A DNA stretch of 64,000 bases, taken from positions 1-64,000 of the forward strand of contig CASFID010000075.1 in assembly GCA_949294665.1 (NCBI GenBank), in the 5' to 3' direction. Shown here piece by piece: positions 1 to 64,000 of the stretch; within the stretch, counting starts at the first letter, position 1; every line of letters begins with the position of its first letter. The notes beneath the pieces were generated by a model that worked only from the letters and a program-made list of their open reading frames with translations, was not told the origin of the DNA and made no database searches. The stretch comes from an uncultured Eubacteriales bacterium (lineage in GTDB: Bacteria; Bacillota; Clostridia; Lachnospirales; Lachnospiraceae). The translations under genes and the position numbers were made by a program.

Positions 1-154
1 AAAATCCGGCAAGCCATACATAAAAGCGGAATAACTTTTTCTGTCCCATATATTCCCTTTGAGCACCGATATACGATGCTCTGTTTGTCATGCGATTTTC
101 AAGGTACAACGATATCTGAAATGCGTTACCGCAATTCATTCTTAAAATCTCCAT
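1..154 (-). other. Partial open frame at left edge, unknown
   Basis: An ATG-initiated minus-strand frame of 51 codons runs off the left edge of the window. It has no convincing ribosome binding site and I do not recognise the product (it begins MEILRMNCGNAFQ). It lies downstream of the dehydrogenase gene. A small hairpin-forming pair, GAGCA at 60-64 and TGCTC at 78-82, lies inside it. It may be a real partial gene, a repeat element, or non-coding. Confidence 0.2.
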
Positions 155-187
155 TTTAGACTTGACTTTTAATAGTTAGTCTTTCCT

Positions 188-1219
188 TCAGGGGTTTAAT
201 ATAACTTTTATTGCTTTACTGTCTTTTTTACACAACAGGTCAAATCCCTCTTTTACTTTCTCCAGAGGAAGTCTGTGCGTGATGACTGTTTCAATATCCA
301 CGAGCTCTTTTCTCATATATTCAATCGTCGTTTTACACTCATCCGCATATCCTGTGCTTCCCAATACATTTAATTCTTTATATACGATCTGCTGGATAGC
401 AAGATCAAGCTGTGGTTTCGTAAATCCGAGTGCCACGACTGTACCTCTCTTCCTGCACATCGTGAGGGCCAGATTATATGTAACTCCTATGCCTACTGCC
501 TCAACCACCACATCCGGCCCAAGCCCGTCTGTCTCCTGCCTGATCTTTTCCATAAAGTCAGGATCGTCAGATTTCAGACAGATATCTGCCCCGAGCTCTT
601 TTGCTATCCCGAGTTTATAATCGGATAGGTCCACTGCGATTACTTTTACAGCTCCCGCAAGTCTTGCCGTCTGTACCGCCAGAAGACCGATCGTTCCCAC
701 ACCCATGATCACAACTGTATCTCCGAGCTTTACGCCTCCTCTGTTGATCAGATGGATCGCGTTTCCGAGCGGATCAAGAAAAGTCCCGTAATCATAGCTG
801 ACTTCATCAGGAAGATGATAGATCTGCTTTTCATGCATGACAATATATTCGCACATTGCTCCGTCAAGAAATCCTCTCATAGACGAACCGATCAGCAATG
901 CTCTGTCACACAGATGAGGCAAACCTTTTTTACACTGGACACATTCTTCGCAATTAATCTGCGGATTGATCGCAACTCTGTCGCCCGGCTTCCATTTTGT
1001 TACATTTTCTCCTACTTCTTCGATATCGCCGGCAGCTTCGTGTCCCATTATAATTCCCGGTTCTCTTCTGTCGATGCCGTCTCCCATGTATGGATGAAGA
1101 TCCGATCCGCATATTCCTACTGATCTGATTCTTATGAGGACTTCATTTTTCCCGGGAACTGGTTTTTCACGTTCACGCATTTCAAATTCATAAGGTCCTG
1201 TAAATACTGCCGCTTTCAT
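188..1219 (-). CDS. Zinc-dependent alcohol/polyol dehydrogenase (MDR family)
   Basis: A 343-residue medium-chain dehydrogenase that would oxidise a secondary alcohol or polyol with NAD(P), in the cytosol. Visible are the catalytic-zinc Cys37 in GICGSD, the GHE motif at His60-Glu61, four structural-zinc cysteines at 90, 93, 96 and 104, and a Rossmann GVGTIG motif near residue 172. The third catalytic-zinc ligand region reads FLDPLGN rather than the common E-P-x form. Sorbitol, threonine or butanediol dehydrogenases are the closest family types, and the substrate cannot be set from sequence. The gene stands alone, preceded by an AT-rich leader. Confidence 0.85.
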   Translation of the reverse strand: MKAAVFTGPYEFEMREREKPVPGKNEVLIRIRSVGICGSDLHPYMGDGIDRREPGIIMGHEAAGDIEEVGENVTKWKPGDRVAINPQINCEECVQCKKGLPHLCDRALLIGSSMRGFLDGAMCEYIVMHEKQIYHLPDEVSYDYGTFLDPLGNAIHLINRGGVKLGDTVVIMGVGTIGLLAVQTARLAGAVKVIAVDLSDYKLGIAKELGADICLKSDDPDFMEKIRQETDGLGPDVVVEAVGIGVTYNLALTMCRKRGTVVALGFTKPQLDLAIQQIVYKELNVLGSTGYADECKTTIEYMRKELVDIETVITHRLPLEKVKEGFDLLCKKDSKAIKVILNP

Positions 1220-1494
1220 AACTTATTCATTGCCCTCCCTTTCTGTTCATTATTATTGTACAACGTTCACATAATATATTAAAAAAAAATAAAATGCTGT
1301 GCATCCTCCTCTCTTAATGTGTTCTATATTAATGAACATCGTTCTTTATATTTAAATAATATCATATTTTATAGTATTATTCAATTGAACTAATTAATCA
1401 AAAATGAATTTTTATTTTTATATATTTTGCACAAATTAAGAGTGATATGCTTTATTGGAAATGTCATATCACTCTGTCGCTTCATTTCATCTTA

Positions 1495-1581
1495 TTATTG
1501 ATTTAATATCATTTCTGCAATTTCTTTGTCTGTCTTATCCTTATGCTCTTCTAATGCAGCGATTATTTCTTCCATCTTCAT
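1495..1581 (-). pseudogene. Duplicated Rpn C-terminal tail fragment
   Basis: A 28-codon frame starting MKMEEIIAALEEH and ending KEIAEMILNQ, directly downstream of and in the same frame as the Rpn-type gene. Its end resembles the end of that protein (DEELAEIILHQK). Only TAA TAG and four codons separate the two. It looks like a leftover or duplicated tail module rather than an independent gene. No strong ribosome binding site is seen. Confidence 0.4.
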
Positions 1582-1596
1582 TATTCTTCTACTCTA

Positions 1597-2550
1597 TTAT
1601 TTTTGATGCAGGATTATCTCAGCAAGCTCTTCATCCGACTCACTTTCATATTTTTTTATTAAATTTATTATTTTTCTTGCGTATTCCTTTTCAATTCCAA
1701 GATTATCTGCGATCTTTATTGCATCATCTTCTTTACTAAGCATTTTTCGTATAATTGATACGATCATCTTAGTCTCTCCCATTATTTCTCCCTGTCTTTT
1801 TCCAATCCGCTCTCCCTCTTCCCGTATCAGACGGTCTCTTTCTTCCATCTTCATATAACTCACTCCCATCTGTTCATTCGACTTGATCTCATGGATCTTC
1901 CTGTGCAGATCTTTCAGGCGGTTATCGCAGTCAGCCGGGACATTTTCTTCGCTGCTGTTTTCGATATAATGAAGAAAATCTATTAATGATCGTTCTACTT
2001 CATCGTCATTCTTACCTTTAGTATTAAGGATTATCTTAATACATTCATCTCCCATTGTAAGTTCAGGTATTTCTTTACAACGGTTATCAAATGTATATCT
2101 GTATGATCCATAACCATACTGATCAAATCCGCAGATCACGATAATATATGCCGGTTTCAGGTTATCAAAGCCTTTCTCCCCGCTCTTTAGCATTGGAGCA
2201 TCTATGAGTGCCTGATAGTATCGTGTGCGCTTCGGGATATTTCCCTCTTTTTTCTTCTGCATTTCCACATCGAATACTCTGCCGTCTGAATCCTCTACAT
2301 AAAAGTCCATTCTTATCCCGCGCTTTCCCGGCAGATTATGTACCACTTTCTGATTTTCTTTCCACCGGATATTTCTGATTCTGATCCCGAGAGACAGTTC
2401 TATGATGATCTTGCATGTCTCCAGGTCGACTGTCGCTACATCAAACAGAAAATCATCCATCAGGTTCATATTCTGAAGCGGATTGATCATTCTCTCACTG
2501 CTGTTTTCCTCTTCTGTTATCTGCATATTCAGTTCGTTTATATCTTTCAT
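1597..2550 (-). CDS. Rpn/PD-(D/E)XK nuclease family protein (transposase-like)
   Basis: A 317-residue member of the Rpn family (often annotated as 'PD-(D/E)XK nuclease family transposase'). Members in E. coli are recombination-promoting DNA endonucleases. The N-terminal part opens with the usual MNLMDDFLFD-like region. The nuclease core shows Asp in RMDFYVED followed by the E-x-Q pair in FDVEMQKK, spaced as expected. The C-terminal third is charged and helical, with a repeat-rich EEGERIGKRQGE stretch typical of the variable Rpn C terminus. It is a stand-alone gene with no neighbouring transposon ends seen. Target and biological role are unknown. Confidence 0.75.
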   Translation of the reverse strand: MKDINELNMQITEEENSSERMINPLQNMNLMDDFLFDVATVDLETCKIIIELSLGIRIRNIRWKENQKVVHNLPGKRGIRMDFYVEDSDGRVFDVEMQKKKEGNIPKRTRYYQALIDAPMLKSGEKGFDNLKPAYIIVICGFDQYGYGSYRYTFDNRCKEIPELTMGDECIKIILNTKGKNDDEVERSLIDFLHYIENSSEENVPADCDNRLKDLHRKIHEIKSNEQMGVSYMKMEERDRLIREEGERIGKRQGEIMGETKMIVSIIRKMLSKEDDAIKIADNLGIEKEYARKIINLIKKYESESDEELAEIILHQK

Positions 2551-2899
2551 ATATTTCTCCTTTGATTATAATCTCTTTGTTTTTTATTTACAATGATTTA
2601 GAATAAACCTGTGTTCCTGGTAGCAGTATGTATTTATGAGCGACACGGAATGGATTGTTATTTTTTCGGAATGCATGCCGATACGGCGATGATAAAAATA
2701 TTATGAATAAATAGATGCGTTTTTATGTTTCAGTACGCCACATGTAAATAATATATATTTTTCTTTCTAATTACAATAGAATGCAAGTAATCATTGCATT
2801 TTCATATTTCAAAATGAAACAGAAAAGACCATCCCAAAACATTTGATATTTTACTCAAAACGCTCTGGAACGGTCTTTCCACATCTTTTGTCCTGCCGT
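2551..2899. other. Intergenic, AT-rich, no gene seen
   Basis: About 350 bases between the start of the Rpn-type gene and the end of gyrA. Apart from the gyrA terminator-like hairpin at 2824-2878 I see no open frame or RNA gene I can support. Confidence 0.6.
2824..2878 (-). terminator. Putative gyrA terminator hairpin
   Basis: AAAGACC at 2824-2830 pairs with GGTCTTT at 2872-2878, with a long partly structured loop. On the minus strand it follows the gyrA stop codon and leads into a short T-rich run. The loop is long, so confidence is moderate. Confidence 0.4.
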
Positions 2900-5407
2900 T
2901 TATTTTTCAGGTTTCTTTTCTTCTGTCTCTTCCTTTATCTCTATCTGCTCGCCGTCGATCTCAGCCGAAGCTTTTCTCACTTTCGCTACGCTTGCCACAA
3001 CGTCATTTTCAGGAAGATTGATAAGTTTTACACCGGAAGTAATTCTTCCATATACAGAAATATCCTCACACTTCATGCGGATGACGATTCCTTCTGTATT
3101 AATGATCATGATCTCACTGTCTTCATCCACTGCCTTCATTCCGACAACGTTTCCGGTCTTCTCCGTGATCTTATAACACTTCACGCCTTTACCGCCGCGG
3201 TTCTGTCTTGTGAACTCATCCATATTCGTCCGTTTACCCATTCCCTTTTCGGATACGATCAGAAGCTCGCTGCCCTGGCTGCTCATCTGCATACCGATCA
3301 CAACGTCATTATCGCTTAAGTTCATACCGCGCACACCCATAGATACTCTTCCGGTTGCACGGACGTCTGTCTCATGGAAGCGGATACACTGTCCATATTT
3401 TGTCACAAGGAATATATCCTGATCATTGTCTGTCACTTTTACCTGGATCAGCAGGTCGTCCTCTCTGAGAACGATCGCCGCAAGTCCTGTCTTTCTGACA
3501 TTCATATAATCCTTGACAGGTGTTTTCTTTACAAGCCCTTTCTGTGTTGCCATGAACAGATATTTTCCGTCTTCATATTCTTTGATCGGAATCGTCGCCG
3601 TTATGATCTCTCCCGGCATGAGCTGCAGCAGATTAATGATCGCTGTTCCCCTTGCAGTTCTTCCCGCTTCGGGTATCTCATACGCTTTCAGACGATATAC
3701 ACGTCCTTTATTCGTAAAGAACATAATATAATGATGACTTGTAGTTACAAACAGCTCTCTGATAAAGTCCTCTTCAAGCGTCTGCATTCCCTTAATGCCT
3801 TTGCCGCCCCGGTTCTGGCTCTTAAAGGTATCCATGCTCATTCTCTTGATATATCCCATATTTGTTACTGTTATGACCACATTTTCTCTTGGGATGAGAT
3901 CTTCCATAGAAATATCAAACTCATCATATCCTATATGAGTTCTTCTTTCATCCCCATATTTTTCAGAGATAGCAAGTATTTCCTTTTTAATAACGCCGAG
4001 GAGCAGTTTACGGTCAGCAAGGATTGCCTTATACTCATCAATCTTCTTCATCAGTTCTGCATATTCTGTCTCGATCTTCTCTCTTTCCAGACCTGTAAGA
4101 GCTCTCAGACGCATATCCACAATTGCCTGAGCCTGCGCATCTGAAAGTTCAAATCTATCCATCAACTCTGACTTTGCAGCCTGAACATTCCTTGATCCGC
4201 GGATGATCTTTATCACTTCATCTATATTATCCAGAGCGATCAGCAATCCCTGTAAGATATGTGCTCTCTCTTCCGCCTTATTAAGGTCATATTTTGTTCT
4301 GCGTGTTACGACGTCCTCCTGATGCTGAAGATAGTATTTCAACATTTCAAGAAGATTCATTACTTTCGGCTGTCCGTTTACAAGAGCCAGCATGATCACG
4401 CCGAATGTATCCTGGAGCTGTGTATGCTTGTAGAGCTGATTCAGGATAACATTAGGATTCACGTCCCGCCGGAGTTCGATACAGATCCTCATACCTTCAC
4501 GACTGGACTGATCACTCAGATCAGTGATTCCGTCTATTTTCTTATCTCTTACAAGTTCTGCGATTTTTTCGATCAGTCTGGCTTTATTGACCATAAACGG
4601 CAATTCTGTCACAATGATCCTGTTTTTGCCGTTAGCCATAGGCTCGATATTTGTAACCGAACGCACTCTTATCTTTCCACGTCCCGTACGGTATGCCTCT
4701 TCAATACCTCTTGTCCCGAGAATTTCTGCGCCTGTTGGGAAATCCGGACCTTTTACGATCTTTAATATATCTTCTATGGTTGTCTCGCCATTTTCATCAA
4801 TCTGATCGTCTATGATCTTTACTACTGCTCCGATCACCTCTCTTAAATTATGCGGGGGGATATTCGTTGCCATACCAACGGCGATTCCCGATGTACCATT
4901 TACGAGAAGATTTGGAAATCTTGACGGAAGTACGGTCGGTTCTTTCTCCGTCTCATCAAAGTTTGGAGCGAAATCAACTGTATCTTTATTGATATCAACA
5001 GTCATCTCCATGGATATCTTACTCAGACGGGCCTCTGTGTAACGCATCGCAGCCGCGCCGTCGCCGTCTACAGATCCGAAGTTTCCGTGACCGTCCACAA
5101 GCGGATATCTCGTAGACCATTCCTGTGCAAGATTAACAAGCGCTCCATAAATAGAGCTGTCGCCATGAGGATGGTATTTACCCATTGTATCACCGACGAT
5201 ACGGGCACACTTACGATGCGGCTTGTCCGGCCCGTTGTTCAGTTCTATCATTGAGTAAAGTATTCTTCTTTGTACCGGCTTTAAACCGTCTCTTACATCT
5301 GGAAGAGCCCGGGATGCGATTACACTCATCGCATAGTCGATATAAGAGTTTTCCATCGTTTTCTTTAGGTCGACTTCGTGAACTTTATCAAAAATATTGT
5401 CTTCCAT
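2900..5407 (-). CDS. gyrA: DNA gyrase subunit A
   Basis: An 835-residue A subunit of the A2B2 type II topoisomerase that introduces negative supercoils. The catalytic Tyr123 lies in AMRYTEARL. The quinolone-determining region reads [12 protein letters not shown] (residues 79-90): Ser84 is at the E. coli Ser83 position and Gly88 at the Asp87 position. The GyrA-box QNRGGKG, diagnostic for gyrase over topoisomerase IV, is present in the C-terminal beta-pinwheel, with a second similar copy. The start is ATG at 5407 behind AAAGGAG. It is the last gene of the leftward gyrB-gyrA unit, with a 223-bp hairpin-rich spacer upstream. C-terminal tail is acidic/lysine-rich. Confidence 0.97.
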
Positions 5408-5432
5408 ATTTTATCTCCTTTATGAGTTATTA

Positions 5433-5502
5433 GCTTCGTCCGCTCCCGGCTCTCCAGTTGAGAGCCTTCATCACGGCTTCGTCCGCTCCCGGCTCTCCAG
5501 TT
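5433..5502. repeat. Direct repeat, two 27-bp copies, 43-bp period
   Basis: The sequence beginning GCTTCGTCCGCTCCCGGCTC is present at 5433-5459 and again at 5476-5502, identical over 27 bases. It sits in the gyrB-gyrA spacer just upstream of the gyrA start (on the minus strand). It is G+C rich compared with the surroundings. Together with three adjacent hairpins it looks like an inserted extragenic repeat. Confidence 0.8.
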
Positions 5503-5503
5503 C

Positions 5504-5588
5504 AAAAGCCTGCGGCTTTTTCACTGGGTTGGCATTTCCAATGCCAACCTCTATGTCCACTATGTGCCAGATAAGCAAGTAAACTTGC
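5504..5588. repeat. Three consecutive perfect inverted repeats in gyrB-gyrA spacer
   Basis: AAAAGCC/GGCTTTT at 5504-5510 and 5514-5520 (3-nt loop), GGTTGGCATT/AATGCCAACC at 5527-5536 and 5540-5549 (3-nt loop), and GCAAGT/ACTTGC at 5575-5580 and 5583-5588 (2-nt loop). A 32-codon minus-strand frame (5600-5502) covers all three but has no ribosome binding site. The first hairpin with flanking T could terminate transcription in either direction. Confidence 0.7.
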
Positions 5589-5630
5589 TCTCTGTCCCAT
5601 AGCGTCCACTGAGCCGGTCGCTGTTAACTG

Positions 5631-7565
<1,935 letters not shown>

Positions 7566-7576
7566 TTAACAACCTC

Positions 7577-8665
7577 CTAATTTGCATTTACTGCATGTCC
7601 GTTTTTAATATGAAATATCTTGTTTATAGAAAATCTGTGATTTACAAATTCATCAAGTCCGGTACACGTGATTATCGTCTGTATATCATGAATACTGTCT
7701 AATAAATAGTTTTGCCTGTGTTTGTCCAGTTCAGACAACACATCATCAAGTAACAGGATGGGAGTATCATTTATCACTTTCTTTACCAGTTCTATCTCAG
7801 ACATTTTTAAAGAAAGCGCTGCCGTCCTCTGCTGTCCCTGCGAGCCGAACTTTCTTATATCCAGTCCTCCGTCGGAAGTAAAACATATATCATCCCTGTG
7901 AGGTCCTACTGTCGTACTTTTCATACGCATATCTCTGTCTCTGTATTTTTTCAAAGCAGTTTCTAAAGACATATTTCCGTTGCTTTTTTCATATGATATC
8001 GTAATGTTTTCTTTTCCACCAGTTAATTTATAATGGATATTAGAAATAATTTTATTAATTTCATCCACAAAATTCTTTCTTCTTTCAAGAATTTTGTTTC
8101 CATATGATGCAAGCTGAATGTCCCATATATCCAGAGTCTCCAGGAGATTCTGTTGTCCATATATATCTTTTAGCAAGGAATTTCTTTGATTAATGATGCG
8201 ATTATAATTTGAAAGGTTGCTAAGATATATCTTATCAAGCTGAGATAATTCAAGATCTATAAATCTTCTTCTTCCTGCAGGTCCCTCTTTGATGATGTTG
8301 AGGTCCTCCGGGGAAAAAAATACAAAATAGATAATGCCAAACAATTCGCTTGCCTTTCTTATAGGCACTTTATCTATAGCGATCCCTTTCGGACTGTTCT
8401 TTTTCAGATGCATGTCTATCTGAAAATTGATTCCTTTCTTCTCTACAACCGTCTCGATATGGGATTCATCATGTCCGAATTGTATGATATCTCTGTCCTT
8501 TGTTCCCCTGTGAGATTTCGTAGTCCCCGAAAGATAGAGAGCTTCCAGGACGTTCGTCTTGCCCTGAGCGTTATCGCCGTACAGGATATTGGTATCGGGA
8601 TCAAATTTTAAATCCAGAAGATCATAATTCCTGTAATTTTTCAGCTTTAAAGATTTGATTACCAT
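7577..8665 (-). CDS. recF: DNA replication and repair protein RecF
   Basis: A 362-residue SMC-like ATPase that helps load RecA at gaps with RecO/RecR. Walker A GDNAQGKTN lies near residue 30, the ABC-type signature region is FGSQGQQRTA, and Walker B is LLLDDVLSELD. The length matches the family. It lies between the S4-domain gene and gyrB in the conserved dnaA-dnaN-yaaA-recF-gyrB order, all leftward. Confidence 0.95.
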   Translation of the reverse strand: MVIKSLKLKNYRNYDLLDLKFDPDTNILYGDNAQGKTNVLEALYLSGTTKSHRGTKDRDIIQFGHDESHIETVVEKKGINFQIDMHLKKNSPKGIAIDKVPIRKASELFGIIYFVFFSPEDLNIIKEGPAGRRRFIDLELSQLDKIYLSNLSNYNRIINQRNSLLKDIYGQQNLLETLDIWDIQLASYGNKILERRKNFVDEINKIISNIHYKLTGGKENITISYEKSNGNMSLETALKKYRDRDMRMKSTTVGPHRDDICFTSDGGLDIRKFGSQGQQRTAALSLKMSEIELVKKVINDTPILLLDDVLSELDKHRQNYLLDSIHDIQTIITCTGLDEFVNHRFSINKIFHIKNGHAVNAN

Positions 8666-8735
8666 AACTTTCCCATCTAGTCTATTTTACACTTTTTTCC
8701 GCTTTATTTCAATGCGGGAAACCCAAACTTACCGT

Positions 8736-8948
8736 TTAGCCTATCTGGATTTCTTTTCCGTCGTATGACGCGATATCACCTTTACGGAGCTTTCTTCCTC
8801 TTCTCGTCTCCGTTTCGCCATTGACAAGTACAAGTCCGTCCTGTATAACTTCTTTCGCTTCCGAACCGGACTCGGCCAGACCTGCCGCTTTTAAAACCTG
8901 TCCGAGCCGGATGAAATCTTCTCCGGCTCTCAAATTAAAAATCTCCAT
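8736..8948 (-). CDS. yaaA: S4-domain RNA-binding protein (YaaA/RlbA type)
   Basis: A 70-residue protein consisting of one S4 RNA-binding fold (IRLGQVLKAAG, EAKEVIQDGLVLVNGE, then a basic RRGRKLRKGD). Small S4 proteins are always found between dnaN and recF in Firmicutes and are thought to act in ribosome assembly. It begins 13 bp after the dnaN stop, so it is almost certainly in the dnaN operon. Confidence 0.9.
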   Translation of the reverse strand: MEIFNLRAGEDFIRLGQVLKAAGLAESGSEAKEVIQDGLVLVNGETETRRGRKLRKGDIASYDGKEIQIG

Positions 8949-8961
8949 TTCTGTTTCACCT

Positions 8962-10071
8962 CTATACTGCCGCGTTGAAATTCACAGGCAGGATCAGATA
9001 GATATAACTCTGATCTTCGTCTTTGATAAACAGCGGCGCTTTCGCGTTCATAAAGAACAGATCAACTTCCTCATCGTCAATTACCCTGAGCGCATCGATA
9101 AGAAACTTGGGATTAAATCCGATAAGAAGATCTTTTCCTTCTTTAATGCAGAGAATTTCTTCATCCATGGATCCGATCTGAGATTTGATCTTAAACTCCA
9201 TGGATTCATCACGGATATCGATTATGATCGGTTTCTTATCTCCTTCTTTGATGAGCAGCGTAGCTCTGTCTATACAGTCAAGAAGCTCTCTTTTATTTAT
9301 CCTGACCTTTGTTTCATAATCGCTTGACAGCATCTGGTCGATCCTGAAATATTCGCCGTCTATCAGCCTTGATACAACTACTGTCCTGTCAAATTCAAAT
9401 ACAATATGATTTTTAGTAAACGATATATCTACTTCAGCTTCCGCCTCTCCGCCGATGATCTTGCTTATCTCCTGAAGAGTCTTTCCGGGAACAATGACTT
9501 TCTTAGGAGAATAAGAATCTTTAAGTTCTATCTTGCGTATAGATATTCTGTGGCCGTCAAGAGATACTACCTTGAGGATATTATCGTCGATCTCAAAAAG
9601 CTCACCTGTCATCATTTTATTCGTATCGCTGTCTGCGATAGAGAATATAGTCTGACGTATGACTTCTTTTAACGTAAACTCCGATATTGTAATAAAATCA
9701 TCTTTTTCCACAGCGGGAAGATAAGAAAAATCATCTCCCGGCTGAGCTGCAATGTTGAACTTGGCCTTTTCACATGTTATAAGCGCCTGGGAATCTCCCT
9801 GCGTTTCGATCACGATCTCGTTATCAGGCAGTTTCCTTACGATCTCAGAAAATATCCTGGCATTGATAGCAAGGATGCCTCTTTCGACAATCTCCCCGTC
9901 TATGGATGTCTCTATGCCGAGCTCCATGTCATTTGCCGTAAGTTTTATTACGTCTGTAGACGCATCTATGAGAATACACTCAAGGATCGGCATCGTTGTC
10001 TTTGACGGAACGGCTTTAGAGACGATGCTTACCCCTTTTGAAAGATTTGTCTGCGTACATATGATCTTCAT
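8962..10071 (-). CDS. dnaN: DNA polymerase III beta subunit (sliding clamp)
   Basis: A 369-residue beta clamp that encircles DNA and tethers polymerase III and many repair enzymes. Three repeated clamp domains are visible, beginning MKIICTQTNLSKGVSIVSKA and ending with the clamp C-terminal segment YIYLILPVNF, which lines the partner-binding pocket. Start ATG 10071 follows AAGGAG. It is downstream of dnaA, separated by 385 bp containing DnaA boxes. Confidence 0.96.
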   Translation of the reverse strand: MKIICTQTNLSKGVSIVSKAVPSKTTMPILECILIDASTDVIKLTANDMELGIETSIDGEIVERGILAINARIFSEIVRKLPDNEIVIETQGDSQALITCEKAKFNIAAQPGDDFSYLPAVEKDDFITISEFTLKEVIRQTIFSIADSDTNKMMTGELFEIDDNILKVVSLDGHRISIRKIELKDSYSPKKVIVPGKTLQEISKIIGGEAEAEVDISFTKNHIVFEFDRTVVVSRLIDGEYFRIDQMLSSDYETKVRINKRELLDCIDRATLLIKEGDKKPIIIDIRDESMEFKIKSQIGSMDEEILCIKEGKDLLIGFNPKFLIDALRVIDDEEVDLFFMNAKAPLFIKDEDQSYIYLILPVNFNAAV

Positions 10072-10456
10072 GTTATGATAGCTCCTTTCCTTGTTATCAG
10101 GTTTTATATATCAGTTTTCCCGGAGGTGTATTCCAGGGTGTGAAGAAAGATATCCCGCGCGCAGGATATATATTCAGATATAAATGAATTCCGTATTTGT
10201 ATTATTAGGGGCTGTGAATAAGTTAATAACTGCTTCTGATCCCCGAAAAACAGTGAACTTTCCGTTTGGATAAATCGGAGGGTTGAGTGTTGTAACAAGG
10301 GGGATACTGTGGGGAAAGATCCGATATAAATTTGTGAGGATCTTAACTTCAAAAAAAGTTTATGTAATTGTCCACAGTTTATTTTACCTGTTGTTCACAT
10401 TTATATCCTTTTTATCCACATCTTATATCATTAAGAAATTAACAGGCTGATCAATG
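10072..10456. other. oriC: dnaA-dnaN intergenic part of bipartite oriC
   Basis: A non-coding 385-bp region with DnaA boxes TTGTCCACA at 10368-10376, TTGTTCACA at 10391-10399, TTATCCACA at 10412-10420, and TTATTCACA on the minus strand at 10213-10221. The arrangement parallels the B. subtilis incC side of the origin. An 82-codon frame inside it lacks any recognisable protein features and is not called. Confidence 0.75.
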
Positions 10457-11827
10457 TCAGATAGGATTTATTTTTTTCTTAATGATGTTGACGGTATTAT
10501 TAAGAGCTTCGTCTGTCTTTAATTCATTTTCTATCTTTTTGACTCCGTGGTTGACGGAAGCATGATCCTTTCCTCCAAGCAGCGCTCCAATGGCTTTCAG
10601 AGGAGTATCTGTAAGAGTTCTGCATAGATACATTACGATCTGCCTTGGAAGAACAATCTCTGCGTTTCTCTTTTTTCCTTTCAGTTCAGACACTGGAACA
10701 TTGAAATGTTCCGATACGATATCTATGATCAGCTCAGGTGTGACAGGACGGTTGTTGTCTGGAGATATCATATCTTTCAGAGCCTCTGCAGCCAGGGATA
10801 TATCTATCGGTTTATTCTCCAGATTAGAAAGGGCGATCAGTTTGTTAAGAGAGCCCTCAAGTTCCCTGATGTTTGATTTGATATTATTTGCAATATACTG
10901 CATGACATCATTAGGTATGTGATATCGGTCGAGACCGTCCAGTTCTTCTTTTTTTCTTAATATCGCCATTCTCGTCTCGTAATCAGGAGCAGATATATCA
11001 GCGATAAGTCCCCACTCGAATCTTGTCCTGAGTCTTGCCTCGAGCGTTTCTATATCCTTTGGAGGTTTATCACTGGAGATGATGATCTGCTTTCCGGATA
11101 CATGAAGATGATTAAAAGTATGGAAGAATTCTTCCTGCGTACTTTCTTTACCTATTATAAATTGAATATCGTCTATAAGAAGAACGTCGTTATTTCTGTA
11201 TTTTTCCCGAAACTTGGTCATGGCGAGTTCACTGCCTGTCTTACCTGCCTTGATCGCATCGATCAGTTCATTTGTGAAAGTTTCACTTGTGACGTAAAGA
11301 ACCTGCTTTGACGGATCATTTTCAAGGATAAAATGAGCGATCGAATGCATAAGATGCGTTTTGCCAAGTCCCACTCCTCCGTAGATAAAAAGAGGATTAT
11401 AGATTTCCCCCGGTGATTCTGCAACCGCCAGTGACGCCGCATGTGCGAAATTGTTATTGCTTCCTACTACAAAGGTATCAAACGTATATTTCGGATTAAG
11501 ATTTGCTTTTTCAAATAGAGAGTTCACTCTGTTTTTTTTGACAATATTTTCTTTCTTTTCCTGAATGACAGTCTGGTTATCTGTCACGAAAGCCACTTCA
11601 TATTCTATTCCTGTTACTTCCGCGATACATACTTTAAAAGGAAGAAGATACTTATCCTCAATATGTTCCAGGCTCGCTCTTAATTTTACAAGGATATACA
11701 CGGTATCGTCTGTTACTTCATATACCGTGAGGGGAGCGATCCAGGTGTTGTAGGAAATATTGGATGAGCAGTATTCCAGCTTCATCTTATTTAATATCTG
11801 GTCCCAGTTCTGTTCTACAATGTTCAT
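10457..11827 (-). CDS. dnaA: Chromosomal replication initiator DnaA
   Basis: A 456-residue AAA+ initiator that binds DnaA boxes and opens oriC. Domain I is at the N terminus, domain III starts near residue 110 with Walker A GGVGLGKTHL (about residue 150) and Walker B LLIDDIQF, and domain IV ends with the DNA-binding GGKDHASVNHGVKKIE helix-turn-helix signature. It is the first gene of the leftward replication cluster. Its promoter (11886-11914) lies beside a DnaA box, suggesting autoregulation. Confidence 0.97.
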   Translation of the reverse strand: MNIVEQNWDQILNKMKLEYCSSNISYNTWIAPLTVYEVTDDTVYILVKLRASLEHIEDKYLLPFKVCIAEVTGIEYEVAFVTDNQTVIQEKKENIVKKNRVNSLFEKANLNPKYTFDTFVVGSNNNFAHAASLAVAESPGEIYNPLFIYGGVGLGKTHLMHSIAHFILENDPSKQVLYVTSETFTNELIDAIKAGKTGSELAMTKFREKYRNNDVLLIDDIQFIIGKESTQEEFFHTFNHLHVSGKQIIISSDKPPKDIETLEARLRTRFEWGLIADISAPDYETRMAILRKKEELDGLDRYHIPNDVMQYIANNIKSNIRELEGSLNKLIALSNLENKPIDISLAAEALKDMISPDNNRPVTPELIIDIVSEHFNVPVSELKGKKRNAEIVLPRQIVMYLCRTLTDTPLKAIGALLGGKDHASVNHGVKKIENELKTDEALNNTVNIIKKKINPI

Positions 11828-11885
11828 CGAAAGTAGCTCCTAATCAATAGAATAGAGAGACATAAAGTTAAAATCTCTCTATTAC

Positions 11886-11914
11886 ATTCTACATCAAAAA
11901 AAGGCATGAATCAA
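11886..11914 (-). promoter_or_regulatory. dnaA promoter (SigA type)
   Basis: On the minus strand, TTGATT (11909-11914) and TAGAAT (11886-11891) are separated by exactly 17 nt. The site is about 60 bp upstream of the dnaA ATG. A DnaA box at 11925-11933 lies just upstream of the -35, well placed for autoregulation. Confidence 0.65.
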
Positions 11915-12124
11915 CGGAAAATAATGTGCATAACTTTATCTACAATTTCAACATTGATAAAATAGAGGATCATAGAAAAAAATAAACAGTATTTATATGT
12001 TATTTTTTATTTATCCACAGGTTATCCACATATTTTCTTATTATCCCGGATGAGTAATGAGCGGACGGCAGGGCACACATAAAATAAAAATTCGCCTAAA
12101 TTTTACTTAAACCCTTGATTTTGC

Positions 12125-12153
12125 TTGACTTATCAGGCTTTTTTAACTATAAT
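12125..12153 (+). promoter_or_regulatory. rpmH promoter (SigA type)
   Basis: TTGACT at 12125-12130 and TATAAT at 12148-12153 with a 17-nt spacer, about 95 bp upstream of rpmH. This is a near-perfect consensus and fits the high expression expected of a ribosomal protein gene. Confidence 0.85.
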
Positions 12154-12247
12154 TAGATACGCGTCTTTTTAGAAAAGACATAAGAAAATGTTTATCATGT
12201 GAATACTTTATTATAAAGTATATCAGAAAAAGGGAGGTGTATTGGGG

Positions 12248-12382
12248 ATGAAGATGACATTTCAGCCGAAGAAAAGATCAAGATCTAAGGTTCATGGTTT
12301 CAGAGCAAGAATGAGCACACCGGGCGGAAGAAAAGTTTTAGCTGCCAGAAGAGCAAAAGGAAGAAAACAGTTATCAGCTTAG
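12248..12382 (+). CDS. rpmH: Ribosomal protein bL34
   Basis: A 44-residue, very basic protein of the large ribosomal subunit. It starts [18 protein letters not shown] and contains the invariant [19 protein letters not shown] segment. The start ATG at 12248 lies 9 nt after GGGAGGT. It is the first gene of the rightward arm from oriC, followed by a hairpin terminator that overlaps its stop codon and then rnpA. Confidence 0.97.
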
Positions 12383-12406
12383 GCCGCATATATGTGGCCT
12401 TTTCTT
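12382..12406 (+). terminator. Hairpin/T-run overlapping rpmH stop
   Basis: The 18-nt imperfect palindrome at 12382-12399 (GGCC, G-U pair, CATA/TATG, GGCC) is followed by TTTTCTT. The hairpin begins on the last base of the rpmH stop codon. It probably attenuates read-through into rnpA so that L34 is made in excess of RnpA. Confidence 0.6.
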
Positions 12407-12447
12407 CTATCCAGAGATAATTGATCAGATCAGAGAAGAGGTCTTTG

Positions 12448-12789
12448 ATGATATTTTCCGAATCTTTAAAGAAACATAAAGATTTCCAGAATGTATATAA
12501 AAAAGGGAGATCCCTGGCGAACAGTGTTCTTGTAATGTATGTTATAAAAAACGAACTCGAAAGAAACAGGCTGGGAATCTCCGTGAGTAAAAAAGTAGGG
12601 AACAGTGTAGTCAGGCATCACCTGACGAGACTTGTAAGAGAAAGTTACAGACTGTCAGAAGGGCATTTCCGTTGTGGATATGATATCGTTGTAATAGTAA
12701 GGACAGGTGCAGGAGAAAAAAATTATCATGAGATTAAGAGTGCACTGATCCACCTCGGAAAACTTCATAAAATATATAAGCAGGACTGA
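12448..12789 (+). CDS. rnpA: Ribonuclease P protein component
   Basis: A 113-residue basic protein cofactor of RNase P, which trims tRNA 5' leaders. The family signature is seen in [20 protein letters not shown], where the usual RNR motif is [10 protein letters not shown] here. I chose ATG 12448 ([13 protein letters not shown]) because it follows AGAGG at normal spacing; an in-frame TTG at 12421 would add nine residues of non-family sequence. It is in the conserved position after rpmH. Confidence 0.93.
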
Positions 12790-12821
12790 AAGATAAGTTC
12801 TTTAAAAAGGAAGTGGCGCAG

Positions 12822-13034
12822 ATGAAGAGGATCCTGTTATGGCTGATACGTTTTTACAGAAAGTATCTGTCCGGTCTGAAAGGATACAGCACATGTAAGT
12901 ATTATCCTACATGTTCACAGTATGGACTTGAGGCGATAGAAAAGTACGGCGCTCTCAAGGGTGGAGCTCTGGCTGTCTGGCGTATCCTGCGCTGCAACCC
13001 ATTTTCAAAAGGCGGATATGATCCGGTACCCTAA
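12822..13034 (+). CDS. yidD: Membrane protein insertion efficiency factor YidD
   Basis: A 70-residue protein of the YidD family, membrane-associated through an N-terminal amphipathic helix ([18 protein letters not shown]). The conserved [17 protein letters not shown] core and the [14 protein letters not shown] end are present. ATG 12822 lies behind AAGGAAG; an in-frame GTG at 12813 would overlap that ribosome binding site. It lies between rnpA and yidC as in most bacteria. Confidence 0.93.
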
Positions 13035-13046
13035 GGAGGATAAGTA

Positions 13047-14372
13047 ATGGAAGTTTACGGGCTTTTAGCCAGCGGCGGTATTTATGACTGGCCGATCATA
13101 AGTCAGATATCTTGGATCTTAGGTCAGGTCATGAATGGAATCTACAACGTGATGAGTGCGATCGGAATAGAGAATATCGGTGTAAGTATCATCATATTCA
13201 CCATTATCGTATATACGATCCTGCTCCCGCTGACGATCAAACAGCAGAAATTTTCTAAAATGCAGGCGGTGATGCAGCCTGAACTGCAGAAAATACAGAA
13301 AAAATATGCAAACAAAAAAGATCAGGTCTCACAGCAGAAACAGATGGAAGAGACGAATCAGGTATATGAAAAATACGGAGTCAGGATGTCCAGCGGATGT
13401 CTTCCTTCCCTGATGCAGCTTCTTATCCTGTTTGGCCTGTATCCTGTAGTTCAGAATATTCCCGCATATGTTACGAAAGTAAGAGAAGTATATATGCCCC
13501 TCGTGGATCAGATACAGTCGGTGTCAGGGTATGAGAGTATCATGAAAGAAGTATCCGGATCGATCGCAGGTTCTTTTGATTTTTCTACTACGACAGGAAT
13601 TGTCGAAGCTCTGTACAGATTTCAGGATTCCACATGGAATGCCCTGATCGAGCAGATGCCAAACGTAGAAAATATCGCGAACAGTACGATCCAGGAGGTA
13701 GGAAGATTAAATAATTTCCTCGGAATAGATATCGGTTCTCATCCGTGGAATCTTCTGACAAACGCCCTTGCAGCGGCATCTGTAGCTGGAGTTATCCTGG
13801 CGATACTCATACCGGTACTCGCAGGTCTGACACAGTTTATCAGCGTGAAGCTGTCCCAGATGAACACGGTGGCTTCAGCACAGGATTCGGACAATCCGAT
13901 GATGAATTCCATGAAGACGATGACATATACAATGCCGCTTATTTCTGTTGTATTTGGTTTTACTCTGCCGGCAGGTCTTGGTCTTTACTGGGTAGCCAGC
14001 GCTGCGGTCAGAAGTGTACAGCAGCTGGCGGTCAATAAGTACCTGAAGAATAAAAATGTGGAAGACATTATTGAGGAAAACCGTAAGAAGGCCCAGAAGA
14101 AACGTGAAAAGAAAGGCACATCTGCAGAAGAGATCAATAAGATGGCCACAACCAGTACAAGAAATGTAGGAACCTCCAGAAAGAAAAATGAAAATCTGGA
14201 TCCTGAAAAAGAAGAAAAGATCAGAAAGGCACAGGAACTTGCGCAGAATGCTAAGCCTGGCAGCCTGACAGCAAAAGCAAATCTTGTCAGCAGATATAAC
14301 AGCGGACAGAAGACAGAAGCAAAGTCTTCCGAGGAGACAGAAGATAAGGCTGGAAAATCAAAGAAAAAATAG
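13047..14372 (+). CDS. yidC: Membrane protein insertase YidC/Oxa1
   Basis: A 441-residue insertase that places membrane proteins with or without SecYEG. The conserved core has membrane segments near residues 45-65 (IIIFTIIVYTILLPLTIKQQ), 115-135, 235-260 and 285-315, with the basic QQKFSKMQ region between. A long charged C-terminal tail follows (KKAQKKREKK), as in Gram-positive YidC2 types. No lipobox is seen, unlike SpoIIIJ. Start ATG 13047 follows AAGGAGG. Confidence 0.94.
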   Translation: MEVYGLLASGGIYDWPIISQISWILGQVMNGIYNVMSAIGIENIGVSIIIFTIIVYTILLPLTIKQQKFSKMQAVMQPELQKIQKKYANKKDQVSQQKQMEETNQVYEKYGVRMSSGCLPSLMQLLILFGLYPVVQNIPAYVTKVREVYMPLVDQIQSVSGYESIMKEVSGSIAGSFDFSTTTGIVEALYRFQDSTWNALIEQMPNVENIANSTIQEVGRLNNFLGIDIGSHPWNLLTNALAAASVAGVILAILIPVLAGLTQFISVKLSQMNTVASAQDSDNPMMNSMKTMTYTMPLISVVFGFTLPAGLGLYWVASAAVRSVQQLAVNKYLKNKNVEDIIEENRKKAQKKREKKGTSAEEINKMATTSTRNVGTSRKKNENLDPEKEEKIRKAQELAQNAKPGSLTAKANLVSRYNSGQKTEAKSSEETEDKAGKSKKK

Positions 14373-14434
14373 GTTGTCTGTTTCAGAGCAGATCATACAG
14401 AGATGAACTGCATATGAGAAAGGAAGGAATCGGG

Positions 14435-15301
14435 ATGAAAGGTAGTATCAGAGTATCAGCAAAGACGTTAGACGATGCGATTACAGAAGCACTGGTCCAG
14501 CTTGGAATTACTAGTGATAAGCTTGAATACGAAGTGATAGAAAAGGGCAGCGCCGGATTTCTTGGAATCGGCATGAAACAGGCAGTAATAGAGGCGTGGC
14601 CTAAAGTGGAAAAAGAACCTGAACCTGAGATAAAAGATATCGTCGAGGATATCATAAAAGAAGAAAAAGAATCCATCATGGATATCAAGGATTCAGTAAA
14701 GAAAGAGCAGTCTCAGCCCAAAAAAGAAAAAAGAGGCAGAACTCCTGCTGATAAAAAGAAAGAAAAACCTGCGAAAGATACAGTGGAAAAGGAAGAAACC
14801 ACAGAAGAAAACGAAGGAAAAGAAAAGCAGGAACTTGCAAAGGTGGAAGAGCAGACGATCACTTTTGTAGAGCAGTTTATCAAGGATACTTTAAAAGCTA
14901 TGAGTATGGAAGTTGAAATTAATTCCTCCATAGATGAAGACGGAGCTCTCTGCTTGGAAATGAAGGGAGAGCATATGGGTATCCTGATCGGAAAGAGAGG
15001 ACAGACGCTGGACGCTCTTCAGTATCTTGCAAACAGAGTGGCGAACAAACATCAGGACGGCTATGTAAGAGTGAAGCTTGATACGGAGAATTACCGTGCG
15101 AGAAGAGAAGAAACCCTGAAACATCTCGCAAAGAATATCGCGCATAAGGTGAAGAGAAACAGGAGACCATTTGTGTTAGAGCCTATGAATCCTTATGAGA
15201 GAAGGATCATCCACTCGGCGCTCCAGTCGGATCCTTATGTTACGACTCACAGCGAGGGAGAAGAGCCGTACAGGAAGGTTGTCGTCACATTAAAAAAATA
15301 G
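14435..15301 (+). CDS. jag: Jag/KhpB RNA-binding protein
   Basis: A 288-residue protein with an N-terminal Jag_N domain (residues 1-50), a long Lys/Glu-rich linker (about 65-140), a type II KH domain with the GKRG loop in GILIGKRGQTLDALQYL, and an R3H domain (RRIIHSALQSDPYVTTHSEG) at the C terminus. KhpB binds many RNAs and influences cell elongation. I chose ATG 14435 with AAGGAAG upstream rather than 14414. It is followed by a strong terminator, so it ends the rpmH-jag unit. Confidence 0.94.
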   Translation: MKGSIRVSAKTLDDAITEALVQLGITSDKLEYEVIEKGSAGFLGIGMKQAVIEAWPKVEKEPEPEIKDIVEDIIKEEKESIMDIKDSVKKEQSQPKKEKRGRTPADKKKEKPAKDTVEKEETTEENEGKEKQELAKVEEQTITFVEQFIKDTLKAMSMEVEINSSIDEDGALCLEMKGEHMGILIGKRGQTLDALQYLANRVANKHQDGYVRVKLDTENYRARREETLKHLAKNIAHKVKRNRRPFVLEPMNPYERRIIHSALQSDPYVTTHSEGEEPYRKVVVTLKK

Positions 15302-15314
15302 TAAGAGAAAAGCG

Positions 15315-15367
15315 AAAGGACGTTTTGATGATATGCGGGAACCCCGCACAGAGAAAACGTCCTTTTT
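15315..15367 (+). terminator. Intrinsic terminator after jag
   Basis: AAAGGACGTTTT (15315-15326) pairs with AAAACGTCCTTT (15354-15365), with an inner TGCGGG/CCCGCA stem, then a T run. It separates the rpmH-jag unit from mnmE. Confidence 0.85.
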
Positions 15368-15392
15368 CTATGCAGTAATCAAGGCTCTGTTA

Positions 15393-15401
15393 TGGTATAA
15401 T
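15393..15401 (+). promoter_or_regulatory. mnmE extended -10 promoter
   Basis: TGGTATAAT (TG-N-TATAAT) lies just after the jag terminator and about 60 bp before mnmE. The -35 region at proper spacing is weak, which is common for extended -10 promoters. Confidence 0.5.
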
Positions 15402-15460
15402 ATATGTCGGATGATCTGACAGAGCTATGATCTTTAAGAATAAGAGGAATTGAAGAAGTG

Positions 15461-16834
15461 ATGAAAAAAGAAACTATCGCGGCCATATCTACCGGCATGT
15501 CTAATTCCGGCATAGGAATCATAAGGATCAGCGGGGAGGAAGCATTTGATATTGCCGACAGGATATACAGAGGAAAAGATACTATTAAAGATGCAGACAG
15601 TCATACCATCCATTATGGTCATATAATGGACGGCGAAGAGATTATAGATGAGGTTCTTGTAATGGTCATGAAATCTCCAAGAACATTTACAGGAGAAGAT
15701 ACGGTAGAGATAGACTGTCATGGAGGAACGTATGTAGTTAGGAGAGTTTTGGAGACAGTGCTCAGGAACGGAGCCAGAGCTGCAGAACCGGGAGAGTTCA
15801 CAAAGAGAGCTTTTCTAAACGGCAGGATAGACCTCTCACAGGCAGAAGCTGTAACTGATGTCATCAATTCTGAAAATGAGTATGCTCTTCAAAGTTCAAT
15901 CAGTCAACTTAAAGGTAGTGTTAAAAATAAAATTATTAATATAAGAAATGAAATAATTTACAATACTGCTTTTATTGAATCTGCACTTGATGATCCTGAA
16001 CATATCAGCGTTGATGGATATGGGGAAACTTTGAAATTAACTTTACAACAAATTGCTGACGAATTAAATAATCTTATAAGTTCGGCAGATAATGGGCGGG
16101 TAATAAAAGAAGGAATTAATACCGTTATTTTGGGAAAGCCTAATGCAGGAAAATCTTCTCTTCTCAATGTACTTTCCGGACATGAGAGAGCTATCGTGAC
16201 AGATATCGAGGGTACGACAAGGGATATATTGGAAGAACAGATCAGACTGGGAGAAGTAAGCCTGAATGTCATAGATACAGCGGGGATCAGGAATACAGAC
16301 AATGTGATCGAGAAGATAGGTGTGGACAGAGCACAGGAGTACGCGAAAAAAGCGGATCTTATCATCTATGTAGTAGACGCATCCAGGATGCTTGACGAAA
16401 ATGATGAAAAAATATTACATCTTGTAAGAGAAAAAAATACGATCATACTTTTAAATAAATCAGATCTGGACACTGTGATAACAGAAAATGAGATTAAAAG
16501 TAAAGCCGGTGAAGATACTCCTGTCATCTCTGTTTCAGCAAAAGAAGAATATGGTATAAAAGAGCTGGAAGATAAAGTGAAAGATCTGTTTTTAAAGGGA
16601 AAAATATCTTTCAACGAACAGATCTTCATAACAAATGCACGTCAGAAAACTGCTCTGGAAGAAGCGCTTGAGAGTATAAAGAAAGTGATCCAGAGTATTG
16701 ATGCCGGAATGAGTGAGGATTTTTATTCTATAGATCTTATGGATGCATATGAGTCGTTGGGGAAAATAACCGGAGAATCAGTAGGAGAAGATTTGATAAA
16801 TGAAATATTCAGCAAATTCTGTATGGGAAAATAA
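15461..16834 (+). CDS. mnmE: tRNA modification GTPase MnmE
   Basis: A 457-residue GTPase that, with MnmG, builds the cmnm5 modification on wobble uridine 34 of several tRNAs. It has the N-terminal tetrahydrofolate-binding domain ([20 protein letters not shown]), G1 [10 protein letters not shown]2 in EGTTRD, G3 DTAGI, G4 NKSD, and the C-terminal FCMGK signature whose Cys is conserved. ATG 15461 is preferred over the adjacent GTG. Its 3' end overlaps mnmG by 35 bp, coupling the two partners. Confidence 0.96.
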
Positions 16835-18692
16835 AGATGAATATGATGTGGCGGTCATCGGAGCGGGACATGCCGGATGCGAGGCTGCGCTTGCCTGTGC
16901 AAGACTTGGATGCAGGACTGTGATGTTTACTGTCAGTGTGGACAGCATTGCTCTTATGCCATGTAATCCGAATATCGGGGGAAGCTCCAAGGGACATCTT
17001 GTAAGAGAAGTGGATGCTCTTGGAGGAGAGATGGGAAAAGTGATCGACAGGACATTTATTCAGTCTAAGATGCTCAATAAGTCAAAAGGTCCTGCCGTCC
17101 ATTCTCTTCGAGCGCAGGCAGACAAGGCGGATTACAGCAGAACAATGCGTCAGGTTCTTGAAGAACAGGATCTTCTTGATATCCGTCAGATGGAGGTAAC
17201 AGATATACTTACCAAAGACAGGAAAGTGACTGGAGTACAGACTTATTCCGGGGCTGTTTATCATTGTAAGGCTGTCATACTTTGTACAGGGACCTATCTG
17301 AAAGCGAGATGTATCTATGGCGATGTGAGTACATATACCGGACCTAACGGACTGCAGAGCGCCGATCACTTAACGGAAAGTTTAAAGTCTCTCGGTGTCA
17401 GAATGTATCGTTTTAAAACAGGCACCCCTGCGCGTATTGACAGAAGATCGATAGATTTCAGCAAAATGGAAGAACAGAAAGGCGACGAGAAAGTTGTTCC
17501 CTTTTCTTTTACGACAGATCCTGCCGACGTGCAGATCGATCAGGTTTCCTGCTGGCTGACATATACAAATGAGAAGACACATGACATAATCAGGAAAAAT
17601 CTGGACAGATCTCCTCTTTTCTCAGGCGCTATCGAGGGGACAGGTCCGAGATACTGCCCATCTATAGAAGATAAGGTGGTGAAATTTCCCGATAAGGAAA
17701 GACATCAGGTATTTATTGAACCGGAAGGCATACATACGACAGAAATGTACATAGGCGGTATGTCCAGTTCATTACCAGAAGATGTTCAATACGCGATGTA
17801 CAGAAGCGTTCCTGGGCTGGAACATGCTAAGATCGTAAGAAATGCTTATGCGATCGAATATGATTGCATTGATGCACGTCAGCTTATGTCTACGCTTGAG
17901 TTTAAAGAGATAGACGGACTTTTCAGCGGAGGTCAGTTTAACGGTAGTTCCGGCTATGAGGAGGCAGCGGCTCAGGGACTTATCGCCGGCATCAATGCCG
18001 CCAGAAAAATTCAGGGAAAAGAAGGCGTGATTATCGATCGTTCCCAGGGATATATCGGGGTGCTTATTGATGATCTTGTCACGAAAGAAAACCATGAACC
18101 CTACCGCATGATGACGTCGAGGGCAGAGTACAGGCTGCTTCTCAGGCAGGATAATGCAGATCTCCGTCTGACAAAGATTGGATATGAGATCGGGCTTATT
18201 GACGAGGAGAGATATAAAAGGCTCTTAAGAAAAGAAAAAATGATAGATGAGGAGATAAACAGAGTCGAGCACACGAATATAGGTACTTCTGAGGAAATAC
18301 AAAATCTGCTTTCTTCATATGGGAGCGCTCTATTGAATTCAGGAACAACGCTCGCCGAGCTTATAAGAAGACCGGAACTGTCCTACGGGAAGCTGGCATC
18401 GGTTGATATAAACAGGCCCGATCTTCCCTGGGACGTTTCAGAGCAGGTGAATATAAATATCAAATACGACGGATATATTAAACGACAGATGCGCCAGGTA
18501 GATCAGTTTAAAAAGATGGAGAAGAAAAAAATACCGGATGATATCGATTATGACGATATAAAGAGTCTCAGAATCGAGGCCAGACAGAAACTCAGTCAGA
18601 TACGTCCTGTTTCTATCGGACAGGCGTCGAGAATATCAGGTGTATCCCCTGCAGATGTGTCGGTTTTGCTTGTTTATTTGAGTTCACGTTGA
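16800..18692 (+). CDS. mnmG: tRNA uridine-34 modification enzyme MnmG (GidA)
   Basis: A 630-residue FAD enzyme, partner of MnmE. The Rossmann motif [10 protein letters not shown] is near residue 21, the MnmG signatures [11 protein letters not shown] and FEETGPNG-like regions are replaced by the family forms [10 protein letters not shown] and [17 protein letters not shown], and a C-terminal helical domain contacts MnmE. The only suitable start is ATG 16800, inside mnmE, with GGAGAAG upstream. The N terminus therefore carries about 15 residues before the FAD domain. Confidence 0.96.
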
Positions 18693-18744
18693 GTAAATCC
18701 GAAGAGGATATCATTAATCATAGAAGGAGCTGCACGAGTACAAA

Positions 18745-19500
18745 ATGGAAAACAGTATATCCAGAATAGAAAACAGAGCTGATAAATCAGGTAAGATTGT
18801 ATTGGAAAATGAACTGAGCGCTATGGGAATCACATTATCCCAACGTCAGAAAGATCAATTTGACATATACTATGAATTGATGTCAGAGTGGAATAAAGTA
18901 ATGAATCTGACAGGAATAACTGAGAGAAGCGAAGTTGACATAAAACATTTTGTTGATAGTCTTACAATTGTAAGAATTAAGAATATGGGAAATGTAAATA
19001 CACTTATCGATGTCGGTACAGGCGCCGGATTTCCCGGAATTCCGATAAAAATCGTATTTCCTCATATAAAAGCTGTGCTTCTTGATTCTCTCAATAAACG
19101 CCTTAAATTCTTAAATGAAGTAATCGAAAAGCTCGGTCTTTCTTGTATTGAAACTGTACATGGCAGGGCGGAAGATTATGCAAGGCAGAGTATGTACAGG
19201 GAAAGTTTTGATCTCTGCGTATCGCGCGCGGTGGCTAATCTTTCTACTTTAAGTGAATATTGTCTTCCGTTCGTGAATATTGGCGGAAGTTTTATTTCAT
19301 ATAAGGGAAGTGATGCGGATGTGGAGATTGAACAGGCGTCAAGAGCGGTGGATGTTCTCGGAGGGAAAATTGTCCGGATTGATAAGTTTAATCTTCCCTG
19401 CACAGATATGAAAAGAGTTTTAGTGGACATCGGTAAAATCAGATCCACCCCTTCAAAGTATCCGAGAAAAGCCGGAGTTCCGTCAAAAGATCCTATTTGA
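18745..19500 (+). CDS. rsmG: 16S rRNA (guanine-527-N7) methyltransferase RsmG
   Basis: A 251-residue SAM-dependent methyltransferase (formerly GidB). The SAM-binding motif DVGTGAGFPGIPIKI lies near residue 90, after the family signature WNKVMNLTGIT. GAAGGAG is about 15 nt from the ATG, a little far. It ends the mnmE-mnmG-rsmG unit and is followed by a bidirectional terminator. Loss of RsmG gives low-level streptomycin resistance in other bacteria. Confidence 0.95.
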   Translation: MENSISRIENRADKSGKIVLENELSAMGITLSQRQKDQFDIYYELMSEWNKVMNLTGITERSEVDIKHFVDSLTIVRIKNMGNVNTLIDVGTGAGFPGIPIKIVFPHIKAVLLDSLNKRLKFLNEVIEKLGLSCIETVHGRAEDYARQSMYRESFDLCVSRAVANLSTLSEYCLPFVNIGGSFISYKGSDADVEIEQASRAVDVLGGKIVRIDKFNLPCTDMKRVLVDIGKIRSTPSKYPRKAGVPSKDPI

Positions 19501-19583
19501 TTTTCTAGTTGAGCGTTATGAGATTTTTTCTATATTTACTTCGATATAGATTCTGATTGATTGGCATATGTAGAACATATAAT

Positions 19584-19645
19584 AAAAAGAATGTCTTAAT
19601 GAAGGATGCAAAAATAGCATCGATCATTAAGACATTCTTTTTATT
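19584..19645. terminator. Bidirectional terminator between rsmG and hydrolase
   Basis: An 18-bp perfect inverted repeat, AAAAAGAATGTCTTAATG (19584-19601) and its complement at 19625-19642, with a nested GATGC/GCATC stem. A and T runs flank both sides, so it can stop rsmG and the convergent hydrolase gene. Confidence 0.85.
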
Positions 19646-19744
19646 TTATAATGTTTTATTGTCCGGATCTTCTGCATGCTCGTTAATCATTTTTAATCCG
19701 GTGCGCATCTTTTGTATCTTTCGCTGATCTGTTGTTTTTGATAT

Positions 19745-20713
19745 TTATATATCTTCCTCATCGGAAAACAGTATTCTTATCTGCTCTATAAACTTATCAG
19801 GTTTTTCCATATGGGGCAGTTTTTTCGTATTGTTAATTCCAACAATTTCTATAGATGGGAGATGATTCTGATATTGATTTGCGACAAGCATATTTTCGGG
19901 ATTACTGTTTCCCGTAATGATGAAAATGCTGTTATCCAGTTTACCGAGACAGAATAATATATTTGCATTTGTATATCTTGACTTCTGACATGCATACAAA
20001 TATTTTGAATGTGTTTTCTCTCTGTGAGATGCATCAAAATATGCTAGTATATCTTTCTCATCCACCTTATTTTGATCGTAGTAGTATGAAGAAATAAATT
20101 TCTGTGTGATTGTCCTTTTATTTACTTTCATATTGTAAATAAATGTCCCTATGACAGGAATGTACAACATATGTTTTATCAGTTTGGTGCGTTTTGTAGG
20201 TATTTTCGCAAGTGATACAAGATTCTGTGGATTTACCATCGCTATACGGTTTATTATAGTTTCATCATTAGCACAGGCCATAAGAATAAACGGGGAAGAG
20301 TCCCCTGAAACGATCACATCTGTTTTTTCTCCTATAACATGCTTGATGAAGTCAGTTATAAGCTGTACATAAAGAAAATTAGTATATGTGAGTATTGGAT
20401 GATCTGAACATCCACATCCAAGCAGATCTATTGAGTATACAGTGTTGGTTTTAGCAAGCTTTTCTTCAATTTTATTCCACTCATAGGAGGATGCGCATAC
20501 GTCAAAATCATGTACAAGAAGAATAGGAGATCCTTTTCCTTTCTTATGGTAAGCTATCCTCCCAAATCTCCATTCATAATATTTGTACTTATCTTTATTT
20601 AAATGGTCATCCGCAGTCGCAATATAAGTGAAAAGCCTGTTTACAACATGCATTGTTCCGACTATTGTACCGGTAAATATCGTAAAAAATCCGAGATTCT
20701 TCTTCCAGGACAA
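19745..20713 (-). CDS. Alpha/beta-fold hydrolase, membrane-anchored
   Basis: A 322-residue protein with an N-terminal hydrophobic segment (about residues 8-30) followed by an alpha/beta-hydrolase domain (GSPILLVHDFDVCASSYEW, YSIDLLGCGCSDHP). The nucleophile elbow reads SGDSSPF instead of G-x-S-x-G, and the catalytic His is plausible in KLPHMEKPDKF. The start is TTG 20713 behind GAGGGG. It is oriented against its neighbours and shares its upstream region with the parS sites. Substrate unknown; it may be a non-typical or weakly active hydrolase. Confidence 0.75.
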   Translation of the reverse strand: MSWKKNLGFFTIFTGTIVGTMHVVNRLFTYIATADDHLNKDKYKYYEWRFGRIAYHKKGKGSPILLVHDFDVCASSYEWNKIEEKLAKTNTVYSIDLLGCGCSDHPILTYTNFLYVQLITDFIKHVIGEKTDVIVSGDSSPFILMACANDETIINRIAMVNPQNLVSLAKIPTKRTKLIKHMLYIPVIGTFIYNMKVNKRTITQKFISSYYYDQNKVDEKDILAYFDASHREKTHSKYLYACQKSRYTNANILFCLGKLDNSIFIITGNSNPENMLVANQYQNHLPSIEIVGINNTKKLPHMEKPDKFIEQIRILFSDEEDI

Positions 20714-20748
20714 ATATAACCCCTCGCTTTCATCAATAATTTTCTTTT

Positions 20749-20777
20749 ATTATACTACACGGGAAAGTTCAAGTAAA
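20749..20777 (-). promoter_or_regulatory. Promoter of alpha/beta hydrolase gene
   Basis: On the minus strand TATAAT (20749-20754) and TTTACT (20772-20777) are 17 nt apart, about 35 bp upstream of the TTG start. This divergent region also contains the parS sites. Confidence 0.5.
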
Positions 20778-20842
20778 GCTGACTTTATAATCTTAATATT
20801 ATCAATGGTTAATGTATTTTCTCCAGTTATCAGGCTTTACTT

Positions 20843-20878
20843 ATTCAAAAAATGTTTCACGTGAAACATTTTTTGAAT
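20843..20878. promoter_or_regulatory. parS: parS site 1 within a 36-bp perfect palindrome
   Basis: The 16-bp parS consensus TGTTTCACGTGAAACA is at 20853-20868. The flanks extend the symmetry perfectly to 36 bp (20843-20878). ParB would bind and spread from here to organise the origin region. Confidence 0.93.
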
Positions 20879-20907
20879 TTAAATATATAAAATTTTGAAA
20901 AATAAAA

Positions 20908-20923
20908 TGTTTCACGTGAAACA
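20908..20923. promoter_or_regulatory. parS: parS site 2
   Basis: A second exact copy of TGTTTCACGTGAAACA, 55 bp from the first, directly upstream of the parA promoter. Confidence 0.93.
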
Positions 20924-20947
20924 TTAGGTGTAATAATCTAAAAAGTA

Positions 20948-20956
20948 TGATATAAT
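20948..20956 (+). promoter_or_regulatory. parA extended -10 promoter
   Basis: TGATATAAT (TG-N-TATAAT) 42 bp upstream of the parA start and 25 bp after parS site 2. ParB spreading from parS may affect it. Confidence 0.5.
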
Positions 20957-20998
20957 AAACGAGTATCAACATATGAATGTATTACTTAGGAGGCGGAA

Positions 20999-21766
20999 AT
21001 GGGGAGAATCATTGCAATCGCCAATCAAAAAGGCGGAGTAGGAAAGACGACAACAGCTATTAATTTATCGGCATCACTTGCCAGTATGGATAAAAAAGTT
21101 CTTGCACTTGATATGGATCCACAGGGGAACATGACAAGTGGATTGGGTGTAGACAAAGATGAAATCGAAAAATCTGTGTATGATCTTATAATTGGAGACG
21201 CAAAAGTTGAGGAATGTATATATGAAGACGCTCTTGAAAATATAGATATACTTCCTTCAAATATAGATCTATCCGCTGCTGAAATTGAATTGATCGGTGT
21301 GGATAATAAAGAATACATACTGAAAAGCGAGATCGATAAAGTTAAAGATAAGTATGATTTTATAGTTATAGACTGTCCGCCTGCATTGAGTATGTTAACG
21401 ATTAATGCCATGACTACTGCAGATTCAATTATTGTGCCTATCCAATGCGAATATTATGCACTTGAAGGACTGAGTCAGTTGATACATACGATTGAACTTG
21501 TACAGGAAAGACTCAATCCGGAACTCGAAATCGAAGGCGTCGTCTTTACAATGTATGATGCGAGAACTAATCTGTCGCTGCAGGTTGTAGAGAATGTAAA
21601 AGACAATCTCAACCAAAATATATACAAAACAATAATACCGAGAAACATCAGACTAGCTGAAGCGCCGAGCTATGGTATGCCTATAAATCTTTATGATCCA
21701 AAGTCTACAGGAGCTGAGAGTTATATGATGTTGGCTGAAGAAGTGATTCATAAAGGAGAAGATTGA
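20999..21766 (+). CDS. parA: Chromosome partitioning ATPase ParA (Soj)
   Basis: A 255-residue Walker-type ATPase with the deviant Walker A KGGVGKTTTAINL at residues 10-22, Walker A' DMDPQGN and Walker B DCPPAL. ParA binds DNA when ATP-bound and, with ParB, drives origin segregation and in B. subtilis also modulates DnaA. It has no N-terminal helix-turn-helix, as for chromosomal Soj types. The stop is 1 bp from the parB start. RBS AGGAGG. Confidence 0.94.
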   Translation: MGRIIAIANQKGGVGKTTTAINLSASLASMDKKVLALDMDPQGNMTSGLGVDKDEIEKSVYDLIIGDAKVEECIYEDALENIDILPSNIDLSAAEIELIGVDNKEYILKSEIDKVKDKYDFIVIDCPPALSMLTINAMTTADSIIVPIQCEYYALEGLSQLIHTIELVQERLNPELEIEGVVFTMYDARTNLSLQVVENVKDNLNQNIYKTIIPRNIRLAEAPSYGMPINLYDPKSTGAESYMMLAEEVIHKGED

Positions 21767-21767
21767 T

Positions 21768-22679
21768 ATGGCAGCTAAAAGAAATGGATTAGGAAAAGGA
21801 CTTGATAGTCTGATACCGAATAAGAGTAGTGCAAAACCGTCTTCCGACGTAAAGGATACTAAAAAGGAAGAAGAAAAACAGGAAAAGAAGACAGGAGAAG
21901 TCCTTGTAAAAATTAATGAAGTGGAGCCAAACAGGGAACAACCGAGAAAAGATTTCGACGAAGATTCACTTATGGAACTGGCAGATTCTATCAAACAGTT
22001 TGGTATATTGCAGCCGCTCCTCGTTCAGAAGAAGAAAGACTATTATGAGATCATTGCAGGAGAGCGAAGATGGCGCGCAGCGAAAATTGCCGGTATCAAG
22101 GAAGTACCTGTCCTTATTAAAAATTATACAGATCAGGAAATTGTGGAGATATCTCTTATAGAAAATATACAGAGAGAGAATCTGAATCCGATCGAAGAGG
22201 CGATGGCTTATAAGAGACTTCTTGAAGAGTTTAATCTCAAACAGGATGAGGTAGCTGAGAGAGTGTCAAAAAGCAGAACAGCGGTAACAAATTCAATGAG
22301 GCTTTTGAAATTGAGCAGCCGCGTACAGCAGATGATCGTGGACGATATGATAAGCACAGGACATGCAAGAGCTCTTCTCGCCATAGATGACGAGGAACAG
22401 CAGTATATGCTTGCAAATAAGATATTCGACGAGAAACTGAGTGTACGTGAGACTGAGAAACTTGTAAAAGCTCTTAAAAATCCGAAAAAAGAAGTTAAAA
22501 AAGAAAAACAGGAACATACGTTCGTATATCAAAATCTGGAAGAACACATGAAGAATATTATAGGTACAAAAGTCAGTGTTAATCCGAAAGCGAATGGAAA
22601 AGGAAGAATAGAGATAGAATACTATTCAGAAGAAGAGCTGGAGAGAATTTATGACCTTATTATGTCTATTCATGCATAA
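21768..22679 (+). CDS. parB: Chromosome partitioning protein ParB (Spo0J)
   Basis: A 303-residue CTP-dependent clamp that loads at parS. Its N terminus (KRNGLGKGLDSLIPN) is the ParA-stimulating peptide, the N domain holds the GERRWRAAK CTPase motif, and the middle helix-turn-helix (LKQDEVAERVSKSRTAVTNSMRLL) reads parS. The C-terminal part dimerises. Its two cognate sites lie just upstream of parA. Confidence 0.95.
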   Translation: MAAKRNGLGKGLDSLIPNKSSAKPSSDVKDTKKEEEKQEKKTGEVLVKINEVEPNREQPRKDFDEDSLMELADSIKQFGILQPLLVQKKKDYYEIIAGERRWRAAKIAGIKEVPVLIKNYTDQEIVEISLIENIQRENLNPIEEAMAYKRLLEEFNLKQDEVAERVSKSRTAVTNSMRLLKLSSRVQQMIVDDMISTGHARALLAIDDEEQQYMLANKIFDEKLSVRETEKLVKALKNPKKEVKKEKQEHTFVYQNLEEHMKNIIGTKVSVNPKANGKGRIEIEYYSEEELERIYDLIMSIHA

Positions 22680-22758
22680 CGGAGATCAGCAAGAGGATTT
22701 ACAGGGAAAAGAGTTACAAAAGAGGGAGTAAATATGATTAAAAGGAGATGTATGTTAA

Positions 22759-23286
22759 ATGAATGGAATACTGGACAGATTTGGGATAGATCCATTTTAT
22801 CTGTTTGCAGCTTTATTTGTTCTGCAGCTTATATTGATCGTGCTGCTGATCATATTAAACAGCCGCTACCGGCATCTGCAGAGAAGTTATTCAGCTTTTA
22901 TGAGAGGTAAAAATGGTAAAAATCTTGAAAAAAGCATTTTTAAAAAATTTGAAGAAATTGATGAGATATCAGAACTCGTAAAAGAGAATGAACAGGAAAT
23001 TAAAAAAATAGCAAAGAAAATGGAAGGACACTATCAAAAAGCAGGCATAGTAAAATATGATGCCTTTCACGAGATGGGAGGAAATCTGAGTTTCGCACTT
23101 ACAATGCTTGACGCAAATGACAACGGATGGATCTTTAATGCAATGCACAGCAGAGAAGGATGCTACACATATATAAAAGAAATCGTAAAAGGCGAAAGCT
23201 ATATCGAACTTTCGGAAGAAGAACAGCAGTGTCTGGAAAAGACGATATATCAGGAAGAGTACGATATCAAAGATATGTTGGAATAA
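22759..23286 (+). CDS. DUF4446-type membrane protein
   Basis: A 175-residue protein with one membrane helix (about residues 12-35, LFAALFVLQLILIVLLIILN) then a coiled-coil region (ISELVKENEQEIKKIAKKME) and a C-terminal globular part (YDAFHEMGGNLSFALTMLD) typical of the DUF4446 family found next to parB in clostridia. Function unknown. RBS AAAGGAG lies about 11 nt before the ATG. Confidence 0.75.
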   Translation: MNGILDRFGIDPFYLFAALFVLQLILIVLLIILNSRYRHLQRSYSAFMRGKNGKNLEKSIFKKFEEIDEISELVKENEQEIKKIAKKMEGHYQKAGIVKYDAFHEMGGNLSFALTMLDANDNGWIFNAMHSREGCYTYIKEIVKGESYIELSEEEQQCLEKTIYQEEYDIKDMLE

Positions 23287-23310
23287 TTCAGAAAATGAGA
23301 GGAGAAGAAA

Positions 23311-24597
23311 ATGCTGGATATTAAATTTTTAAGAAGTAACCCGGAAATCGTAAAACAGAATATCAGGAACAAATTTCAGGATGAAAAGCTTCCTCTGGTA
23401 GACGAAGTGATAAAGCTCGACCAGAGAAACAGAGAGATAAAGCAGGAGGTTGAAGCACTCCGCGCTGAGAAGAATAAAGCGTCTAAACAGATAGGCGCTA
23501 TGATGGCTCAGAAAAAAATAGATGAGGCAGAGGAACTGAAGAAAAAAGTTGCCGAGAGCGCCGGAAGGATTGACGAGCTGTCAGCAGAGGAAAAAGATGT
23601 AGAAGAAAATATAAAGAAGATCATGATGGCAATACCTAATATCATAGATCCTTCTGTTCCAATTGGAAAAGACGACAGTGAAAATGTAGAACTGGAACGT
23701 TTTGGAGAACCGGTCGTGCCTGATTTTGAGATACCTTATCATACGGATATCATGGAATCCTTCAACGGAATCGATCTTGACAGCGCGAGAAAAGTGGCGG
23801 GAAACGGATTTTACTATCTTATGGGTGATATTGCAAGACTTCACTCGGCTGTCATCACATATGCGAGAGATTTCATGATAAACAGAGGATTCACATACTG
23901 CGTCCCCCCGTTTATGATCAGGAGTAATGTCGTGACAGGAGTAATGAGTTTCGCTGAGATGGACGCCATGATGTATAAGATAGAAGGAGAGGATCTCTAT
24001 CTCATCGGAACAAGCGAACACTCAATGATCGGAAAATTTATCAATACACAGCTCAAAGAAGAAGAACTTCCGCAGACATTTACAAGTTATTCTCCGTGTT
24101 TCCGAAAGGAAAAAGGCGCCCATGGAATCGAGGAGAGAGGAGTATACAGGATCCATCAGTTTGAAAAGCAGGAGATGATCGTTGTATGCAGACCGGAAGA
24201 AAGTATGGAGTGGTACGACAAACTGTGGAAAAATACAGTAGATCTCTTCCGCTCTATGGATATTCCGGTAAGAACGCTCGAGTGCTGCTCGGGTGATCTG
24301 GCAGATCTGAAAGTCAAGTCTGTCGACGTTGAAGCATGGTCGCCCCGCCAGAAGAAATATTTTGAAGTAGGAAGCTGCTCAAATCTCGGAGACGCTCAGG
24401 CGAGAAGACTGGGAATCAGGGTAAAAGGCGAAGGCGGAAATTATTTCGCGCATACGCTTAACAATACGGTAGTCGCACCGCCCAGAATGCTGATCGCATT
24501 TCTGGAAAATAATCTTCAGGCTGACGGAACAGTCTGTATTCCCGAAGTGCTCAGACCGTACATGGGAGGCAATGAGAAATTAATTCCTGTAAAATAG
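23311..24597 (+). CDS. serS: Seryl-tRNA synthetase
   Basis: A 428-residue class II synthetase. The N-terminal coiled-coil arm binds tRNA-Ser (residues 28-105). Motif 2 is in FRKEKGAHGIEERGVYRIHQ and motif 3 in HTLNNTVVAPPRML, a variant of the common HTLNGSGLAVGR form that occurs in some clostridial SerRS proteins. No T-box leader is present: only 24 bp separate it from the preceding gene, so it is co-transcribed. Confidence 0.94.
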   Translation: MLDIKFLRSNPEIVKQNIRNKFQDEKLPLVDEVIKLDQRNREIKQEVEALRAEKNKASKQIGAMMAQKKIDEAEELKKKVAESAGRIDELSAEEKDVEENIKKIMMAIPNIIDPSVPIGKDDSENVELERFGEPVVPDFEIPYHTDIMESFNGIDLDSARKVAGNGFYYLMGDIARLHSAVITYARDFMINRGFTYCVPPFMIRSNVVTGVMSFAEMDAMMYKIEGEDLYLIGTSEHSMIGKFINTQLKEEELPQTFTSYSPCFRKEKGAHGIEERGVYRIHQFEKQEMIVVCRPEESMEWYDKLWKNTVDLFRSMDIPVRTLECCSGDLADLKVKSVDVEAWSPRQKKYFEVGSCSNLGDAQARRLGIRVKGEGGNYFAHTLNNTVVAPPRMLIAFLENNLQADGTVCIPEVLRPYMGGNEKLIPVK

Positions 24598-24639
24598 TAT
24601 CAAAATAACACAGAAGTATTTGAGGTAGACAAGAAACAG

Positions 24640-25515
24640 ATGCATCAGTATTTAAAAGCAATCGGATTCGAGAATATCCGAACAAGAGACGACCTCACAG
24701 ATTTACTTGACGATGTAAAAGAACGATTTACACAACAGACGATCGTCTCATACAGACCGGGAGAAGATTTCTGTGAGATAAAAAGAGAGTATGGTCAGTG
24801 CATCGGAATCTCCCTCTGCGGTGAGCTGGATGAAAATGAAATATTTAAACCAGATTACTATTTCCCATATTTTCAGGGAAGCGGAATCAGCACATATGCA
24901 GAGATCGCTGTAGAGCGAAAAATAGAAAAAGAACAGTATGTCGGTATGTGCGAAGATTCCAGGATCGGGATAAGTCTGATCTTCACACTGCAGAACGGAA
25001 TAGAATATATGAGGGAACGACAGGCCGGATTCGTGTCAGAAATCACAACTTCCGTCACACTTTCCGGGCTGTCGATGGCAGGAGTCGTGCTGCTGCCTGT
25101 AGTTAAAAATGAACATCAGATCAAAAATGAGAAAGAAGCGTCAGACAATCGAAAGATGCTCATCAACGCTGCAAGAAACGGAGACCAGACAGCTATGGAG
25201 ACGCTGACGCTGGATGATATTGATACCTATTCTCAGGTGTCGAGAAGGCTTGCAAATGAGGACGTCTTTTCAATCGTAGACACATATTTTATGCCATATG
25301 GCATAGAGTGTGATCTGTATTCTATCATGGGAGAGATACTTGCTGTAAGGAGAAGGAAGAATATACTGACCGGTACAGAAGTTTATCAGATGAAACTGGA
25401 TGTAAATGAAATGCAGTTTGACGTGTGCGTCCCCGTAGATTCCGTGATGGGAGAGCCGGAGATCGGCCGAAGATATAAGGGAACCATATGGCTGCAGGGA
25501 TATATTAATTTCTGA
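24640..25515 (+). CDS. DUF3881-like protein, function unknown
   Basis: A 291-residue protein with no signal peptide or membrane segment, beginning MHQYLKAIGFENIRTR. It resembles the clostridial DUF3881 family that usually follows serS; this family call is from memory of the N-terminal pattern. It is 42 bp after serS on the same strand. No catalytic motif is recognised. Confidence 0.6.
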   Translation: MHQYLKAIGFENIRTRDDLTDLLDDVKERFTQQTIVSYRPGEDFCEIKREYGQCIGISLCGELDENEIFKPDYYFPYFQGSGISTYAEIAVERKIEKEQYVGMCEDSRIGISLIFTLQNGIEYMRERQAGFVSEITTSVTLSGLSMAGVVLLPVVKNEHQIKNEKEASDNRKMLINAARNGDQTAMETLTLDDIDTYSQVSRRLANEDVFSIVDTYFMPYGIECDLYSIMGEILAVRRRKNILTGTEVYQMKLDVNEMQFDVCVPVDSVMGEPEIGRRYKGTIWLQGYINF

Positions 25516-25535
25516 CAGGAAATGTCCAAAAACAG

Positions 25536-25564
25536 TTGAGAATTCTCAGGAAAAGTGTTATATT
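25536..25564 (+). promoter_or_regulatory. tRNA-Arg promoter (SigA type)
   Basis: TTGAGA (25536-25541) and TATATT (25559-25564) with a 17-nt spacer, 39 bp before the tRNA. Confidence 0.65.
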
Positions 25565-25603
25565 ATTATGTGCGTCCGGATGGATGCTGACAGTCTGTAA
25601 AAT

Positions 25604-25680
25604 GTCGCTATAGCTCAGCTGGATAGAGCGACCGCCTCCTAAGCGGTAGGTCGGAGGTTCAAATCCTCTTAGCGACGCCA
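25604..25680 (+). tRNA. tRNA-Arg (anticodon CCT)
   Basis: A 77-nt cloverleaf with acceptor GTCGCTA/TAGCGAC, D arm GCTC/GAGC, anticodon stem ACCGC/GCGGT with loop CTCCTAA (anticodon CCT, reading AGG), T arm GGAGG TTCAAAT CCTCT and an encoded CCA end. tRNA genes are common integration targets, and the next 2.2 kb is accessory-like. Confidence 0.95.
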
Positions 25681-25687
25681 AAAACTC

Positions 25688-25725
25688 CGCCGAAAACATT
25701 GATTTTTCAAGGTTTTCGGCGTTTT
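25688..25725 (+). terminator. tRNA-Arg terminator
   Basis: CGCCGAAAAC (25688-25697) pairs with GTTTTCGGCG (25712-25721), with a further TTGA/TCAA stem in the loop, then TTTTC. Confidence 0.85.
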
Positions 25726-25794
25726 CTATTTACCGAGAAAAGTTGAACTTATAGAAATATGTGATTAGCAGGAGTGATTTTTGCTAATCAAGTT

Positions 25795-25941
25795 TATCGA
25801 GAAAGATTGAACTCTGCATATCATAGTCATGGATTAGCTCTAGGTCAAGATGGCGACGTTATTAAAATCACTGGAAAAAAATTTGTAATTGAGAAGGGCA
25901 GTCAAAAGATTGCCCTTCTTCTTTGGGGATTTGTGTGGTAA
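25795..25941 (+). pseudogene. Truncated C-terminal gene fragment
   Basis: A 48-codon frame without a good start (YRERLNSAYHSHGLALGQD...) that reads like the tail of a protein and ends at TAA 25939-25941. The upstream repeat copy at 25729 encodes a similar YREKLN peptide before a stop, suggesting duplication of the same fragment. A hairpin AAGGGCA/TGCCCTT lies in its last third. Confidence 0.3.
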
Positions 25942-25954
25942 AAACTTTGTCGCA

Positions 25955-25963
25955 TGGTATAAT
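25955..25963 (+). promoter_or_regulatory. Extended -10 promoter of ORF6N gene
   Basis: TGGTATAAT about 145 bp upstream of the ORF6N start. The -35 region is weak. A perfect palindrome follows at 26007-26039, a natural operator position. Confidence 0.4.
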
Positions 25964-26006
25964 GGAGTTGTCGAGAAAAGGCGTTTGAGATTACAGTTTG
26001 TGATTT

Positions 26007-26039
26007 CAACTTGAGATTCCAAACTGGAATCTCAAGTTG
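26007..26039. repeat. Perfect 15-bp inverted repeat, module copy 1
   Basis: CAACTTGAGATTCCA (26007-26021), loop AAC, TGGAATCTCAAGTTG (26025-26039). Similar 31-nt modules recur at 26061-26091 (26 of 31 identical to this copy) and inside the ORF6N coding region at 26346-26376 (27 of 31). Confidence 0.85.
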
Positions 26040-26060
26040 AAGCATATACGGGAAACTAAG

Positions 26061-26091
26061 GATTTGAGGTTCCAAATTGGAAGCTCAAGTT
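26061..26091. repeat. Module copy 2 upstream of ORF6N gene
   Basis: GATTTGAGGTTCCA-AAT-TGGAAGCTCAAGTT, an imperfect palindrome of the same family as copy 1, 17 nt before the chosen start codon. It is in frame with the gene and would read DLRFQIGSSS, like the internal copy NLKIQSGSSS. Confidence 0.75.
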
Positions 26092-26108
26092 CTGAAAGGA
26101 TTGAGAAT

Positions 26109-27062
26109 ATGGAAAAAACAGAACAGACCGGTTTAGTTCAAGTGGAAGAACAAACGACTGTAGAGTTAGCTCAATTTGATATAAAAAACTTAATATATGT
26201 AGTCCGTAATCAGCAAGTAATGGTGGACAGTGATTTAGCGATGCTATATCAGGTGGAAACAGGAAACTTAAATAAAGCCATGAAAAGAAATCAAAAAAGA
26301 TTTCCAGAGGACTTTTGTTTCCAATTAACCCGAGAAGAATTTGAAAACTTGAAAATCCAATCTGGAAGCTCAAGTTTAAATGGCAGTGGATATGGCGGGC
26401 GTAGATATATGCCCTATGTATATACGGAGCAAGGAATTTCTATGTTGGCGAGTGTCCTGCGAAGCGAAATTGCCATCAATACCAGTATTCGTATAATGAG
26501 GACTTTCGTAGAGATGCGGCGTTTTATCGCCAACAATGCTATGCTCTTTGAGCGTATCAGCAATGTGGAGTTGAAGCAGTTGGAATACCAGAAACAGACC
26601 GATGAGAAGCTGGAGCAAATATTTGAGTACATATCAGAGCATGAAGAAGCCAGTCAAAAGGTATTTTTTGACGGTCAGATTTATGATGCGTTCAGCCTGA
26701 TTGTCAGCCTGATACAAAAGGCGGAAAAGGAAATCACGTTGATAGACGGATATGTGGATGTGGGAACATTGAATTTGCTTTTCAAGAAAAACGAAAATGT
26801 GTCCGTGACAATCTACACGCAGAAACGGACAAGGCTCTCGAAAACAGATGTTGAGAATTTTAATGCACAGTATCCGACCTTAGAAGTAAAATATACGAAG
26901 GTATTCCATGATCGTTTCTTAATTCTCGACAGAAAAACAGCCTACCATGTGGGGGCGTCCTTGAAAGACGCAGGAAAGAAATGTTTTGGAATTAACCTTA
27001 TCCAAGATGCAGGGATAATTAAGGATATATTGCAGAGATTAGAACTGGAAATGGAGGAATGA
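26109..27062 (+). CDS. ORF6N-domain protein with PLD-like C-terminal domain
   Basis: A 317-residue phage/mobile-element type protein. The ORF6N domain (about residues 30-140) shows the hallmark VDSDLAMLYQVETGNLNKAM, RFPEDFCFQLT and RRYMPYVYTEQGISML, a DNA-binding module of phage antirepressor families. After a coiled-coil linker, residues about 195-315 form a domain with DGYVD and FHDRFLILD motifs resembling single HKD/PLD-like modules. I chose ATG 26109 because AAAGG lies 10 nt upstream, although the frame is open further to 26037. It sits alone between tRNA-Arg and gene remnants. Function unknown; regulator or nuclease-linked roles are guesses. Confidence 0.75.
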   Translation: MEKTEQTGLVQVEEQTTVELAQFDIKNLIYVVRNQQVMVDSDLAMLYQVETGNLNKAMKRNQKRFPEDFCFQLTREEFENLKIQSGSSSLNGSGYGGRRYMPYVYTEQGISMLASVLRSEIAINTSIRIMRTFVEMRRFIANNAMLFERISNVELKQLEYQKQTDEKLEQIFEYISEHEEASQKVFFDGQIYDAFSLIVSLIQKAEKEITLIDGYVDVGTLNLLFKKNENVSVTIYTQKRTRLSKTDVENFNAQYPTLEVKYTKVFHDRFLILDRKTAYHVGASLKDAGKKCFGINLIQDAGIIKDILQRLELEMEE

Positions 27063-27629
27063 ATTTTACACCTGACTCAGCCCAAAGCGTATTTTCAGTA
27101 TTCTGTAGGGTATGATATGTCTTAGAACGGTAAAAAGCTCCAGCGGCATCCTGGAAAGAAAAATGGTTCCTTTCCAAGATGACATCGATCACATTCCGAA
27201 TCTGGATACACAGGTTCATCGTTATATCTTTGTTGTTAAAAAAATATTTTCCTTTTGAAAACTCTCTGTCGTATCTAATTGATGAAGCGTTTAATGCTGT
27301 ATCAGTATTTTTTCAAAAATATGGTGTTTACAGAAGAAATCAAAGGCTTCAGTTTCTGTGCGTAATACTCTACTACCTGTACAGATAAAATTTCTACATC
27401 TGATTGAATGCTCATAATCATCATTGCCTCTATTTTCATCTATTACATCAGAAATGGATTCACATTCCAACGGATTTAGTGTTGGGCTGACAATGGAATA
27501 ATCTGGGATTATCTCTTCCTTTTGTTTTCCCTTTGCAAGTGATATAATATGTTTGCTGAAGGCGGTGAGTTTTTTTATAAAGCTTGCTAAAATACGAATG
27601 TTTATTTTAAAAATACTTATGAACCGGAA
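27019..27629 (-). pseudogene. N-truncated, frameshifted gene remnant
   Basis: On the minus strand one open frame runs 27629-27291 without any ATG at its start (…KLTAFSKHIISLAKGK…) and ends at TAA 27291-27293. A second frame, shifted by one base, continues from about 27300 to 27019 (…RYDREFSKGKYFFNNKD…, …FQDAAGAFYRSKTYHTL…). Joined, the two give one coding-like protein of about 190 residues missing its N terminus. Its tail overlaps the ORF6N gene end. I do not recognise the family with confidence. Confidence 0.45.
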
Positions 27630-27863
27630 TCATTTGAATGGCTTCTGCTGTCAACAAACGTGATTCCAAATGTCAGGGTGTCACAGATCCTCGAACATCC
27701 GGAAAATTATGTAGACAGCAAAGAACATGTCAGCTGGGAAAGATTTTTTATGTCGGTACTGGTGCGCCAGACACAGGAGGATCCGCTCTGGGCATATTCA
27801 AAGAGAAAACTGCCGGAGGTATATCTATCCGCGAAGATAATAAATGCTGTAAAAAACAAATGA
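27591..27863 (+). pseudogene. N-truncated remnant upstream of response regulator
   Basis: An open plus-strand frame with no start codon at its beginning; coding-like sequence begins near 27618 (YEPESFEWLLLSTNVIPN…) and ends KIINAVKNK at TGA 27861-27863. It looks like the C-terminal 80 residues of a larger protein. It overlaps the truncated end of the opposite-strand remnant, so both genes appear cut at about 27.6 kb. Confidence 0.45.
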
Positions 27864-27884
27864 AATTAATAGTGTGGGAAGATC

Positions 27885-28570
27885 ATGAATAAACAGATTA
27901 CAATTATGATTGTTGAGGATGATACAAACATCAACCATCTTTTAAAAACCGCTCTGGAAAAAGCCGGCTACAAAGTCCTTCAGGCTTTCTCCGGGACAGA
28001 GGCGGAACTGATACTGCAGATGGAGGAATCGATTGCTCTTGTACTTCTGGATCTTATGCTGCCTGGGATTTCCGGGGAGGAAGTGCTCAACACATCCGGA
28101 AAAGGGGAAATCTTCCGGTGATCGTCTTAACGGCAAGAGACAGTCTGGACGAAAAGATCGGAATGCTCACACAGGGAGCAGACGATTATATCACTAAACC
28201 TTTTGAAATCCCGGAAGTGATCGCAAGGATCCAGGTCCAGCTCCGTCATGCGGGCAGAGAAACAGAAAACAGGCAGATGACCTATCGAAATCTGGAGTTG
28301 GATAAAACGACTTATCAGGTCAGGATCGAGGGGAAAGAGATCCCGAAGATCACGAAACAGGAGTTTGCCATACTGGAACTTCTGGTCAGCCATCCGAAAC
28401 AGGTTTTCAGCAAAGAGGATATCTTCTCCTACGCCTGGGACGAACCCTACATGGGGGAGACAAAGACTCTGGACGTACATATCAGCAATATCAGGAAGAA
28501 AATAAAATCTGTGACAACAGATGAATATATAGAGACGGTCTGGGGGATCGGATACCGCCTTCATTCATAG
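27885..28570 (+). pseudogene. OmpR-type response regulator, disrupted by 1-nt deletion
   Basis: The receiver domain begins MNKQITIMIVEDDTN with phospho-acceptor Asp in LLDLMLPG, then the frame breaks after EEVL near 28089-28091. Adding one base there restores KHIRKRGNLPVIVLTARDS and the rest: the TKPF lysine of the receiver and a winged-helix OmpR DNA-binding domain ending TVWGIGYRLHS. The restored protein would be 228 residues, standard for the family. Homopolymers AAAA and GGGG follow at 28100-28107, so slippage or sequencing error are both possible. It would control the ABC genes downstream, paired with the kinase at 30423. Confidence 0.85.
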
Positions 28571-28656
28571 CTTTACTCTTTTTTTACTTTTGATTTGCTT
28601 TTTATTTGGACTTATCCGATAAGATAGCATCAGAAACGAAAAAGGAGATGAAAGAT

Positions 28657-29574
28657 TTGAGTGAATATTTACTTTGCACAAGAGGGCTGACGAAACGGTT
28701 CGGCCATCACAACGCGGCAGATCATGTAGATCTGCATATACCAAAGGGAGCTATTTACGGATTTATCGGGAGAAACGGAGCTGGAAAGACAACCTGTCTG
28801 AAGATGATCAGCGGACTTTCCACACCAACAGAAGGCGAAATTGAAATCTTTGGTTATAAAGGAAGGGAATTGGAACAGATGCGTTCCAGGATCGGATGCC
28901 TGATCGAAGCTCCGGGACTGTATGATAATATGACCGCGTACGAGAACCTGAAGACGAAATGCCTGTTCTGCGGCATCCACAAAAAAGGCTATATTGAGGA
29001 TGTTCTGGAGACAGTAGGACTTGCGGATACCGGGAAAAAGAAAACAAAGCATTTTTCACTGGGAATGAAGCAACGGCTCGGGATCGGCCTGGCCCTGGTC
29101 GGCGAGCCGGACCTTCTCGTTCTGGACGAACCTATAAACGGTCTGGATCCTCAGGGAATCGTGGAAGTAAGGGATACGCTTCAACGACTCCAGCAGAAAC
29201 GAAATATGACGATCCTGATCTCAAGCCATATTTTAGAGGAACTGTCCAAGATCGCCACGCATTACGGGATCATCCATAATGGAGCCCTCCTTCAGGAACT
29301 GACAAGAGAAGAACTGATGCGCCGGTGCAGCGAGAGGATAGAGATCACGCTGGACACACCGGAAAATGCAATTCCCGTATTAGACAGGCTGGGCTTTACC
29401 CGGTATCGGGTGACGGATAAAACACACATACAGATCTATGAAAGACTGGATGAAAGCGCTGATCTGAATATGGAACTTACAAAAGCCGGGATCCCGGTCA
29501 GAGGAATTACAATAACAAGCGAAGAACTGGAATCTTATTATCTGAATCTGACGGGAGGTGCTGCAAATGCTTAA
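28657..29574 (+). CDS. ABC transporter ATPase, peptide-resistance type
   Basis: A 305-residue ATPase of the BcrA/lantibiotic-immunity class. Walker A GRNGAGKTT, Q-loop region GCLIEAPGLYDNM (typical for this class), signature FSLGMKQR and Walker B LLVLDEP are all present. I start it at TTG 28657, 9 nt after GGAG; ATG 28648 is too close to the ribosome binding site. The stop overlaps the permease start. Exports or shields against antimicrobial peptides by family analogy; substrate unknown. Confidence 0.85.
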   Translation: MSEYLLCTRGLTKRFGHHNAADHVDLHIPKGAIYGFIGRNGAGKTTCLKMISGLSTPTEGEIEIFGYKGRELEQMRSRIGCLIEAPGLYDNMTAYENLKTKCLFCGIHKKGYIEDVLETVGLADTGKKKTKHFSLGMKQRLGIGLALVGEPDLLVLDEPINGLDPQGIVEVRDTLQRLQQKRNMTILISSHILEELSKIATHYGIIHNGALLQELTREELMRRCSERIEITLDTPENAIPVLDRLGFTRYRVTDKTHIQIYERLDESADLNMELTKAGIPVRGITITSEELESYYLNLTGGAANA

Positions 29575-30421
29575 CTGTATCAAAATGGATCTGTATCGGA
29601 TGTTCCGGATGAAGAGTTTTTATGTGATCGGTCTTATACTGGCTGCAGCCACTTTTTTCACTACATATATGTCTGTGCTCGACTATAATCTGATGAAGGA
29701 AGAAGCGGAACAAAACTCCCAGGTATATGAGCAAGAGATCAGTTCGGATGAGGAACCGATCTATCTGGGCATGGATGTTACAATTCCTACCCGGCCTGGG
29801 GAAATGGTGACTGTATATGACCAGGTCTATGCTAATCTCCACGGAAAATTTATTGCCTTGTTTATGGTAATTTTTGCAGTCCTGTTTTCTGCTTCAGATC
29901 TCAGCAGCGGCTATATAAAAAATATCGGAGGGCAAATGAAAAACCGTGGGAATCTTATCCTGTCAAAAGCAGTAGCGCTGTTTATCTATACCATCCTGAC
30001 AATGCTTTTTTTTCTTTTCATACAGACTGCAGCTCAGGCAATCTGTTTTAATGAATTCCAGTTGGGATCGATCAAGAATTTAGCAGTATATTCGGCAATA
30101 CAGACTCTGCTCCATTATGCATTGCTCCTGATCTGCATGGCCATTACAATTATTACTCGAAGTAAGGTGTTCAGTATGACATTCGCAGTTTTATTCTGTA
30201 TGAATGTGATGGTAATCCTGTACAGTACAGTTGATAAAATTATGGCAAGATTCGGGATTGAGGATTTCAATATGCTCCAGTATACGGTGACAGGTCGAAT
30301 AGCGCTTCTGGAAATGGCTCCATCGGCTGAGGGGTGCGTGAAAGCACTGGTCGTTGCTGTTCTTTTCGGACTGGCAGTGATAGTTCTGTCCGGTCAGATA
30401 TTCAGAAAGAGAGATATATAA
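29567..30421 (+). CDS. ABC-2 type permease, peptide-resistance class
   Basis: A 284-residue membrane protein with about six predicted helices (for example near residues 17-38, 100-120, 140-165, 175-200, 207-228, 258-278) and a large loop after the first helix. It starts MLNCIKMDLYRMFRMKSFY, a typical BcrB/LanE-type opening. ATG 29567 lies 9 nt after GGAGG and overlaps the ATPase stop, indicating translational coupling. Confidence 0.82.
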   Translation: MLNCIKMDLYRMFRMKSFYVIGLILAAATFFTTYMSVLDYNLMKEEAEQNSQVYEQEISSDEEPIYLGMDVTIPTRPGEMVTVYDQVYANLHGKFIALFMVIFAVLFSASDLSSGYIKNIGGQMKNRGNLILSKAVALFIYTILTMLFFLFIQTAAQAICFNEFQLGSIKNLAVYSAIQTLLHYALLLICMAITIITRSKVFSMTFAVLFCMNVMVILYSTVDKIMARFGIEDFNMLQYTVTGRIALLEMAPSAEGCVKALVVAVLFGLAVIVLSGQIFRKRDI

Positions 30422-30422
30422 A

Positions 30423-31325
30423 TTGAAAATACTGGTTTGTTTTCTCATTGCAGTAATTATCATCCAATTGTTCATTTTGTGGAAATATCAGCGGCAGGTG
30501 CGCGACATCTGCCGCCAGTTGTCATTTCTTCTGAAAAATGACAGTAATATGCTGGTTACGGGCGATACGGGATTCGGCGGCCTGAAAGAACTGATGGAGA
30601 TACTGAACCAGTTATTGTTGGACCACAAAGAAGAACACAAAAAGTACCTGGAAAAAGAGCAGATGATCTCCGATACTTATACGAATCTTTCCCATGATAT
30701 CCGCACGCCTCTGACTTCACTGGACGGCTATTTTCAGCTGCTGGAGGGGTGTGACGACGCAGCGGAACAGAAACATTATATGGATATCATACAGGAACGG
30801 ATCCACAGCCTGAAAGAGATGCTCGAAGAACTTTTCCTGTTTACCAAACTGAAAAACGAAAGCTATCATCTGGAGCTGAAACGCTGCTGCCTTAACCAGA
30901 TTTTGAAGCAGACTATTTTTTCTTATTATGACGAATGGACGGCAGAAGGGATCGAACCGGACATCCGCATAACGGATCAGCCGTTATATGTCGAAGGAAA
31001 TGATTCGGCTCTGCAGAGAGTGTTCCGGAATGTGATTAAAAATGCTCTTGATCACGGAGCAGACGGGATAGGGATATCCCTGGAAGAAAGGGATGGAAAA
31101 AGTCTGATCCGTATCTGGAATGGAGTCAAAGATCCGGAAAAGATCGATCCGGGAAAAGTGTTTGAACGTTTTTATAAAGCAGATACAGCCAGGACCAGGA
31201 CTTCCAGCGGTCTCGGACTTTCGATCGCAAAGGAATTTACAGAAAGGATGCACGGAGAAATATTTGCGGAACTTCAGGGGAATATCTTCTGTATTGAAAT
31301 ACATTTGAACAATACATGCCAATAG
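30423..31325 (+). CDS. Sensor histidine kinase of ABC cluster
   Basis: A 300-residue kinase with a single short N-terminal membrane helix (residues 3-20) and no sensory domain, as in kinases that work with resistance ABC transporters. Phospho-acceptor His91 lies in NLSHDIRTPLTSL; the ATPase has N-box NVIKNALDHG, and the G-box RTSSGLGLSIAK. The start is TTG 30423, 2 bp after the permease stop. Its natural partner is the frameshifted regulator at 27885, so signalling may be broken here. Confidence 0.88.
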   Translation: MKILVCFLIAVIIIQLFILWKYQRQVRDICRQLSFLLKNDSNMLVTGDTGFGGLKELMEILNQLLLDHKEEHKKYLEKEQMISDTYTNLSHDIRTPLTSLDGYFQLLEGCDDAAEQKHYMDIIQERIHSLKEMLEELFLFTKLKNESYHLELKRCCLNQILKQTIFSYYDEWTAEGIEPDIRITDQPLYVEGNDSALQRVFRNVIKNALDHGADGIGISLEERDGKSLIRIWNGVKDPEKIDPGKVFERFYKADTARTRTSSGLGLSIAKEFTERMHGEIFAELQGNIFCIEIHLNNTCQ

Positions 31326-31447
31326 CGGAGCATTGCCTTCCGACCATAGACCGGGAGATTATTTTCAGCAGACTTCTGACGATATATAATATATAATCAG
31401 ATGGATATTTTGGACAGATTTAGAAAATACTGGAGGACGATCCCATA

Positions 31448-34426
31448 ATGGTAGAAGTATGGAGATATTTTGAAGACCTGGACGAGATCATATATGTTGT
31501 TGATACGGACGACCATTCTATAGTCTATATGAATCGGTACGCCATGAAGACATTCAAGATAAAGTCGGAGGAAGAGTATAAAGGGAAAAAGTGCTACGAG
31601 CTGCTGCAGGGATTCAGGCATCAATGCCCGTTCTGTAATACAGAGGAACTGAAAGAGAAGAAATTTACAGAATGGGTATATAAAAATCCCGTGCTTCAGG
31701 AACTTTTTCTCCTCAAGGATACTCTCATCGCGATAGATGGCAAGAAATACAGGATGGAACTGGCTATCGGCATGTCGAAAACAGAAATCAAGGAGAGCAG
31801 CCGGACCATGCATTATGAGTCGCTGATCAACGACTGCCTGATCGAACAGAATGCCATCACAGACTCTGAACAGGGGATCAACGTACTGCTCAGTTCCATG
31901 GGAAATAAAATGAAGTGCAACCGTCTCGCAGTGTATGAGCAGGATGATGACGATGAGTTCGTACAATCCTATATCTGGCCCGAGCGCTACGCTGACAAGA
32001 AGAAAAAGATAGATAAAGGCGCAAGCGAATTACTTTTAGACTGGGATGAAAAGTTTAAGACAAACAAGCCGATCATCATAGGCAGGAAGAATAATATCAT
32101 ACTCATACCGTTCAGATACAGGAAAGAGCGAAGAGGAGTGTTCGTCATAGTAAATCCGATGCTTGGAAAACTGGAGGATATGGCGGAGATCGGCAGAGTA
32201 ATGTCAAACTTTATCGTCACTCTGCTGGAACGCAAGGAGTTGATCAATCATCTGGTCTATCTGAGTTATCATGATAATCTCACAGGCGCTCTGAACAGAA
32301 ACGCGATCAAAGAGCGTATGCAGACGATAGATCCGGATCAGCCGATCGGTCTCGTATTCTGCGATATCAACGGATTAAAGAAGATCAACGATATGAAAGG
32401 CCATCAGAGCGGAGATGAGATGATCATCAAGGTATATGAGACGCTGAACAGCGTGTTTTCGGAGAACAGCATATACCGAATGGGAGGGGATGAATTCCTC
32501 GTTCTGCTGGACTACAGGGAAGAAGATAAATTTACCTTACAGGTTCAGATGTTCCGCCGGATGGTAATGGAAAATAACTGTCAGGTATCCGTAGGCGTTT
32601 TATGGAAGAAACAGGCGGGGAACGATTTCAACCGTCTTCTCAAAGAAGCAGACGAGAGGATGTATGAAGAAAAGAAACAGTTTTATGCCGAGGCGCATCT
32701 GGAAAAAAGAGGAAGAAAACCGGAAGGCGACCGGATACGGCAGGAATCCGTTCATCCTTTTATCAAATTTACTCAAAACTACTATTTTGACGCAGATGTG
32801 TTTTTTAAATCTATTTCATCCCGGAGTTTTACGAACTATGTATACTGCGGGGACATGAGGAAGAATATTTATTATATATCGGACTCGATAAAAGATGATT
32901 TCAAATTCATGGACAATCTGGTCTATGATTTTATATCTCTGCTGGAGCAAAGGATCATAAAGGCGGACCGACAGTTTCATATTGATGACCGGAAGGAGAT
33001 GATAGAGAAAAAGAAGACATGGCACAGCATTTATTATCGTATTTATAACAAGGACGGCATTCCCGTAAATATTCACTGTCAGGGGATCATGAAGTGGAAC
33101 GAAGATAAATCAGAACCTCTTTTCTACTCAGGGTGCATGGAGATACTGGACAATGAACCGAATAATGACAATCTTCCCGTAAGCCAGTATTTTTCCCAGG
33201 TTATGGAAGAGTTCAGAGCGAAAGAGGATTCAGAAGATATATTACTGATCTGCGTTGTACTGAATAACTTCTCCGCCATCAACCAGCTTATGGGAAACAG
33301 AAAAGGCGATAATATTATCTGGGAGATCATGCGCAATATCAGGCTGGAACTGAATGAGAGGATCAAGCTGGTCTGGGTAACAGGGATCAGATTCATCATG
33401 ATAGCCCGGGATACCTCGAATATTGATAATATCATTAAAATAATACGCAAGGCGGTCAGACAGATATACATAGACAACCAGATATCCATTATCTACCCCT
33501 GTTCAGTAGGTATCCTGCGCAGTCCCAGAGACGGAGCAGATTCGGAGACATTGCTGGAAAATGCGGAGATCGTGATGAATGCAGCGAAGAATACACTTGA
33601 TGCGCCATATGTAGAATTTTCCAGGGATATGATGAGGCAGTACAAAGGTGAGAAAGAATTGTACATGGAATTAAACCGCTGCATCAGGAACCTTTTTGAG
33701 AATTTCCGAATTGTGATCCAGCCCCAGGTCCTGGAGGACACCGGAAAGATTTACGGAGGAGAAGTTCTGTTAAGATGGAAGTACAAAGGAGAGGATGTCC
33801 CGCCGTCAAAGTTTATCCCCATACTTGAGAAGAACGGGCTTATCATGCCGGTGGGAAAATGGATCATTACGCAGGCAGCGGAAACCCTGCAGCAAATACT
33901 GGCGATCATGCCGGACTTTAAAATGTCCATCAATATCAGTTATTACCAGATCAATGACAATACTTTCTTTCCGTTTATAAAGAATACGTTGGAGACACAT
34001 AAGATACCCGGGGAAAATATTACTCTGGAGCTTACGGAAACACATTTCAACGAGATACCGGAGGCGCTTGATATTTTTATCAGGCAGTGTCAGAAAGAAG
34101 GGATCAGTTTTGCTCTTGATGATTTCGGAAGCGCATACTCAAGTCTCCAGCTGCTGCTGGAATATCCGGCGGAGGTCGTCAAGCTGGACAGAGATATGAC
34201 TAAGAATATTACATCGTCTGCAAAAAAACTGAATTTCATCATAAGTATTATATATGCATGTCATAAGTTCGGGAAAAAGGTATGCGTTGAAGGGGTAGAA
34301 AACGAGAACGAACTCAATATCGTAAGGAAGACGGGATGCGACTTCATACAGGGGTTCTATTTTTACAGGCCCCTTGAAAAGGACAGACTTCCCGAAGTCC
34401 TGCGTGAGAACAGGAAAAAAGATTAA
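31448..34426 (+). CDS. PAS-GAF-GGDEF-(degenerate GGDEF)-EAL c-di-GMP enzyme
   Basis: A 992-residue soluble protein. Residues 1-110 are PAS-like with a CPFC pair, 130-260 GAF-like, and 275-420 a GGDEF domain with an intact GGDEF near residue 345 and no RxxD inhibition site five residues before it. Residues about 440-590 are a second sensory region, and 590-715 a GGDEF-like domain whose signature is degenerate (TGIRF). Residues 730-985 form an EAL domain with EVLLRW in place of EALLRW but with ELTE, DDFG, KLDR, EGVE and QGF motifs kept. It could make and degrade c-di-GMP. It lies 20 bp before a PilZ gene. Confidence 0.88.
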   Translation: MVEVWRYFEDLDEIIYVVDTDDHSIVYMNRYAMKTFKIKSEEEYKGKKCYELLQGFRHQCPFCNTEELKEKKFTEWVYKNPVLQELFLLKDTLIAIDGKKYRMELAIGMSKTEIKESSRTMHYESLINDCLIEQNAITDSEQGINVLLSSMGNKMKCNRLAVYEQDDDDEFVQSYIWPERYADKKKKIDKGASELLLDWDEKFKTNKPIIIGRKNNIILIPFRYRKERRGVFVIVNPMLGKLEDMAEIGRVMSNFIVTLLERKELINHLVYLSYHDNLTGALNRNAIKERMQTIDPDQPIGLVFCDINGLKKINDMKGHQSGDEMIIKVYETLNSVFSENSIYRMGGDEFLVLLDYREEDKFTLQVQMFRRMVMENNCQVSVGVLWKKQAGNDFNRLLKEADERMYEEKKQFYAEAHLEKRGRKPEGDRIRQESVHPFIKFTQNYYFDADVFFKSISSRSFTNYVYCGDMRKNIYYISDSIKDDFKFMDNLVYDFISLLEQRIIKADRQFHIDDRKEMIEKKKTWHSIYYRIYNKDGIPVNIHCQGIMKWNEDKSEPLFYSGCMEILDNEPNNDNLPVSQYFSQVMEEFRAKEDSEDILLICVVLNNFSAINQLMGNRKGDNIIWEIMRNIRLELNERIKLVWVTGIRFIMIARDTSNIDNIIKIIRKAVRQIYIDNQISIIYPCSVGILRSPRDGADSETLLENAEIVMNAAKNTLDAPYVEFSRDMMRQYKGEKELYMELNRCIRNLFENFRIVIQPQVLEDTGKIYGGEVLLRWKYKGEDVPPSKFIPILEKNGLIMPVGKWIITQAAETLQQILAIMPDFKMSINISYYQINDNTFFPFIKNTLETHKIPGENITLELTETHFNEIPEALDIFIRQCQKEGISFALDDFGSAYSSLQLLLEYPAEVVKLDRDMTKNITSSAKKLNFIISIIYACHKFGKKVCVEGVENENELNIVRKTGCDFIQGFYFYRPLEKDRLPEVLRENRKKD

Positions 34427-34446
34427 CAGGAAAAGGGGGAGGAAAA

Positions 34447-35133
34447 ATGGGTGGCGAACTCAGCGAATCAGAAGAAAAAGCCAGAAAGTATATGATGGAA
34501 AATGAGGAATTGGATATGGAAGTGTTTTCTGAAGAAAACAAATATCTGTTTTCCGGTTCCATCGGGAAAGCGTCTCCATCCGGGAAAGAAATCAAGATAG
34601 GCCTCAGAAGAGGCTACGAGATACCGGATTCCATTCAGGAGAAAGACAAGGTCAAACTTGTCACGACCAGGCAGAGAGGCAGCGATCAGCTCGCGGTCAT
34701 CATCGCAACAGTGACAGAATGTGGAAAAACATATATATACATCGCTCCGGAAGAAGTAGAAAAGTATATAGAAGGAAGAAAGCACTTTCGGATCTTTGTG
34801 AAAGAAAAGTGCACTGTCACGAGAAACAACGGGAACGACGAGAAGCGAGATACGTGCAGTACAGCGGATATCAGCCTGACAGGAATCCGCATTCTCAGCA
34901 AAGAAGAATACGAACCCGGAGAGCGGATCATGATCAGCGGTCTCCGGCTTGTGGAGAACGGAAGGATACATACATTTTCCGCCGAGATCCTGCGCAAAAA
35001 CAGTCAGAAACAGGACGGAATGAACAGTTATGGATGCTGCTTCACGGATATGACGGAAAGAAGAGAGGATATGCTGTGTCATGATATTTTCGCACTGGAA
35101 CTTTCAAGAAAAAAGGGGAACACCAAAAATTAA
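34447..35133 (+). CDS. PilZ-domain c-di-GMP receptor (YcgR/DgrA type)
   Basis: A 228-residue protein with an N-terminal YcgR-like beta domain (about 1-100) and a PilZ domain whose binding motifs are RKHFR (RxxxR, about residue 115) and DISLTG (D/NxSxxG). Such proteins bind c-di-GMP and in other bacteria brake the flagellar motor via MotA/FliG. It is 20 bp after the GGDEF/EAL gene and probably in one transcript. The terminator stem overlaps its last codons. Confidence 0.88.
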   Translation: MGGELSESEEKARKYMMENEELDMEVFSEENKYLFSGSIGKASPSGKEIKIGLRRGYEIPDSIQEKDKVKLVTTRQRGSDQLAVIIATVTECGKTYIYIAPEEVEKYIEGRKHFRIFVKEKCTVTRNNGNDEKRDTCSTADISLTGIRILSKEEYEPGERIMISGLRLVENGRIHTFSAEILRKNSQKQDGMNSYGCCFTDMTERREDMLCHDIFALELSRKKGNTKN

Positions 35134-35150
35134 GGGGTGTTCCCCTTTTT
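35111..35150. terminator. Bidirectional terminator, PilZ gene / vanY-like gene
   Basis: AAAAGGGGAACACC (35111-35124) pairs with GGTGTTCCCCTTTT (35136-35149), perfect 14-bp stem with A and T runs. It serves both convergent genes and overlaps the PilZ stop codon. Confidence 0.88.
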
Positions 35151-35161
35151 AGCAGTATCTG

Positions 35162-35995
35162 TCAGTTGTCCTGGAGATATTCCTCCAGAGTGATCCCCCG
35201 GGAGTGGATCTCAGCGGCAGCGTCCCCGACATATCGGTAATGCCATGGCTCGTAGGTGATACCGGTGATATCCTCGCATCCGTCGGGATATCTCAGGATA
35301 AATCCGTACTCATGGCAGTGGGCCATCAGCCATTGCTGTTCCGGAGTCTTCGCCTGACTTTCTTCAAGAACAGGGTAGGAGGATGCCGTGATATCGACGG
35401 CAAGGCCGGCGGCATGTTCGCTTGTTCCGGGTAAAGTTACGGACTGTACAGTCTGCTCATAGGCCTCCTCAGGAGTGAGTCCGCTGCGCATCCGTTCCGT
35501 CATCCCATCGGCGAACAGTTCCGTCTGCGTTTCATATGAGCGGTAACCTGATATGACAGACAGTTCCATACCTTCTGAGCGGGCGTCCGACAGCATCTGT
35601 TCCAGGGCGCCGGCGATGCGTGAATCGACGCTGCAGCCGGAACCAAAGTCAGAAAGTGACGGAGGGGTATAGTCATGGCTTAGAGGGTGCTCTCTGCTGA
35701 TCAGTGTAAGTTCCCATCCGGAATCAGCCATAAGCTGTTCTTCCGGGCAGATCACGGAAGTATTCTCCGAGGATGATCCGACAGTTTCCTCCTCATTATT
35801 TTCAATATCAGGATTGATTTCCGTTTCTTTAGAAAGAGTTTCACTTTCTTCGGAAGTTTCGGATGAGTCGGACAATAACGTGGCGGAAATATACGGAAAG
35901 ATAAAATACATGACAAGGAACATAACAGACGCGCCTAACGCGATTCCTGACAGAAAGTATTTCAGTCTTCTTAAAAGCCGTTTTTTATGCAACAT
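35162..35995 (-). CDS. Membrane-anchored D,D-carboxypeptidase, VanY/M15 family
   Basis: A 277-residue protein with an N-terminal membrane anchor (residues 14-36), an acidic Ser/Glu-rich linker (about 42-80) and an M15 peptidase domain. The zinc motifs SEHAAGLAVD and EPWHYRYVG are intact, as is SGYRSYETQ. It would trim D-Ala-D-Ala from peptidoglycan outside the membrane. It begins 16 bp after cheB on the same strand, so it may be the last gene of the che transcript. A role in vancomycin resistance is not implied. Confidence 0.85.
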   Translation of the reverse strand: MLHKKRLLRRLKYFLSGIALGASVMFLVMYFIFPYISATLLSDSSETSEESETLSKETEINPDIENNEEETVGSSSENTSVICPEEQLMADSGWELTLISREHPLSHDYTPPSLSDFGSGCSVDSRIAGALEQMLSDARSEGMELSVISGYRSYETQTELFADGMTERMRSGLTPEEAYEQTVQSVTLPGTSEHAAGLAVDITASSYPVLEESQAKTPEQQWLMAHCHEYGFILRYPDGCEDITGITYEPWHYRYVGDAAAEIHSRGITLEEYLQDN

Positions 35996-36011
35996 ATATA
36001 TGCCCTTCAGA

Positions 36012-37169
36012 TTACAGAGTATTCAGATGGTTTATCAGCAGAGTAGAGATCCTGGAACATGGCGCCTCGCTGCACACAGCGCCGAGTTGTTTCGCTACCA
36101 TAGGCATACCGTATACAACGCAGGACTCTTTGTCCTGTCCGATCGTATAGGCGCCTTTCTTGCGCATGGCAAGAAGGCCTTCCGCGCCGTCTGCGCCCAT
36201 TCCTGTCAGGATAATACCGATGGCTTCGCTGCGGACAGTGTCTGCAACAGAATAGAAAAGAACGTCGACAGACGGCCGGTGTCCGTTCACTTTACTGCCG
36301 GGTACACAGTTTACAAAGTAATTAATTCCTTTCTTTACAACTTTCAGATGATAGTCGCCGCCGGGAGCGATCAGCACCTGGCCCTGTTGGATCTGATCGC
36401 CGTTTTCCGCCTCTTTTACCCTCATAGCGCACAGTCGGTTCAGCCTTTCCGCATACATGCCTGTGAAGCCCTCGGGCATATGCTGAGTTACGACGATACC
36501 CGGGGTATCGGCAGGGAGATCTCTTAATACTTCAAGCGTCGCCTCGGTGCCTCCGGTAGAAGCGCCCAGGGCGATCACAGTATTTTTCAATTTGGGTGAA
36601 TGAGGATTTTTGATTTTGAGCTGTCCTGCCGCAAGCTTCGGAAGATTGATATGCACATGCGGGACGGCGTTGTTCGTCCCAGAGACGCTTTGGGCGGAAG
36701 CTCTGGAGGGCTCCTCCCTGGCCGTATTTACCGGCTCATGCTGCGCGATGCTTCTGGGGATCTTCACGGAAGCTGTGGACGCCGTTACGATCTTGGAAGC
36801 CAGATTGCGGGCAAATGTCTCTGTCGAATAGTCCTTGGACATATCGGGTTTTTTGACAAAATCAACCGCTCCATATGAAAGAGCATCAAATACGCTTACA
36901 TTAAGCGAGGAAACCAGAACAACCGGGATCCTGTGCTGCGGGAGAAGCTTCTTGAGAAATTCAATCCCATTCATCCCCGGCATCTCAATATCAAGCGAGA
37001 TCACATCAGGATTCAGCGAAGAAATCTTCTTCATGGCATCGTAGGCATTCATAGAATATCCGACGACCTGGATTCTTTTATTCATCTCAGGCAGACGTGT
37101 GCTCAGGAAACGGCCGAACACCATGGAATCGTCCACGATCATCAGTTTAACTGGCTTTACATTATACAT
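36012..37169 (-). CDS. cheB: Chemotaxis methylesterase/deamidase CheB
   Basis: A 385-residue protein: receiver domain (residues 7-125, acidic pair Asp13/Asp14, phospho-acceptor Asp60 in LDIEMPG, Lys in VKKP), a linker of about 70 residues, and a methylesterase domain with Ser in GASTGGTEA, His in QHMPEGFT and Asp in GMGADGAEG. It removes methyl groups from chemoreceptors when phosphorylated by CheA. It follows cheR by 23 bp in the leftward che cluster. Confidence 0.95.
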   Translation of the reverse strand: MYNVKPVKLMIVDDSMVFGRFLSTRLPEMNKRIQVVGYSMNAYDAMKKISSLNPDVISLDIEMPGMNGIEFLKKLLPQHRIPVVLVSSLNVSVFDALSYGAVDFVKKPDMSKDYSTETFARNLASKIVTASTASVKIPRSIAQHEPVNTAREEPSRASAQSVSGTNNAVPHVHINLPKLAAGQLKIKNPHSPKLKNTVIALGASTGGTEATLEVLRDLPADTPGIVVTQHMPEGFTGMYAERLNRLCAMRVKEAENGDQIQQGQVLIAPGGDYHLKVVKKGINYFVNCVPGSKVNGHRPSVDVLFYSVADTVRSEAIGIILTGMGADGAEGLLAMRKKGAYTIGQDKESCVVYGMPMVAKQLGAVCSEAPCSRISTLLINHLNTL

Positions 37170-37192
37170 GAAAAGAGTCCTTTCTTAATTGT

Positions 37193-38011
37193 TTATTTTA
37201 AAGGTTTTCTGTAAATAGAAGGCTGTATGTACCTGTAATTTATAGTAGCGCGATCCAGAGATTCTGAGTGGCCGATCATAAGATATCCACCCGGGACCGT
37301 AGCGTTATAAAATCGATTTATCAAGTCGTTTTTTGTCTCCTGATCGAAATAGATCATGACATTACGGCAGAAGATAACATCGAATTTCAGACGGAACCGG
37401 ATCGGCTCCATCAGGTTAAACGTACGGAAGATCACGTTATCTTTCAGTATCTGTGATACAGTATAGATATCCTTTTCCCCGGTAGGACGGAAATATTTCC
37501 GTACCCATTCGGCCGGGATATGGCTCAGTGATTCTTTATCGTATACTGCGTTCTGCGCAGCCTGCAAGACATTCTGGGAGATGTCGGTCGCAAGGATGCG
37601 CGTATCCCACTGACCGGCTTTCGCCCCGAAATATTCCTTCAGGATCATAGAGATCGTGTATGGTTCCTCACCGGTAGAGCAGCCTGCGCTCCATATACTC
37701 AGAACATGATCCTTCTTTACCTGCTCGAGATAAGGAAGGACCGTGTTGCGAAAGAAATTAAAATGTGCTTCCTCCCGCATAAAGAAAGTATAATTTGTAG
37801 TAAGATGATTTAAAAGTGTCTCTATATCCTCCGGATTCTTCTTTGAGATGATACGGTCGGTATATTCCGTAAAAGAACGCAGTCCCATGGCGCTGATCGT
37901 ATTGGAAAGGCGTCCGATAATGAGCTGTTTCTTTTTGCTCAGGTCAATACCGTAGTTGTCCTTGACAAAGCGGACAAGCCGATGGAAATCTTCATCTGTA
38001 AGCGTCATCAT
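37193..38011 (-). CDS. cheR: Chemotaxis protein methyltransferase CheR
   Basis: A 272-residue SAM-dependent methyltransferase of receptor glutamates. The N-terminal helical domain (DEDFHRLVRFVKDNYGIDLS) precedes the SAM domain with WSAGCSTGEEPYT and FDVIFCRNVMIYF. I start at ATG 38011 (MMTLTDEDF) because AAAGGAG lies upstream; the longer frame to 38083 would add 24 residues of unrelated sequence overlapping cheW. Confidence 0.94.
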   Translation of the reverse strand: MMTLTDEDFHRLVRFVKDNYGIDLSKKKQLIIGRLSNTISAMGLRSFTEYTDRIISKKNPEDIETLLNHLTTNYTFFMREEAHFNFFRNTVLPYLEQVKKDHVLSIWSAGCSTGEEPYTISMILKEYFGAKAGQWDTRILATDISQNVLQAAQNAVYDKESLSHIPAEWVRKYFRPTGEKDIYTVSQILKDNVIFRTFNLMEPIRFRLKFDVIFCRNVMIYFDQETKNDLINRFYNATVPGGYLMIGHSESLDRATINYRYIQPSIYRKPLK

Positions 38012-38033
38012 ACCGGGTATGTCTCCTTTCGAT

Positions 38034-38528
38034 TTATGATGCAGTGATGGCAGGACAGTTGAGCAGAAGAATAACTTTCCCATCCTCCGCGGATATCATG
38101 GAAGTAGCCAGATGCTGCCTGTCCTCCAGAGGAACAGGAGAGGACTCTGACACATCAAGAGGAAGTACCTGGGATACAGAGTCCACACAGATCCCGACAC
38201 GGTCGCTGCCGATGTCAAGGATGATGATACATGTGGTAGACGTATACTCAATAAACGACTTGCCAAGTCTGAGACGCATATCAATAATCGGGATGATCTG
38301 ACCTCTCAGATTGATGATCCCCCGCACGTAGTCGGGAACAAGCGGCAGAGGCCGTATCGCATGGTTCGTAATGATCTCTATGACCTGTTCTGTAGGAACA
38401 CCGTATGTCAGCCCGTCGGATACGAACGTCAGGAATTCTTTCGCTGAACTGTCCTCGGCTGCGGCGGCTTCCATCTCTTCATTTTCAAGGATCTCCTGGG
38501 CGGTGAGCCCTTCCTTTTCATTTGACAT
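38034..38528 (-). CDS. cheW: Chemotaxis coupling protein CheW
   Basis: A 164-residue scaffold linking chemoreceptors to CheA. After an acidic N-terminal tail of 28 residues the SH3-like CheW fold is clear (FLTFVSDGLTYGVPTEQVIEI, RGIINLRGQIIPIIDMRLRLG). It lies between cheA and cheR, with 24 bp to cheA. Confidence 0.94.
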   Translation of the reverse strand: MSNEKEGLTAQEILENEEMEAAAAEDSSAKEFLTFVSDGLTYGVPTEQVIEIITNHAIRPLPLVPDYVRGIINLRGQIIPIIDMRLRLGKSFIEYTSTTCIIILDIGSDRVGICVDSVSQVLPLDVSESSPVPLEDRQHLATSMISAEDGKVILLLNCPAITAS

Positions 38529-38552
38529 GGTTAAATCCTCCTAATCAGTTTA

Positions 38553-40649
38553 TTATGAATGAACGACAGCGGAATGGATGGCTGCAATATCAAGGATGAT
38601 ACTTATATTGCCATCACCGAGTATGGTACATCCGCTGATCCCGTAATCTTTGATCCCGAAATTGTTAAGATAGGATGGGAGCGGCTTCACAACGACCTGC
38701 TGTTCTCCAAGCAGGCTGTCGACAAACATGCAGAATGATTTCTCATTGGCCTCTACCCATATCAGGATCCCGTCCTCGATATTTGTGCAGACGTCTTCAT
38801 ATATGCCGTACATATTGTGCAGACGGACGATCGGATAGAACTCGTCCATGCAGCGGATGATCTCATTTCCGGAAGCGTCATAGATCACATCCTCCGATGT
38901 CACTTTAAACGACTGGCGGATGTTGGAGATCGGTACTGTGAAAATAGAATTTCCGACAGAAATCTCCATACCGTCTACGATGGCAAGAGTAAGCGGAATT
39001 TTCAGAGTCGTGCAGGACCCCTTTCCCTTCTCGCTTGTCATTGAGACAACGCCGCCGATGTTTTCGATATTTTTCTTGACTACATCCATGCCGACGCCCC
39101 GGCCCGAGTATTCGGTGACTTCCTCGTTCGTAGAGAATCCGGGTTCCATCAGGAGTGCGAGGATATCCTTTGTGGAATATTCCTCTTCCGGCTTGGTAAG
39201 GAAATTCGTCCTTCTCGCTTTTTCCAGTACAGCGTCCGTGTCAATCCCCACACCGTCGTCCTGTACGGAGATAATGACCTCGTTCCCTGTGTGGACGGCT
39301 GAGAGGATGATCTCGCCCTGCGGATCCTTGCCGGCGGCGATCCTCTCCTCGCTTGACTCCTCAATGCCGTGGTCCATGGAGTTGCGGACGATATGCATGA
39401 TCGGATCGCTGATACTGTCCACGATAGACTTATCCAGCTCGGTGTCTTCGCCTACAAGAGTAAGCCTTACGTCTTTGTTCAGCGTTTTCTTCATATCGCG
39501 GACGATACGGTTCATTTTCTGGAATACTCCGGAGACGGAGACCATTCTCAGCGACATGGAAATGTCCTGAAGATCATCCGTAAGCTTGCGGAGCTGTCGC
39601 GCGGACTTCATGAAATTATCCAGCTTGAGTCCTTTGAGATCAGGGGAGGAAGTCACCATGGATTCGGTGATGACGATCTCTCCCACAAGAGCCATCAGAC
39701 TGTCCAGCTTGGAAAGATTCACACTGATCAGATTCTGTTTGACCGGTGCATGATGAGCCGACGGATGCTGCTGTCCCGTCTGCCGGGGCGCCTGAGCCTG
39801 TGCGCCGGAATTCTGGCCGGACGCGCTTTCTTTTCCGTCTTCACTTGGTTTCTTGCTGTCATCAGAGACAGTATTTTCGATCAACTCATAAGAGTGGATA
39901 TTATTGCTTCCGGCAACAATAACGACGGCCTTCTTTGCAGACTCTTCATTGTCAAATCCCAGATAGAAGCCGTTGTCTATGATTTCCTGGGCAGTGCTGC
40001 TGTCAGACTCAATGTTAGCCGGAGAATATACAAAATCATATCCATTCTCCTGCAGTGTTGTGACAAGCATAAATGCGCGGAGATTCTCCATTCCGCATCC
40101 CTCTTCAAAATAGACGCGGATGCACCACGACGATTTTGGCATATCAGGAATCGCTGACGTCCCGGAAGAACCCTCTGCCGATCCATCGGAAGACGCGGCC
40201 TGACTGTCGTTTCCTCCGGAGGATTTCCCGTCTCCCTGTCCGCTGATTTTGCTCAGAAAACTATTTATTTCTTCTATAAAACTGTCGATATTACTACTGA
40301 GCGGCTCGTTGTTTTCGACCTTTTCAATCTCCTCGCGGAGGCGGTCGACAGATTTGAACATCAGATTAAACAGTTCGCTTTTGTCGTCAGAGCTCAGGGC
40401 AGACATGCCGTTCTCTCTGATATAAAAGAAAAGATCTTCGATATGGTGGGCAATTTCCATAAGGGAATTGAATTCCAGCATGGCAGAGGAACCCTTGATC
40501 GTATGCATGCTGCGGAAGATCTCATTGACCTCATCTTCAGTGAGATCTTTATTTTGTTCAGCTTCGATCAGAAGTTCGTCCAACCGTTCCAACAATGAGT
40601 TTGTTTCAAATAGATATGTATCAAGTAAGCTGCCAGTTACATTATCCAT
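38553..40649 (-). CDS. cheA: Chemotaxis histidine kinase CheA
   Basis: A 698-residue kinase. P1 has phospho-His49 in RSMHTIKGSS, followed by a P2-like domain (RVYFEEGCGMENLRAFMLV), a Gln/Pro/Ser-rich linker, P3 dimerisation (LSKLDSLMALVGEIVITES), P4 ATPase (HIVRNSMDHGIE, GRGVGMDVVK) and P5 CheW-like regulatory domain. I start at ATG 40649 (MDNVTGSLLDTYL), which follows AAAGGCGG; the open frame extends 54 codons further without family similarity. It is the first gene of the leftward che unit. Confidence 0.95.
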   Translation of the reverse strand: MDNVTGSLLDTYLFETNSLLERLDELLIEAEQNKDLTEDEVNEIFRSMHTIKGSSAMLEFNSLMEIAHHIEDLFFYIRENGMSALSSDDKSELFNLMFKSVDRLREEIEKVENNEPLSSNIDSFIEEINSFLSKISGQGDGKSSGGNDSQAASSDGSAEGSSGTSAIPDMPKSSWCIRVYFEEGCGMENLRAFMLVTTLQENGYDFVYSPANIESDSSTAQEIIDNGFYLGFDNEESAKKAVVIVAGSNNIHSYELIENTVSDDSKKPSEDGKESASGQNSGAQAQAPRQTGQQHPSAHHAPVKQNLISVNLSKLDSLMALVGEIVITESMVTSSPDLKGLKLDNFMKSARQLRKLTDDLQDISMSLRMVSVSGVFQKMNRIVRDMKKTLNKDVRLTLVGEDTELDKSIVDSISDPIMHIVRNSMDHGIEESSEERIAAGKDPQGEIILSAVHTGNEVIISVQDDGVGIDTDAVLEKARRTNFLTKPEEEYSTKDILALLMEPGFSTNEEVTEYSGRGVGMDVVKKNIENIGGVVSMTSEKGKGSCTTLKIPLTLAIVDGMEISVGNSIFTVPISNIRQSFKVTSEDVIYDASGNEIIRCMDEFYPIVRLHNMYGIYEDVCTNIEDGILIWVEANEKSFCMFVDSLLGEQQVVVKPLPSYLNNFGIKDYGISGCTILGDGNISIILDIAAIHSAVVHS

Positions 40650-40783
40650 GGTATGCACCGCCTTTTCTATGTTATAGTGTAAACAGAGTCCTGCACATTG
40701 TATGTAAAGAGCCAGATAAGACATCTCTGTCGTTCTATATTTCGACAAAAAAGAGAAAAATATAATTACCGGGAGGCGAAAAA
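40650..40783. other. Divergent control region between cheA and FliK-C-like gene
   Basis: A 134-bp region that must carry promoters for cheA (minus) and the plus-strand gene at 40784. A TATAAT at 40761-40766 faces the plus gene, but its -35 is weak. No clear cheA promoter was found by eye. Confidence 0.4.
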
Positions 40784-42226
40784 ATGGCAAATATTTTAAA
40801 GGTGACAACACCGGCGACTGGTTATGAAAATACGGCGAACGTCAGAACGAACCCTGAGATGCAGAATCCGGTCCATGTACAGGGACCGGTAAACCCAGAC
40901 AAAGTCGCGCGTTCTGACGCCAGAAGCGATGCTGCATCACAGCAGGGAGAGGAAGCGCTCCAGTTTAAATTCGAGACAAATTATGATAATTTCATACGTC
41001 AGCTTCAGAAAATGCCGTCCATAGCGGAAGAACTCCCGAAACTGTTATCTGAGCTGTCATCCTCCGCCCAGTCGGGGATACAGGGAGGGATCGCGCAGGA
41101 GATAGCCCGATTCCTGAGTATGATAAACGTAGGCCCCGAGGCTCTCCAGAGCATGCTCCAGAATCAGGGCGCAGCAGCCGTACGTTATACGGGCGCGTTT
41201 TTCGGACTGCTCAGAAAAATGATGAATGAGACGAAATCTGTAGAACTCAGGACGAGTATCCTGAACTTTCTGAAGAAATATACGGATATGGCGGAAAGCG
41301 AGAGCATAATGCAGGATATCCAGAGAGATTTAAAAGAAGTGCTCCAGCGTATGCTCCCACGCCAGAGAGAAGAGGCGGCGGAAATGGGGCAGAAACTGAT
41401 CAGCAGAGAAGGAGCGTCGCAGGATCAGCAGGCAGAGAATCTCAAAACACTGAAATCAGATCTTCTTCCTTATTTAAATGAATATATTTCAAAGACGCAC
41501 GACAGAGGAGTATTAAGAGATACAGTGGCGCATATGGCGGACCTGATCGGGCGGTATGAGAACGGACAGGAACAGAATGTCCTGCAGGCATTCCGCAAGC
41601 TGATGGATTATCAGGCGTTCCAGAAAGTGTTCGGGGATATCGACGCGGACAAGATATTGCAGATCCTGGCAAATACAGAGTTCGAGAAAGCGTCGGCAAA
41701 AAATCAGGAGATGGATCAGCTCGTAAATATACTCCTCAGAGGAGCCTCGGGAGAGGCGGGGACGGAGAATGCACAGGCGTTCCGCCAGATCCTGGAAGCG
41801 GTCATCCTCAATGAAAGCGTATACATGCCGCTTCTTCATCTGCTCATTCCCGCGTCGGTGGACGACAAGATGATGTTCTCGGAGATGTGGGTGGATCCGG
41901 ACGCCGGGGGCGGCAGTGAGAACGAAGACGGAAGCAGGGAGCGCATGATAAAAGGTCTGGTGAAGTTCGATATACAGGACCTGGGCTTCTTTGATCTGTT
42001 TTTCCTGTATGGGGACAGGGAAGATAAAGTGTCCATGCAGATAAATCTTCCGGCAGCGCTGGAAAAAGACGAGGAAAAGATACAGGCAGATATCAGAAAG
42101 ATCCTGGAAGAACATTCCCTCAGACCGGAAGAGGTCGTTACAGGCAGCAGTACAGTTTCTATACCGCTTATGGAAGCTTTTGAAAATCTGAAAGAAAGGA
42201 AGAATTCGATCAATGTCAGCATTTGA
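40784..42226 (+). CDS. FliK-C-like / YlqG-type flagellar-associated protein
   Basis: A 480-residue soluble protein without signal peptide. The N terminus is disordered (VTTPATGYENTANVRTN...), the middle is helical (LPKLLSELSSSAQSG…), and the last 120 residues (RERMIKGLVKFDIQDLGFFDLFF…VSMQINLP) resemble the FliK C-terminal hook-length domain by pattern. The gene overlaps an flhX-type gene by 14 bp, the same pairing as B. subtilis ylqG-ylqH. I infer a role in flagellar export switching or an accessory secretion function; direct evidence is lacking. Confidence 0.55.
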   Translation: MANILKVTTPATGYENTANVRTNPEMQNPVHVQGPVNPDKVARSDARSDAASQQGEEALQFKFETNYDNFIRQLQKMPSIAEELPKLLSELSSSAQSGIQGGIAQEIARFLSMINVGPEALQSMLQNQGAAAVRYTGAFFGLLRKMMNETKSVELRTSILNFLKKYTDMAESESIMQDIQRDLKEVLQRMLPRQREEAAEMGQKLISREGASQDQQAENLKTLKSDLLPYLNEYISKTHDRGVLRDTVAHMADLIGRYENGQEQNVLQAFRKLMDYQAFQKVFGDIDADKILQILANTEFEKASAKNQEMDQLVNILLRGASGEAGTENAQAFRQILEAVILNESVYMPLLHLLIPASVDDKMMFSEMWVDPDAGGGSENEDGSRERMIKGLVKFDIQDLGFFDLFFLYGDREDKVSMQINLPAALEKDEEKIQADIRKILEEHSLRPEEVVTGSSTVSIPLMEAFENLKERKNSINVSI

Positions 42227-42503
42227 TGATATACTGAACCAGAAAGCAGTGGCACTGTCGTATGACGAGGAAGGACAGGCCGCGCCCGTGATCGTGGCGT
42301 CGGGTATGGGATATATGGCGCGAAGGATCATCCAGGTGGCAAAGGACAGCGGAGTACCGATCTACGAGGACAATTCACTCGCTACCGTGCTGACGCAGCT
42401 TGACCTGGGCTCTGAGATCCCGGAAGAACTGTATGCCGCTATTGTGGATATATATGTGTATTTCCTGAATTATGGGAAAAAGGATGAGAAAAAAGACAGT
42501 TGA
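42213..42503 (+). CDS. FlhX/YlqH-type protein (FlhB C-terminal domain homologue)
   Basis: A 96-residue protein equal to the export-switch cytoplasmic domain of FlhB without the membrane part and without the NPTH cleavage motif (starts MSAFDDILNQKAVALSYDEEG, then APVIVASGMGYMARRIIQVAKDSGVPIYEDNSLA). Such stand-alone domains (FlhX, YlqH) can partly replace the FlhB C-terminal fragment in other bacteria. It overlaps the preceding gene by 14 bp, so they are translationally coupled. A full FlhB is also encoded at 61029. Confidence 0.85.
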   Translation: MSAFDDILNQKAVALSYDEEGQAAPVIVASGMGYMARRIIQVAKDSGVPIYEDNSLATVLTQLDLGSEIPEELYAAIVDIYVYFLNYGKKDEKKDS

Positions 42504-42521
42504 TATGAAGAAATAAAAAAG

Positions 42522-42550
42522 CTGCAGGGAACAATCCCTGCAGTTTTTTT
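42522..42550. terminator. Bidirectional terminator between flhX-type and MCP genes
   Basis: CTGCAGGGA (42522-42530), loop ACAA, TCCCTGCAG (42535-42543), then TTTTTTT; the left side is A-rich, so it can act for the convergent MCP gene as well. Confidence 0.88.
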
Positions 42551-42551
42551 A

Positions 42552-44033
42552 TTAATATTTGTCGTTATTGCCCACGAAAGAACCGCTGAAAGAAGCCGGT
42601 GCAGAAGAAGTTCTGACGGATTCATGGACAGGAGCCGGATCTGACGCCGCGCCGGTCTGCGTCGGCTCACTCTTAGAGATCCCGGTATCCGCTGTGTTAT
42701 TCTGGACAGATACGGAAGAAAGTCTCTTTGCGTATGCACTTCCCATCTTTTCGCGGAGAGATGCGGCAAGCTGCGCCATCTCCTGCGTATTCCGGAACTT
42801 GAATCCGGCGACGATCTTGTGAAGAAGAACGGCCTGTGCCGACAGCTCCTGGCTGGCAGCGGCGCTCTCTTCGGCTGTGGCCGAATTTGTCTGTATAACG
42901 CTGGAAATCTGATCGATTCCGGTTGTTACCTGGGAGACCGCGTCAGCCTGAACCTTGGAAGTATCAGAGATAGAACTGATCTGATCGACCACCATCTGAG
43001 CGTTTGCCACGACTTTGTTCATGGATTCTGCCGTCTCGTCAGCGATCCGGATACCTTTGTCAACAGCGGAGATCGCATTCTGTATCATTGTAGTTGTATC
43101 TTTTGCCGCATCCTGGCTCTTCCCTGCCAGATTGCGGACTTCGTCGGCAACGACTGCGAAGCCTTTTCCTGCGGAACCTGCTCTTGCGGCCTCAACGGCG
43201 GCGTTAAGAGCCAGGATATTCGTCTGAAATGCGATATCTTCTATCGTCTTGATGATATTATGTATCTGATTGGATGTCTCCTTGATCTCAGCCATTGCAT
43301 TGGTCATCTCACTCATATGGAGGTTGCTGTCCATCATATCGTTTCCGACATTGCTGGCGAGATTGCTGGCTGTCTCCGCATTGTGAGCGGTATCTGTGAT
43401 CTGAGTGGAGATATCATTAATAGTAGCAGCCAGCTCCTGCACGGAACTTGCCTGCTCGGTAGCGCCCTGCGACAGAGCCTGCGCGCCGTCCGACACCTGT
43501 CCGCTTCCCGAGTCAACCTGAGTAGCGGCCTCGTTTACCTGCTGAAGTGTGTCGCTTAAATGGTAACAGAGAAACTGCATAGAAGTCAGCAGTGGTTCAA
43601 ATCCGTTTACATACAGTTCTCTGCACTTGGAAGAAACAGTAAAATTACCGTTCCCTATCTCTGTGAGCACATCTTTTTCATCTGCAATAATCTGATGGAG
43701 CACAGCTGTGAGCTCTTCCGTGCTTGCAACCAGCTCCCCGACCTCTCCGATCCGTTCACAATCCGGCATGGGCGAGTCCAGATCACCCTTGGCAAGCGCG
43801 TTCAGACGAGCCGCGCAATCGGTAAGAGGTGCAAACAACTGTTTCCCCGTCATAACGATCAGCATGATCAAAAATATAAGAGAGGCGATGAGAAGAAGAA
43901 TTTCGATCACAGTCAGAACAGAAGAGTTCCCTATTGAAGCGATGATTCCTGCCGCCGCTGCGATCCATGCTGTCAGCGCAAGAAGAAAACAGACAATATG
44001 AGTTTTCAGTTTTAAAGTTGTTTTTTGATCCAT
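42552..44033 (-). CDS. Methyl-accepting chemotaxis protein without extracellular sensor
   Basis: A 493-residue chemoreceptor. Two membrane helices (about residues 10-32 and 38-60) are separated by only a few residues, so there is no periplasmic ligand domain. HAMP-like segments follow, then the signalling hairpin tip ([20 protein letters not shown] and [16 protein letters not shown]) and a flexible tail rich in Ser/Ala. I start at ATG 44033 behind GGAAGGAG. It likely senses membrane state, cytosolic cues, or a partner. The gene is leftward and divergent from the flagellar operon. Confidence 0.9.
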
Positions 44034-44179
44034 GTTATCTACTCCTTCCATACTGTGACTTTCGACACAATCTGTAAAAAAATAAGTAGTTAAGAGCGTA
44101 ATTCAGTAAAATTTTTGTTATGATCTTGTTAAAAAATGTCCAAATGATGGATTTTCTTACGGTTTTGTGCAATAAAGTG

Positions 44180-44208
44180 TTGACAATCCCATAGGGGGGG
44201 GGTAAAAT
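44180..44208 (+). promoter_or_regulatory. Flagellar operon promoter with G9 tract in spacer
   Basis: TTGACA at 44180-44185 and TAAAAT at 44203-44208 with a 17-nt spacer (ATCCCATA then nine G at 44194-44202). This SigA-type promoter lies about 165 bp upstream of flgB. The G9 homopolymer makes the spacer length prone to slippage, and 17 nt is the optimal length, so the sequenced state is predicted ON. Confidence 0.8.
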
Positions 44209-44211
44209 CTT

Positions 44212-44238
44212 TAAAATGAAAGGGAATTATGTCGAAAA
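44212..44238 (+). promoter_or_regulatory. Candidate SigD/FliA-type promoter
   Basis: TAAA (44212-44215), 15 nt, then GTCGAAAA (44231-44238), matching the SigD consensus TAAA-N15-GCCGATAA at 4 of 4 and 6 of 8 positions. B. subtilis also has tandem SigA and SigD promoters before flgB. The match is imperfect, so it is only a candidate. Confidence 0.35.
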
Positions 44239-44384
44239 CAGTCGGGAAAGAGGATGAGGAAAGTTCCAGAGATAAGAGTTATATGTACAGTCCGAACAGC
44301 CCGGCTTACATTTTGAAAAAAAGTATTTGCTCTATGATGCAAAACATATTAAATAAGGAAAGGATGTGTCTTATATGGCGATAA
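44229..44384 (+). CDS. Possible 51-codon leader ORF before flgB
   Basis: ATG 44229 has AAAGGG 4 nt upstream; the frame encodes a basic 51-residue peptide (MSKTVGKEDEESSRDKSYMY…) and stops at TAA 44382-44384, ten bases inside flgB in another frame. If translated, it would couple to flgB initiation. No family is recognised, and it may be chance. Confidence 0.3.
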   Translation: MSKTVGKEDEESSRDKSYMYSPNSPAYILKKSICSMMQNILNKERMCLIWR

Positions 44385-44761
44385 ACGGGATTTATGGAAA
44401 TACGATCAGCATGGCGTCGAAAGCCCTTGACTTTCTCTGGGCAAAAGAATCCGTAATATCTGATAATCTTGCGAATGTAGAAACGCCCGGATATAAGTCA
44501 AAGTATGTTACCTTTGAAGAGGAGTTCCAGAGAAGGCTCAAGGCGGCGGACCATGACGCGCAGAGCGTGGCCGGGGCGATAAACGCAAGCAGATATCAGG
44601 TACATACATCGGAAGAGGAGTCTTCCAGAGTCGACGGCAACAATGTCAATGCGGATGTGGAGATCATGGAACTGACGCGAACGTCTCTCCAGTATCAGTA
44701 TCTTCTCAGGAGCGTGAGCAGCGATATCAGCCGTCTGAATACGGTGATCACAGGACAGTGA
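44375..44761 (+). CDS. flgB: Flagellar basal-body rod protein FlgB
   Basis: A 128-residue proximal rod protein exported by the flagellar type III system. The rod signature AKESVISDNLANVETPGYKSK lies near residues 20-40, and the C terminus has the conserved ELTRTSLQYQYLLRSVSSDI helix. I prefer ATG 44375 (spacing 10 from AAAGGA); a GTG at 44366 is the alternative. It is the first gene of the operon. Unusually, flgC does not follow. Confidence 0.94.
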   Translation: MAINGIYGNTISMASKALDFLWAKESVISDNLANVETPGYKSKYVTFEEEFQRRLKAADHDAQSVAGAINASRYQVHTSEEESSRVDGNNVNADVEIMELTRTSLQYQYLLRSVSSDISRLNTVITGQ

Positions 44762-44820
44762 GCCTGAGCCGGCAGGAGTAAGGGAAACATCGGATTATAC
44801 TTTCTAAGGAGATAATGATT

Positions 44821-45126
44821 ATGGAGACGAATTTTATCACACCGATTCAGCTTTGGGGATCGATCGAGGGAATAGACGCCGCTCCGGTATCGACAGCGGC
44901 TCCGGACGGGATGTTCCGCAGTATATTCCAGAATGCGGTTCAGGACGTAAGAGACACGGAGGCGAACCTCCAGACACAGCAGTACCTTCTGGCGACAGGA
45001 CAGATTGACGATCCTCATTCTGTTCAGATCGCTGCCTCGGAAGCCCAGCTTTCTACGAGTATGCTCGTTCAGCTCAGGAACAAGGCGTTGGATTCATACA
45101 ATGAGTTGATGAGAATCAGTCTGTAA
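44821..45126 (+). CDS. fliE: Flagellar hook-basal body protein FliE
   Basis: A 101-residue protein that joins the MS ring to the rod. The family core is seen in FRSIFQNAVQDVRDTEANLQ and the C-terminal QLSTSMLVQLRNKALDSYNELMRI. ATG 44821 is chosen over ATG 44815 by spacing to AAGGAG. It is 59 bp after flgB, where flgC is usually found. Confidence 0.93.
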   Translation: METNFITPIQLWGSIEGIDAAPVSTAAPDGMFRSIFQNAVQDVRDTEANLQTQQYLLATGQIDDPHSVQIAASEAQLSTSMLVQLRNKALDSYNELMRISL

Positions 45127-45150
45127 ACGTGGCGGAGAGGGAAGCGTACG

Positions 45151-46767
45151 ATGAAGCTTGATATAAAGAAAAAATTGAATGAAATAAAAGAATTTGTAGG
45201 GCGGCTCGACAAACGTGTAAAGATCATCAGTGTAATCATTGCAGTTCTTATCATTGTGGGAGCTGTGGTGACGGCGTTGGTGCTCAATCACACGAATTAT
45301 GTGCCGCTTTTTTCTGAGCTCTCGCAGGACGAGGCGACGGAGATCGTTGCAAAGCTGCAGGACGACGGAACAGACTACCGTTATAACGGCGACGGAACGA
45401 TCATGGTCGATGAAAAAGACGCAGACAGTATCCGCGCGCAGCTGGTATACGAAGGATATCCGAGCAGCGGTTTTACCTACGATATCTTCACTGAGAATGC
45501 CGGAGGCATGGCGACAGACTCCGAGCAGCAGACCTATAAGCTCTACGAGTTGCAGAACAGGATCGGGGCTACGATAGGTCTTTTTGATGGAGTTCAGGAC
45601 GCCCGGGTAACGATCGCTCTCGGCGAGGAGCAGAGATATGTGCTCGAAGATACGGATGAGAACGGAACAGGAGCCGCCAGCGCGTCTGTCGTTGTTACGA
45701 TGCAGAGCGGCGCAGAGCTGAGCGCTCGTCAGGCGGAGGCGATCCAGCGTCTGGTGGCGCGCAGTGTCCCCAATATGTCTATGGAGAATGTATCCGTGTT
45801 CGATCAGAACGGGATCGAACTGTCAGAGAATACGGATCAAGAAGCGGCTGCAGGCACAACAGAGGCAGAACTCTCCCGGATCGTAGAGCAGAAGATCGAA
45901 CAGAAGATCATCAATCTCCTCGTCCCGTTCTATGGAGAGGGAAATGTTCGCGTTGCTGCAAACGGAAGCATCAACATGGACCGGATCATCCGTGAGACGA
46001 CGACGTATACAACGCCGGATAAGATCGACCAGAACGACAAGACGGGAATCGTCTCCCATGAGGAGGGATCTACGGACGAAGGAACCGGGACCGACACCGC
46101 AGCCGGAGTGGCGGGGACAGAAGAAAACGCTGATATCGCGGAATACAATCAGCAGGACGGGACCAACCAGAATACATATAACAGCGAGACTTACAGCAGA
46201 GATTACCTGGTCAATCAGGTGAAGGAACAGACAGAGATCGATCCCGGCGTTATGGATGATCTGACAGTGTCTGTCTCGGTAAACGGAACAGATTTCGGAA
46301 ACCTTCAGTACGATGATGTGAGAAATCTCGTCGCAAACGCGGCAGGGATCCCGCTGGATCAGATCGATCAGAAGATCACTGCAGTGGCCGCTCCGTTCTA
46401 TACAGAGACGCCGGCGCAGGATACTGAGACGGCGGCGCAGAGCATCATACAGACCTACGGATGGATCCTGGCAATAGTCGGCGGAGCGCTGCTCCTCCTG
46501 CTGCTGATCGTGTTCCTGATCATCCGGAGGATCAGAAAGCGCAGAGCACAGAGAGAGCAGATGCTTGCAGATACAGGTGAGATGGAGATCATTCCTGAAA
46601 CGCAAGACAGCGGAAAGGATCTTGATATTCTGAGTATGCAGAATGAGAGAAGCCGGGAACTCAGAGAGAATATCAGAGATTTCGCGGAGGATAATCCGGA
46701 GATTTCCGCTCAGATGCTGAGATCATGGCTGAATGGAGGCGAAGAAGATGCCGCAAACACAAACTAA
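45151..46767 (+). CDS. fliF: Flagellar MS-ring protein FliF
   Basis: A 538-residue membrane ring protein. Membrane helix 1 lies at about residues 27-50, a YscJ-type ring-building motif follows (PLFSELSQDEATEIVAKLQ), a long Asp/Thr-rich insertion (about 300-350) occupies the periplasmic part, membrane helix 2 is near residues 440-465, and the C-terminal FliG-binding helix is ISAQMLRSWL. Overlaps fliG by 20 bp. Confidence 0.95.
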   Translation: MKLDIKKKLNEIKEFVGRLDKRVKIISVIIAVLIIVGAVVTALVLNHTNYVPLFSELSQDEATEIVAKLQDDGTDYRYNGDGTIMVDEKDADSIRAQLVYEGYPSSGFTYDIFTENAGGMATDSEQQTYKLYELQNRIGATIGLFDGVQDARVTIALGEEQRYVLEDTDENGTGAASASVVVTMQSGAELSARQAEAIQRLVARSVPNMSMENVSVFDQNGIELSENTDQEAAAGTTEAELSRIVEQKIEQKIINLLVPFYGEGNVRVAANGSINMDRIIRETTTYTTPDKIDQNDKTGIVSHEEGSTDEGTGTDTAAGVAGTEENADIAEYNQQDGTNQNTYNSETYSRDYLVNQVKEQTEIDPGVMDDLTVSVSVNGTDFGNLQYDDVRNLVANAAGIPLDQIDQKITAVAAPFYTETPAQDTETAAQSIIQTYGWILAIVGGALLLLLLIVFLIIRRIRKRRAQREQMLADTGEMEIIPETQDSGKDLDILSMQNERSRELRENIRDFAEDNPEISAQMLRSWLNGGEEDAANTN

Positions 46768-47770
46768 TCCCAATGCGTTGACGCCCGAACAGAAAGCGGC
46801 TACCGTAGTCGTAGCTCTCGGAGCGGACAAAGCGTCCAGGATATATAAATATCTGACCTCCGACGAGGTGGAGAAGCTGACGCTGGAGGTAGCAAAGCTG
46901 GGCCATGTCGAGGCGGGAAGGACGGAAGAAGTCCTGGATGAATTTTATAAGACCTGTCTGACGCGAAAGGTCGTCACAGACGGAGGCATGGAGTACGCCA
47001 GGACAGTCCTGGAAAAAGCGTACGGGGAATCTACGGCGCGCGAGCTGCTCCAGAAAGTAGCCAAATATCTTAAGAACAGATCCTTTGAATTTCTGCAGAA
47101 GATGGACAGCAAGAACCTGTTCGCAGTGCTCCAGTATGAAAGACCGCAGACGATCGCCATGGTCCTGTCCTATTCAGACGCTCAGCAGGCGGCCGAGGTC
47201 ATCACGGAGCTGCCCGATGAGAAGCGGATCAAGGTGGTCGAGGCGATCGCCAGGATGGAGAGCGCTTCTCCCGAGGCGATCAAGATCGTGGAAAAGCAGC
47301 TTCGGAACAAGTTCAACAGCATTCTTACGACAGACTTTACTACGATCGGCGGAGTCGATTATATCGCGGACGTCATGAACAATATGGACCGCTCGAACGA
47401 GAAGTACATATTCGACGAGATGAGCAAGACCGAGCCGGAACTGGCGGATACGATCCGCAAGAAGATGTTCGTATTCGAGGATATCGCTACGATGGACAAC
47501 CGCTCGATCCAGAGGTTCATAAGAGAATGCGATATGAAGGATATCGTCTACGCACTCAAGGGTGCAGACGAGTCGATCGCATCTCTGTTCTACGCAAATA
47601 TGTCTACCCGTATGGCCGATACGATACGGTCAGACCTTGAGATCACTGTTAACGTCCGCTTAAGGGATGTAGAAGAAGCACAGCAGCGTATTGTCAATCT
47701 GATCCGCCGTCTCGATGAAGAAGGCGAACTTGTGATCAGTAAAGGCGGAAAGGATGAGATCATTGTCTAG
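46748..47770 (+). CDS. fliG: Flagellar motor switch protein FliG
   Basis: A 340-residue rotor protein that meets MotA. N-terminal FliF-binding domain (LTPEQKAATVVVALGADKAS), middle domain with the EHPQ-like region replaced by YERPQTIAMVLS, and the C-terminal torque helix with charged residues (RSDLEITVNVRLRDVEEAQQ). ATG 46748 lies 8 nt after GGAGG, inside the end of fliF. Confidence 0.95.
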   Translation: MPQTQTNPNALTPEQKAATVVVALGADKASRIYKYLTSDEVEKLTLEVAKLGHVEAGRTEEVLDEFYKTCLTRKVVTDGGMEYARTVLEKAYGESTARELLQKVAKYLKNRSFEFLQKMDSKNLFAVLQYERPQTIAMVLSYSDAQQAAEVITELPDEKRIKVVEAIARMESASPEAIKIVEKQLRNKFNSILTTDFTTIGGVDYIADVMNNMDRSNEKYIFDEMSKTEPELADTIRKKMFVFEDIATMDNRSIQRFIRECDMKDIVYALKGADESIASLFYANMSTRMADTIRSDLEITVNVRLRDVEEAQQRIVNLIRRLDEEGELVISKGGKDEIIV

Positions 47771-48509
47771 GATCGTACACGGCCGTGAAGAGAGTTCATG
47801 GCAGGAAGCTCCATATCCTGATCTGGCTCCGGAAAAAAAGGAGACAATCCCGGTCAGGATAAAGACACAGGAGGAGCGGAACAGAGAGAAAAGCGAGAAG
47901 CTCTTACACGAGAATGTGGAGAAGGCGAAAGCGCTCCTGAACCTGGCCCGCGTAGAGGCTCTCAAGATCAAGAAAGCCGCCTACGAAGAAGGATTTGAAG
48001 AAGGCAGGGAAGCCGGCTACGAAGACGGCAGGAAGAAAGCGTACGAGGAACACAAGGAAGAGCTCAAAGAAGAGTGCCTGAAACTCCAGCAGAAGATAGA
48101 AAAGTATGTGACCGATATGGAACATGCGAAAGAGAGGGTGACGGAGGAATATCTTGACGATCTGAAAAACATCTCCCTCGCCATCGGGGAGAAGATCGTA
48201 CAGACAAGCCTGAAGTCCAGCGGGGACGTGGTCAGGAATATGATCCTCGCGGCGACGGACAAGCTGAAAAAGACAGCATGGGCCAAGATCTATATCTCCG
48301 ACAACCCGGAAGAAAAAGCCGGAGATATCCGGGGGGATGCAGATCTTCTCCGGGAACTGTCCAGGATCTCGGACAACGTAAAGATCATCGTAATGGAAGA
48401 CGCGGCGCCGGGCACATGTATCGTTGAACTTCCGCAGGAAGTGATGGATATCAGCGTCAGCACCCAGATGGAGAACATCAAGGAGATTCTGAACAATGCG
48501 AGAGTGTAG
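47754..48509 (+). CDS. fliH: Flagellar export regulator FliH
   Basis: A 251-residue partner and inhibitor of the FliI ATPase. A long coiled coil (about residues 40-125) contains repeated glycines on one face (YEEGFEEGREAGYEDGRKKAYEE), the family's GxxxG hallmark, followed by the vacuolar-ATPase-E-like C-terminal domain. The start is ATG 47754, overlapping fliG by 17 bp; TTG 47763 is an alternative. Confidence 0.9.
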   Translation: MRSLSRIVHGREESSWQEAPYPDLAPEKKETIPVRIKTQEERNREKSEKLLHENVEKAKALLNLARVEALKIKKAAYEEGFEEGREAGYEDGRKKAYEEHKEELKEECLKLQQKIEKYVTDMEHAKERVTEEYLDDLKNISLAIGEKIVQTSLKSSGDVVRNMILAATDKLKKTAWAKIYISDNPEEKAGDIRGDADLLRELSRISDNVKIIVMEDAAPGTCIVELPQEVMDISVSTQMENIKEILNNARV

Positions 48510-48528
48510 CTGTTAAGGAGGGATGGAC

Positions 48529-49830
48529 ATGTTCAGCGAAATACCGAAACTGATCCTTCAGTCTGAGACGATCAACCATATCGGACGGATCGAGAATATC
48601 ACGGGAATGTCCATGGAAGCCTCCGGCGGCGGAGCCAATATCGGCGACATCGTGATGATATACGATGAAGAACAGCACAGGCAGATCCAGGCAGAAGTGG
48701 TAGGCTTCCGCGAGGACAGAGTCCAGCTCATGGCCTACGAGAGCATGAGCGGGATCGGCACCAACAGCTTTGTCAGAAATACAAAAAAAAGACTCAAGAT
48801 CCCGGTAGGTGAATTCTTAAGAGGGCGTATCATAGACGCTCTCGGACGGCCTCTCGATGACAAGGGGGGCTTCACCACCTCCCGGTATTATTATGTGGAG
48901 AACCCGAAGATCAATCCACTGAAACGTCCCAGGATCTCAGAGCCGCTCGGCTTCGGGATCAAGGCGATCGACGGACTGAACACGATCGGCAAGGGACAGC
49001 GTATCGGGATCTTCGCCGGCAGCGGCGTCGGCAAGAGTACCCTCATGGGTATGATCGCCAGGAACGTCCGCACAGACATCAACGTCATCGCTCTCGTCGG
49101 AGAGCGTGGACGAGAAGTTCTGGAGTTCGTCGAGAAGGATCTGGGACCTGAGGGGATGGCCCGTTCCATTCTCGTTGTGGCTACATCCGATCAGCCGGCG
49201 ATGCTCCGCATGAAATGTCCGCTTGTGGCGACCACCATTGCAGAGTACTTCAAGGACAGGGGGAAAGACGTACTCCTGATGATGGACTCTCTGACCAGAT
49301 TCGCCATGGCGCAAAGAGAGATCGGGCTTGCCACAGGAGAGCCGCCTGTGGCAAGAGGATATACCCCCTCGATCTACGCCGAATTCCCCAAGCTGCTGGA
49401 GAGGAGCGGGAATTTTGAGAAAGGTTCCATCACAGGCGTGTATACCGTCCTCGTGGAAGGAGACGACACAAACGAGCCTGTGGCCGACACAGTCAGAGGT
49501 ATTCTGGACGGACATATCGTCCTTACCAGGAAGCTGGCGAACTCGAACCATTTCCCGGCCATAGACATCAACGCCAGCATATCGAGACTTATGACAGAGA
49601 TCGTGGGAGATGAACACAAGGCGCTCGCGTCAGAGATGAGAGATATCCTGAGTCTTTACGCTCAGAACGAAGACCTGATCTCCATCGGAGCATACAAAGC
49701 GGGTACCAATCCCCGTTTGGATCATGCGATCTCGCGCATACAGAAGATCAATGATTTCCTGATGCAGAAGACGGGTGAGTCGTTCACCATGGAGCAGACA
49801 GTACAGATGATGAAAGAAATACTCAAATGA
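48529..49830 (+). CDS. fliI: Flagellum-specific ATPase FliI
   Basis: A 433-residue F1-like export ATPase. Walker A GSGVGKSTL lies near residue 165, and the ATPase family signature PSIYAEFPKLLERSG and the Walker B strand VLLMMDSLTRFA are seen. It energises and orders export of rod, hook and filament subunits. ATG 48529 is preferred over 48523 by spacing to AAGGAGG. Confidence 0.95.
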   Translation: MFSEIPKLILQSETINHIGRIENITGMSMEASGGGANIGDIVMIYDEEQHRQIQAEVVGFREDRVQLMAYESMSGIGTNSFVRNTKKRLKIPVGEFLRGRIIDALGRPLDDKGGFTTSRYYYVENPKINPLKRPRISEPLGFGIKAIDGLNTIGKGQRIGIFAGSGVGKSTLMGMIARNVRTDINVIALVGERGREVLEFVEKDLGPEGMARSILVVATSDQPAMLRMKCPLVATTIAEYFKDRGKDVLLMMDSLTRFAMAQREIGLATGEPPVARGYTPSIYAEFPKLLERSGNFEKGSITGVYTVLVEGDDTNEPVADTVRGILDGHIVLTRKLANSNHFPAIDINASISRLMTEIVGDEHKALASEMRDILSLYAQNEDLISIGAYKAGTNPRLDHAISRIQKINDFLMQKTGESFTMEQTVQMMKEILK

Positions 49831-49860
49831 CGGGAACATCATGACAGGGAGGGATAACCC

Positions 49861-50322
49861 GTGAAGAAATTTGCCTTTACACTGGAACGTGTGCTCGACT
49901 ACAAAGAGCAGGTGGAGCAGAGTTTAAGGAACGAGCATGGGCAGGCTGTCAGAAAAGTAAAAGAACAGGAGCAGAAGATCGATGATCTGGAAGTCGGATA
50001 CCGGTCTTTCCGGGACAGAGTAGAGGAAGCCAAAAAGTCGGAGATGTCTTCTGCAAGACTCCTCGGATATTCCGCCTATCTCAGCACGATGATCGGGAGG
50101 ATCTCAGCGGAGAAAGATGAGCTCGCAAGACGGCAGAAAGAAGAAGAGCGCAGGCGCGAGCTTGTGATCGAGGCGAAGAAGGAGACCTCGTCCATCCAGA
50201 TGCTCAAGGACAAAAAGAGAAAAGAGTACGACGCCCTCGTGGCAAAAGAGCAGGAGAGAGAGATCGAGGAGTTCGTATCCAACCGTTCGATATCGGACAA
50301 AAACGAACATAAGAACGGGTAG
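49861..50322 (+). CDS. fliJ: Flagellar export chaperone FliJ
   Basis: A 153-residue, almost wholly coiled-coil protein rich in Lys, Glu and Arg (FTLERVLDYKEQVEQSLRNE at the start). FliJ is the central stalk of the FliH-FliI complex and recycles chaperones. The start is GTG 49861 after GGGAGGG. Position between fliI and fliK supports the call. Confidence 0.88.
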   Translation: MKKFAFTLERVLDYKEQVEQSLRNEHGQAVRKVKEQEQKIDDLEVGYRSFRDRVEEAKKSEMSSARLLGYSAYLSTMIGRISAEKDELARRQKEEERRRELVIEAKKETSSIQMLKDKKRKEYDALVAKEQEREIEEFVSNRSISDKNEHKNG

Positions 50323-50385
50323 TCCTGTTTTCCACGGAAAGCAGATTACCATAGATATCTTTCAGGAAAAGGAGGTGAATGGAAA

Positions 50386-51537
50386 ATGGAGATGATCATG
50401 CAGAACATGATGATGCAGCAGCCGTCAGCCCCTTCGACGGGAAAGGACCTGATGTCCGGTCTCAAGGATCAGACGCAGGAGAGCGGCTCTGATATGTTCG
50501 CACAGATGATGGAAGCAGCCGGAGAGAAAACTGCGGGCCAGACCGGAGAGACGGGAAAGGACGACGCTCTGATCCAGAGCCTGGCGGGCCAGTTCATGCA
50601 GAACATGGCGATGAATCCGCTTATGAACATGGTGTCCGTTGACACAGCAGTACAGACAGGTATACCGGCGGAGATGCAGGTAACGCTTCCTGTTGTGAAC
50701 GCAGAGAATGTCACAGCGCCGGGGAACACTTCACTGGCGGGAGAGCAGATATCCGCAGGGAATATGACGCCCGCAACGGATACAGGCGCGGTCCCGACAG
50801 AGATTGCAGCGGCAGCAGACCGGACCGTTGTCACAGAGAACAGAGCAGAACCGGTGCAGAACACTGTACAGCCTGTAACAGATACGGGGACGGAGCAGAC
50901 GGCATCGATCCCGCAGGAAGCATCAAAGACACAGTCTGAGACGCCGCAGCAGGATCAGACATACGCGGGCATGACCGCTGCAGCGGACGGGAAGACGAAG
51001 ACAGAAAACGACGCGAAGACTTCCGCAGAACCGGAGACAATGCAGTTCCAGACAGCAGCCGGATCTACGGCGGCCAGGGTGGAAACACCGGTACAGCAGA
51101 ACACAGCGGCGTCGGAGACACTGCAGTTCCATACGACGGATCAGGCGGAGAACATACAGAAGCTGACCGAGCTGATCAAAAATGCGGTAGACTCTCAGGT
51201 CAGAGAAGTAGAGATCCAGCTTGAGCCTGCGAATCTGGGTAAGATCACCCTGAAAGCAGTCTATGAAGGCGGCAAGGCGGCAGTTGTGATAAGCTGCACG
51301 AACCAGGCGGCTCTCGAGGCCCTCTCGGGGAAAGCGGCAGAGCTTGGAGGACTTCTGCAGGAGCGCATGGGCGGCCAGACGGAGATCATAGTCGAACAGC
51401 CGCAGCAGCAGTACCTGAACCAGGACGGCCGCAGCGGAAATCAGGAAGCCCGTGAAGAACAGCGCCAGCAGAAAAAACAGAACAGCCGTCCGCAGACAGG
51501 AGATTTCCTGGAGCAGCTTCGGCTTGGATTAATCTAA
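50386..51537 (+). CDS. fliK: Flagellar hook-length control protein FliK
   Basis: A 383-residue secreted ruler. The N-terminal two thirds are low-complexity, rich in Thr, Ala and Gln. The C-terminal Flg_hook domain (about residues 250-350) has the family pattern VEIQLEPANLGKITLKAVYE and ends in a Gln-rich tail. It halts hook growth by acting on FlhB. RBS AAAGGAGG. Confidence 0.9.
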   Translation: MEMIMQNMMMQQPSAPSTGKDLMSGLKDQTQESGSDMFAQMMEAAGEKTAGQTGETGKDDALIQSLAGQFMQNMAMNPLMNMVSVDTAVQTGIPAEMQVTLPVVNAENVTAPGNTSLAGEQISAGNMTPATDTGAVPTEIAAAADRTVVTENRAEPVQNTVQPVTDTGTEQTASIPQEASKTQSETPQQDQTYAGMTAAADGKTKTENDAKTSAEPETMQFQTAAGSTAARVETPVQQNTAASETLQFHTTDQAENIQKLTELIKNAVDSQVREVEIQLEPANLGKITLKAVYEGGKAAVVISCTNQAALEALSGKAAELGGLLQERMGGQTEIIVEQPQQQYLNQDGRSGNQEAREEQRQQKKQNSRPQTGDFLEQLRLGLI

Positions 51538-51561
51538 CAGACAGAGCAGGAGGGAGAAAAA

Positions 51562-52152
51562 ATGCCAGATATATCTGCACTGAGCACAGTCAGTACACTG
51601 AATACGGCTGTTGCCCAGAGAACCTCGACGAACACATCATCAACACAGAACACTGATTCCGTGCGGGACACTGCGACGGTAGCGAATACGGAGAATGTGA
51701 CGAACAAGAGCGCATATGAAATCTCCATGTCGGACTTCTACACGCTCCTTGCCACGCAGATCCAGTATCAGGATGCAGACAATCCGATGGATACGTCAGA
51801 GATGATGAGCCAGCTCGTACAGAACCAGATGTCGGAGGCGATCACACAGATGTCAACGGCAGTCTCGGACCTTACGACAGTGAATCTTCTGAATTATTCC
51901 ACATCCATGATGGGCAAAGAAGTCACACTGGCGGAAGTCGACGACAGAGGAAACTACACAGGAGAAGAGACAAAGGGCGTAGTCACAGGCGTGACGCTTG
52001 GCTCGACGCCGACAGTAGTCGTAAACGGGAAAGAATACAGCATCGTCCAGATCATGGGCGTAGGTGATGTTCCGGAGAAGGAAGATTCCGAGAAGCCGGG
52101 AGAAGGCGGCGCACAGGGTTCTGAGGGAACCGGGGGAACACAGTCTGTATAG
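51562..52152 (+). CDS. flgD: Flagellar hook capping protein FlgD
   Basis: A 196-residue hook cap. The conserved capping motif DFYTLLATQIQYQDADNPMD lies near residue 57, and NQMSEAITQMS follows. The N terminus is Thr/Asn-rich, and the C terminus ends in a Gly/Glu-rich tail of 25 residues. It is between fliK and the TIGR02530-type gene. Confidence 0.92.
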   Translation: MPDISALSTVSTLNTAVAQRTSTNTSSTQNTDSVRDTATVANTENVTNKSAYEISMSDFYTLLATQIQYQDADNPMDTSEMMSQLVQNQMSEAITQMSTAVSDLTTVNLLNYSTSMMGKEVTLAEVDDRGNYTGEETKGVVTGVTLGSTPTVVVNGKEYSIVQIMGVGDVPEKEDSEKPGEGGAQGSEGTGGTQSV

Positions 52153-52178
52153 AAGAGAAAGGATGTGTTGAACAACAG

Positions 52179-52556
52179 ATGTACCAGACAGGGAAAGTTA
52201 CAAGCTCTCAGTCACTGATGGTACAGCATGAGCTCGGATACAGCGGAAAATCCACCGGTACAGAGTTTGCAGAACGTCTGAAGGAAGCCGCGGCGCAGAA
52301 GGAGACAGTCCAGTTCTCACGCCATGCCTCCCAGCGTATGGAACAGCGGGGGATCAAACTCACAGGGGAGAATCTGCAGGAACTTTCGCAGGCGGTCGAG
52401 AGGGCTCGCCAGAAAGGCTCAAAAGAGACCGTAGTGATCGGAAGTCACGGCGCGTTCATCGTCAATGTGGCGAACAACGTAGTAGTGACGTCCATTACAG
52501 AGCAGGAAATGAAAAACAACATATTTACAAATATCGACAGCGCTGTCTTTATGTAG
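52179..52556 (+). CDS. TIGR02530-type flagellar operon protein
   Basis: A 125-residue protein of the family found between flgD and flgE in Firmicutes. The diagnostic core is FSRHASQRMEQRGIKLTGEN and then FIVNVANNVVVTSITEQEM, ending FTNIDSAVFM. Its exact role is unknown, but its position suggests a function in hook assembly. Confidence 0.85.
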   Translation: MYQTGKVTSSQSLMVQHELGYSGKSTGTEFAERLKEAAAQKETVQFSRHASQRMEQRGIKLTGENLQELSQAVERARQKGSKETVVIGSHGAFIVNVANNVVVTSITEQEMKNNIFTNIDSAVFM

Positions 52557-52643
52557 GCCGGACCTCTTTGAGGAGGCCGGGCCCGGATGTGCGACTGACA
52601 GCCGGGCGGGAAAGCGCTTCGTAAAAGAAAAGGAGAAGAAGCA

Positions 52644-53570
52644 ATGATAAGATCAATGCAGTCGGCAATTGCCGGATTGAAATCACACCAGACGAAGATG
52701 GATGTTATCGGTAACAATATCGCGAACGTCAATACATGGGGATACAAGTCAAAGAGCGCCAACTTCGCGGACGCCATGTACCAGAACTACATCACCGGAG
52801 CGGCCGGAAACGCTACAGCCGGAAACCTCGGAGGCATCAACGCTTCCCAGATCGGGTACGGGGCGAACGTAAGCTCCATCACTTCAAACTCGGAGACAGG
52901 CACACAGTCCTACACCGGAAGGGCGTTTGACTGTATGATCGACGGACCGGCTTACTTCATCGTAGGGCCGATGGGCGCCGGCGCGGTGGATCCGGACGAC
53001 CTTGCAGGGAGCGGACTGAGCCTTTCCCGTGTGGGGATCTTCAACATGGACAGCAACGGCTATCTTGTGGACGATCAGGGAAATTATGTATACGGTTATA
53101 CGACCGGAACTGGTGACGGAAACGGAAATATCACCGTGAACACAGGGACAGACCTGCAGCCCATCCGCCTGAATATCGGAATCGCCGATGATGGGGCGGG
53201 TACCCCGACACCCATAACATACTCTTCCGTGAAGATCGGAACGGACGGCATCATCACCGTTGTCGACAAGGATTCCAACCAGGCATACGTCGTCGGACAG
53301 ATCGCGCTTGCAACAGTGGAGAACGTCAACGGTCTTGAGCAGGACAGTGGATTCCTCTATGAGATCGGAGACAATGCCGGAAACGTGGACGTCGGCGTCC
53401 AGACAGCAGCCACGGGACGCGTGCTCAGCGGCTACCTGGAGATGTCCAACGTGGACCTCGCCACAGAGATGTCCTACATGATCACAACACAGAGAGGATA
53501 TCAGGCGAATACGAGAATGATCACAGTATCGGACCAGATGCTCGAAGAGCTCGTAAATATGAAGCGCTGA
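52644..53570 (+). CDS. flgE: Flagellar hook protein FlgE (short form)
   Basis: A 308-residue hook protein with the N-terminal rod/hook signature (MIRSMQSAIAGLKSHQTKMD, GNNIANVNTWGYKSK) and C-terminal EMSYMITTQRGYQANTRMI helix. It is short for FlgE, lacking the large D2 insertion of longer hooks. FlgG-type rod protein is an alternative, but the gene's place after flgD and before flbD favours FlgE. Confidence 0.88.
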   Translation: MIRSMQSAIAGLKSHQTKMDVIGNNIANVNTWGYKSKSANFADAMYQNYITGAAGNATAGNLGGINASQIGYGANVSSITSNSETGTQSYTGRAFDCMIDGPAYFIVGPMGAGAVDPDDLAGSGLSLSRVGIFNMDSNGYLVDDQGNYVYGYTTGTGDGNGNITVNTGTDLQPIRLNIGIADDGAGTPTPITYSSVKIGTDGIITVVDKDSNQAYVVGQIALATVENVNGLEQDSGFLYEIGDNAGNVDVGVQTAATGRVLSGYLEMSNVDLATEMSYMITTQRGYQANTRMITVSDQMLEELVNMKR

Positions 53571-53622
53571 TCGCGCGCCGCATGATCCGTGAGATCATAC
53601 ACAGTCTGTTACATTGGATGTA

Positions 53623-53649
53623 TCTGCGGGGCTATTCCGGCCCCGCAGA
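53623..53649 (+). other. GC-rich hairpin between flgE and flbD
   Basis: TCTGCGGGG (53623-53631), 9-nt loop, CCCCGCAGA (53641-53649). There is no T run, so it is more likely an RNA-stabilising or processing element than a terminator. It lies about 20 bp before flbD. Confidence 0.55.
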
Positions 53650-53670
53650 CAGGAAAGAGGAGAGCTGCAT

Positions 53671-53871
53671 ATGGTAGAGTTTACAAAACTGAATGGAGAT
53701 ATGATCCTGATCAATCCTTTTCAGATCGAGTATGTGGAACTGATCCCTGAGTCAAAGGTCATCATGATGAACGGACATTTTCATATCGTGAAAGAAAATG
53801 AAGATGAGATCATAAGGAAAATTACTCAGTACAGAACGGAAATCTGTCGCAAGGCTGATTCGGAGGTATAG
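53671..53871 (+). CDS. flbD: FlbD/SwrD-type flagellar protein
   Basis: A 66-residue protein (MVEFTKLNGDMILINPFQIEY) of the family that in B. subtilis (SwrD) raises motor power. It is 2 bp before motA. ATG 53671 follows GAGGAG; the longer upstream frame crosses the hairpin and is not family-like. Confidence 0.88.
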   Translation: MVEFTKLNGDMILINPFQIEYVELIPESKVIMMNGHFHIVKENEDEIIRKITQYRTEICRKADSEV

Positions 53872-53873
53872 CT

Positions 53874-54713
53874 ATGGACATTACAAGTATTATTGGCATT
53901 ATAGCTGGATTCGCTTTCACTATTTATGGAATCCTCGGAAGCGGAAGCATCTGGAATTTCTATGATGTGCCCAGTATACTGATCGTGTTAGGGGGAACGA
54001 TCAGTGCGATCGTAGCCAGCTTCCCTCTCAGTATTTTGAAAAATGTAGGCAAGCATATGGTGATCATATGCAGCTCAAAAAAGTTTCAGCCGGAACCGGT
54101 GATCGAGACGCTGGCGGAATTTGCTCAGGTAGCCAGAAAGGACGGACTCCTTGCACTTGAGGGAAGAGTGGCGGAGCTGGACGATCCGTTTCTGAAAAAA
54201 AGCGTAATGTATGTGGTAGATGCAATGGATCCCGAGAAGATCCGCAGCACTCTGGAACAGGACATTGAGAACACGTCTCAGCGCCATTCGGAGCAGACGG
54301 ACATGTACATCAGAGGTTCCGCATATGCGCCGGCGTTCGGTATGATCGGTACCCTGATCGGTCTGATCAACATGCTTAAGGATATGGACCTTTCTTCAGG
54401 AGCGTCAGAAAGTCTTGGCGCCAATATGTCAGTTGCACTTGTAACAACATTCTACGGATGTGTGCTTGCCAATCTTGTATTTCATCCGATCTCTTCTAAG
54501 CTGAACTTAAGAGACGACGAGGAGAGACTTTACAAGGAGATCATTGTAGAGGGTGTTCTCGCGATCCAGGAGGGAGACAACCCGAAGGTTCTCAGAGAAA
54601 GACTTGCTTCTACGCTCGCCCAGAAGCGCCAGCTCATGATCACAGAGGGCGAAGGCGGAGAAGGCGGCTCCGGCGGAAAGAAGAGAGCAAAGAGAGGCAG
54701 AAAGAAAAAATAA
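53874..54713 (+). CDS. motA: Flagellar stator protein MotA
   Basis: A 279-residue stator subunit with four membrane helices (near residues 3-23, 32-52, 150-172, 182-204). The loop after helix 2 holds the charged FliG-contacting region. The conserved GMIGTLIGLINML segment is in helix 3. The C terminus ends in a strongly basic KRAKRGRKKK tail. It pairs with motB, 12 bp downstream. Confidence 0.94.
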   Translation: MDITSIIGIIAGFAFTIYGILGSGSIWNFYDVPSILIVLGGTISAIVASFPLSILKNVGKHMVIICSSKKFQPEPVIETLAEFAQVARKDGLLALEGRVAELDDPFLKKSVMYVVDAMDPEKIRSTLEQDIENTSQRHSEQTDMYIRGSAYAPAFGMIGTLIGLINMLKDMDLSSGASESLGANMSVALVTTFYGCVLANLVFHPISSKLNLRDDEERLYKEIIVEGVLAIQEGDNPKVLRERLASTLAQKRQLMITEGEGGEGGSGGKKRAKRGRKKK

Positions 54714-54725
54714 GGGAGGAAGAAT

Positions 54726-55517
54726 ATGAAAAAACCGAAAAGCAGTGCTTCGGGTGGTTCATGGATGGACACATACGGAGATATGGTCACACTTCTTCTC
54801 TGTTTCTTCGTACTTCTCTATGCGATCTCATCTGTGGACCAGTCCAAATGGCAGAACTTTGTAGCCAGTGTGAATCCTGAGGCAGCAGAGGAACTGCAGC
54901 AGATGCGGAGCGAAGAAGCGGCCGAAGCAGAGGCGGAGAACGCCGCGATCCAGCAGATGTATGAGAGCCTTACCGCGGAATTTCAATCTATGGGCCTGGA
55001 CGCCAATGTTAGCGTAGTCAGAGGCGACGGATACGATTTCATTTCTTTCAGTGATGAGATCTTCTTTCAAGGAGACAGCTATAATGTTACATCGAACGGG
55101 CGTCTTGTACTGGACGGGTTCCTGAGAGCGATAACTCCTTCTGCAGGTCAGATCCATGAGATCCAGGTACTGGGACACACGACAGAGATCCCGGGCCGGT
55201 ACAACACAGTGGAAGACCGGATGCTTTCTGCAGAACGTGCCGCACAGGTCACAGCTTATATCCAGTCGGCAGATATCATCGATCCGGCGAGAATGCTGAG
55301 TATCGGATACGGACAGTTCCGCCCGATCGCAGACATCAACACCGAGGAGGGGCGGAGCAAAAACCGCAGGGTAGAGATCCTCATTACAAACGATGAAGCT
55401 GTGCTGAAGAGCCTGACAGAATACTATGCGGAGGTATATGGAGAAGATGTGGCAGCGATGCAGCCGGACGCAGAGACTCCGAACAATACCTCGGCCGCCC
55501 CGGCAGAAGGAGAATGA
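54726..55517 (+). CDS. motB: Flagellar stator protein MotB
   Basis: A 263-residue stator anchor. A single membrane helix (about residues 20-40) begins with the ion-binding Asp in MDTYGDMVTLLLCFFVLLYA, then the plug/linker and an OmpA-like peptidoglycan-binding domain (LGHTTEIPGRYNTVEDRMLS, SKNRRVEILI). The next gene is fliM; the usual fliL is not present. Confidence 0.94.
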   Translation: MKKPKSSASGGSWMDTYGDMVTLLLCFFVLLYAISSVDQSKWQNFVASVNPEAAEELQQMRSEEAAEAEAENAAIQQMYESLTAEFQSMGLDANVSVVRGDGYDFISFSDEIFFQGDSYNVTSNGRLVLDGFLRAITPSAGQIHEIQVLGHTTEIPGRYNTVEDRMLSAERAAQVTAYIQSADIIDPARMLSIGYGQFRPIADINTEEGRSKNRRVEILITNDEAVLKSLTEYYAEVYGEDVAAMQPDAETPNNTSAAPAEGE

Positions 55518-55599
55518 TAATGTCCGGGATGGCAGAAGCACAGTCCTGTACATGGAAAAAGGAATACGGCGCAGCAGCCCGTAGGTTAGGAGGAAAGAC

Positions 55600-56703
55600 A
55601 TGGCAGATGTACTGTCGCAGAGTCAGATCGATGCTCTGATGAAAGAGATGCGCAGCGGCGGGAAGAAAAAGGAAGAGAAACCAAACGCTGCCGAAGAAAA
55701 AAAATATCGGAAATATGATTTTAACAGCCCCAAGAAAATAACAAAGGACAAGATAAAGCTGCTCAAGGGGATTTACGACAATTATTCGAGAATCGCTTCC
55801 TCCCGCCTGAATGGTATACTGAGAGTAGGCTGTGAGCTGACGGTGCTCACAGTAGAGGAACAGAGATTTTACGAATTCAACAATGTATTGAGTGATAACG
55901 ACATCTTCATCACTCAGCGGCTGAGACTCCCGAATAAGAGCAGCCAGCCCCCGATCCTGATGCACATCAATCAGGCGCCGATCCTGAGTATGATCGACAG
56001 GCTTCTCGGCGGAGACGGATCGGATCTGGACGGTGTAGACAGTAATTACAGCTACACGGACATAGAGATCGAGCTGTACCGGAAGATCATGGGATATTTT
56101 CTTGATTTTAATCTGGATGCATGGGCGAATTACATTCATATCGAAACAGAAAGCGTTCACCTGGAAGAGAATCCAAGTCTGTTTCAGGAGATCAGTCTGG
56201 ATGAGACCATTGCGATCATCATGCTCGATGTGATCACAGGGGCAACAGAGGGACGGATCACAGTCTGTATCCCGAGGACACTGCTGACAGAACTGTTCAG
56301 CTTTATTGATTCAAGAAAGCATGTGACAGACGTCAACGGTCCTGACCTTACAGACAGCAGAGCCGTCATTATGTCGAAGATCAAAAGCTCCGTGCTCACG
56401 GTACACGCCGATATGGGCAGAGCCGAGGTATCCGTCAGGGATGTCCGCAATCTTCAGGTGGGCGATATTATAGACCTTGAGAAACCGAAAGATTCCGAAA
56501 TATATCTGCGGATCGGAGGAGAACCGTGGCTGAAAGGAAGACTCGGAACTTACAAGAAGAACAGCGCCGTGTTGATAAGCGGCCGGTCTGCAGAAGACAA
56601 CGAGGCTGATAATAAGGCCGACGACAAGACCGTCGATAAGACAGACAATGAGACAGACCATGATACAGAAGCGAAAATGGAAGAACCAGCACTGGCAGAA
56701 TAA
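55600..56703 (+). CDS. fliM: Flagellar motor switch protein FliM
   Basis: A 367-residue C-ring protein. Its N terminus (MADVLSQSQIDALMKEM) is the CheY-binding peptide, the middle is the CheC-like FliG-binding domain, and the C-terminal SpoA domain is at about 260-330. An acidic Asp/Lys-rich tail ends it. It is 82 bp after motB and 45 bp before cheY. Confidence 0.95.
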   Translation: MADVLSQSQIDALMKEMRSGGKKKEEKPNAAEEKKYRKYDFNSPKKITKDKIKLLKGIYDNYSRIASSRLNGILRVGCELTVLTVEEQRFYEFNNVLSDNDIFITQRLRLPNKSSQPPILMHINQAPILSMIDRLLGGDGSDLDGVDSNYSYTDIEIELYRKIMGYFLDFNLDAWANYIHIETESVHLEENPSLFQEISLDETIAIIMLDVITGATEGRITVCIPRTLLTELFSFIDSRKHVTDVNGPDLTDSRAVIMSKIKSSVLTVHADMGRAEVSVRDVRNLQVGDIIDLEKPKDSEIYLRIGGEPWLKGRLGTYKKNSAVLISGRSAEDNEADNKADDKTVDKTDNETDHDTEAKMEEPALAE

Positions 56704-56748
56704 TTCTGCTGTGACTATAAAAAAACAAGAAAGTGAGAGGAACAAAAA

Positions 56749-57108
56749 ATGGCAAAAATATTAATCGTGGATGATGCGGCATTTATGAGGATGATGGTAA
56801 AGGACGCGTTAAAACAAGGCGGATATGAGGATGTTGAGGAAGCTGTAGACGGCGCCGACGCTGTCGACAAGTTTAAAGAACTCCACCCGGATCTTGTGAT
56901 CATGGACATCACGATGCCGAACATGGACGGCCTGGAAGCGTTAAAGGCGATCAAGCAGGAAGATCCCGATTCACAGGTGATCATGTGTTCCGCGATGGGA
57001 CAGGAGAGCATGGTCATCGAAGCGATCAAATCAGGAGCCAAGGATTTTATCGTAAAGCCCTTCAAGCCTGAGAGGATACTGAGCACAGTTTCAAATATTA
57101 TCGGATAG
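56749..57108 (+). CDS. cheY: Chemotaxis response regulator CheY
   Basis: A 119-residue single-domain receiver. Acidic pair Asp8/Asp9, phospho-acceptor Asp53 in IMDITMP, Ser in MCSAMG and Lys in IVKPF are all in place. Phosphorylated by CheA, it binds the switch. In this genome it is in the flagellar operon beside fliM and fliY rather than with cheA. Confidence 0.95.
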   Translation: MAKILIVDDAAFMRMMVKDALKQGGYEDVEEAVDGADAVDKFKELHPDLVIMDITMPNMDGLEALKAIKQEDPDSQVIMCSAMGQESMVIEAIKSGAKDFIVKPFKPERILSTVSNIIG

Positions 57109-57122
57109 AGGAGGAGAGTTCC

Positions 57123-57569
57123 ATGTCATTTTTAAGTACACTGAACATAAGCGGCAGTGGAATGACTGCACAGCGTCTCCGTCTGGACGTTGTCTCCGAC
57201 AATATTGCAAACATTGAGACCACACGGACGGAAGACGGGGGACCTTACCGCAGAAAGATGGTGGTCCTTGAGGCGCAGGAGCCCTCTTTCCATGAGATAC
57301 TTGAGAACGCAAGGGTGGGAAAGACGCAGAATACATCGGGTTCCGGCGTGAAAGCCGTGGCTATAGTGGAAGATCAGACAGAGCTCAAGCCTGTATATGA
57401 TCCGACGCATCCCGATGCGGATGAGGACGGCTATGTTATGATGCCGAACATCGATCTGGTAAAAGAAACGGCGGACGCTATGGCGGCGTCGCATGCATAC
57501 CAGTCGAATATCACAGCATTTAACACCACAAGGCAGATGGCGCAGAGCGCTCTCGAGATCGGCCGATAA
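57123..57569 (+). CDS. flgC: Flagellar basal-body rod protein FlgC (displaced)
   Basis: A 148-residue rod protein with the N-terminal SFLSTLNISGSGMTAQRLRL, NIANIETTRTEDGGPYRRK and C-terminal NIDLVKETADAMAASHAYQS signatures of FlgC. It lies 14 bp after cheY and 20 bp before fliY, 12 kb from flgB/fliE where it is normally found in Firmicutes. Its own AGGAGG-like RBS is good. It appears intact. Confidence 0.95.
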   Translation: MSFLSTLNISGSGMTAQRLRLDVVSDNIANIETTRTEDGGPYRRKMVVLEAQEPSFHEILENARVGKTQNTSGSGVKAVAIVEDQTELKPVYDPTHPDADEDGYVMMPNIDLVKETADAMAASHAYQSNITAFNTTRQMAQSALEIGR

Positions 57570-57592
57570 CAACCAGGTAGGGAGAGATAGTG

Positions 57593-58864
57593 ATGAATGA
57601 AAAAAAATTAAGCACGATGGAAATTGACGCCATAGGCGAAATACTCAATATCAGCCTTGGAGCATCCGCAACCGCTGTTTCATCAATGCTGGACGCCCGG
57701 GTAGATATTACGACGCCGGTCGTGCGCGTAGTGAAGAAAGAAGAGTTTTCTTTTTCCAGTCTCAAACCGGCTATCGGTGTAGAGATTTCCTACATAGAAG
57801 GTCTCTCGGGTAAAAATGTCATGCTCCTTAAGCGCAGTGACGTTAAAGTCATAGTGGAAATGCTGATGGGGATGTCTTTTACAGATGAAGAGTTTGAGCT
57901 GAACGAGATGAATATCAGCGCCATCAGCGAGGTCATGAACCAGATGATGGGAGCGTCCGCTACCGCTTTGTCGGAACTGTTCGGACGCACGGTAAACATC
58001 TCAACCCCGAACTCTTTTGAGGTGTCTGGAGAAGAAGACTTTAAAGAGAAATATTTTACGACAGAAGATCCCATGGTGGTGATCGGATTTTCGCTGAGTA
58101 TCGACGATAAGATGAAGAGCGAATTCCTGAATCTGATGAGCATTGAACTGGCGAAGGATCTCGTCTCAGGATTCTTCACAGACGGTCTTCCGGATGAAGA
58201 GCCGGCTGCGAAGGAAAAGACGCCGGCACAGCCCGAAGCGCAGGAGACGCCCGCACAGAGCCAGCCCCAGACACAGGAGGCGCCTGTGGGCGTTGCGGAG
58301 ACGTCTGGAGGCGCTGAGACACTGAATACGGCGGCGGCTCCGGCAACACAGACTGCCGCAGCAGCTCAGGAAGCTCCGGCTCCCCAGCCGTCTCAGCAGG
58401 TACCGCCGGTCCAGCCGCAGCAGATCCCGGCCGGGGATGCAGGCGCAGGCGTTCAGGTGCAGTCGGATACGATGGAGAAGATGATGCAGACGATGATGCA
58501 GATGCAGCAGATGATGATGCAGATGCAGACCAGTCGTGAAGAGAAAAAGATCCAGGTGAAGAAAGCGCCGAGTCCGGCTCTTCGCGGTGAGGAGACCGAG
58601 ACGGATCCCGATGCAAATCTGGATCTGCTCATGGGCGTGCCTCTGGAATTATCCGTCGAGATCGGACGGACGAAGAAGCTCGTTCGGGACATACTGGAAC
58701 TGAACAAAGGCTCTCTTGTCGTGCTTGACACGATCGCGGGGGAACCGGTAGACCTTTATGTCAACGGGGAGTGTATCGCAAAAGGAGACGTCGTCGTAGT
58801 CGACGATAATTTCGGCATCCGTATTACGGAGATCCTTCAGGATGAAGAGACAGCAGAGGAGTAA
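57593..58864 (+). CDS. fliY: FliY: CheC-type phosphatase fused to FliN switch domain
   Basis: A 423-residue switch protein. The CheC-like phosphatase part has both active centres: Asp12/Glu16/Asn19 with Pro42, and Ser109/Glu113/Asn116 with Pro139, matching D/S-x3-E-x2-N-x22-P. A Gln/Pro/Ala-rich linker and Met/Gln-rich stretch (about 205-320) follow, then the FliN/SpoA domain (VPLELSVEIGRTKKLVRDIL). It forms the C ring and dephosphorylates CheY-P. ATG 57593 is preferred over the adjacent GTG. Confidence 0.94.
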   Translation: MNEKKLSTMEIDAIGEILNISLGASATAVSSMLDARVDITTPVVRVVKKEEFSFSSLKPAIGVEISYIEGLSGKNVMLLKRSDVKVIVEMLMGMSFTDEEFELNEMNISAISEVMNQMMGASATALSELFGRTVNISTPNSFEVSGEEDFKEKYFTTEDPMVVIGFSLSIDDKMKSEFLNLMSIELAKDLVSGFFTDGLPDEEPAAKEKTPAQPEAQETPAQSQPQTQEAPVGVAETSGGAETLNTAAAPATQTAAAAQEAPAPQPSQQVPPVQPQQIPAGDAGAGVQVQSDTMEKMMQTMMQMQQMMMQMQTSREEKKIQVKKAPSPALRGEETETDPDANLDLLMGVPLELSVEIGRTKKLVRDILELNKGSLVVLDTIAGEPVDLYVNGECIAKGDVVVVDDNFGIRITEILQDEETAEE

Positions 58865-58870
58865 TGTCAG

Positions 58871-59218
58871 ATGTTGGAAGGAATAATCACCGCTCTGGGA
58901 ACGCTGCTGATCGTTATCGCCGTGCTCTTCGCAGCGTGGTGGGTGACGCGTAAGATCGCGGGCAGCGGACAGTTTGGCGGCCGGTCGCGTTATATGAAGA
59001 TCATAGACAGGATGCCTGTCGCGCAGGACAGATTTCTCGTTCTTGTCCGGCTGGGTGAGAAGGTATATCTGCTGGGAGTGGCATCTTCCGAGATCACGTT
59101 CCTTGCAGAGATGGAAGGAGAACCGGATCCGCTTCAGGAATCAGAGCAGACAGCGCCCGTTCCGATGGATTTCCGGGAACTGATGAAAAAACTGGGGAGG
59201 AAGAACAATGGACGGTAA
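58871..59218 (+). CDS. fliO: Flagellar biosynthesis protein FliO/FliZ
   Basis: A 115-residue membrane protein with one N-terminal helix (residues 5-27, IITALGTLLIVIAVLFAAWWV) and a cytoplasmic SpoA-like part (KIIDRMPVAQDRFLVLVRLGEK). FliO helps assemble the FliP ring. It overlaps fliP by 11 bp. Confidence 0.88.
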   Translation: MLEGIITALGTLLIVIAVLFAAWWVTRKIAGSGQFGGRSRYMKIIDRMPVAQDRFLVLVRLGEKVYLLGVASSEITFLAEMEGEPDPLQESEQTAPVPMDFRELMKKLGRKNNGR

Positions 59219-59870
59219 TTCCCTGATCAACATAAACGGAAACGGAGTCCCGACACTGGATATCCTCATACTCATGACAGTCGTCATGCTCCTCCCCTCC
59301 ATACTGATCATGATGACGTCTTTTAGCCGGATCCTGATCATCCTTTCTTTTACAAGAAACGCTCTGGGGATCCAGCAGACGCCGCCGAATATGGTGCTTG
59401 TGGGAATCTCCCTCTTTCTGACGCTTTTCATCATGAGACCGGTGATCAGCGACATTAACGAGACGGCATACCAGCCCTATGTGGAGGGGGAGATGACGCA
59501 GGAGGAGGCGCTGGACGCGGCCGCGGTGCCCATGAAGGATTTCATGCTCCGCCAGACCGAGATAGAGACGCTTGACATGTTTATGGATTTTGCAGGACTT
59601 GAGCAGACGGACGACGTACAGGATATCCCTATGACGGTCGTCATCCCGTCTTTTATGACGAGTGAGCTGGAGAGGGGATTCATGGCGGGTTTTCTCATTT
59701 TTATCCCGTTCCTGCTGATCGATATCATAGTGGCGAGCGTACTGATGTCAATGGGTATGATCATGCTGCCGCCGGTGACAATATCGCTGCCGTTTAAACT
59801 GCTTCTATTTGTGACGGTAAACGGCTGGGAACTTCTGTTTTCATCCATTGTACAGAGTTTTAACTATTAG
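59208..59870 (+). CDS. fliP: Flagellar export gate protein FliP
   Basis: A 220-residue membrane protein of the export gate. Family signatures are TSFSRILIILSFTRNALGIQQ-like segment near residues 35-60 and FMAGFLIFIPFLLIDIIVAS. It lacks a long cleavable signal peptide, unlike proteobacterial FliP. Confidence 0.95.
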   Translation: MDGNSLININGNGVPTLDILILMTVVMLLPSILIMMTSFSRILIILSFTRNALGIQQTPPNMVLVGISLFLTLFIMRPVISDINETAYQPYVEGEMTQEEALDAAAVPMKDFMLRQTEIETLDMFMDFAGLEQTDDVQDIPMTVVIPSFMTSELERGFMAGFLIFIPFLLIDIIVASVLMSMGMIMLPPVTISLPFKLLLFVTVNGWELLFSSIVQSFNY

Positions 59871-59899
59871 CAGACGCGCAGAGAAAGGAGGATGCTGTT

Positions 59900-60163
59900 A
59901 TGCTCACTGCCGGGGAGATCAACGACTTAATGTATGAAGTGTTTATTATGGCCGTCCAGCTCGGCGGGCCGGTGCTGATCATCAGTATGGCGATCGGTGT
60001 TGTGATATCGATACTCCAGGCCGCGACGCAGATCCATGAGCAGACGCTTACATTTGTTCCGAAGCTGGTCGTGATCGGGTGTATCCTCGTTATCACAGGC
60101 GGTTCCATGATGGAGAGGCTGCAGGATATGACAGAACAGATCTTCCGCATGATCGCGGGATAG
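59900..60163 (+). CDS. fliQ: Flagellar export gate protein FliQ
   Basis: An 87-residue protein with two membrane helices (residues 14-37 and 53-70), with the family sequence ATQIHEQTLTFVPKL between. It is part of the FliP-FliQ-FliR gate. RBS AAAGGAGG. Confidence 0.94.
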   Translation: MLTAGEINDLMYEVFIMAVQLGGPVLIISMAIGVVISILQAATQIHEQTLTFVPKLVVIGCILVITGGSMMERLQDMTEQIFRMIAG

Positions 60164-60173
60164 GAGGCGGAGA

Positions 60174-60956
60174 ATGCTGATCGCAGGTACTCCTGAATTT
60201 ATGCTTTTCTGCCTGATCCTTATGAGGATGTCAGGTTTTATTCTGCTGAATCCGGTCCTGGGCAGAAGAAATATACCGGCTATGTTCCGGACAGGACTCG
60301 CTCTTGTCCTTACGCTGATCATCTACCAGACCGAGAGGGCGGCCGGAACTACCGTTCCCGATGTGTACAGTCCGGTCACTTTTGGCGTAATGCTCCTTCT
60401 GGAGTATGGACTTGGCTATCTGCTCGGATTTGTCCTCCAGTTATTTGATTTTGTCATGACGCATGCAGGCTCCGTCATAGACTTTCAGATGGGTTTCTCC
60501 ATGGCGATGGTATATGATCCCCAGAACGGGATACAGGTCGCTCTTACGGGACAGGTACTGGAGATTTATTTTATCCTGCTTTTTTTTGCGGTCGACGGAC
60601 ATCTGGCGCTGATCCGTATCCTTCTGACGTCGTCTGAGGTAGTGCCGTACGGCGCCGTGGTGATCGGCCAGCTCCAGGCGAACGCGGCGGTCACGCTCTT
60701 TACCGAGTGTGTGGTGCTTGCCATGCAGCTCGCCTTTCCGCTGATCGCCATCGAATTTCTTGTCGAGATCGCGATCGCTCTTTTGACAAAGGTGATCCCG
60801 CAGATCAATCTTTTTGTTATGAACATTGACCTGAAAGTTGTGGTCGGCCTTCTCTCCATGCTCTTTCTCATCTCCCCGATCGGAGATTACTTAAACGGCA
60901 TGGTGGAAGAGATGATCCGCCAGGTGCAGGAGATGCTCCGGCTGATGGCGGGATAG
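60174..60956 (+). CDS. fliR: Flagellar export gate protein FliR
   Basis: A 260-residue membrane protein with about six helices; the family pattern FMLFCLILMRMSGFILLNPV is at the N terminus. It is 10 bp after fliQ. It closes the helical gate with FliP and FliQ. Confidence 0.93.
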   Translation: MLIAGTPEFMLFCLILMRMSGFILLNPVLGRRNIPAMFRTGLALVLTLIIYQTERAAGTTVPDVYSPVTFGVMLLLEYGLGYLLGFVLQLFDFVMTHAGSVIDFQMGFSMAMVYDPQNGIQVALTGQVLEIYFILLFFAVDGHLALIRILLTSSEVVPYGAVVIGQLQANAAVTLFTECVVLAMQLAFPLIAIEFLVEIAIALLTKVIPQINLFVMNIDLKVVVGLLSMLFLISPIGDYLNGMVEEMIRQVQEMLRLMAG

Positions 60957-61028
60957 AGGGAATTCAGGACGGGAGACAGAGCGCGGAAGGACGGCGCGGT
61001 ACACGCAGATAAAGGAGTGTGATGGACA

Positions 61029-62090
61029 ATGGCGGACAGTTCCAAGACAGAAAAAGCCACACCAAAAAAGCGGCGTGACGAACGAAAAGAAGGAAATGTA
61101 TTCCAGAGCTCGGACGTAGTCATGATCGTGGGGCTGGCAGGCACATTCTATGCGCTGAAAGTTCTGTTTCCGGGAATGTATGAAGCCGTCGGAGCCTTCA
61201 CGAAAGAACTGATCAGCATGGCCGGCGGGCTGGCTGACACGTCGGGGCGGGATCTGGAAGCTGTGGCGATGGAATTTGTCAATGTGTTTGTCCGCACGAC
61301 TCTTCCGATCATGCTCATAAGCATGGCCCTTGCCATAGTGGCTACGGGCGCGCAGACGAGATTTCTCTTTACGGCGAAAAAGTTTACACCCAAACTGCGC
61401 AATATCAGCCCGCTCCAGGGGATCCGGAAGCTGTTTTCTCTGAAGAATGTCATAGAACTTCTGAAGAATATGATAAAAGTCGTCATTTTATCCCTGATAC
61501 TCTACAACGTGATCAAAGACGACTTTGTGGCGGTTGTGCGCACGATGGATATGGGGATCGTCAGATCGTCGGCCTACATGCTCAGTCTCGCCATGGATCT
61601 GATACTGGATGTGGTCATGGTGTTCGCCGTGATCGCCGTGATCGACTATTTCTATCAATGGTGGGATTATGAGCGGCAGATCAAAATGTCCAAAGAAGAC
61701 ATAAAAGAAGAGGTCAAGCAGACGGAAGGAAATCCCGAGATCAAGGGCAGGATCCGCAACGTGCAGAGACAGAGGGCAAGAGCGAGGATGATCCAGGCGG
61801 TTCCGACAGCGGACGTCATTATCAAAAACCCGACGCACTTTGCCGTGGCTCTGAAATATGATATGGAGAAGAACGCCGCTCCTGTCGTGGTGGCGAAGGG
61901 GCAGGATGAACTGGCTCTGCGCATCATAAAAGTCGGTGAGGACAACGGAGTGACGGTCATCGAGAACAGGCAGCTTGCACGCGGCCTGTACGCTTCAGCC
62001 GAGGTGGACCAGGAGATACCAAGAGAGTATTACAGCGTGGTCGCAGAGATCCTTGTGCATGTGTACAGACTGAAGAAAAAATTGGAGTAG
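61029..62090 (+). CDS. flhB: Flagellar export switch protein FlhB
   Basis: A 353-residue export-switch protein. An N-terminal basic segment (KTEKATPKKRRDERKEG), four membrane helices, and the autocleavage motif NPTH (about residues 266-269, in IIKNPTHFAVALKY) are intact. Cleavage and FliK action switch export from hook to filament. RBS is AAAGGAG. Confidence 0.95.
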   Translation: MADSSKTEKATPKKRRDERKEGNVFQSSDVVMIVGLAGTFYALKVLFPGMYEAVGAFTKELISMAGGLADTSGRDLEAVAMEFVNVFVRTTLPIMLISMALAIVATGAQTRFLFTAKKFTPKLRNISPLQGIRKLFSLKNVIELLKNMIKVVILSLILYNVIKDDFVAVVRTMDMGIVRSSAYMLSLAMDLILDVVMVFAVIAVIDYFYQWWDYERQIKMSKEDIKEEVKQTEGNPEIKGRIRNVQRQRARARMIQAVPTADVIIKNPTHFAVALKYDMEKNAAPVVVAKGQDELALRIIKVGEDNGVTVIENRQLARGLYASAEVDQEIPREYYSVVAEILVHVYRLKKKLE

Positions 62091-62102
62091 ATTAAACAGA
62101 TT

Positions 62103-64000
62103 ATGAAGAGATTACTGAATAACGCAGTATCGCTTTTCGTGATAACGATCGTGCTGCTGCTTATTATTCCATTGAGTCCGGTTCTGCTGGACGTCATGAT
62201 CATTATAAATATTTCCCTTTCCATGGTCATCCTTCTGATCAGCATGAATATCAAGTCGCCGCTGGAATTTTCCATTTTTCCATCGCTGCTTCTGGTAACA
62301 ACGCTGTTCAGGCTCGGGATCAATGTATCTTCCACCAGGAACATCCTGAGGAACCAGGGAGAGGCCGGAGCAGTGATCCGCGCGTTCGGAGATTTCGTTC
62401 TGCAGGGCAATGCGGTTGTAGGTTTCATTATCTTTATCATCATACTCCTTGTGCAGTTCATCGTTATCACCAAGGGCGCCGAGCGTGTGGCAGAGGTTGC
62501 CGCAAGGTTTACTCTGGACGCGATGCCCGGTAAACAGATGGCTGTCGACGCGGACTTAAGTTCCGGACTGATCACAGAGGACCAGGCGAGGAAACGCCGC
62601 TCCGATATTCAGCGGGAAGCCGACTTCTACGGCGCTATGGACGGTGCGACCAAGATCGTCAAAGGAGATGCGATCATGTCGCTCCTCATCGCGATCGTCA
62701 ACCTTGTGGGAGGTTCTGCGATCGGTATGCTCCAGGGAGGAATGAGCTTCACGGAAGTCCTCTCGGTATACTCCATCGCGACGATCGGTGACGGACTTGT
62801 GTCACAGATCCCGGCCCTTCTGATCTCCACCGCCACAGGTATGATCGTCACCCGTTCCGTTTCCGAAGGAAGCATGAACGAGGATGTGTCTAAGCAGTTC
62901 CTTGCTCAGCCCCGCGCGATCATGACGGCAGGCATTGTCCTGTTTGTTCTCCTGCTCGTGCCCGGGATGCCCAAACCACAGCTTCTCATCATCGGAACCG
63001 TCCTTCTGATCGCAGGTTACCGCCTGTCTCAGAAGATGAAAACAATGGCCGAGCATGCAGAGAAAATGGAGGCAAAGGAACAGGAGACCGCAGCGCAGGA
63101 AACAACGCCCGAGGAGTATTACAGGGATATCAGCAATGTATACTCCCTGACAGGCGTCGAACCTGTGGAGATGGAATTCGGTTACAGTCTGATCCCGCTG
63201 GTGGATGAAGCGAGCGGCGGTAAGATGATGAACCGGATCGTGATCTTCCGCCGGCAGTACGCACAGGAGATGGGACTTGTCATCCCGTCGATCCGCCTGA
63301 GAGACAGCTCGGCTCTGAACACGAATCAGTACAGGATCAAGATCAGAGGAGAGGAAGTCGCAAGAGGAGAGATCCTGATCGATTACTATCTGGCTCTTGA
63401 ACCGGCGAATCCGTCCGGTGAGATCGACGGAATAGAGACGATCGAGCCGGCCTACGGCATACCGAGCAGGTGGATTCTCCCGGAAAACAAAGAGATGGCG
63501 GAAATCTACGGATATACGGTGATCGATCCGCTCTCCGTTATGGTCACGCATCTCTCTGAGACGATCCGCAGACATGCTTCCGAGCTTCTGAGCAGGCAGG
63601 AGACGGTACAGCTTGCGGAGAACCTCAAGAAGACGGCGCCGGAGCTGGCAGAAGAAAGCATTCCGCAGGTAGTTTCCTACAGTCTTCTCCAGAGGATCCT
63701 TATTTCTCTTCTCCAGGAAGGGATCCCGATCAAGGATCTGGAGACGATCGTCGAGACAGCTTCAGACTGTGTGACTGCGTCAACGGATTTCCATAATACC
63801 GTGGAAAATATAAGGATCGCTCTGAAGCGGACGATCACCAGAAAGTTCTGTCAGGAAGGACAGATGAGCGTGATCACACTGGACGCGGATCTTGAGAGGA
63901 TGATGGTAGAGAATCTGGTCAAGGGCGAATCAGGAGTACAGATCTCCCTGAATCCGGATACCATACAGAATATGATCACTCAACTCGGCGCAGAGATGAA
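62103..64000 (+). CDS. flhA: Flagellar export protein FlhA (partial, cut by window end)
   Basis: 632 residues are visible of an expected 680-700. The N-terminal membrane domain has eight helices with the FHIPEP-type region LEFSIFPSLLLVTTLFRLGI (residues about 55-75) and DAMPGKQMAVDADL signature. The C-terminal cytoplasmic domain binds chaperone-substrate complexes. The start ATG 62103 is 12 bp after flhB; GGAG is a little distant. The stop codon is outside the window. Confidence 0.95.
   Translation, partial: MKRLLNNAVSLFVITIVLLLIIPLSPVLLDVMIIINISLSMVILLISMNIKSPLEFSIFPSLLLVTTLFRLGINVSSTRNILRNQGEAGAVIRAFGDFVLQGNAVVGFIIFIIILLVQFIVITKGAERVAEVAARFTLDAMPGKQMAVDADLSSGLITEDQARKRRSDIQREADFYGAMDGATKIVKGDAIMSLLIAIVNLVGGSAIGMLQGGMSFTEVLSVYSIATIGDGLVSQIPALLISTATGMIVTRSVSEGSMNEDVSKQFLAQPRAIMTAGIVLFVLLLVPGMPKPQLLIIGTVLLIAGYRLSQKMKTMAEHAEKMEAKEQETAAQETTPEEYYRDISNVYSLTGVEPVEMEFGYSLIPLVDEASGGKMMNRIVIFRRQYAQEMGLVIPSIRLRDSSALNTNQYRIKIRGEEVARGEILIDYYLALEPANPSGEIDGIETIEPAYGIPSRWILPENKEMAEIYGYTVIDPLSVMVTHLSETIRRHASELLSRQETVQLAENLKKTAPELAEESIPQVVSYSLLQRILISLLQEGIPIKDLETIVETASDCVTASTDFHNTVENIRIALKRTITRKFCQEGQMSVITLDADLERMMVENLVKGESGVQISLNPDTIQNMITQLGAEM

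Follow-up and report, generated by a model that had tools for sequence, protein, structure and literature searches.

Can a run of nine guanines inside the promoter of a flagellar operon act as a switch for motility? The question is raised by a 64,000-nt stretch of DNA (the window) from an uncultured member of the Lachnospiraceae (own genome: 3.59 Mb in 75 contigs, estimated contamination of 5%), in which a TTGACA and a TAAAAT hexamer enclose a G9 tract 166 nt upstream of flgB. Both hexamers, the 17-nt spacing and the location of the tract given in a preliminary description of this DNA were exact upon re-reading (Table 1). The tract lies entirely inside the −35/−10 interval, and at its deposited length it gives a spacing of 17 nt. 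In both respects the site resembles porA of Neisseria meningitidis, where a poly-G tract is located between −35 and −10 and the optimum spacing is 17 (PMC7864442).

Table 1. Features of the intergenic region upstream of flgB and of the adjoining genes (window coordinates).
Feature	Position	Strand	Basis or remark
Methyl-accepting chemotaxis protein (MCP) gene, divergent	42552..44051	-	Pfam; heads the minus-strand chemotaxis cluster
Imperfect inverted repeat around the promoter	44060..44237	.	Arms 44060-44071 and 44226-44237, 12 nt, 92% complementary
TGTCGAA (TTCGACA on the plus strand), 0A-box-like, divergent intergenic region	44061..44067	-	Identical 7-mer, orientation kept, in 8/9 genomes including own
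−35 hexamer TTGACA, flgB operon promoter	44180..44185	+	Direct reading and sigma-70-like scan; conserved in relatives
Spacer, 17 nt	44186..44202	+	Same length in 9/9 genomes, own included
G9 homopolymer, touches the −10 box	44194..44202	+	Candidate slippage tract; G9 also in G043
−10 hexamer TAAAAT	44203..44208	+	Direct reading and sigma-70-like scan
Putative 5′ leader, ~160 nt	44215..44374	+	Predicted from the −10 position
TGTCGAA, 0A-box-like	44230..44236	+	21 nt after the −10 box
flgB, first gene of the operon	44375..44761	+	Pfam Flg_bb_rod; alternative GTG start at 44366
fliE fliF fliG fliH fliI fliJ fliK flgD flagellar_put flgE/F/G-like flbD motA motB	from 44815	+	Pfam; fliH by position
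fliM cheY flgC-like fliY-like fliO fliP fliQ fliR flhB	after motB, to 62090	+	Pfam

Scanning positions 43900–44500 for sigma-70-like sites returned two of them (mean of 1.9 in shuffled sequence). The flgB promoter matches 11 of the 12 consensus bases; the second site (9/12) is located within flgB, which leaves the flgB promoter as the sole sigma-70-like site in the region separating flgB from the divergent MCP gene. From a genus set of 58 genomes, comprising relatives with names such as Mediterraneibacter, nine (own included) matched the region by DNA. Since the contig of one of these (G034) begins within the operon, the promoter was compared in the remaining eight and in G408 (Candidatus Dorea gallistercoris). 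The pattern TTGAC[AC]-N17-TANA[AC]T was present upstream of flgB in all nine readable genomes, own included, with TTGACA as the −35 hexamer in eight and TTGACC in one. Because this arrangement is kept throughout, the flgB promoter looks real.

The preliminary description had placed the promoter in front of a 24-gene flagellar operon. The downstream flagellar cluster was confirmed, although the count is 23 genes, all pointing in one direction and starting with flgB and ending with flhB (44375–62090), as assigned by Pfam and position; fliH, which has no Pfam match, was placed by position alone. We infer that these 23 genes form a single transcript. On the other side, cheA, cheW, cheR and cheB lie beyond the divergent MCP gene (Pfam). 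Past this chemotaxis cluster, genes for a GGDEF/EAL and a PilZ protein (31448–35133) place parts of c-di-GMP signaling near the flagellar genes.

By itself, a run of at least eight G within 64 kb is not rare: shuffling the window gave an expectation of 0.6 G8 matches, and the two observed were reached by 17 of 100 shuffles. It is the position of the G9 run, not its presence, that is unusual. Genome-wide, a spacer with at least seven consecutive G was found in just one of 62 TTGACA-N16-18-TANAAT sites, namely the flgB promoter. The own genome contains nine distinct runs of at least G8, four of which are at least G9 (three of these four on the contig of the window), so that ∼3 × 10−4 coincidences of a run of at least G9 with one of the 62 sites would be expected, a calculation made post hoc with the site already seen.

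Among the nine genomes compared, a G9 spacer was found only in the own genome and in the sister species G043. In G046, the spacer contains a G7 tract displaced towards the −35 box. Interrupted G-rich spacers are present in G027 (GGGGAGGGGG, that is G4AG5) and G408 (GGAGGGGG), G020 has GGACGGG, and the spacers of G031, G023 and G038 contain no G tract; a run of at least eight G is absent from seven of the nine. The 29-nt promoter cores of the own genome and G043 are identical at 28 of 29 positions, with G9 kept, and the flanks are 52–64% conserved (49 of 76 aligned columns upstream, plus 24 gap columns; 54 of 103 downstream, plus 35 gap columns). In a FlgB-FliE-FliF tree, the two G9 species group together (100/98) and adjoin G031 and G020, and G027 and G408 are placed elsewhere (91/94). 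Taken together, the tree and the survey of spacers indicate that a G-rich spacer recurs and that the long pure tract is confined to one lineage; within this sample, the G9 tract is lineage-specific. Counting tract lengths in related genomes, a check suggested at the outset, thus found tracts to compare in two species, both with G9 and no difference in length, the other seven of the nine genomes having an absent, short or broken tract.

At the level of the family, 213 of 397 genomes, own included, had a match to a FlgB profile, and the regions upstream of flgB were read in 40 of them, in a first batch of 30 distinct genomes (own, G408 at two loci, and 28 others) and a second of 10; one of these regions (L067) is only 258 nt long. 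The arrangement TTGAC..G7+..TANAAT before flgB was seen in the own genome only, and besides G408, 38 further family genomes had no such spacer. Two other Lachnospiraceae genera carry independent G runs upstream of flgB: G070 (L049) has G10 flush with a TAAAAT ∼228 nt before the gene and no convincing −35 box, and G176 (L167) has G13 ∼170 nt before the gene and no fitting hexamers.

Judged by motif counts, poly-G spacers as such are enriched across the family. A search for TTGACN..G7+..TANAAT returned 17 rows from 11 of 58 genomes in the genus set, 84 rows from 58 of 397 in the family set and 48 rows from 25 of 391 in the class set (five of the 48 coming from family genomes that are also in the family search), with 1, 1 and 0 rows, respectively, for the pattern read backward. 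Swapping C7 for G7 in the genus set gave two places in one of the 58 genomes, and three for the corresponding backward control. The 101 genus and family rows (17 + 84, one shared and a few overlapping) were reduced to 94 distinct promoters that were read, with at least two rows (G185:C81 and G269:C31) left out. The tract touches the −10 box in 64 of these 94, and tract lengths range from G7 to G11 among the poly-G promoters, with longer ones in G573.

These tracts often precede genes for predicted secreted proteins. The first downstream ORF was signal-peptide-like for 55 of 90 poly-G promoters versus 2 of 16 ordinary promoters of the own genome (Fisher p = 3 × 10−4), where the choice of ORF was blind to signal peptides, scoring followed a simple hydrophobicity rule, the control comes from one genome and some of the poly-G promoters are paralogous. 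Pfam was run on 53 of the 61 ORFs downstream of flush tracts (omitting two FlgB, five short ORFs of 60–110 aa and L145) and identified BspA-type leucine-rich repeats in three, ABC transporters in three and GGDEF domains in two, as well as single matches to Big_3, AIDA, CAP and choline-binding families; no Pfam family was common to more than three of the 53. Outside the Lachnospiraceae, the Clostridia G573, G681 and G799 had seven, five and nine rows of poly-G spacer promoters, and 12 of the 13 downstream frames read in these three genomes have a lipobox-like start.

The length of the tract also differs between some homologous promoters at such other loci. G008 and G015 have TTGACAAAAATATTCC in common, followed by G9 in the former and G11 in the latter; overall identity is 78%, and the tract is the sole gap in the alignment from before the −35 box to past the start codon. 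Two copies in G573 that are 95% identical carry G11 and G12, with gaps in two nearby A/T stretches as well, and two copies in G135 carry G9TG and G7. No length difference was present between the two copies in G020 (both G11) or among four G799 paralogues (all G9). When the 94 promoters were compared for similarity, values under ∼0.75 were largely noise.

The spacers of flush-tract promoters are dispersed in length. Spacers of 16–18 nt make up 29 of 64 flush-tract promoters versus 29 of 45 ordinary promoters of the own genome (N12-24), a difference in dispersion that was also evaluated within 14–21 nt (Fisher p = 0.002). The ordinary promoters center on 17 nt (22/45, N12-24), and the mode of the flush-tract spacers is 19 nt, not 17, so that, with an optimum at 17 nt, weak or inactive promoters would be expected for many of the deposited copies. 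We read the dispersed flush-tract spacers as on and off states that may have been caught in a snapshot, although a different optimum for G-rich spacers would also fit.

We consider it likely that the early flagellar operon is subject to slipped-strand phase variation of its promoter spacing, as at porA. The flgB operon promoter would be of the sigma-A type with a slippage-prone G9 tract in its spacer, and each G gained or lost would shift the −35/−10 distance by one. With G9 (17 nt), the promoter would be at or near its best, with G8 or G10 it would be weaker, and with G7 or G11 it would be nearly off. Slipped-strand mispairing in replication would then generate a mixture of motile and non-motile cells, comparable to porA and tp0126. 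For the G9 tract, we infer that its length mutates at an elevated rate, that this affects transcription and that switching is under selection. The phase-variable switch that was originally proposed is partly supported. It is favored by the identity of the promoter, the position of the tract, the wider pattern of poly-G spacers, often before secreted-protein genes, and the differing lengths of some homologues; at the flagellar promoter itself no length variation was seen, the tract being G9 in both species having it and absent, short or broken in seven of nine genomes.

A real promoter whose spacer acquired a G run by chance, with any slippage being unselected and of little effect, is an unlikely alternative: such neutrality would agree with a spacer that in most relatives is unconstrained in sequence yet keeps its length of 17, and with the expected frequency of G8 runs (0.6 matches per 64 kb), but not with spacer G runs outnumbering backward-read controls by 17:1 in the genus and 84:1 in the family, with their frequent position before secreted-protein genes, or with a promoter core that is kept in G043, G9 included, despite a diverged background.

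The range of tract lengths from G7 to G11, and beyond in G573, argues against a fixed G-rich cis-element, be it a repressor site (for example of the CsoR/RcnR/FrmR type) or a DNA-shape element, in which length variation would be incidental. An element of this kind, which we regard as quite improbable, could account for the interrupted G-rich spacers that persist in G027, G408 and G020 and for the CC that stands in front of the tract in 13 of the 64 promoters with a flush tract; however, TACC before and TA after the tract occur together in just 5 of the 64, and no Pfam family recurs in more than three of the 53 downstream proteins. In CsoR/RcnR/FrmR-type operators, the G tract lies within a conserved dyad. 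A CsoR-like operator was rejected as a candidate, the TACC..TA dyad found in those 5 of 64 promoters being absent from the flgB promoter.

The promoter is also flanked by two TGTCGAA motifs in inverted orientation, which we take to resemble the Spo0A box. GTCGA is found 9–22 nt after the −10 box in eight of nine genomes; over the full window, the TGTCGAA 7-mer shows no enrichment. The pair suggests that the flagellar and divergent chemotaxis genes may be under Spo0A-type control. Both motifs are contained in the imperfect inverted repeat of Table 1 (154 nt between the arms), the arms of which we have taken for putative regulator boxes because the perfect core is 8 bp, the arms are not equally far apart in all relatives and flgB is the gene faced by the promoter in nine of nine genomes. 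The switch would then gate a regulated promoter rather than substitute for its control. DNA inversion as in the flagellar switch of Clostridioides difficile, which could turn the promoter, lying between short inverted repeats, to face the chemotaxis receptor gene, is disfavored and highly improbable: the operon is the same as in C. difficile, the repeat does enclose the promoter, and TCGAC before and GTCGA after it recur in eight of nine genomes, but exact arms of at least 10 nt are absent (versus 21 bp in C. difficile), no reversed copy was found among the nine genomes, arm-to-arm distances vary as those of regulator boxes do, and no recombinase was found among 10 further window ORFs scanned.

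Several described systems come closest to the flgB promoter, with differences from each. In contrast to porA, a single outer-membrane porin gene in a Gram-negative species, the tract precedes 23 clustered flagellar genes in a member of the Lachnospiraceae from the gut, and the effect of its length is presumed. The OmpW homologue tp0126 of Treponema pallidum likewise has poly-G between −35 and −10 and is transcribed best at a distance of 17 (PMC7864442); this is one spirochaete outer-membrane protein with experimental support, whereas the flgB case is predicted from sequence. The T-tract of Helicobacter pylori sabA is a promoter homopolymer that tunes RNA polymerase binding, and of 25 loci counted in the same work, nine carry a tract of T or A in the −35/−10 interval (PMC4081817); the sabA tract is located beside the −35 box and acts through UP-like elements, and the flgB G9 tract lies within the spacer. 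In C. difficile, the flgB operon has a sigma-A promoter and is preceded by the phase-variable switch. This switch is an invertible element of 154 bp, located in the leader and bounded by 21-bp repeats, which acts after initiation; a c-di-GMP riboswitch is present in addition (PMC5386303, PMC7446863). The candidate switch described here would have the same placement ahead of the flgB operon; unlike in C. difficile, the repeat tract is inside the promoter itself, and the inverted repeat around it is imperfect, with short arms. The putative leader (44215–44374) matched no Rfam family at gathering thresholds, including the c-di-GMP riboswitch, and a tRNA was the only Rfam match in the window at these thresholds.

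Further candidate slippage loci were observed in the own genome. On the minus strand, TTGACG-N16-TATTAT with G8 in its spacer precedes a LytR-CpsA-Psr gene (G000:C3:57057; L029:3058–3065), and the G034 orthologue has no G run. A GGDEF/PAS/EAL gene carries G10 shortly after its ATG (L030:3502–3546; G000:C58:40536); since this ATG opens a frame that stops immediately in the own assembly, the c-di-GMP enzyme looks translationally off. On the contig of the window, three ORFs at G000:C75:100970, 112714 and 119829 (L026, L027 and L028) contain G8–G9 runs and encode an ADH/ATP-grasp protein, a citrate-lyase-ligase-like protein and a polysaccharide deacetylase next to an Epimerase_2 gene; these are candidates for frameshift phase variation. 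Finally, a helix-turn-helix/Uma2 gene has G8 immediately 5′ of its ATG (L031:4042–4049; G000:C35), with a C8 run beginning 85 nt upstream.

To our knowledge, the phase variation described in this dominant group of gut bacteria is mostly DNA inversion. The preliminary statement that no clostridial flagellar system of the present kind has been described agrees with a search of the open-access literature, which is not proof of absence: neither homopolymer phase variation in Lachnospiraceae nor a flagellar operon promoter with a homopolymer in its spacer turned up in this literature, outside which most subscription journals fall.

On balance, and with the sequence patterns described here as the basis, we lean towards the view that Lachnospiraceae and some other Clostridia possess an unrecognized phasome of many sigma-A promoters with slippage-prone poly-G spacers, through which surface proteins and lipoproteins would be switched at random, and that in two Mediterraneibacter species it may also include the early flagellar operon, giving recombinase-free stochastic motility and flagellin display. 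Flagellin is a main route for host sensing of gut Lachnospiraceae; motility influences access to mucus. If the reading is true, single strains would behave as mixed populations through a repeat-based flagellar switch, which could be read straight from existing sequencing reads, and the family-wide pattern would yield a list of surface genes that are candidates for phase variation in a dominant group of gut bacteria.
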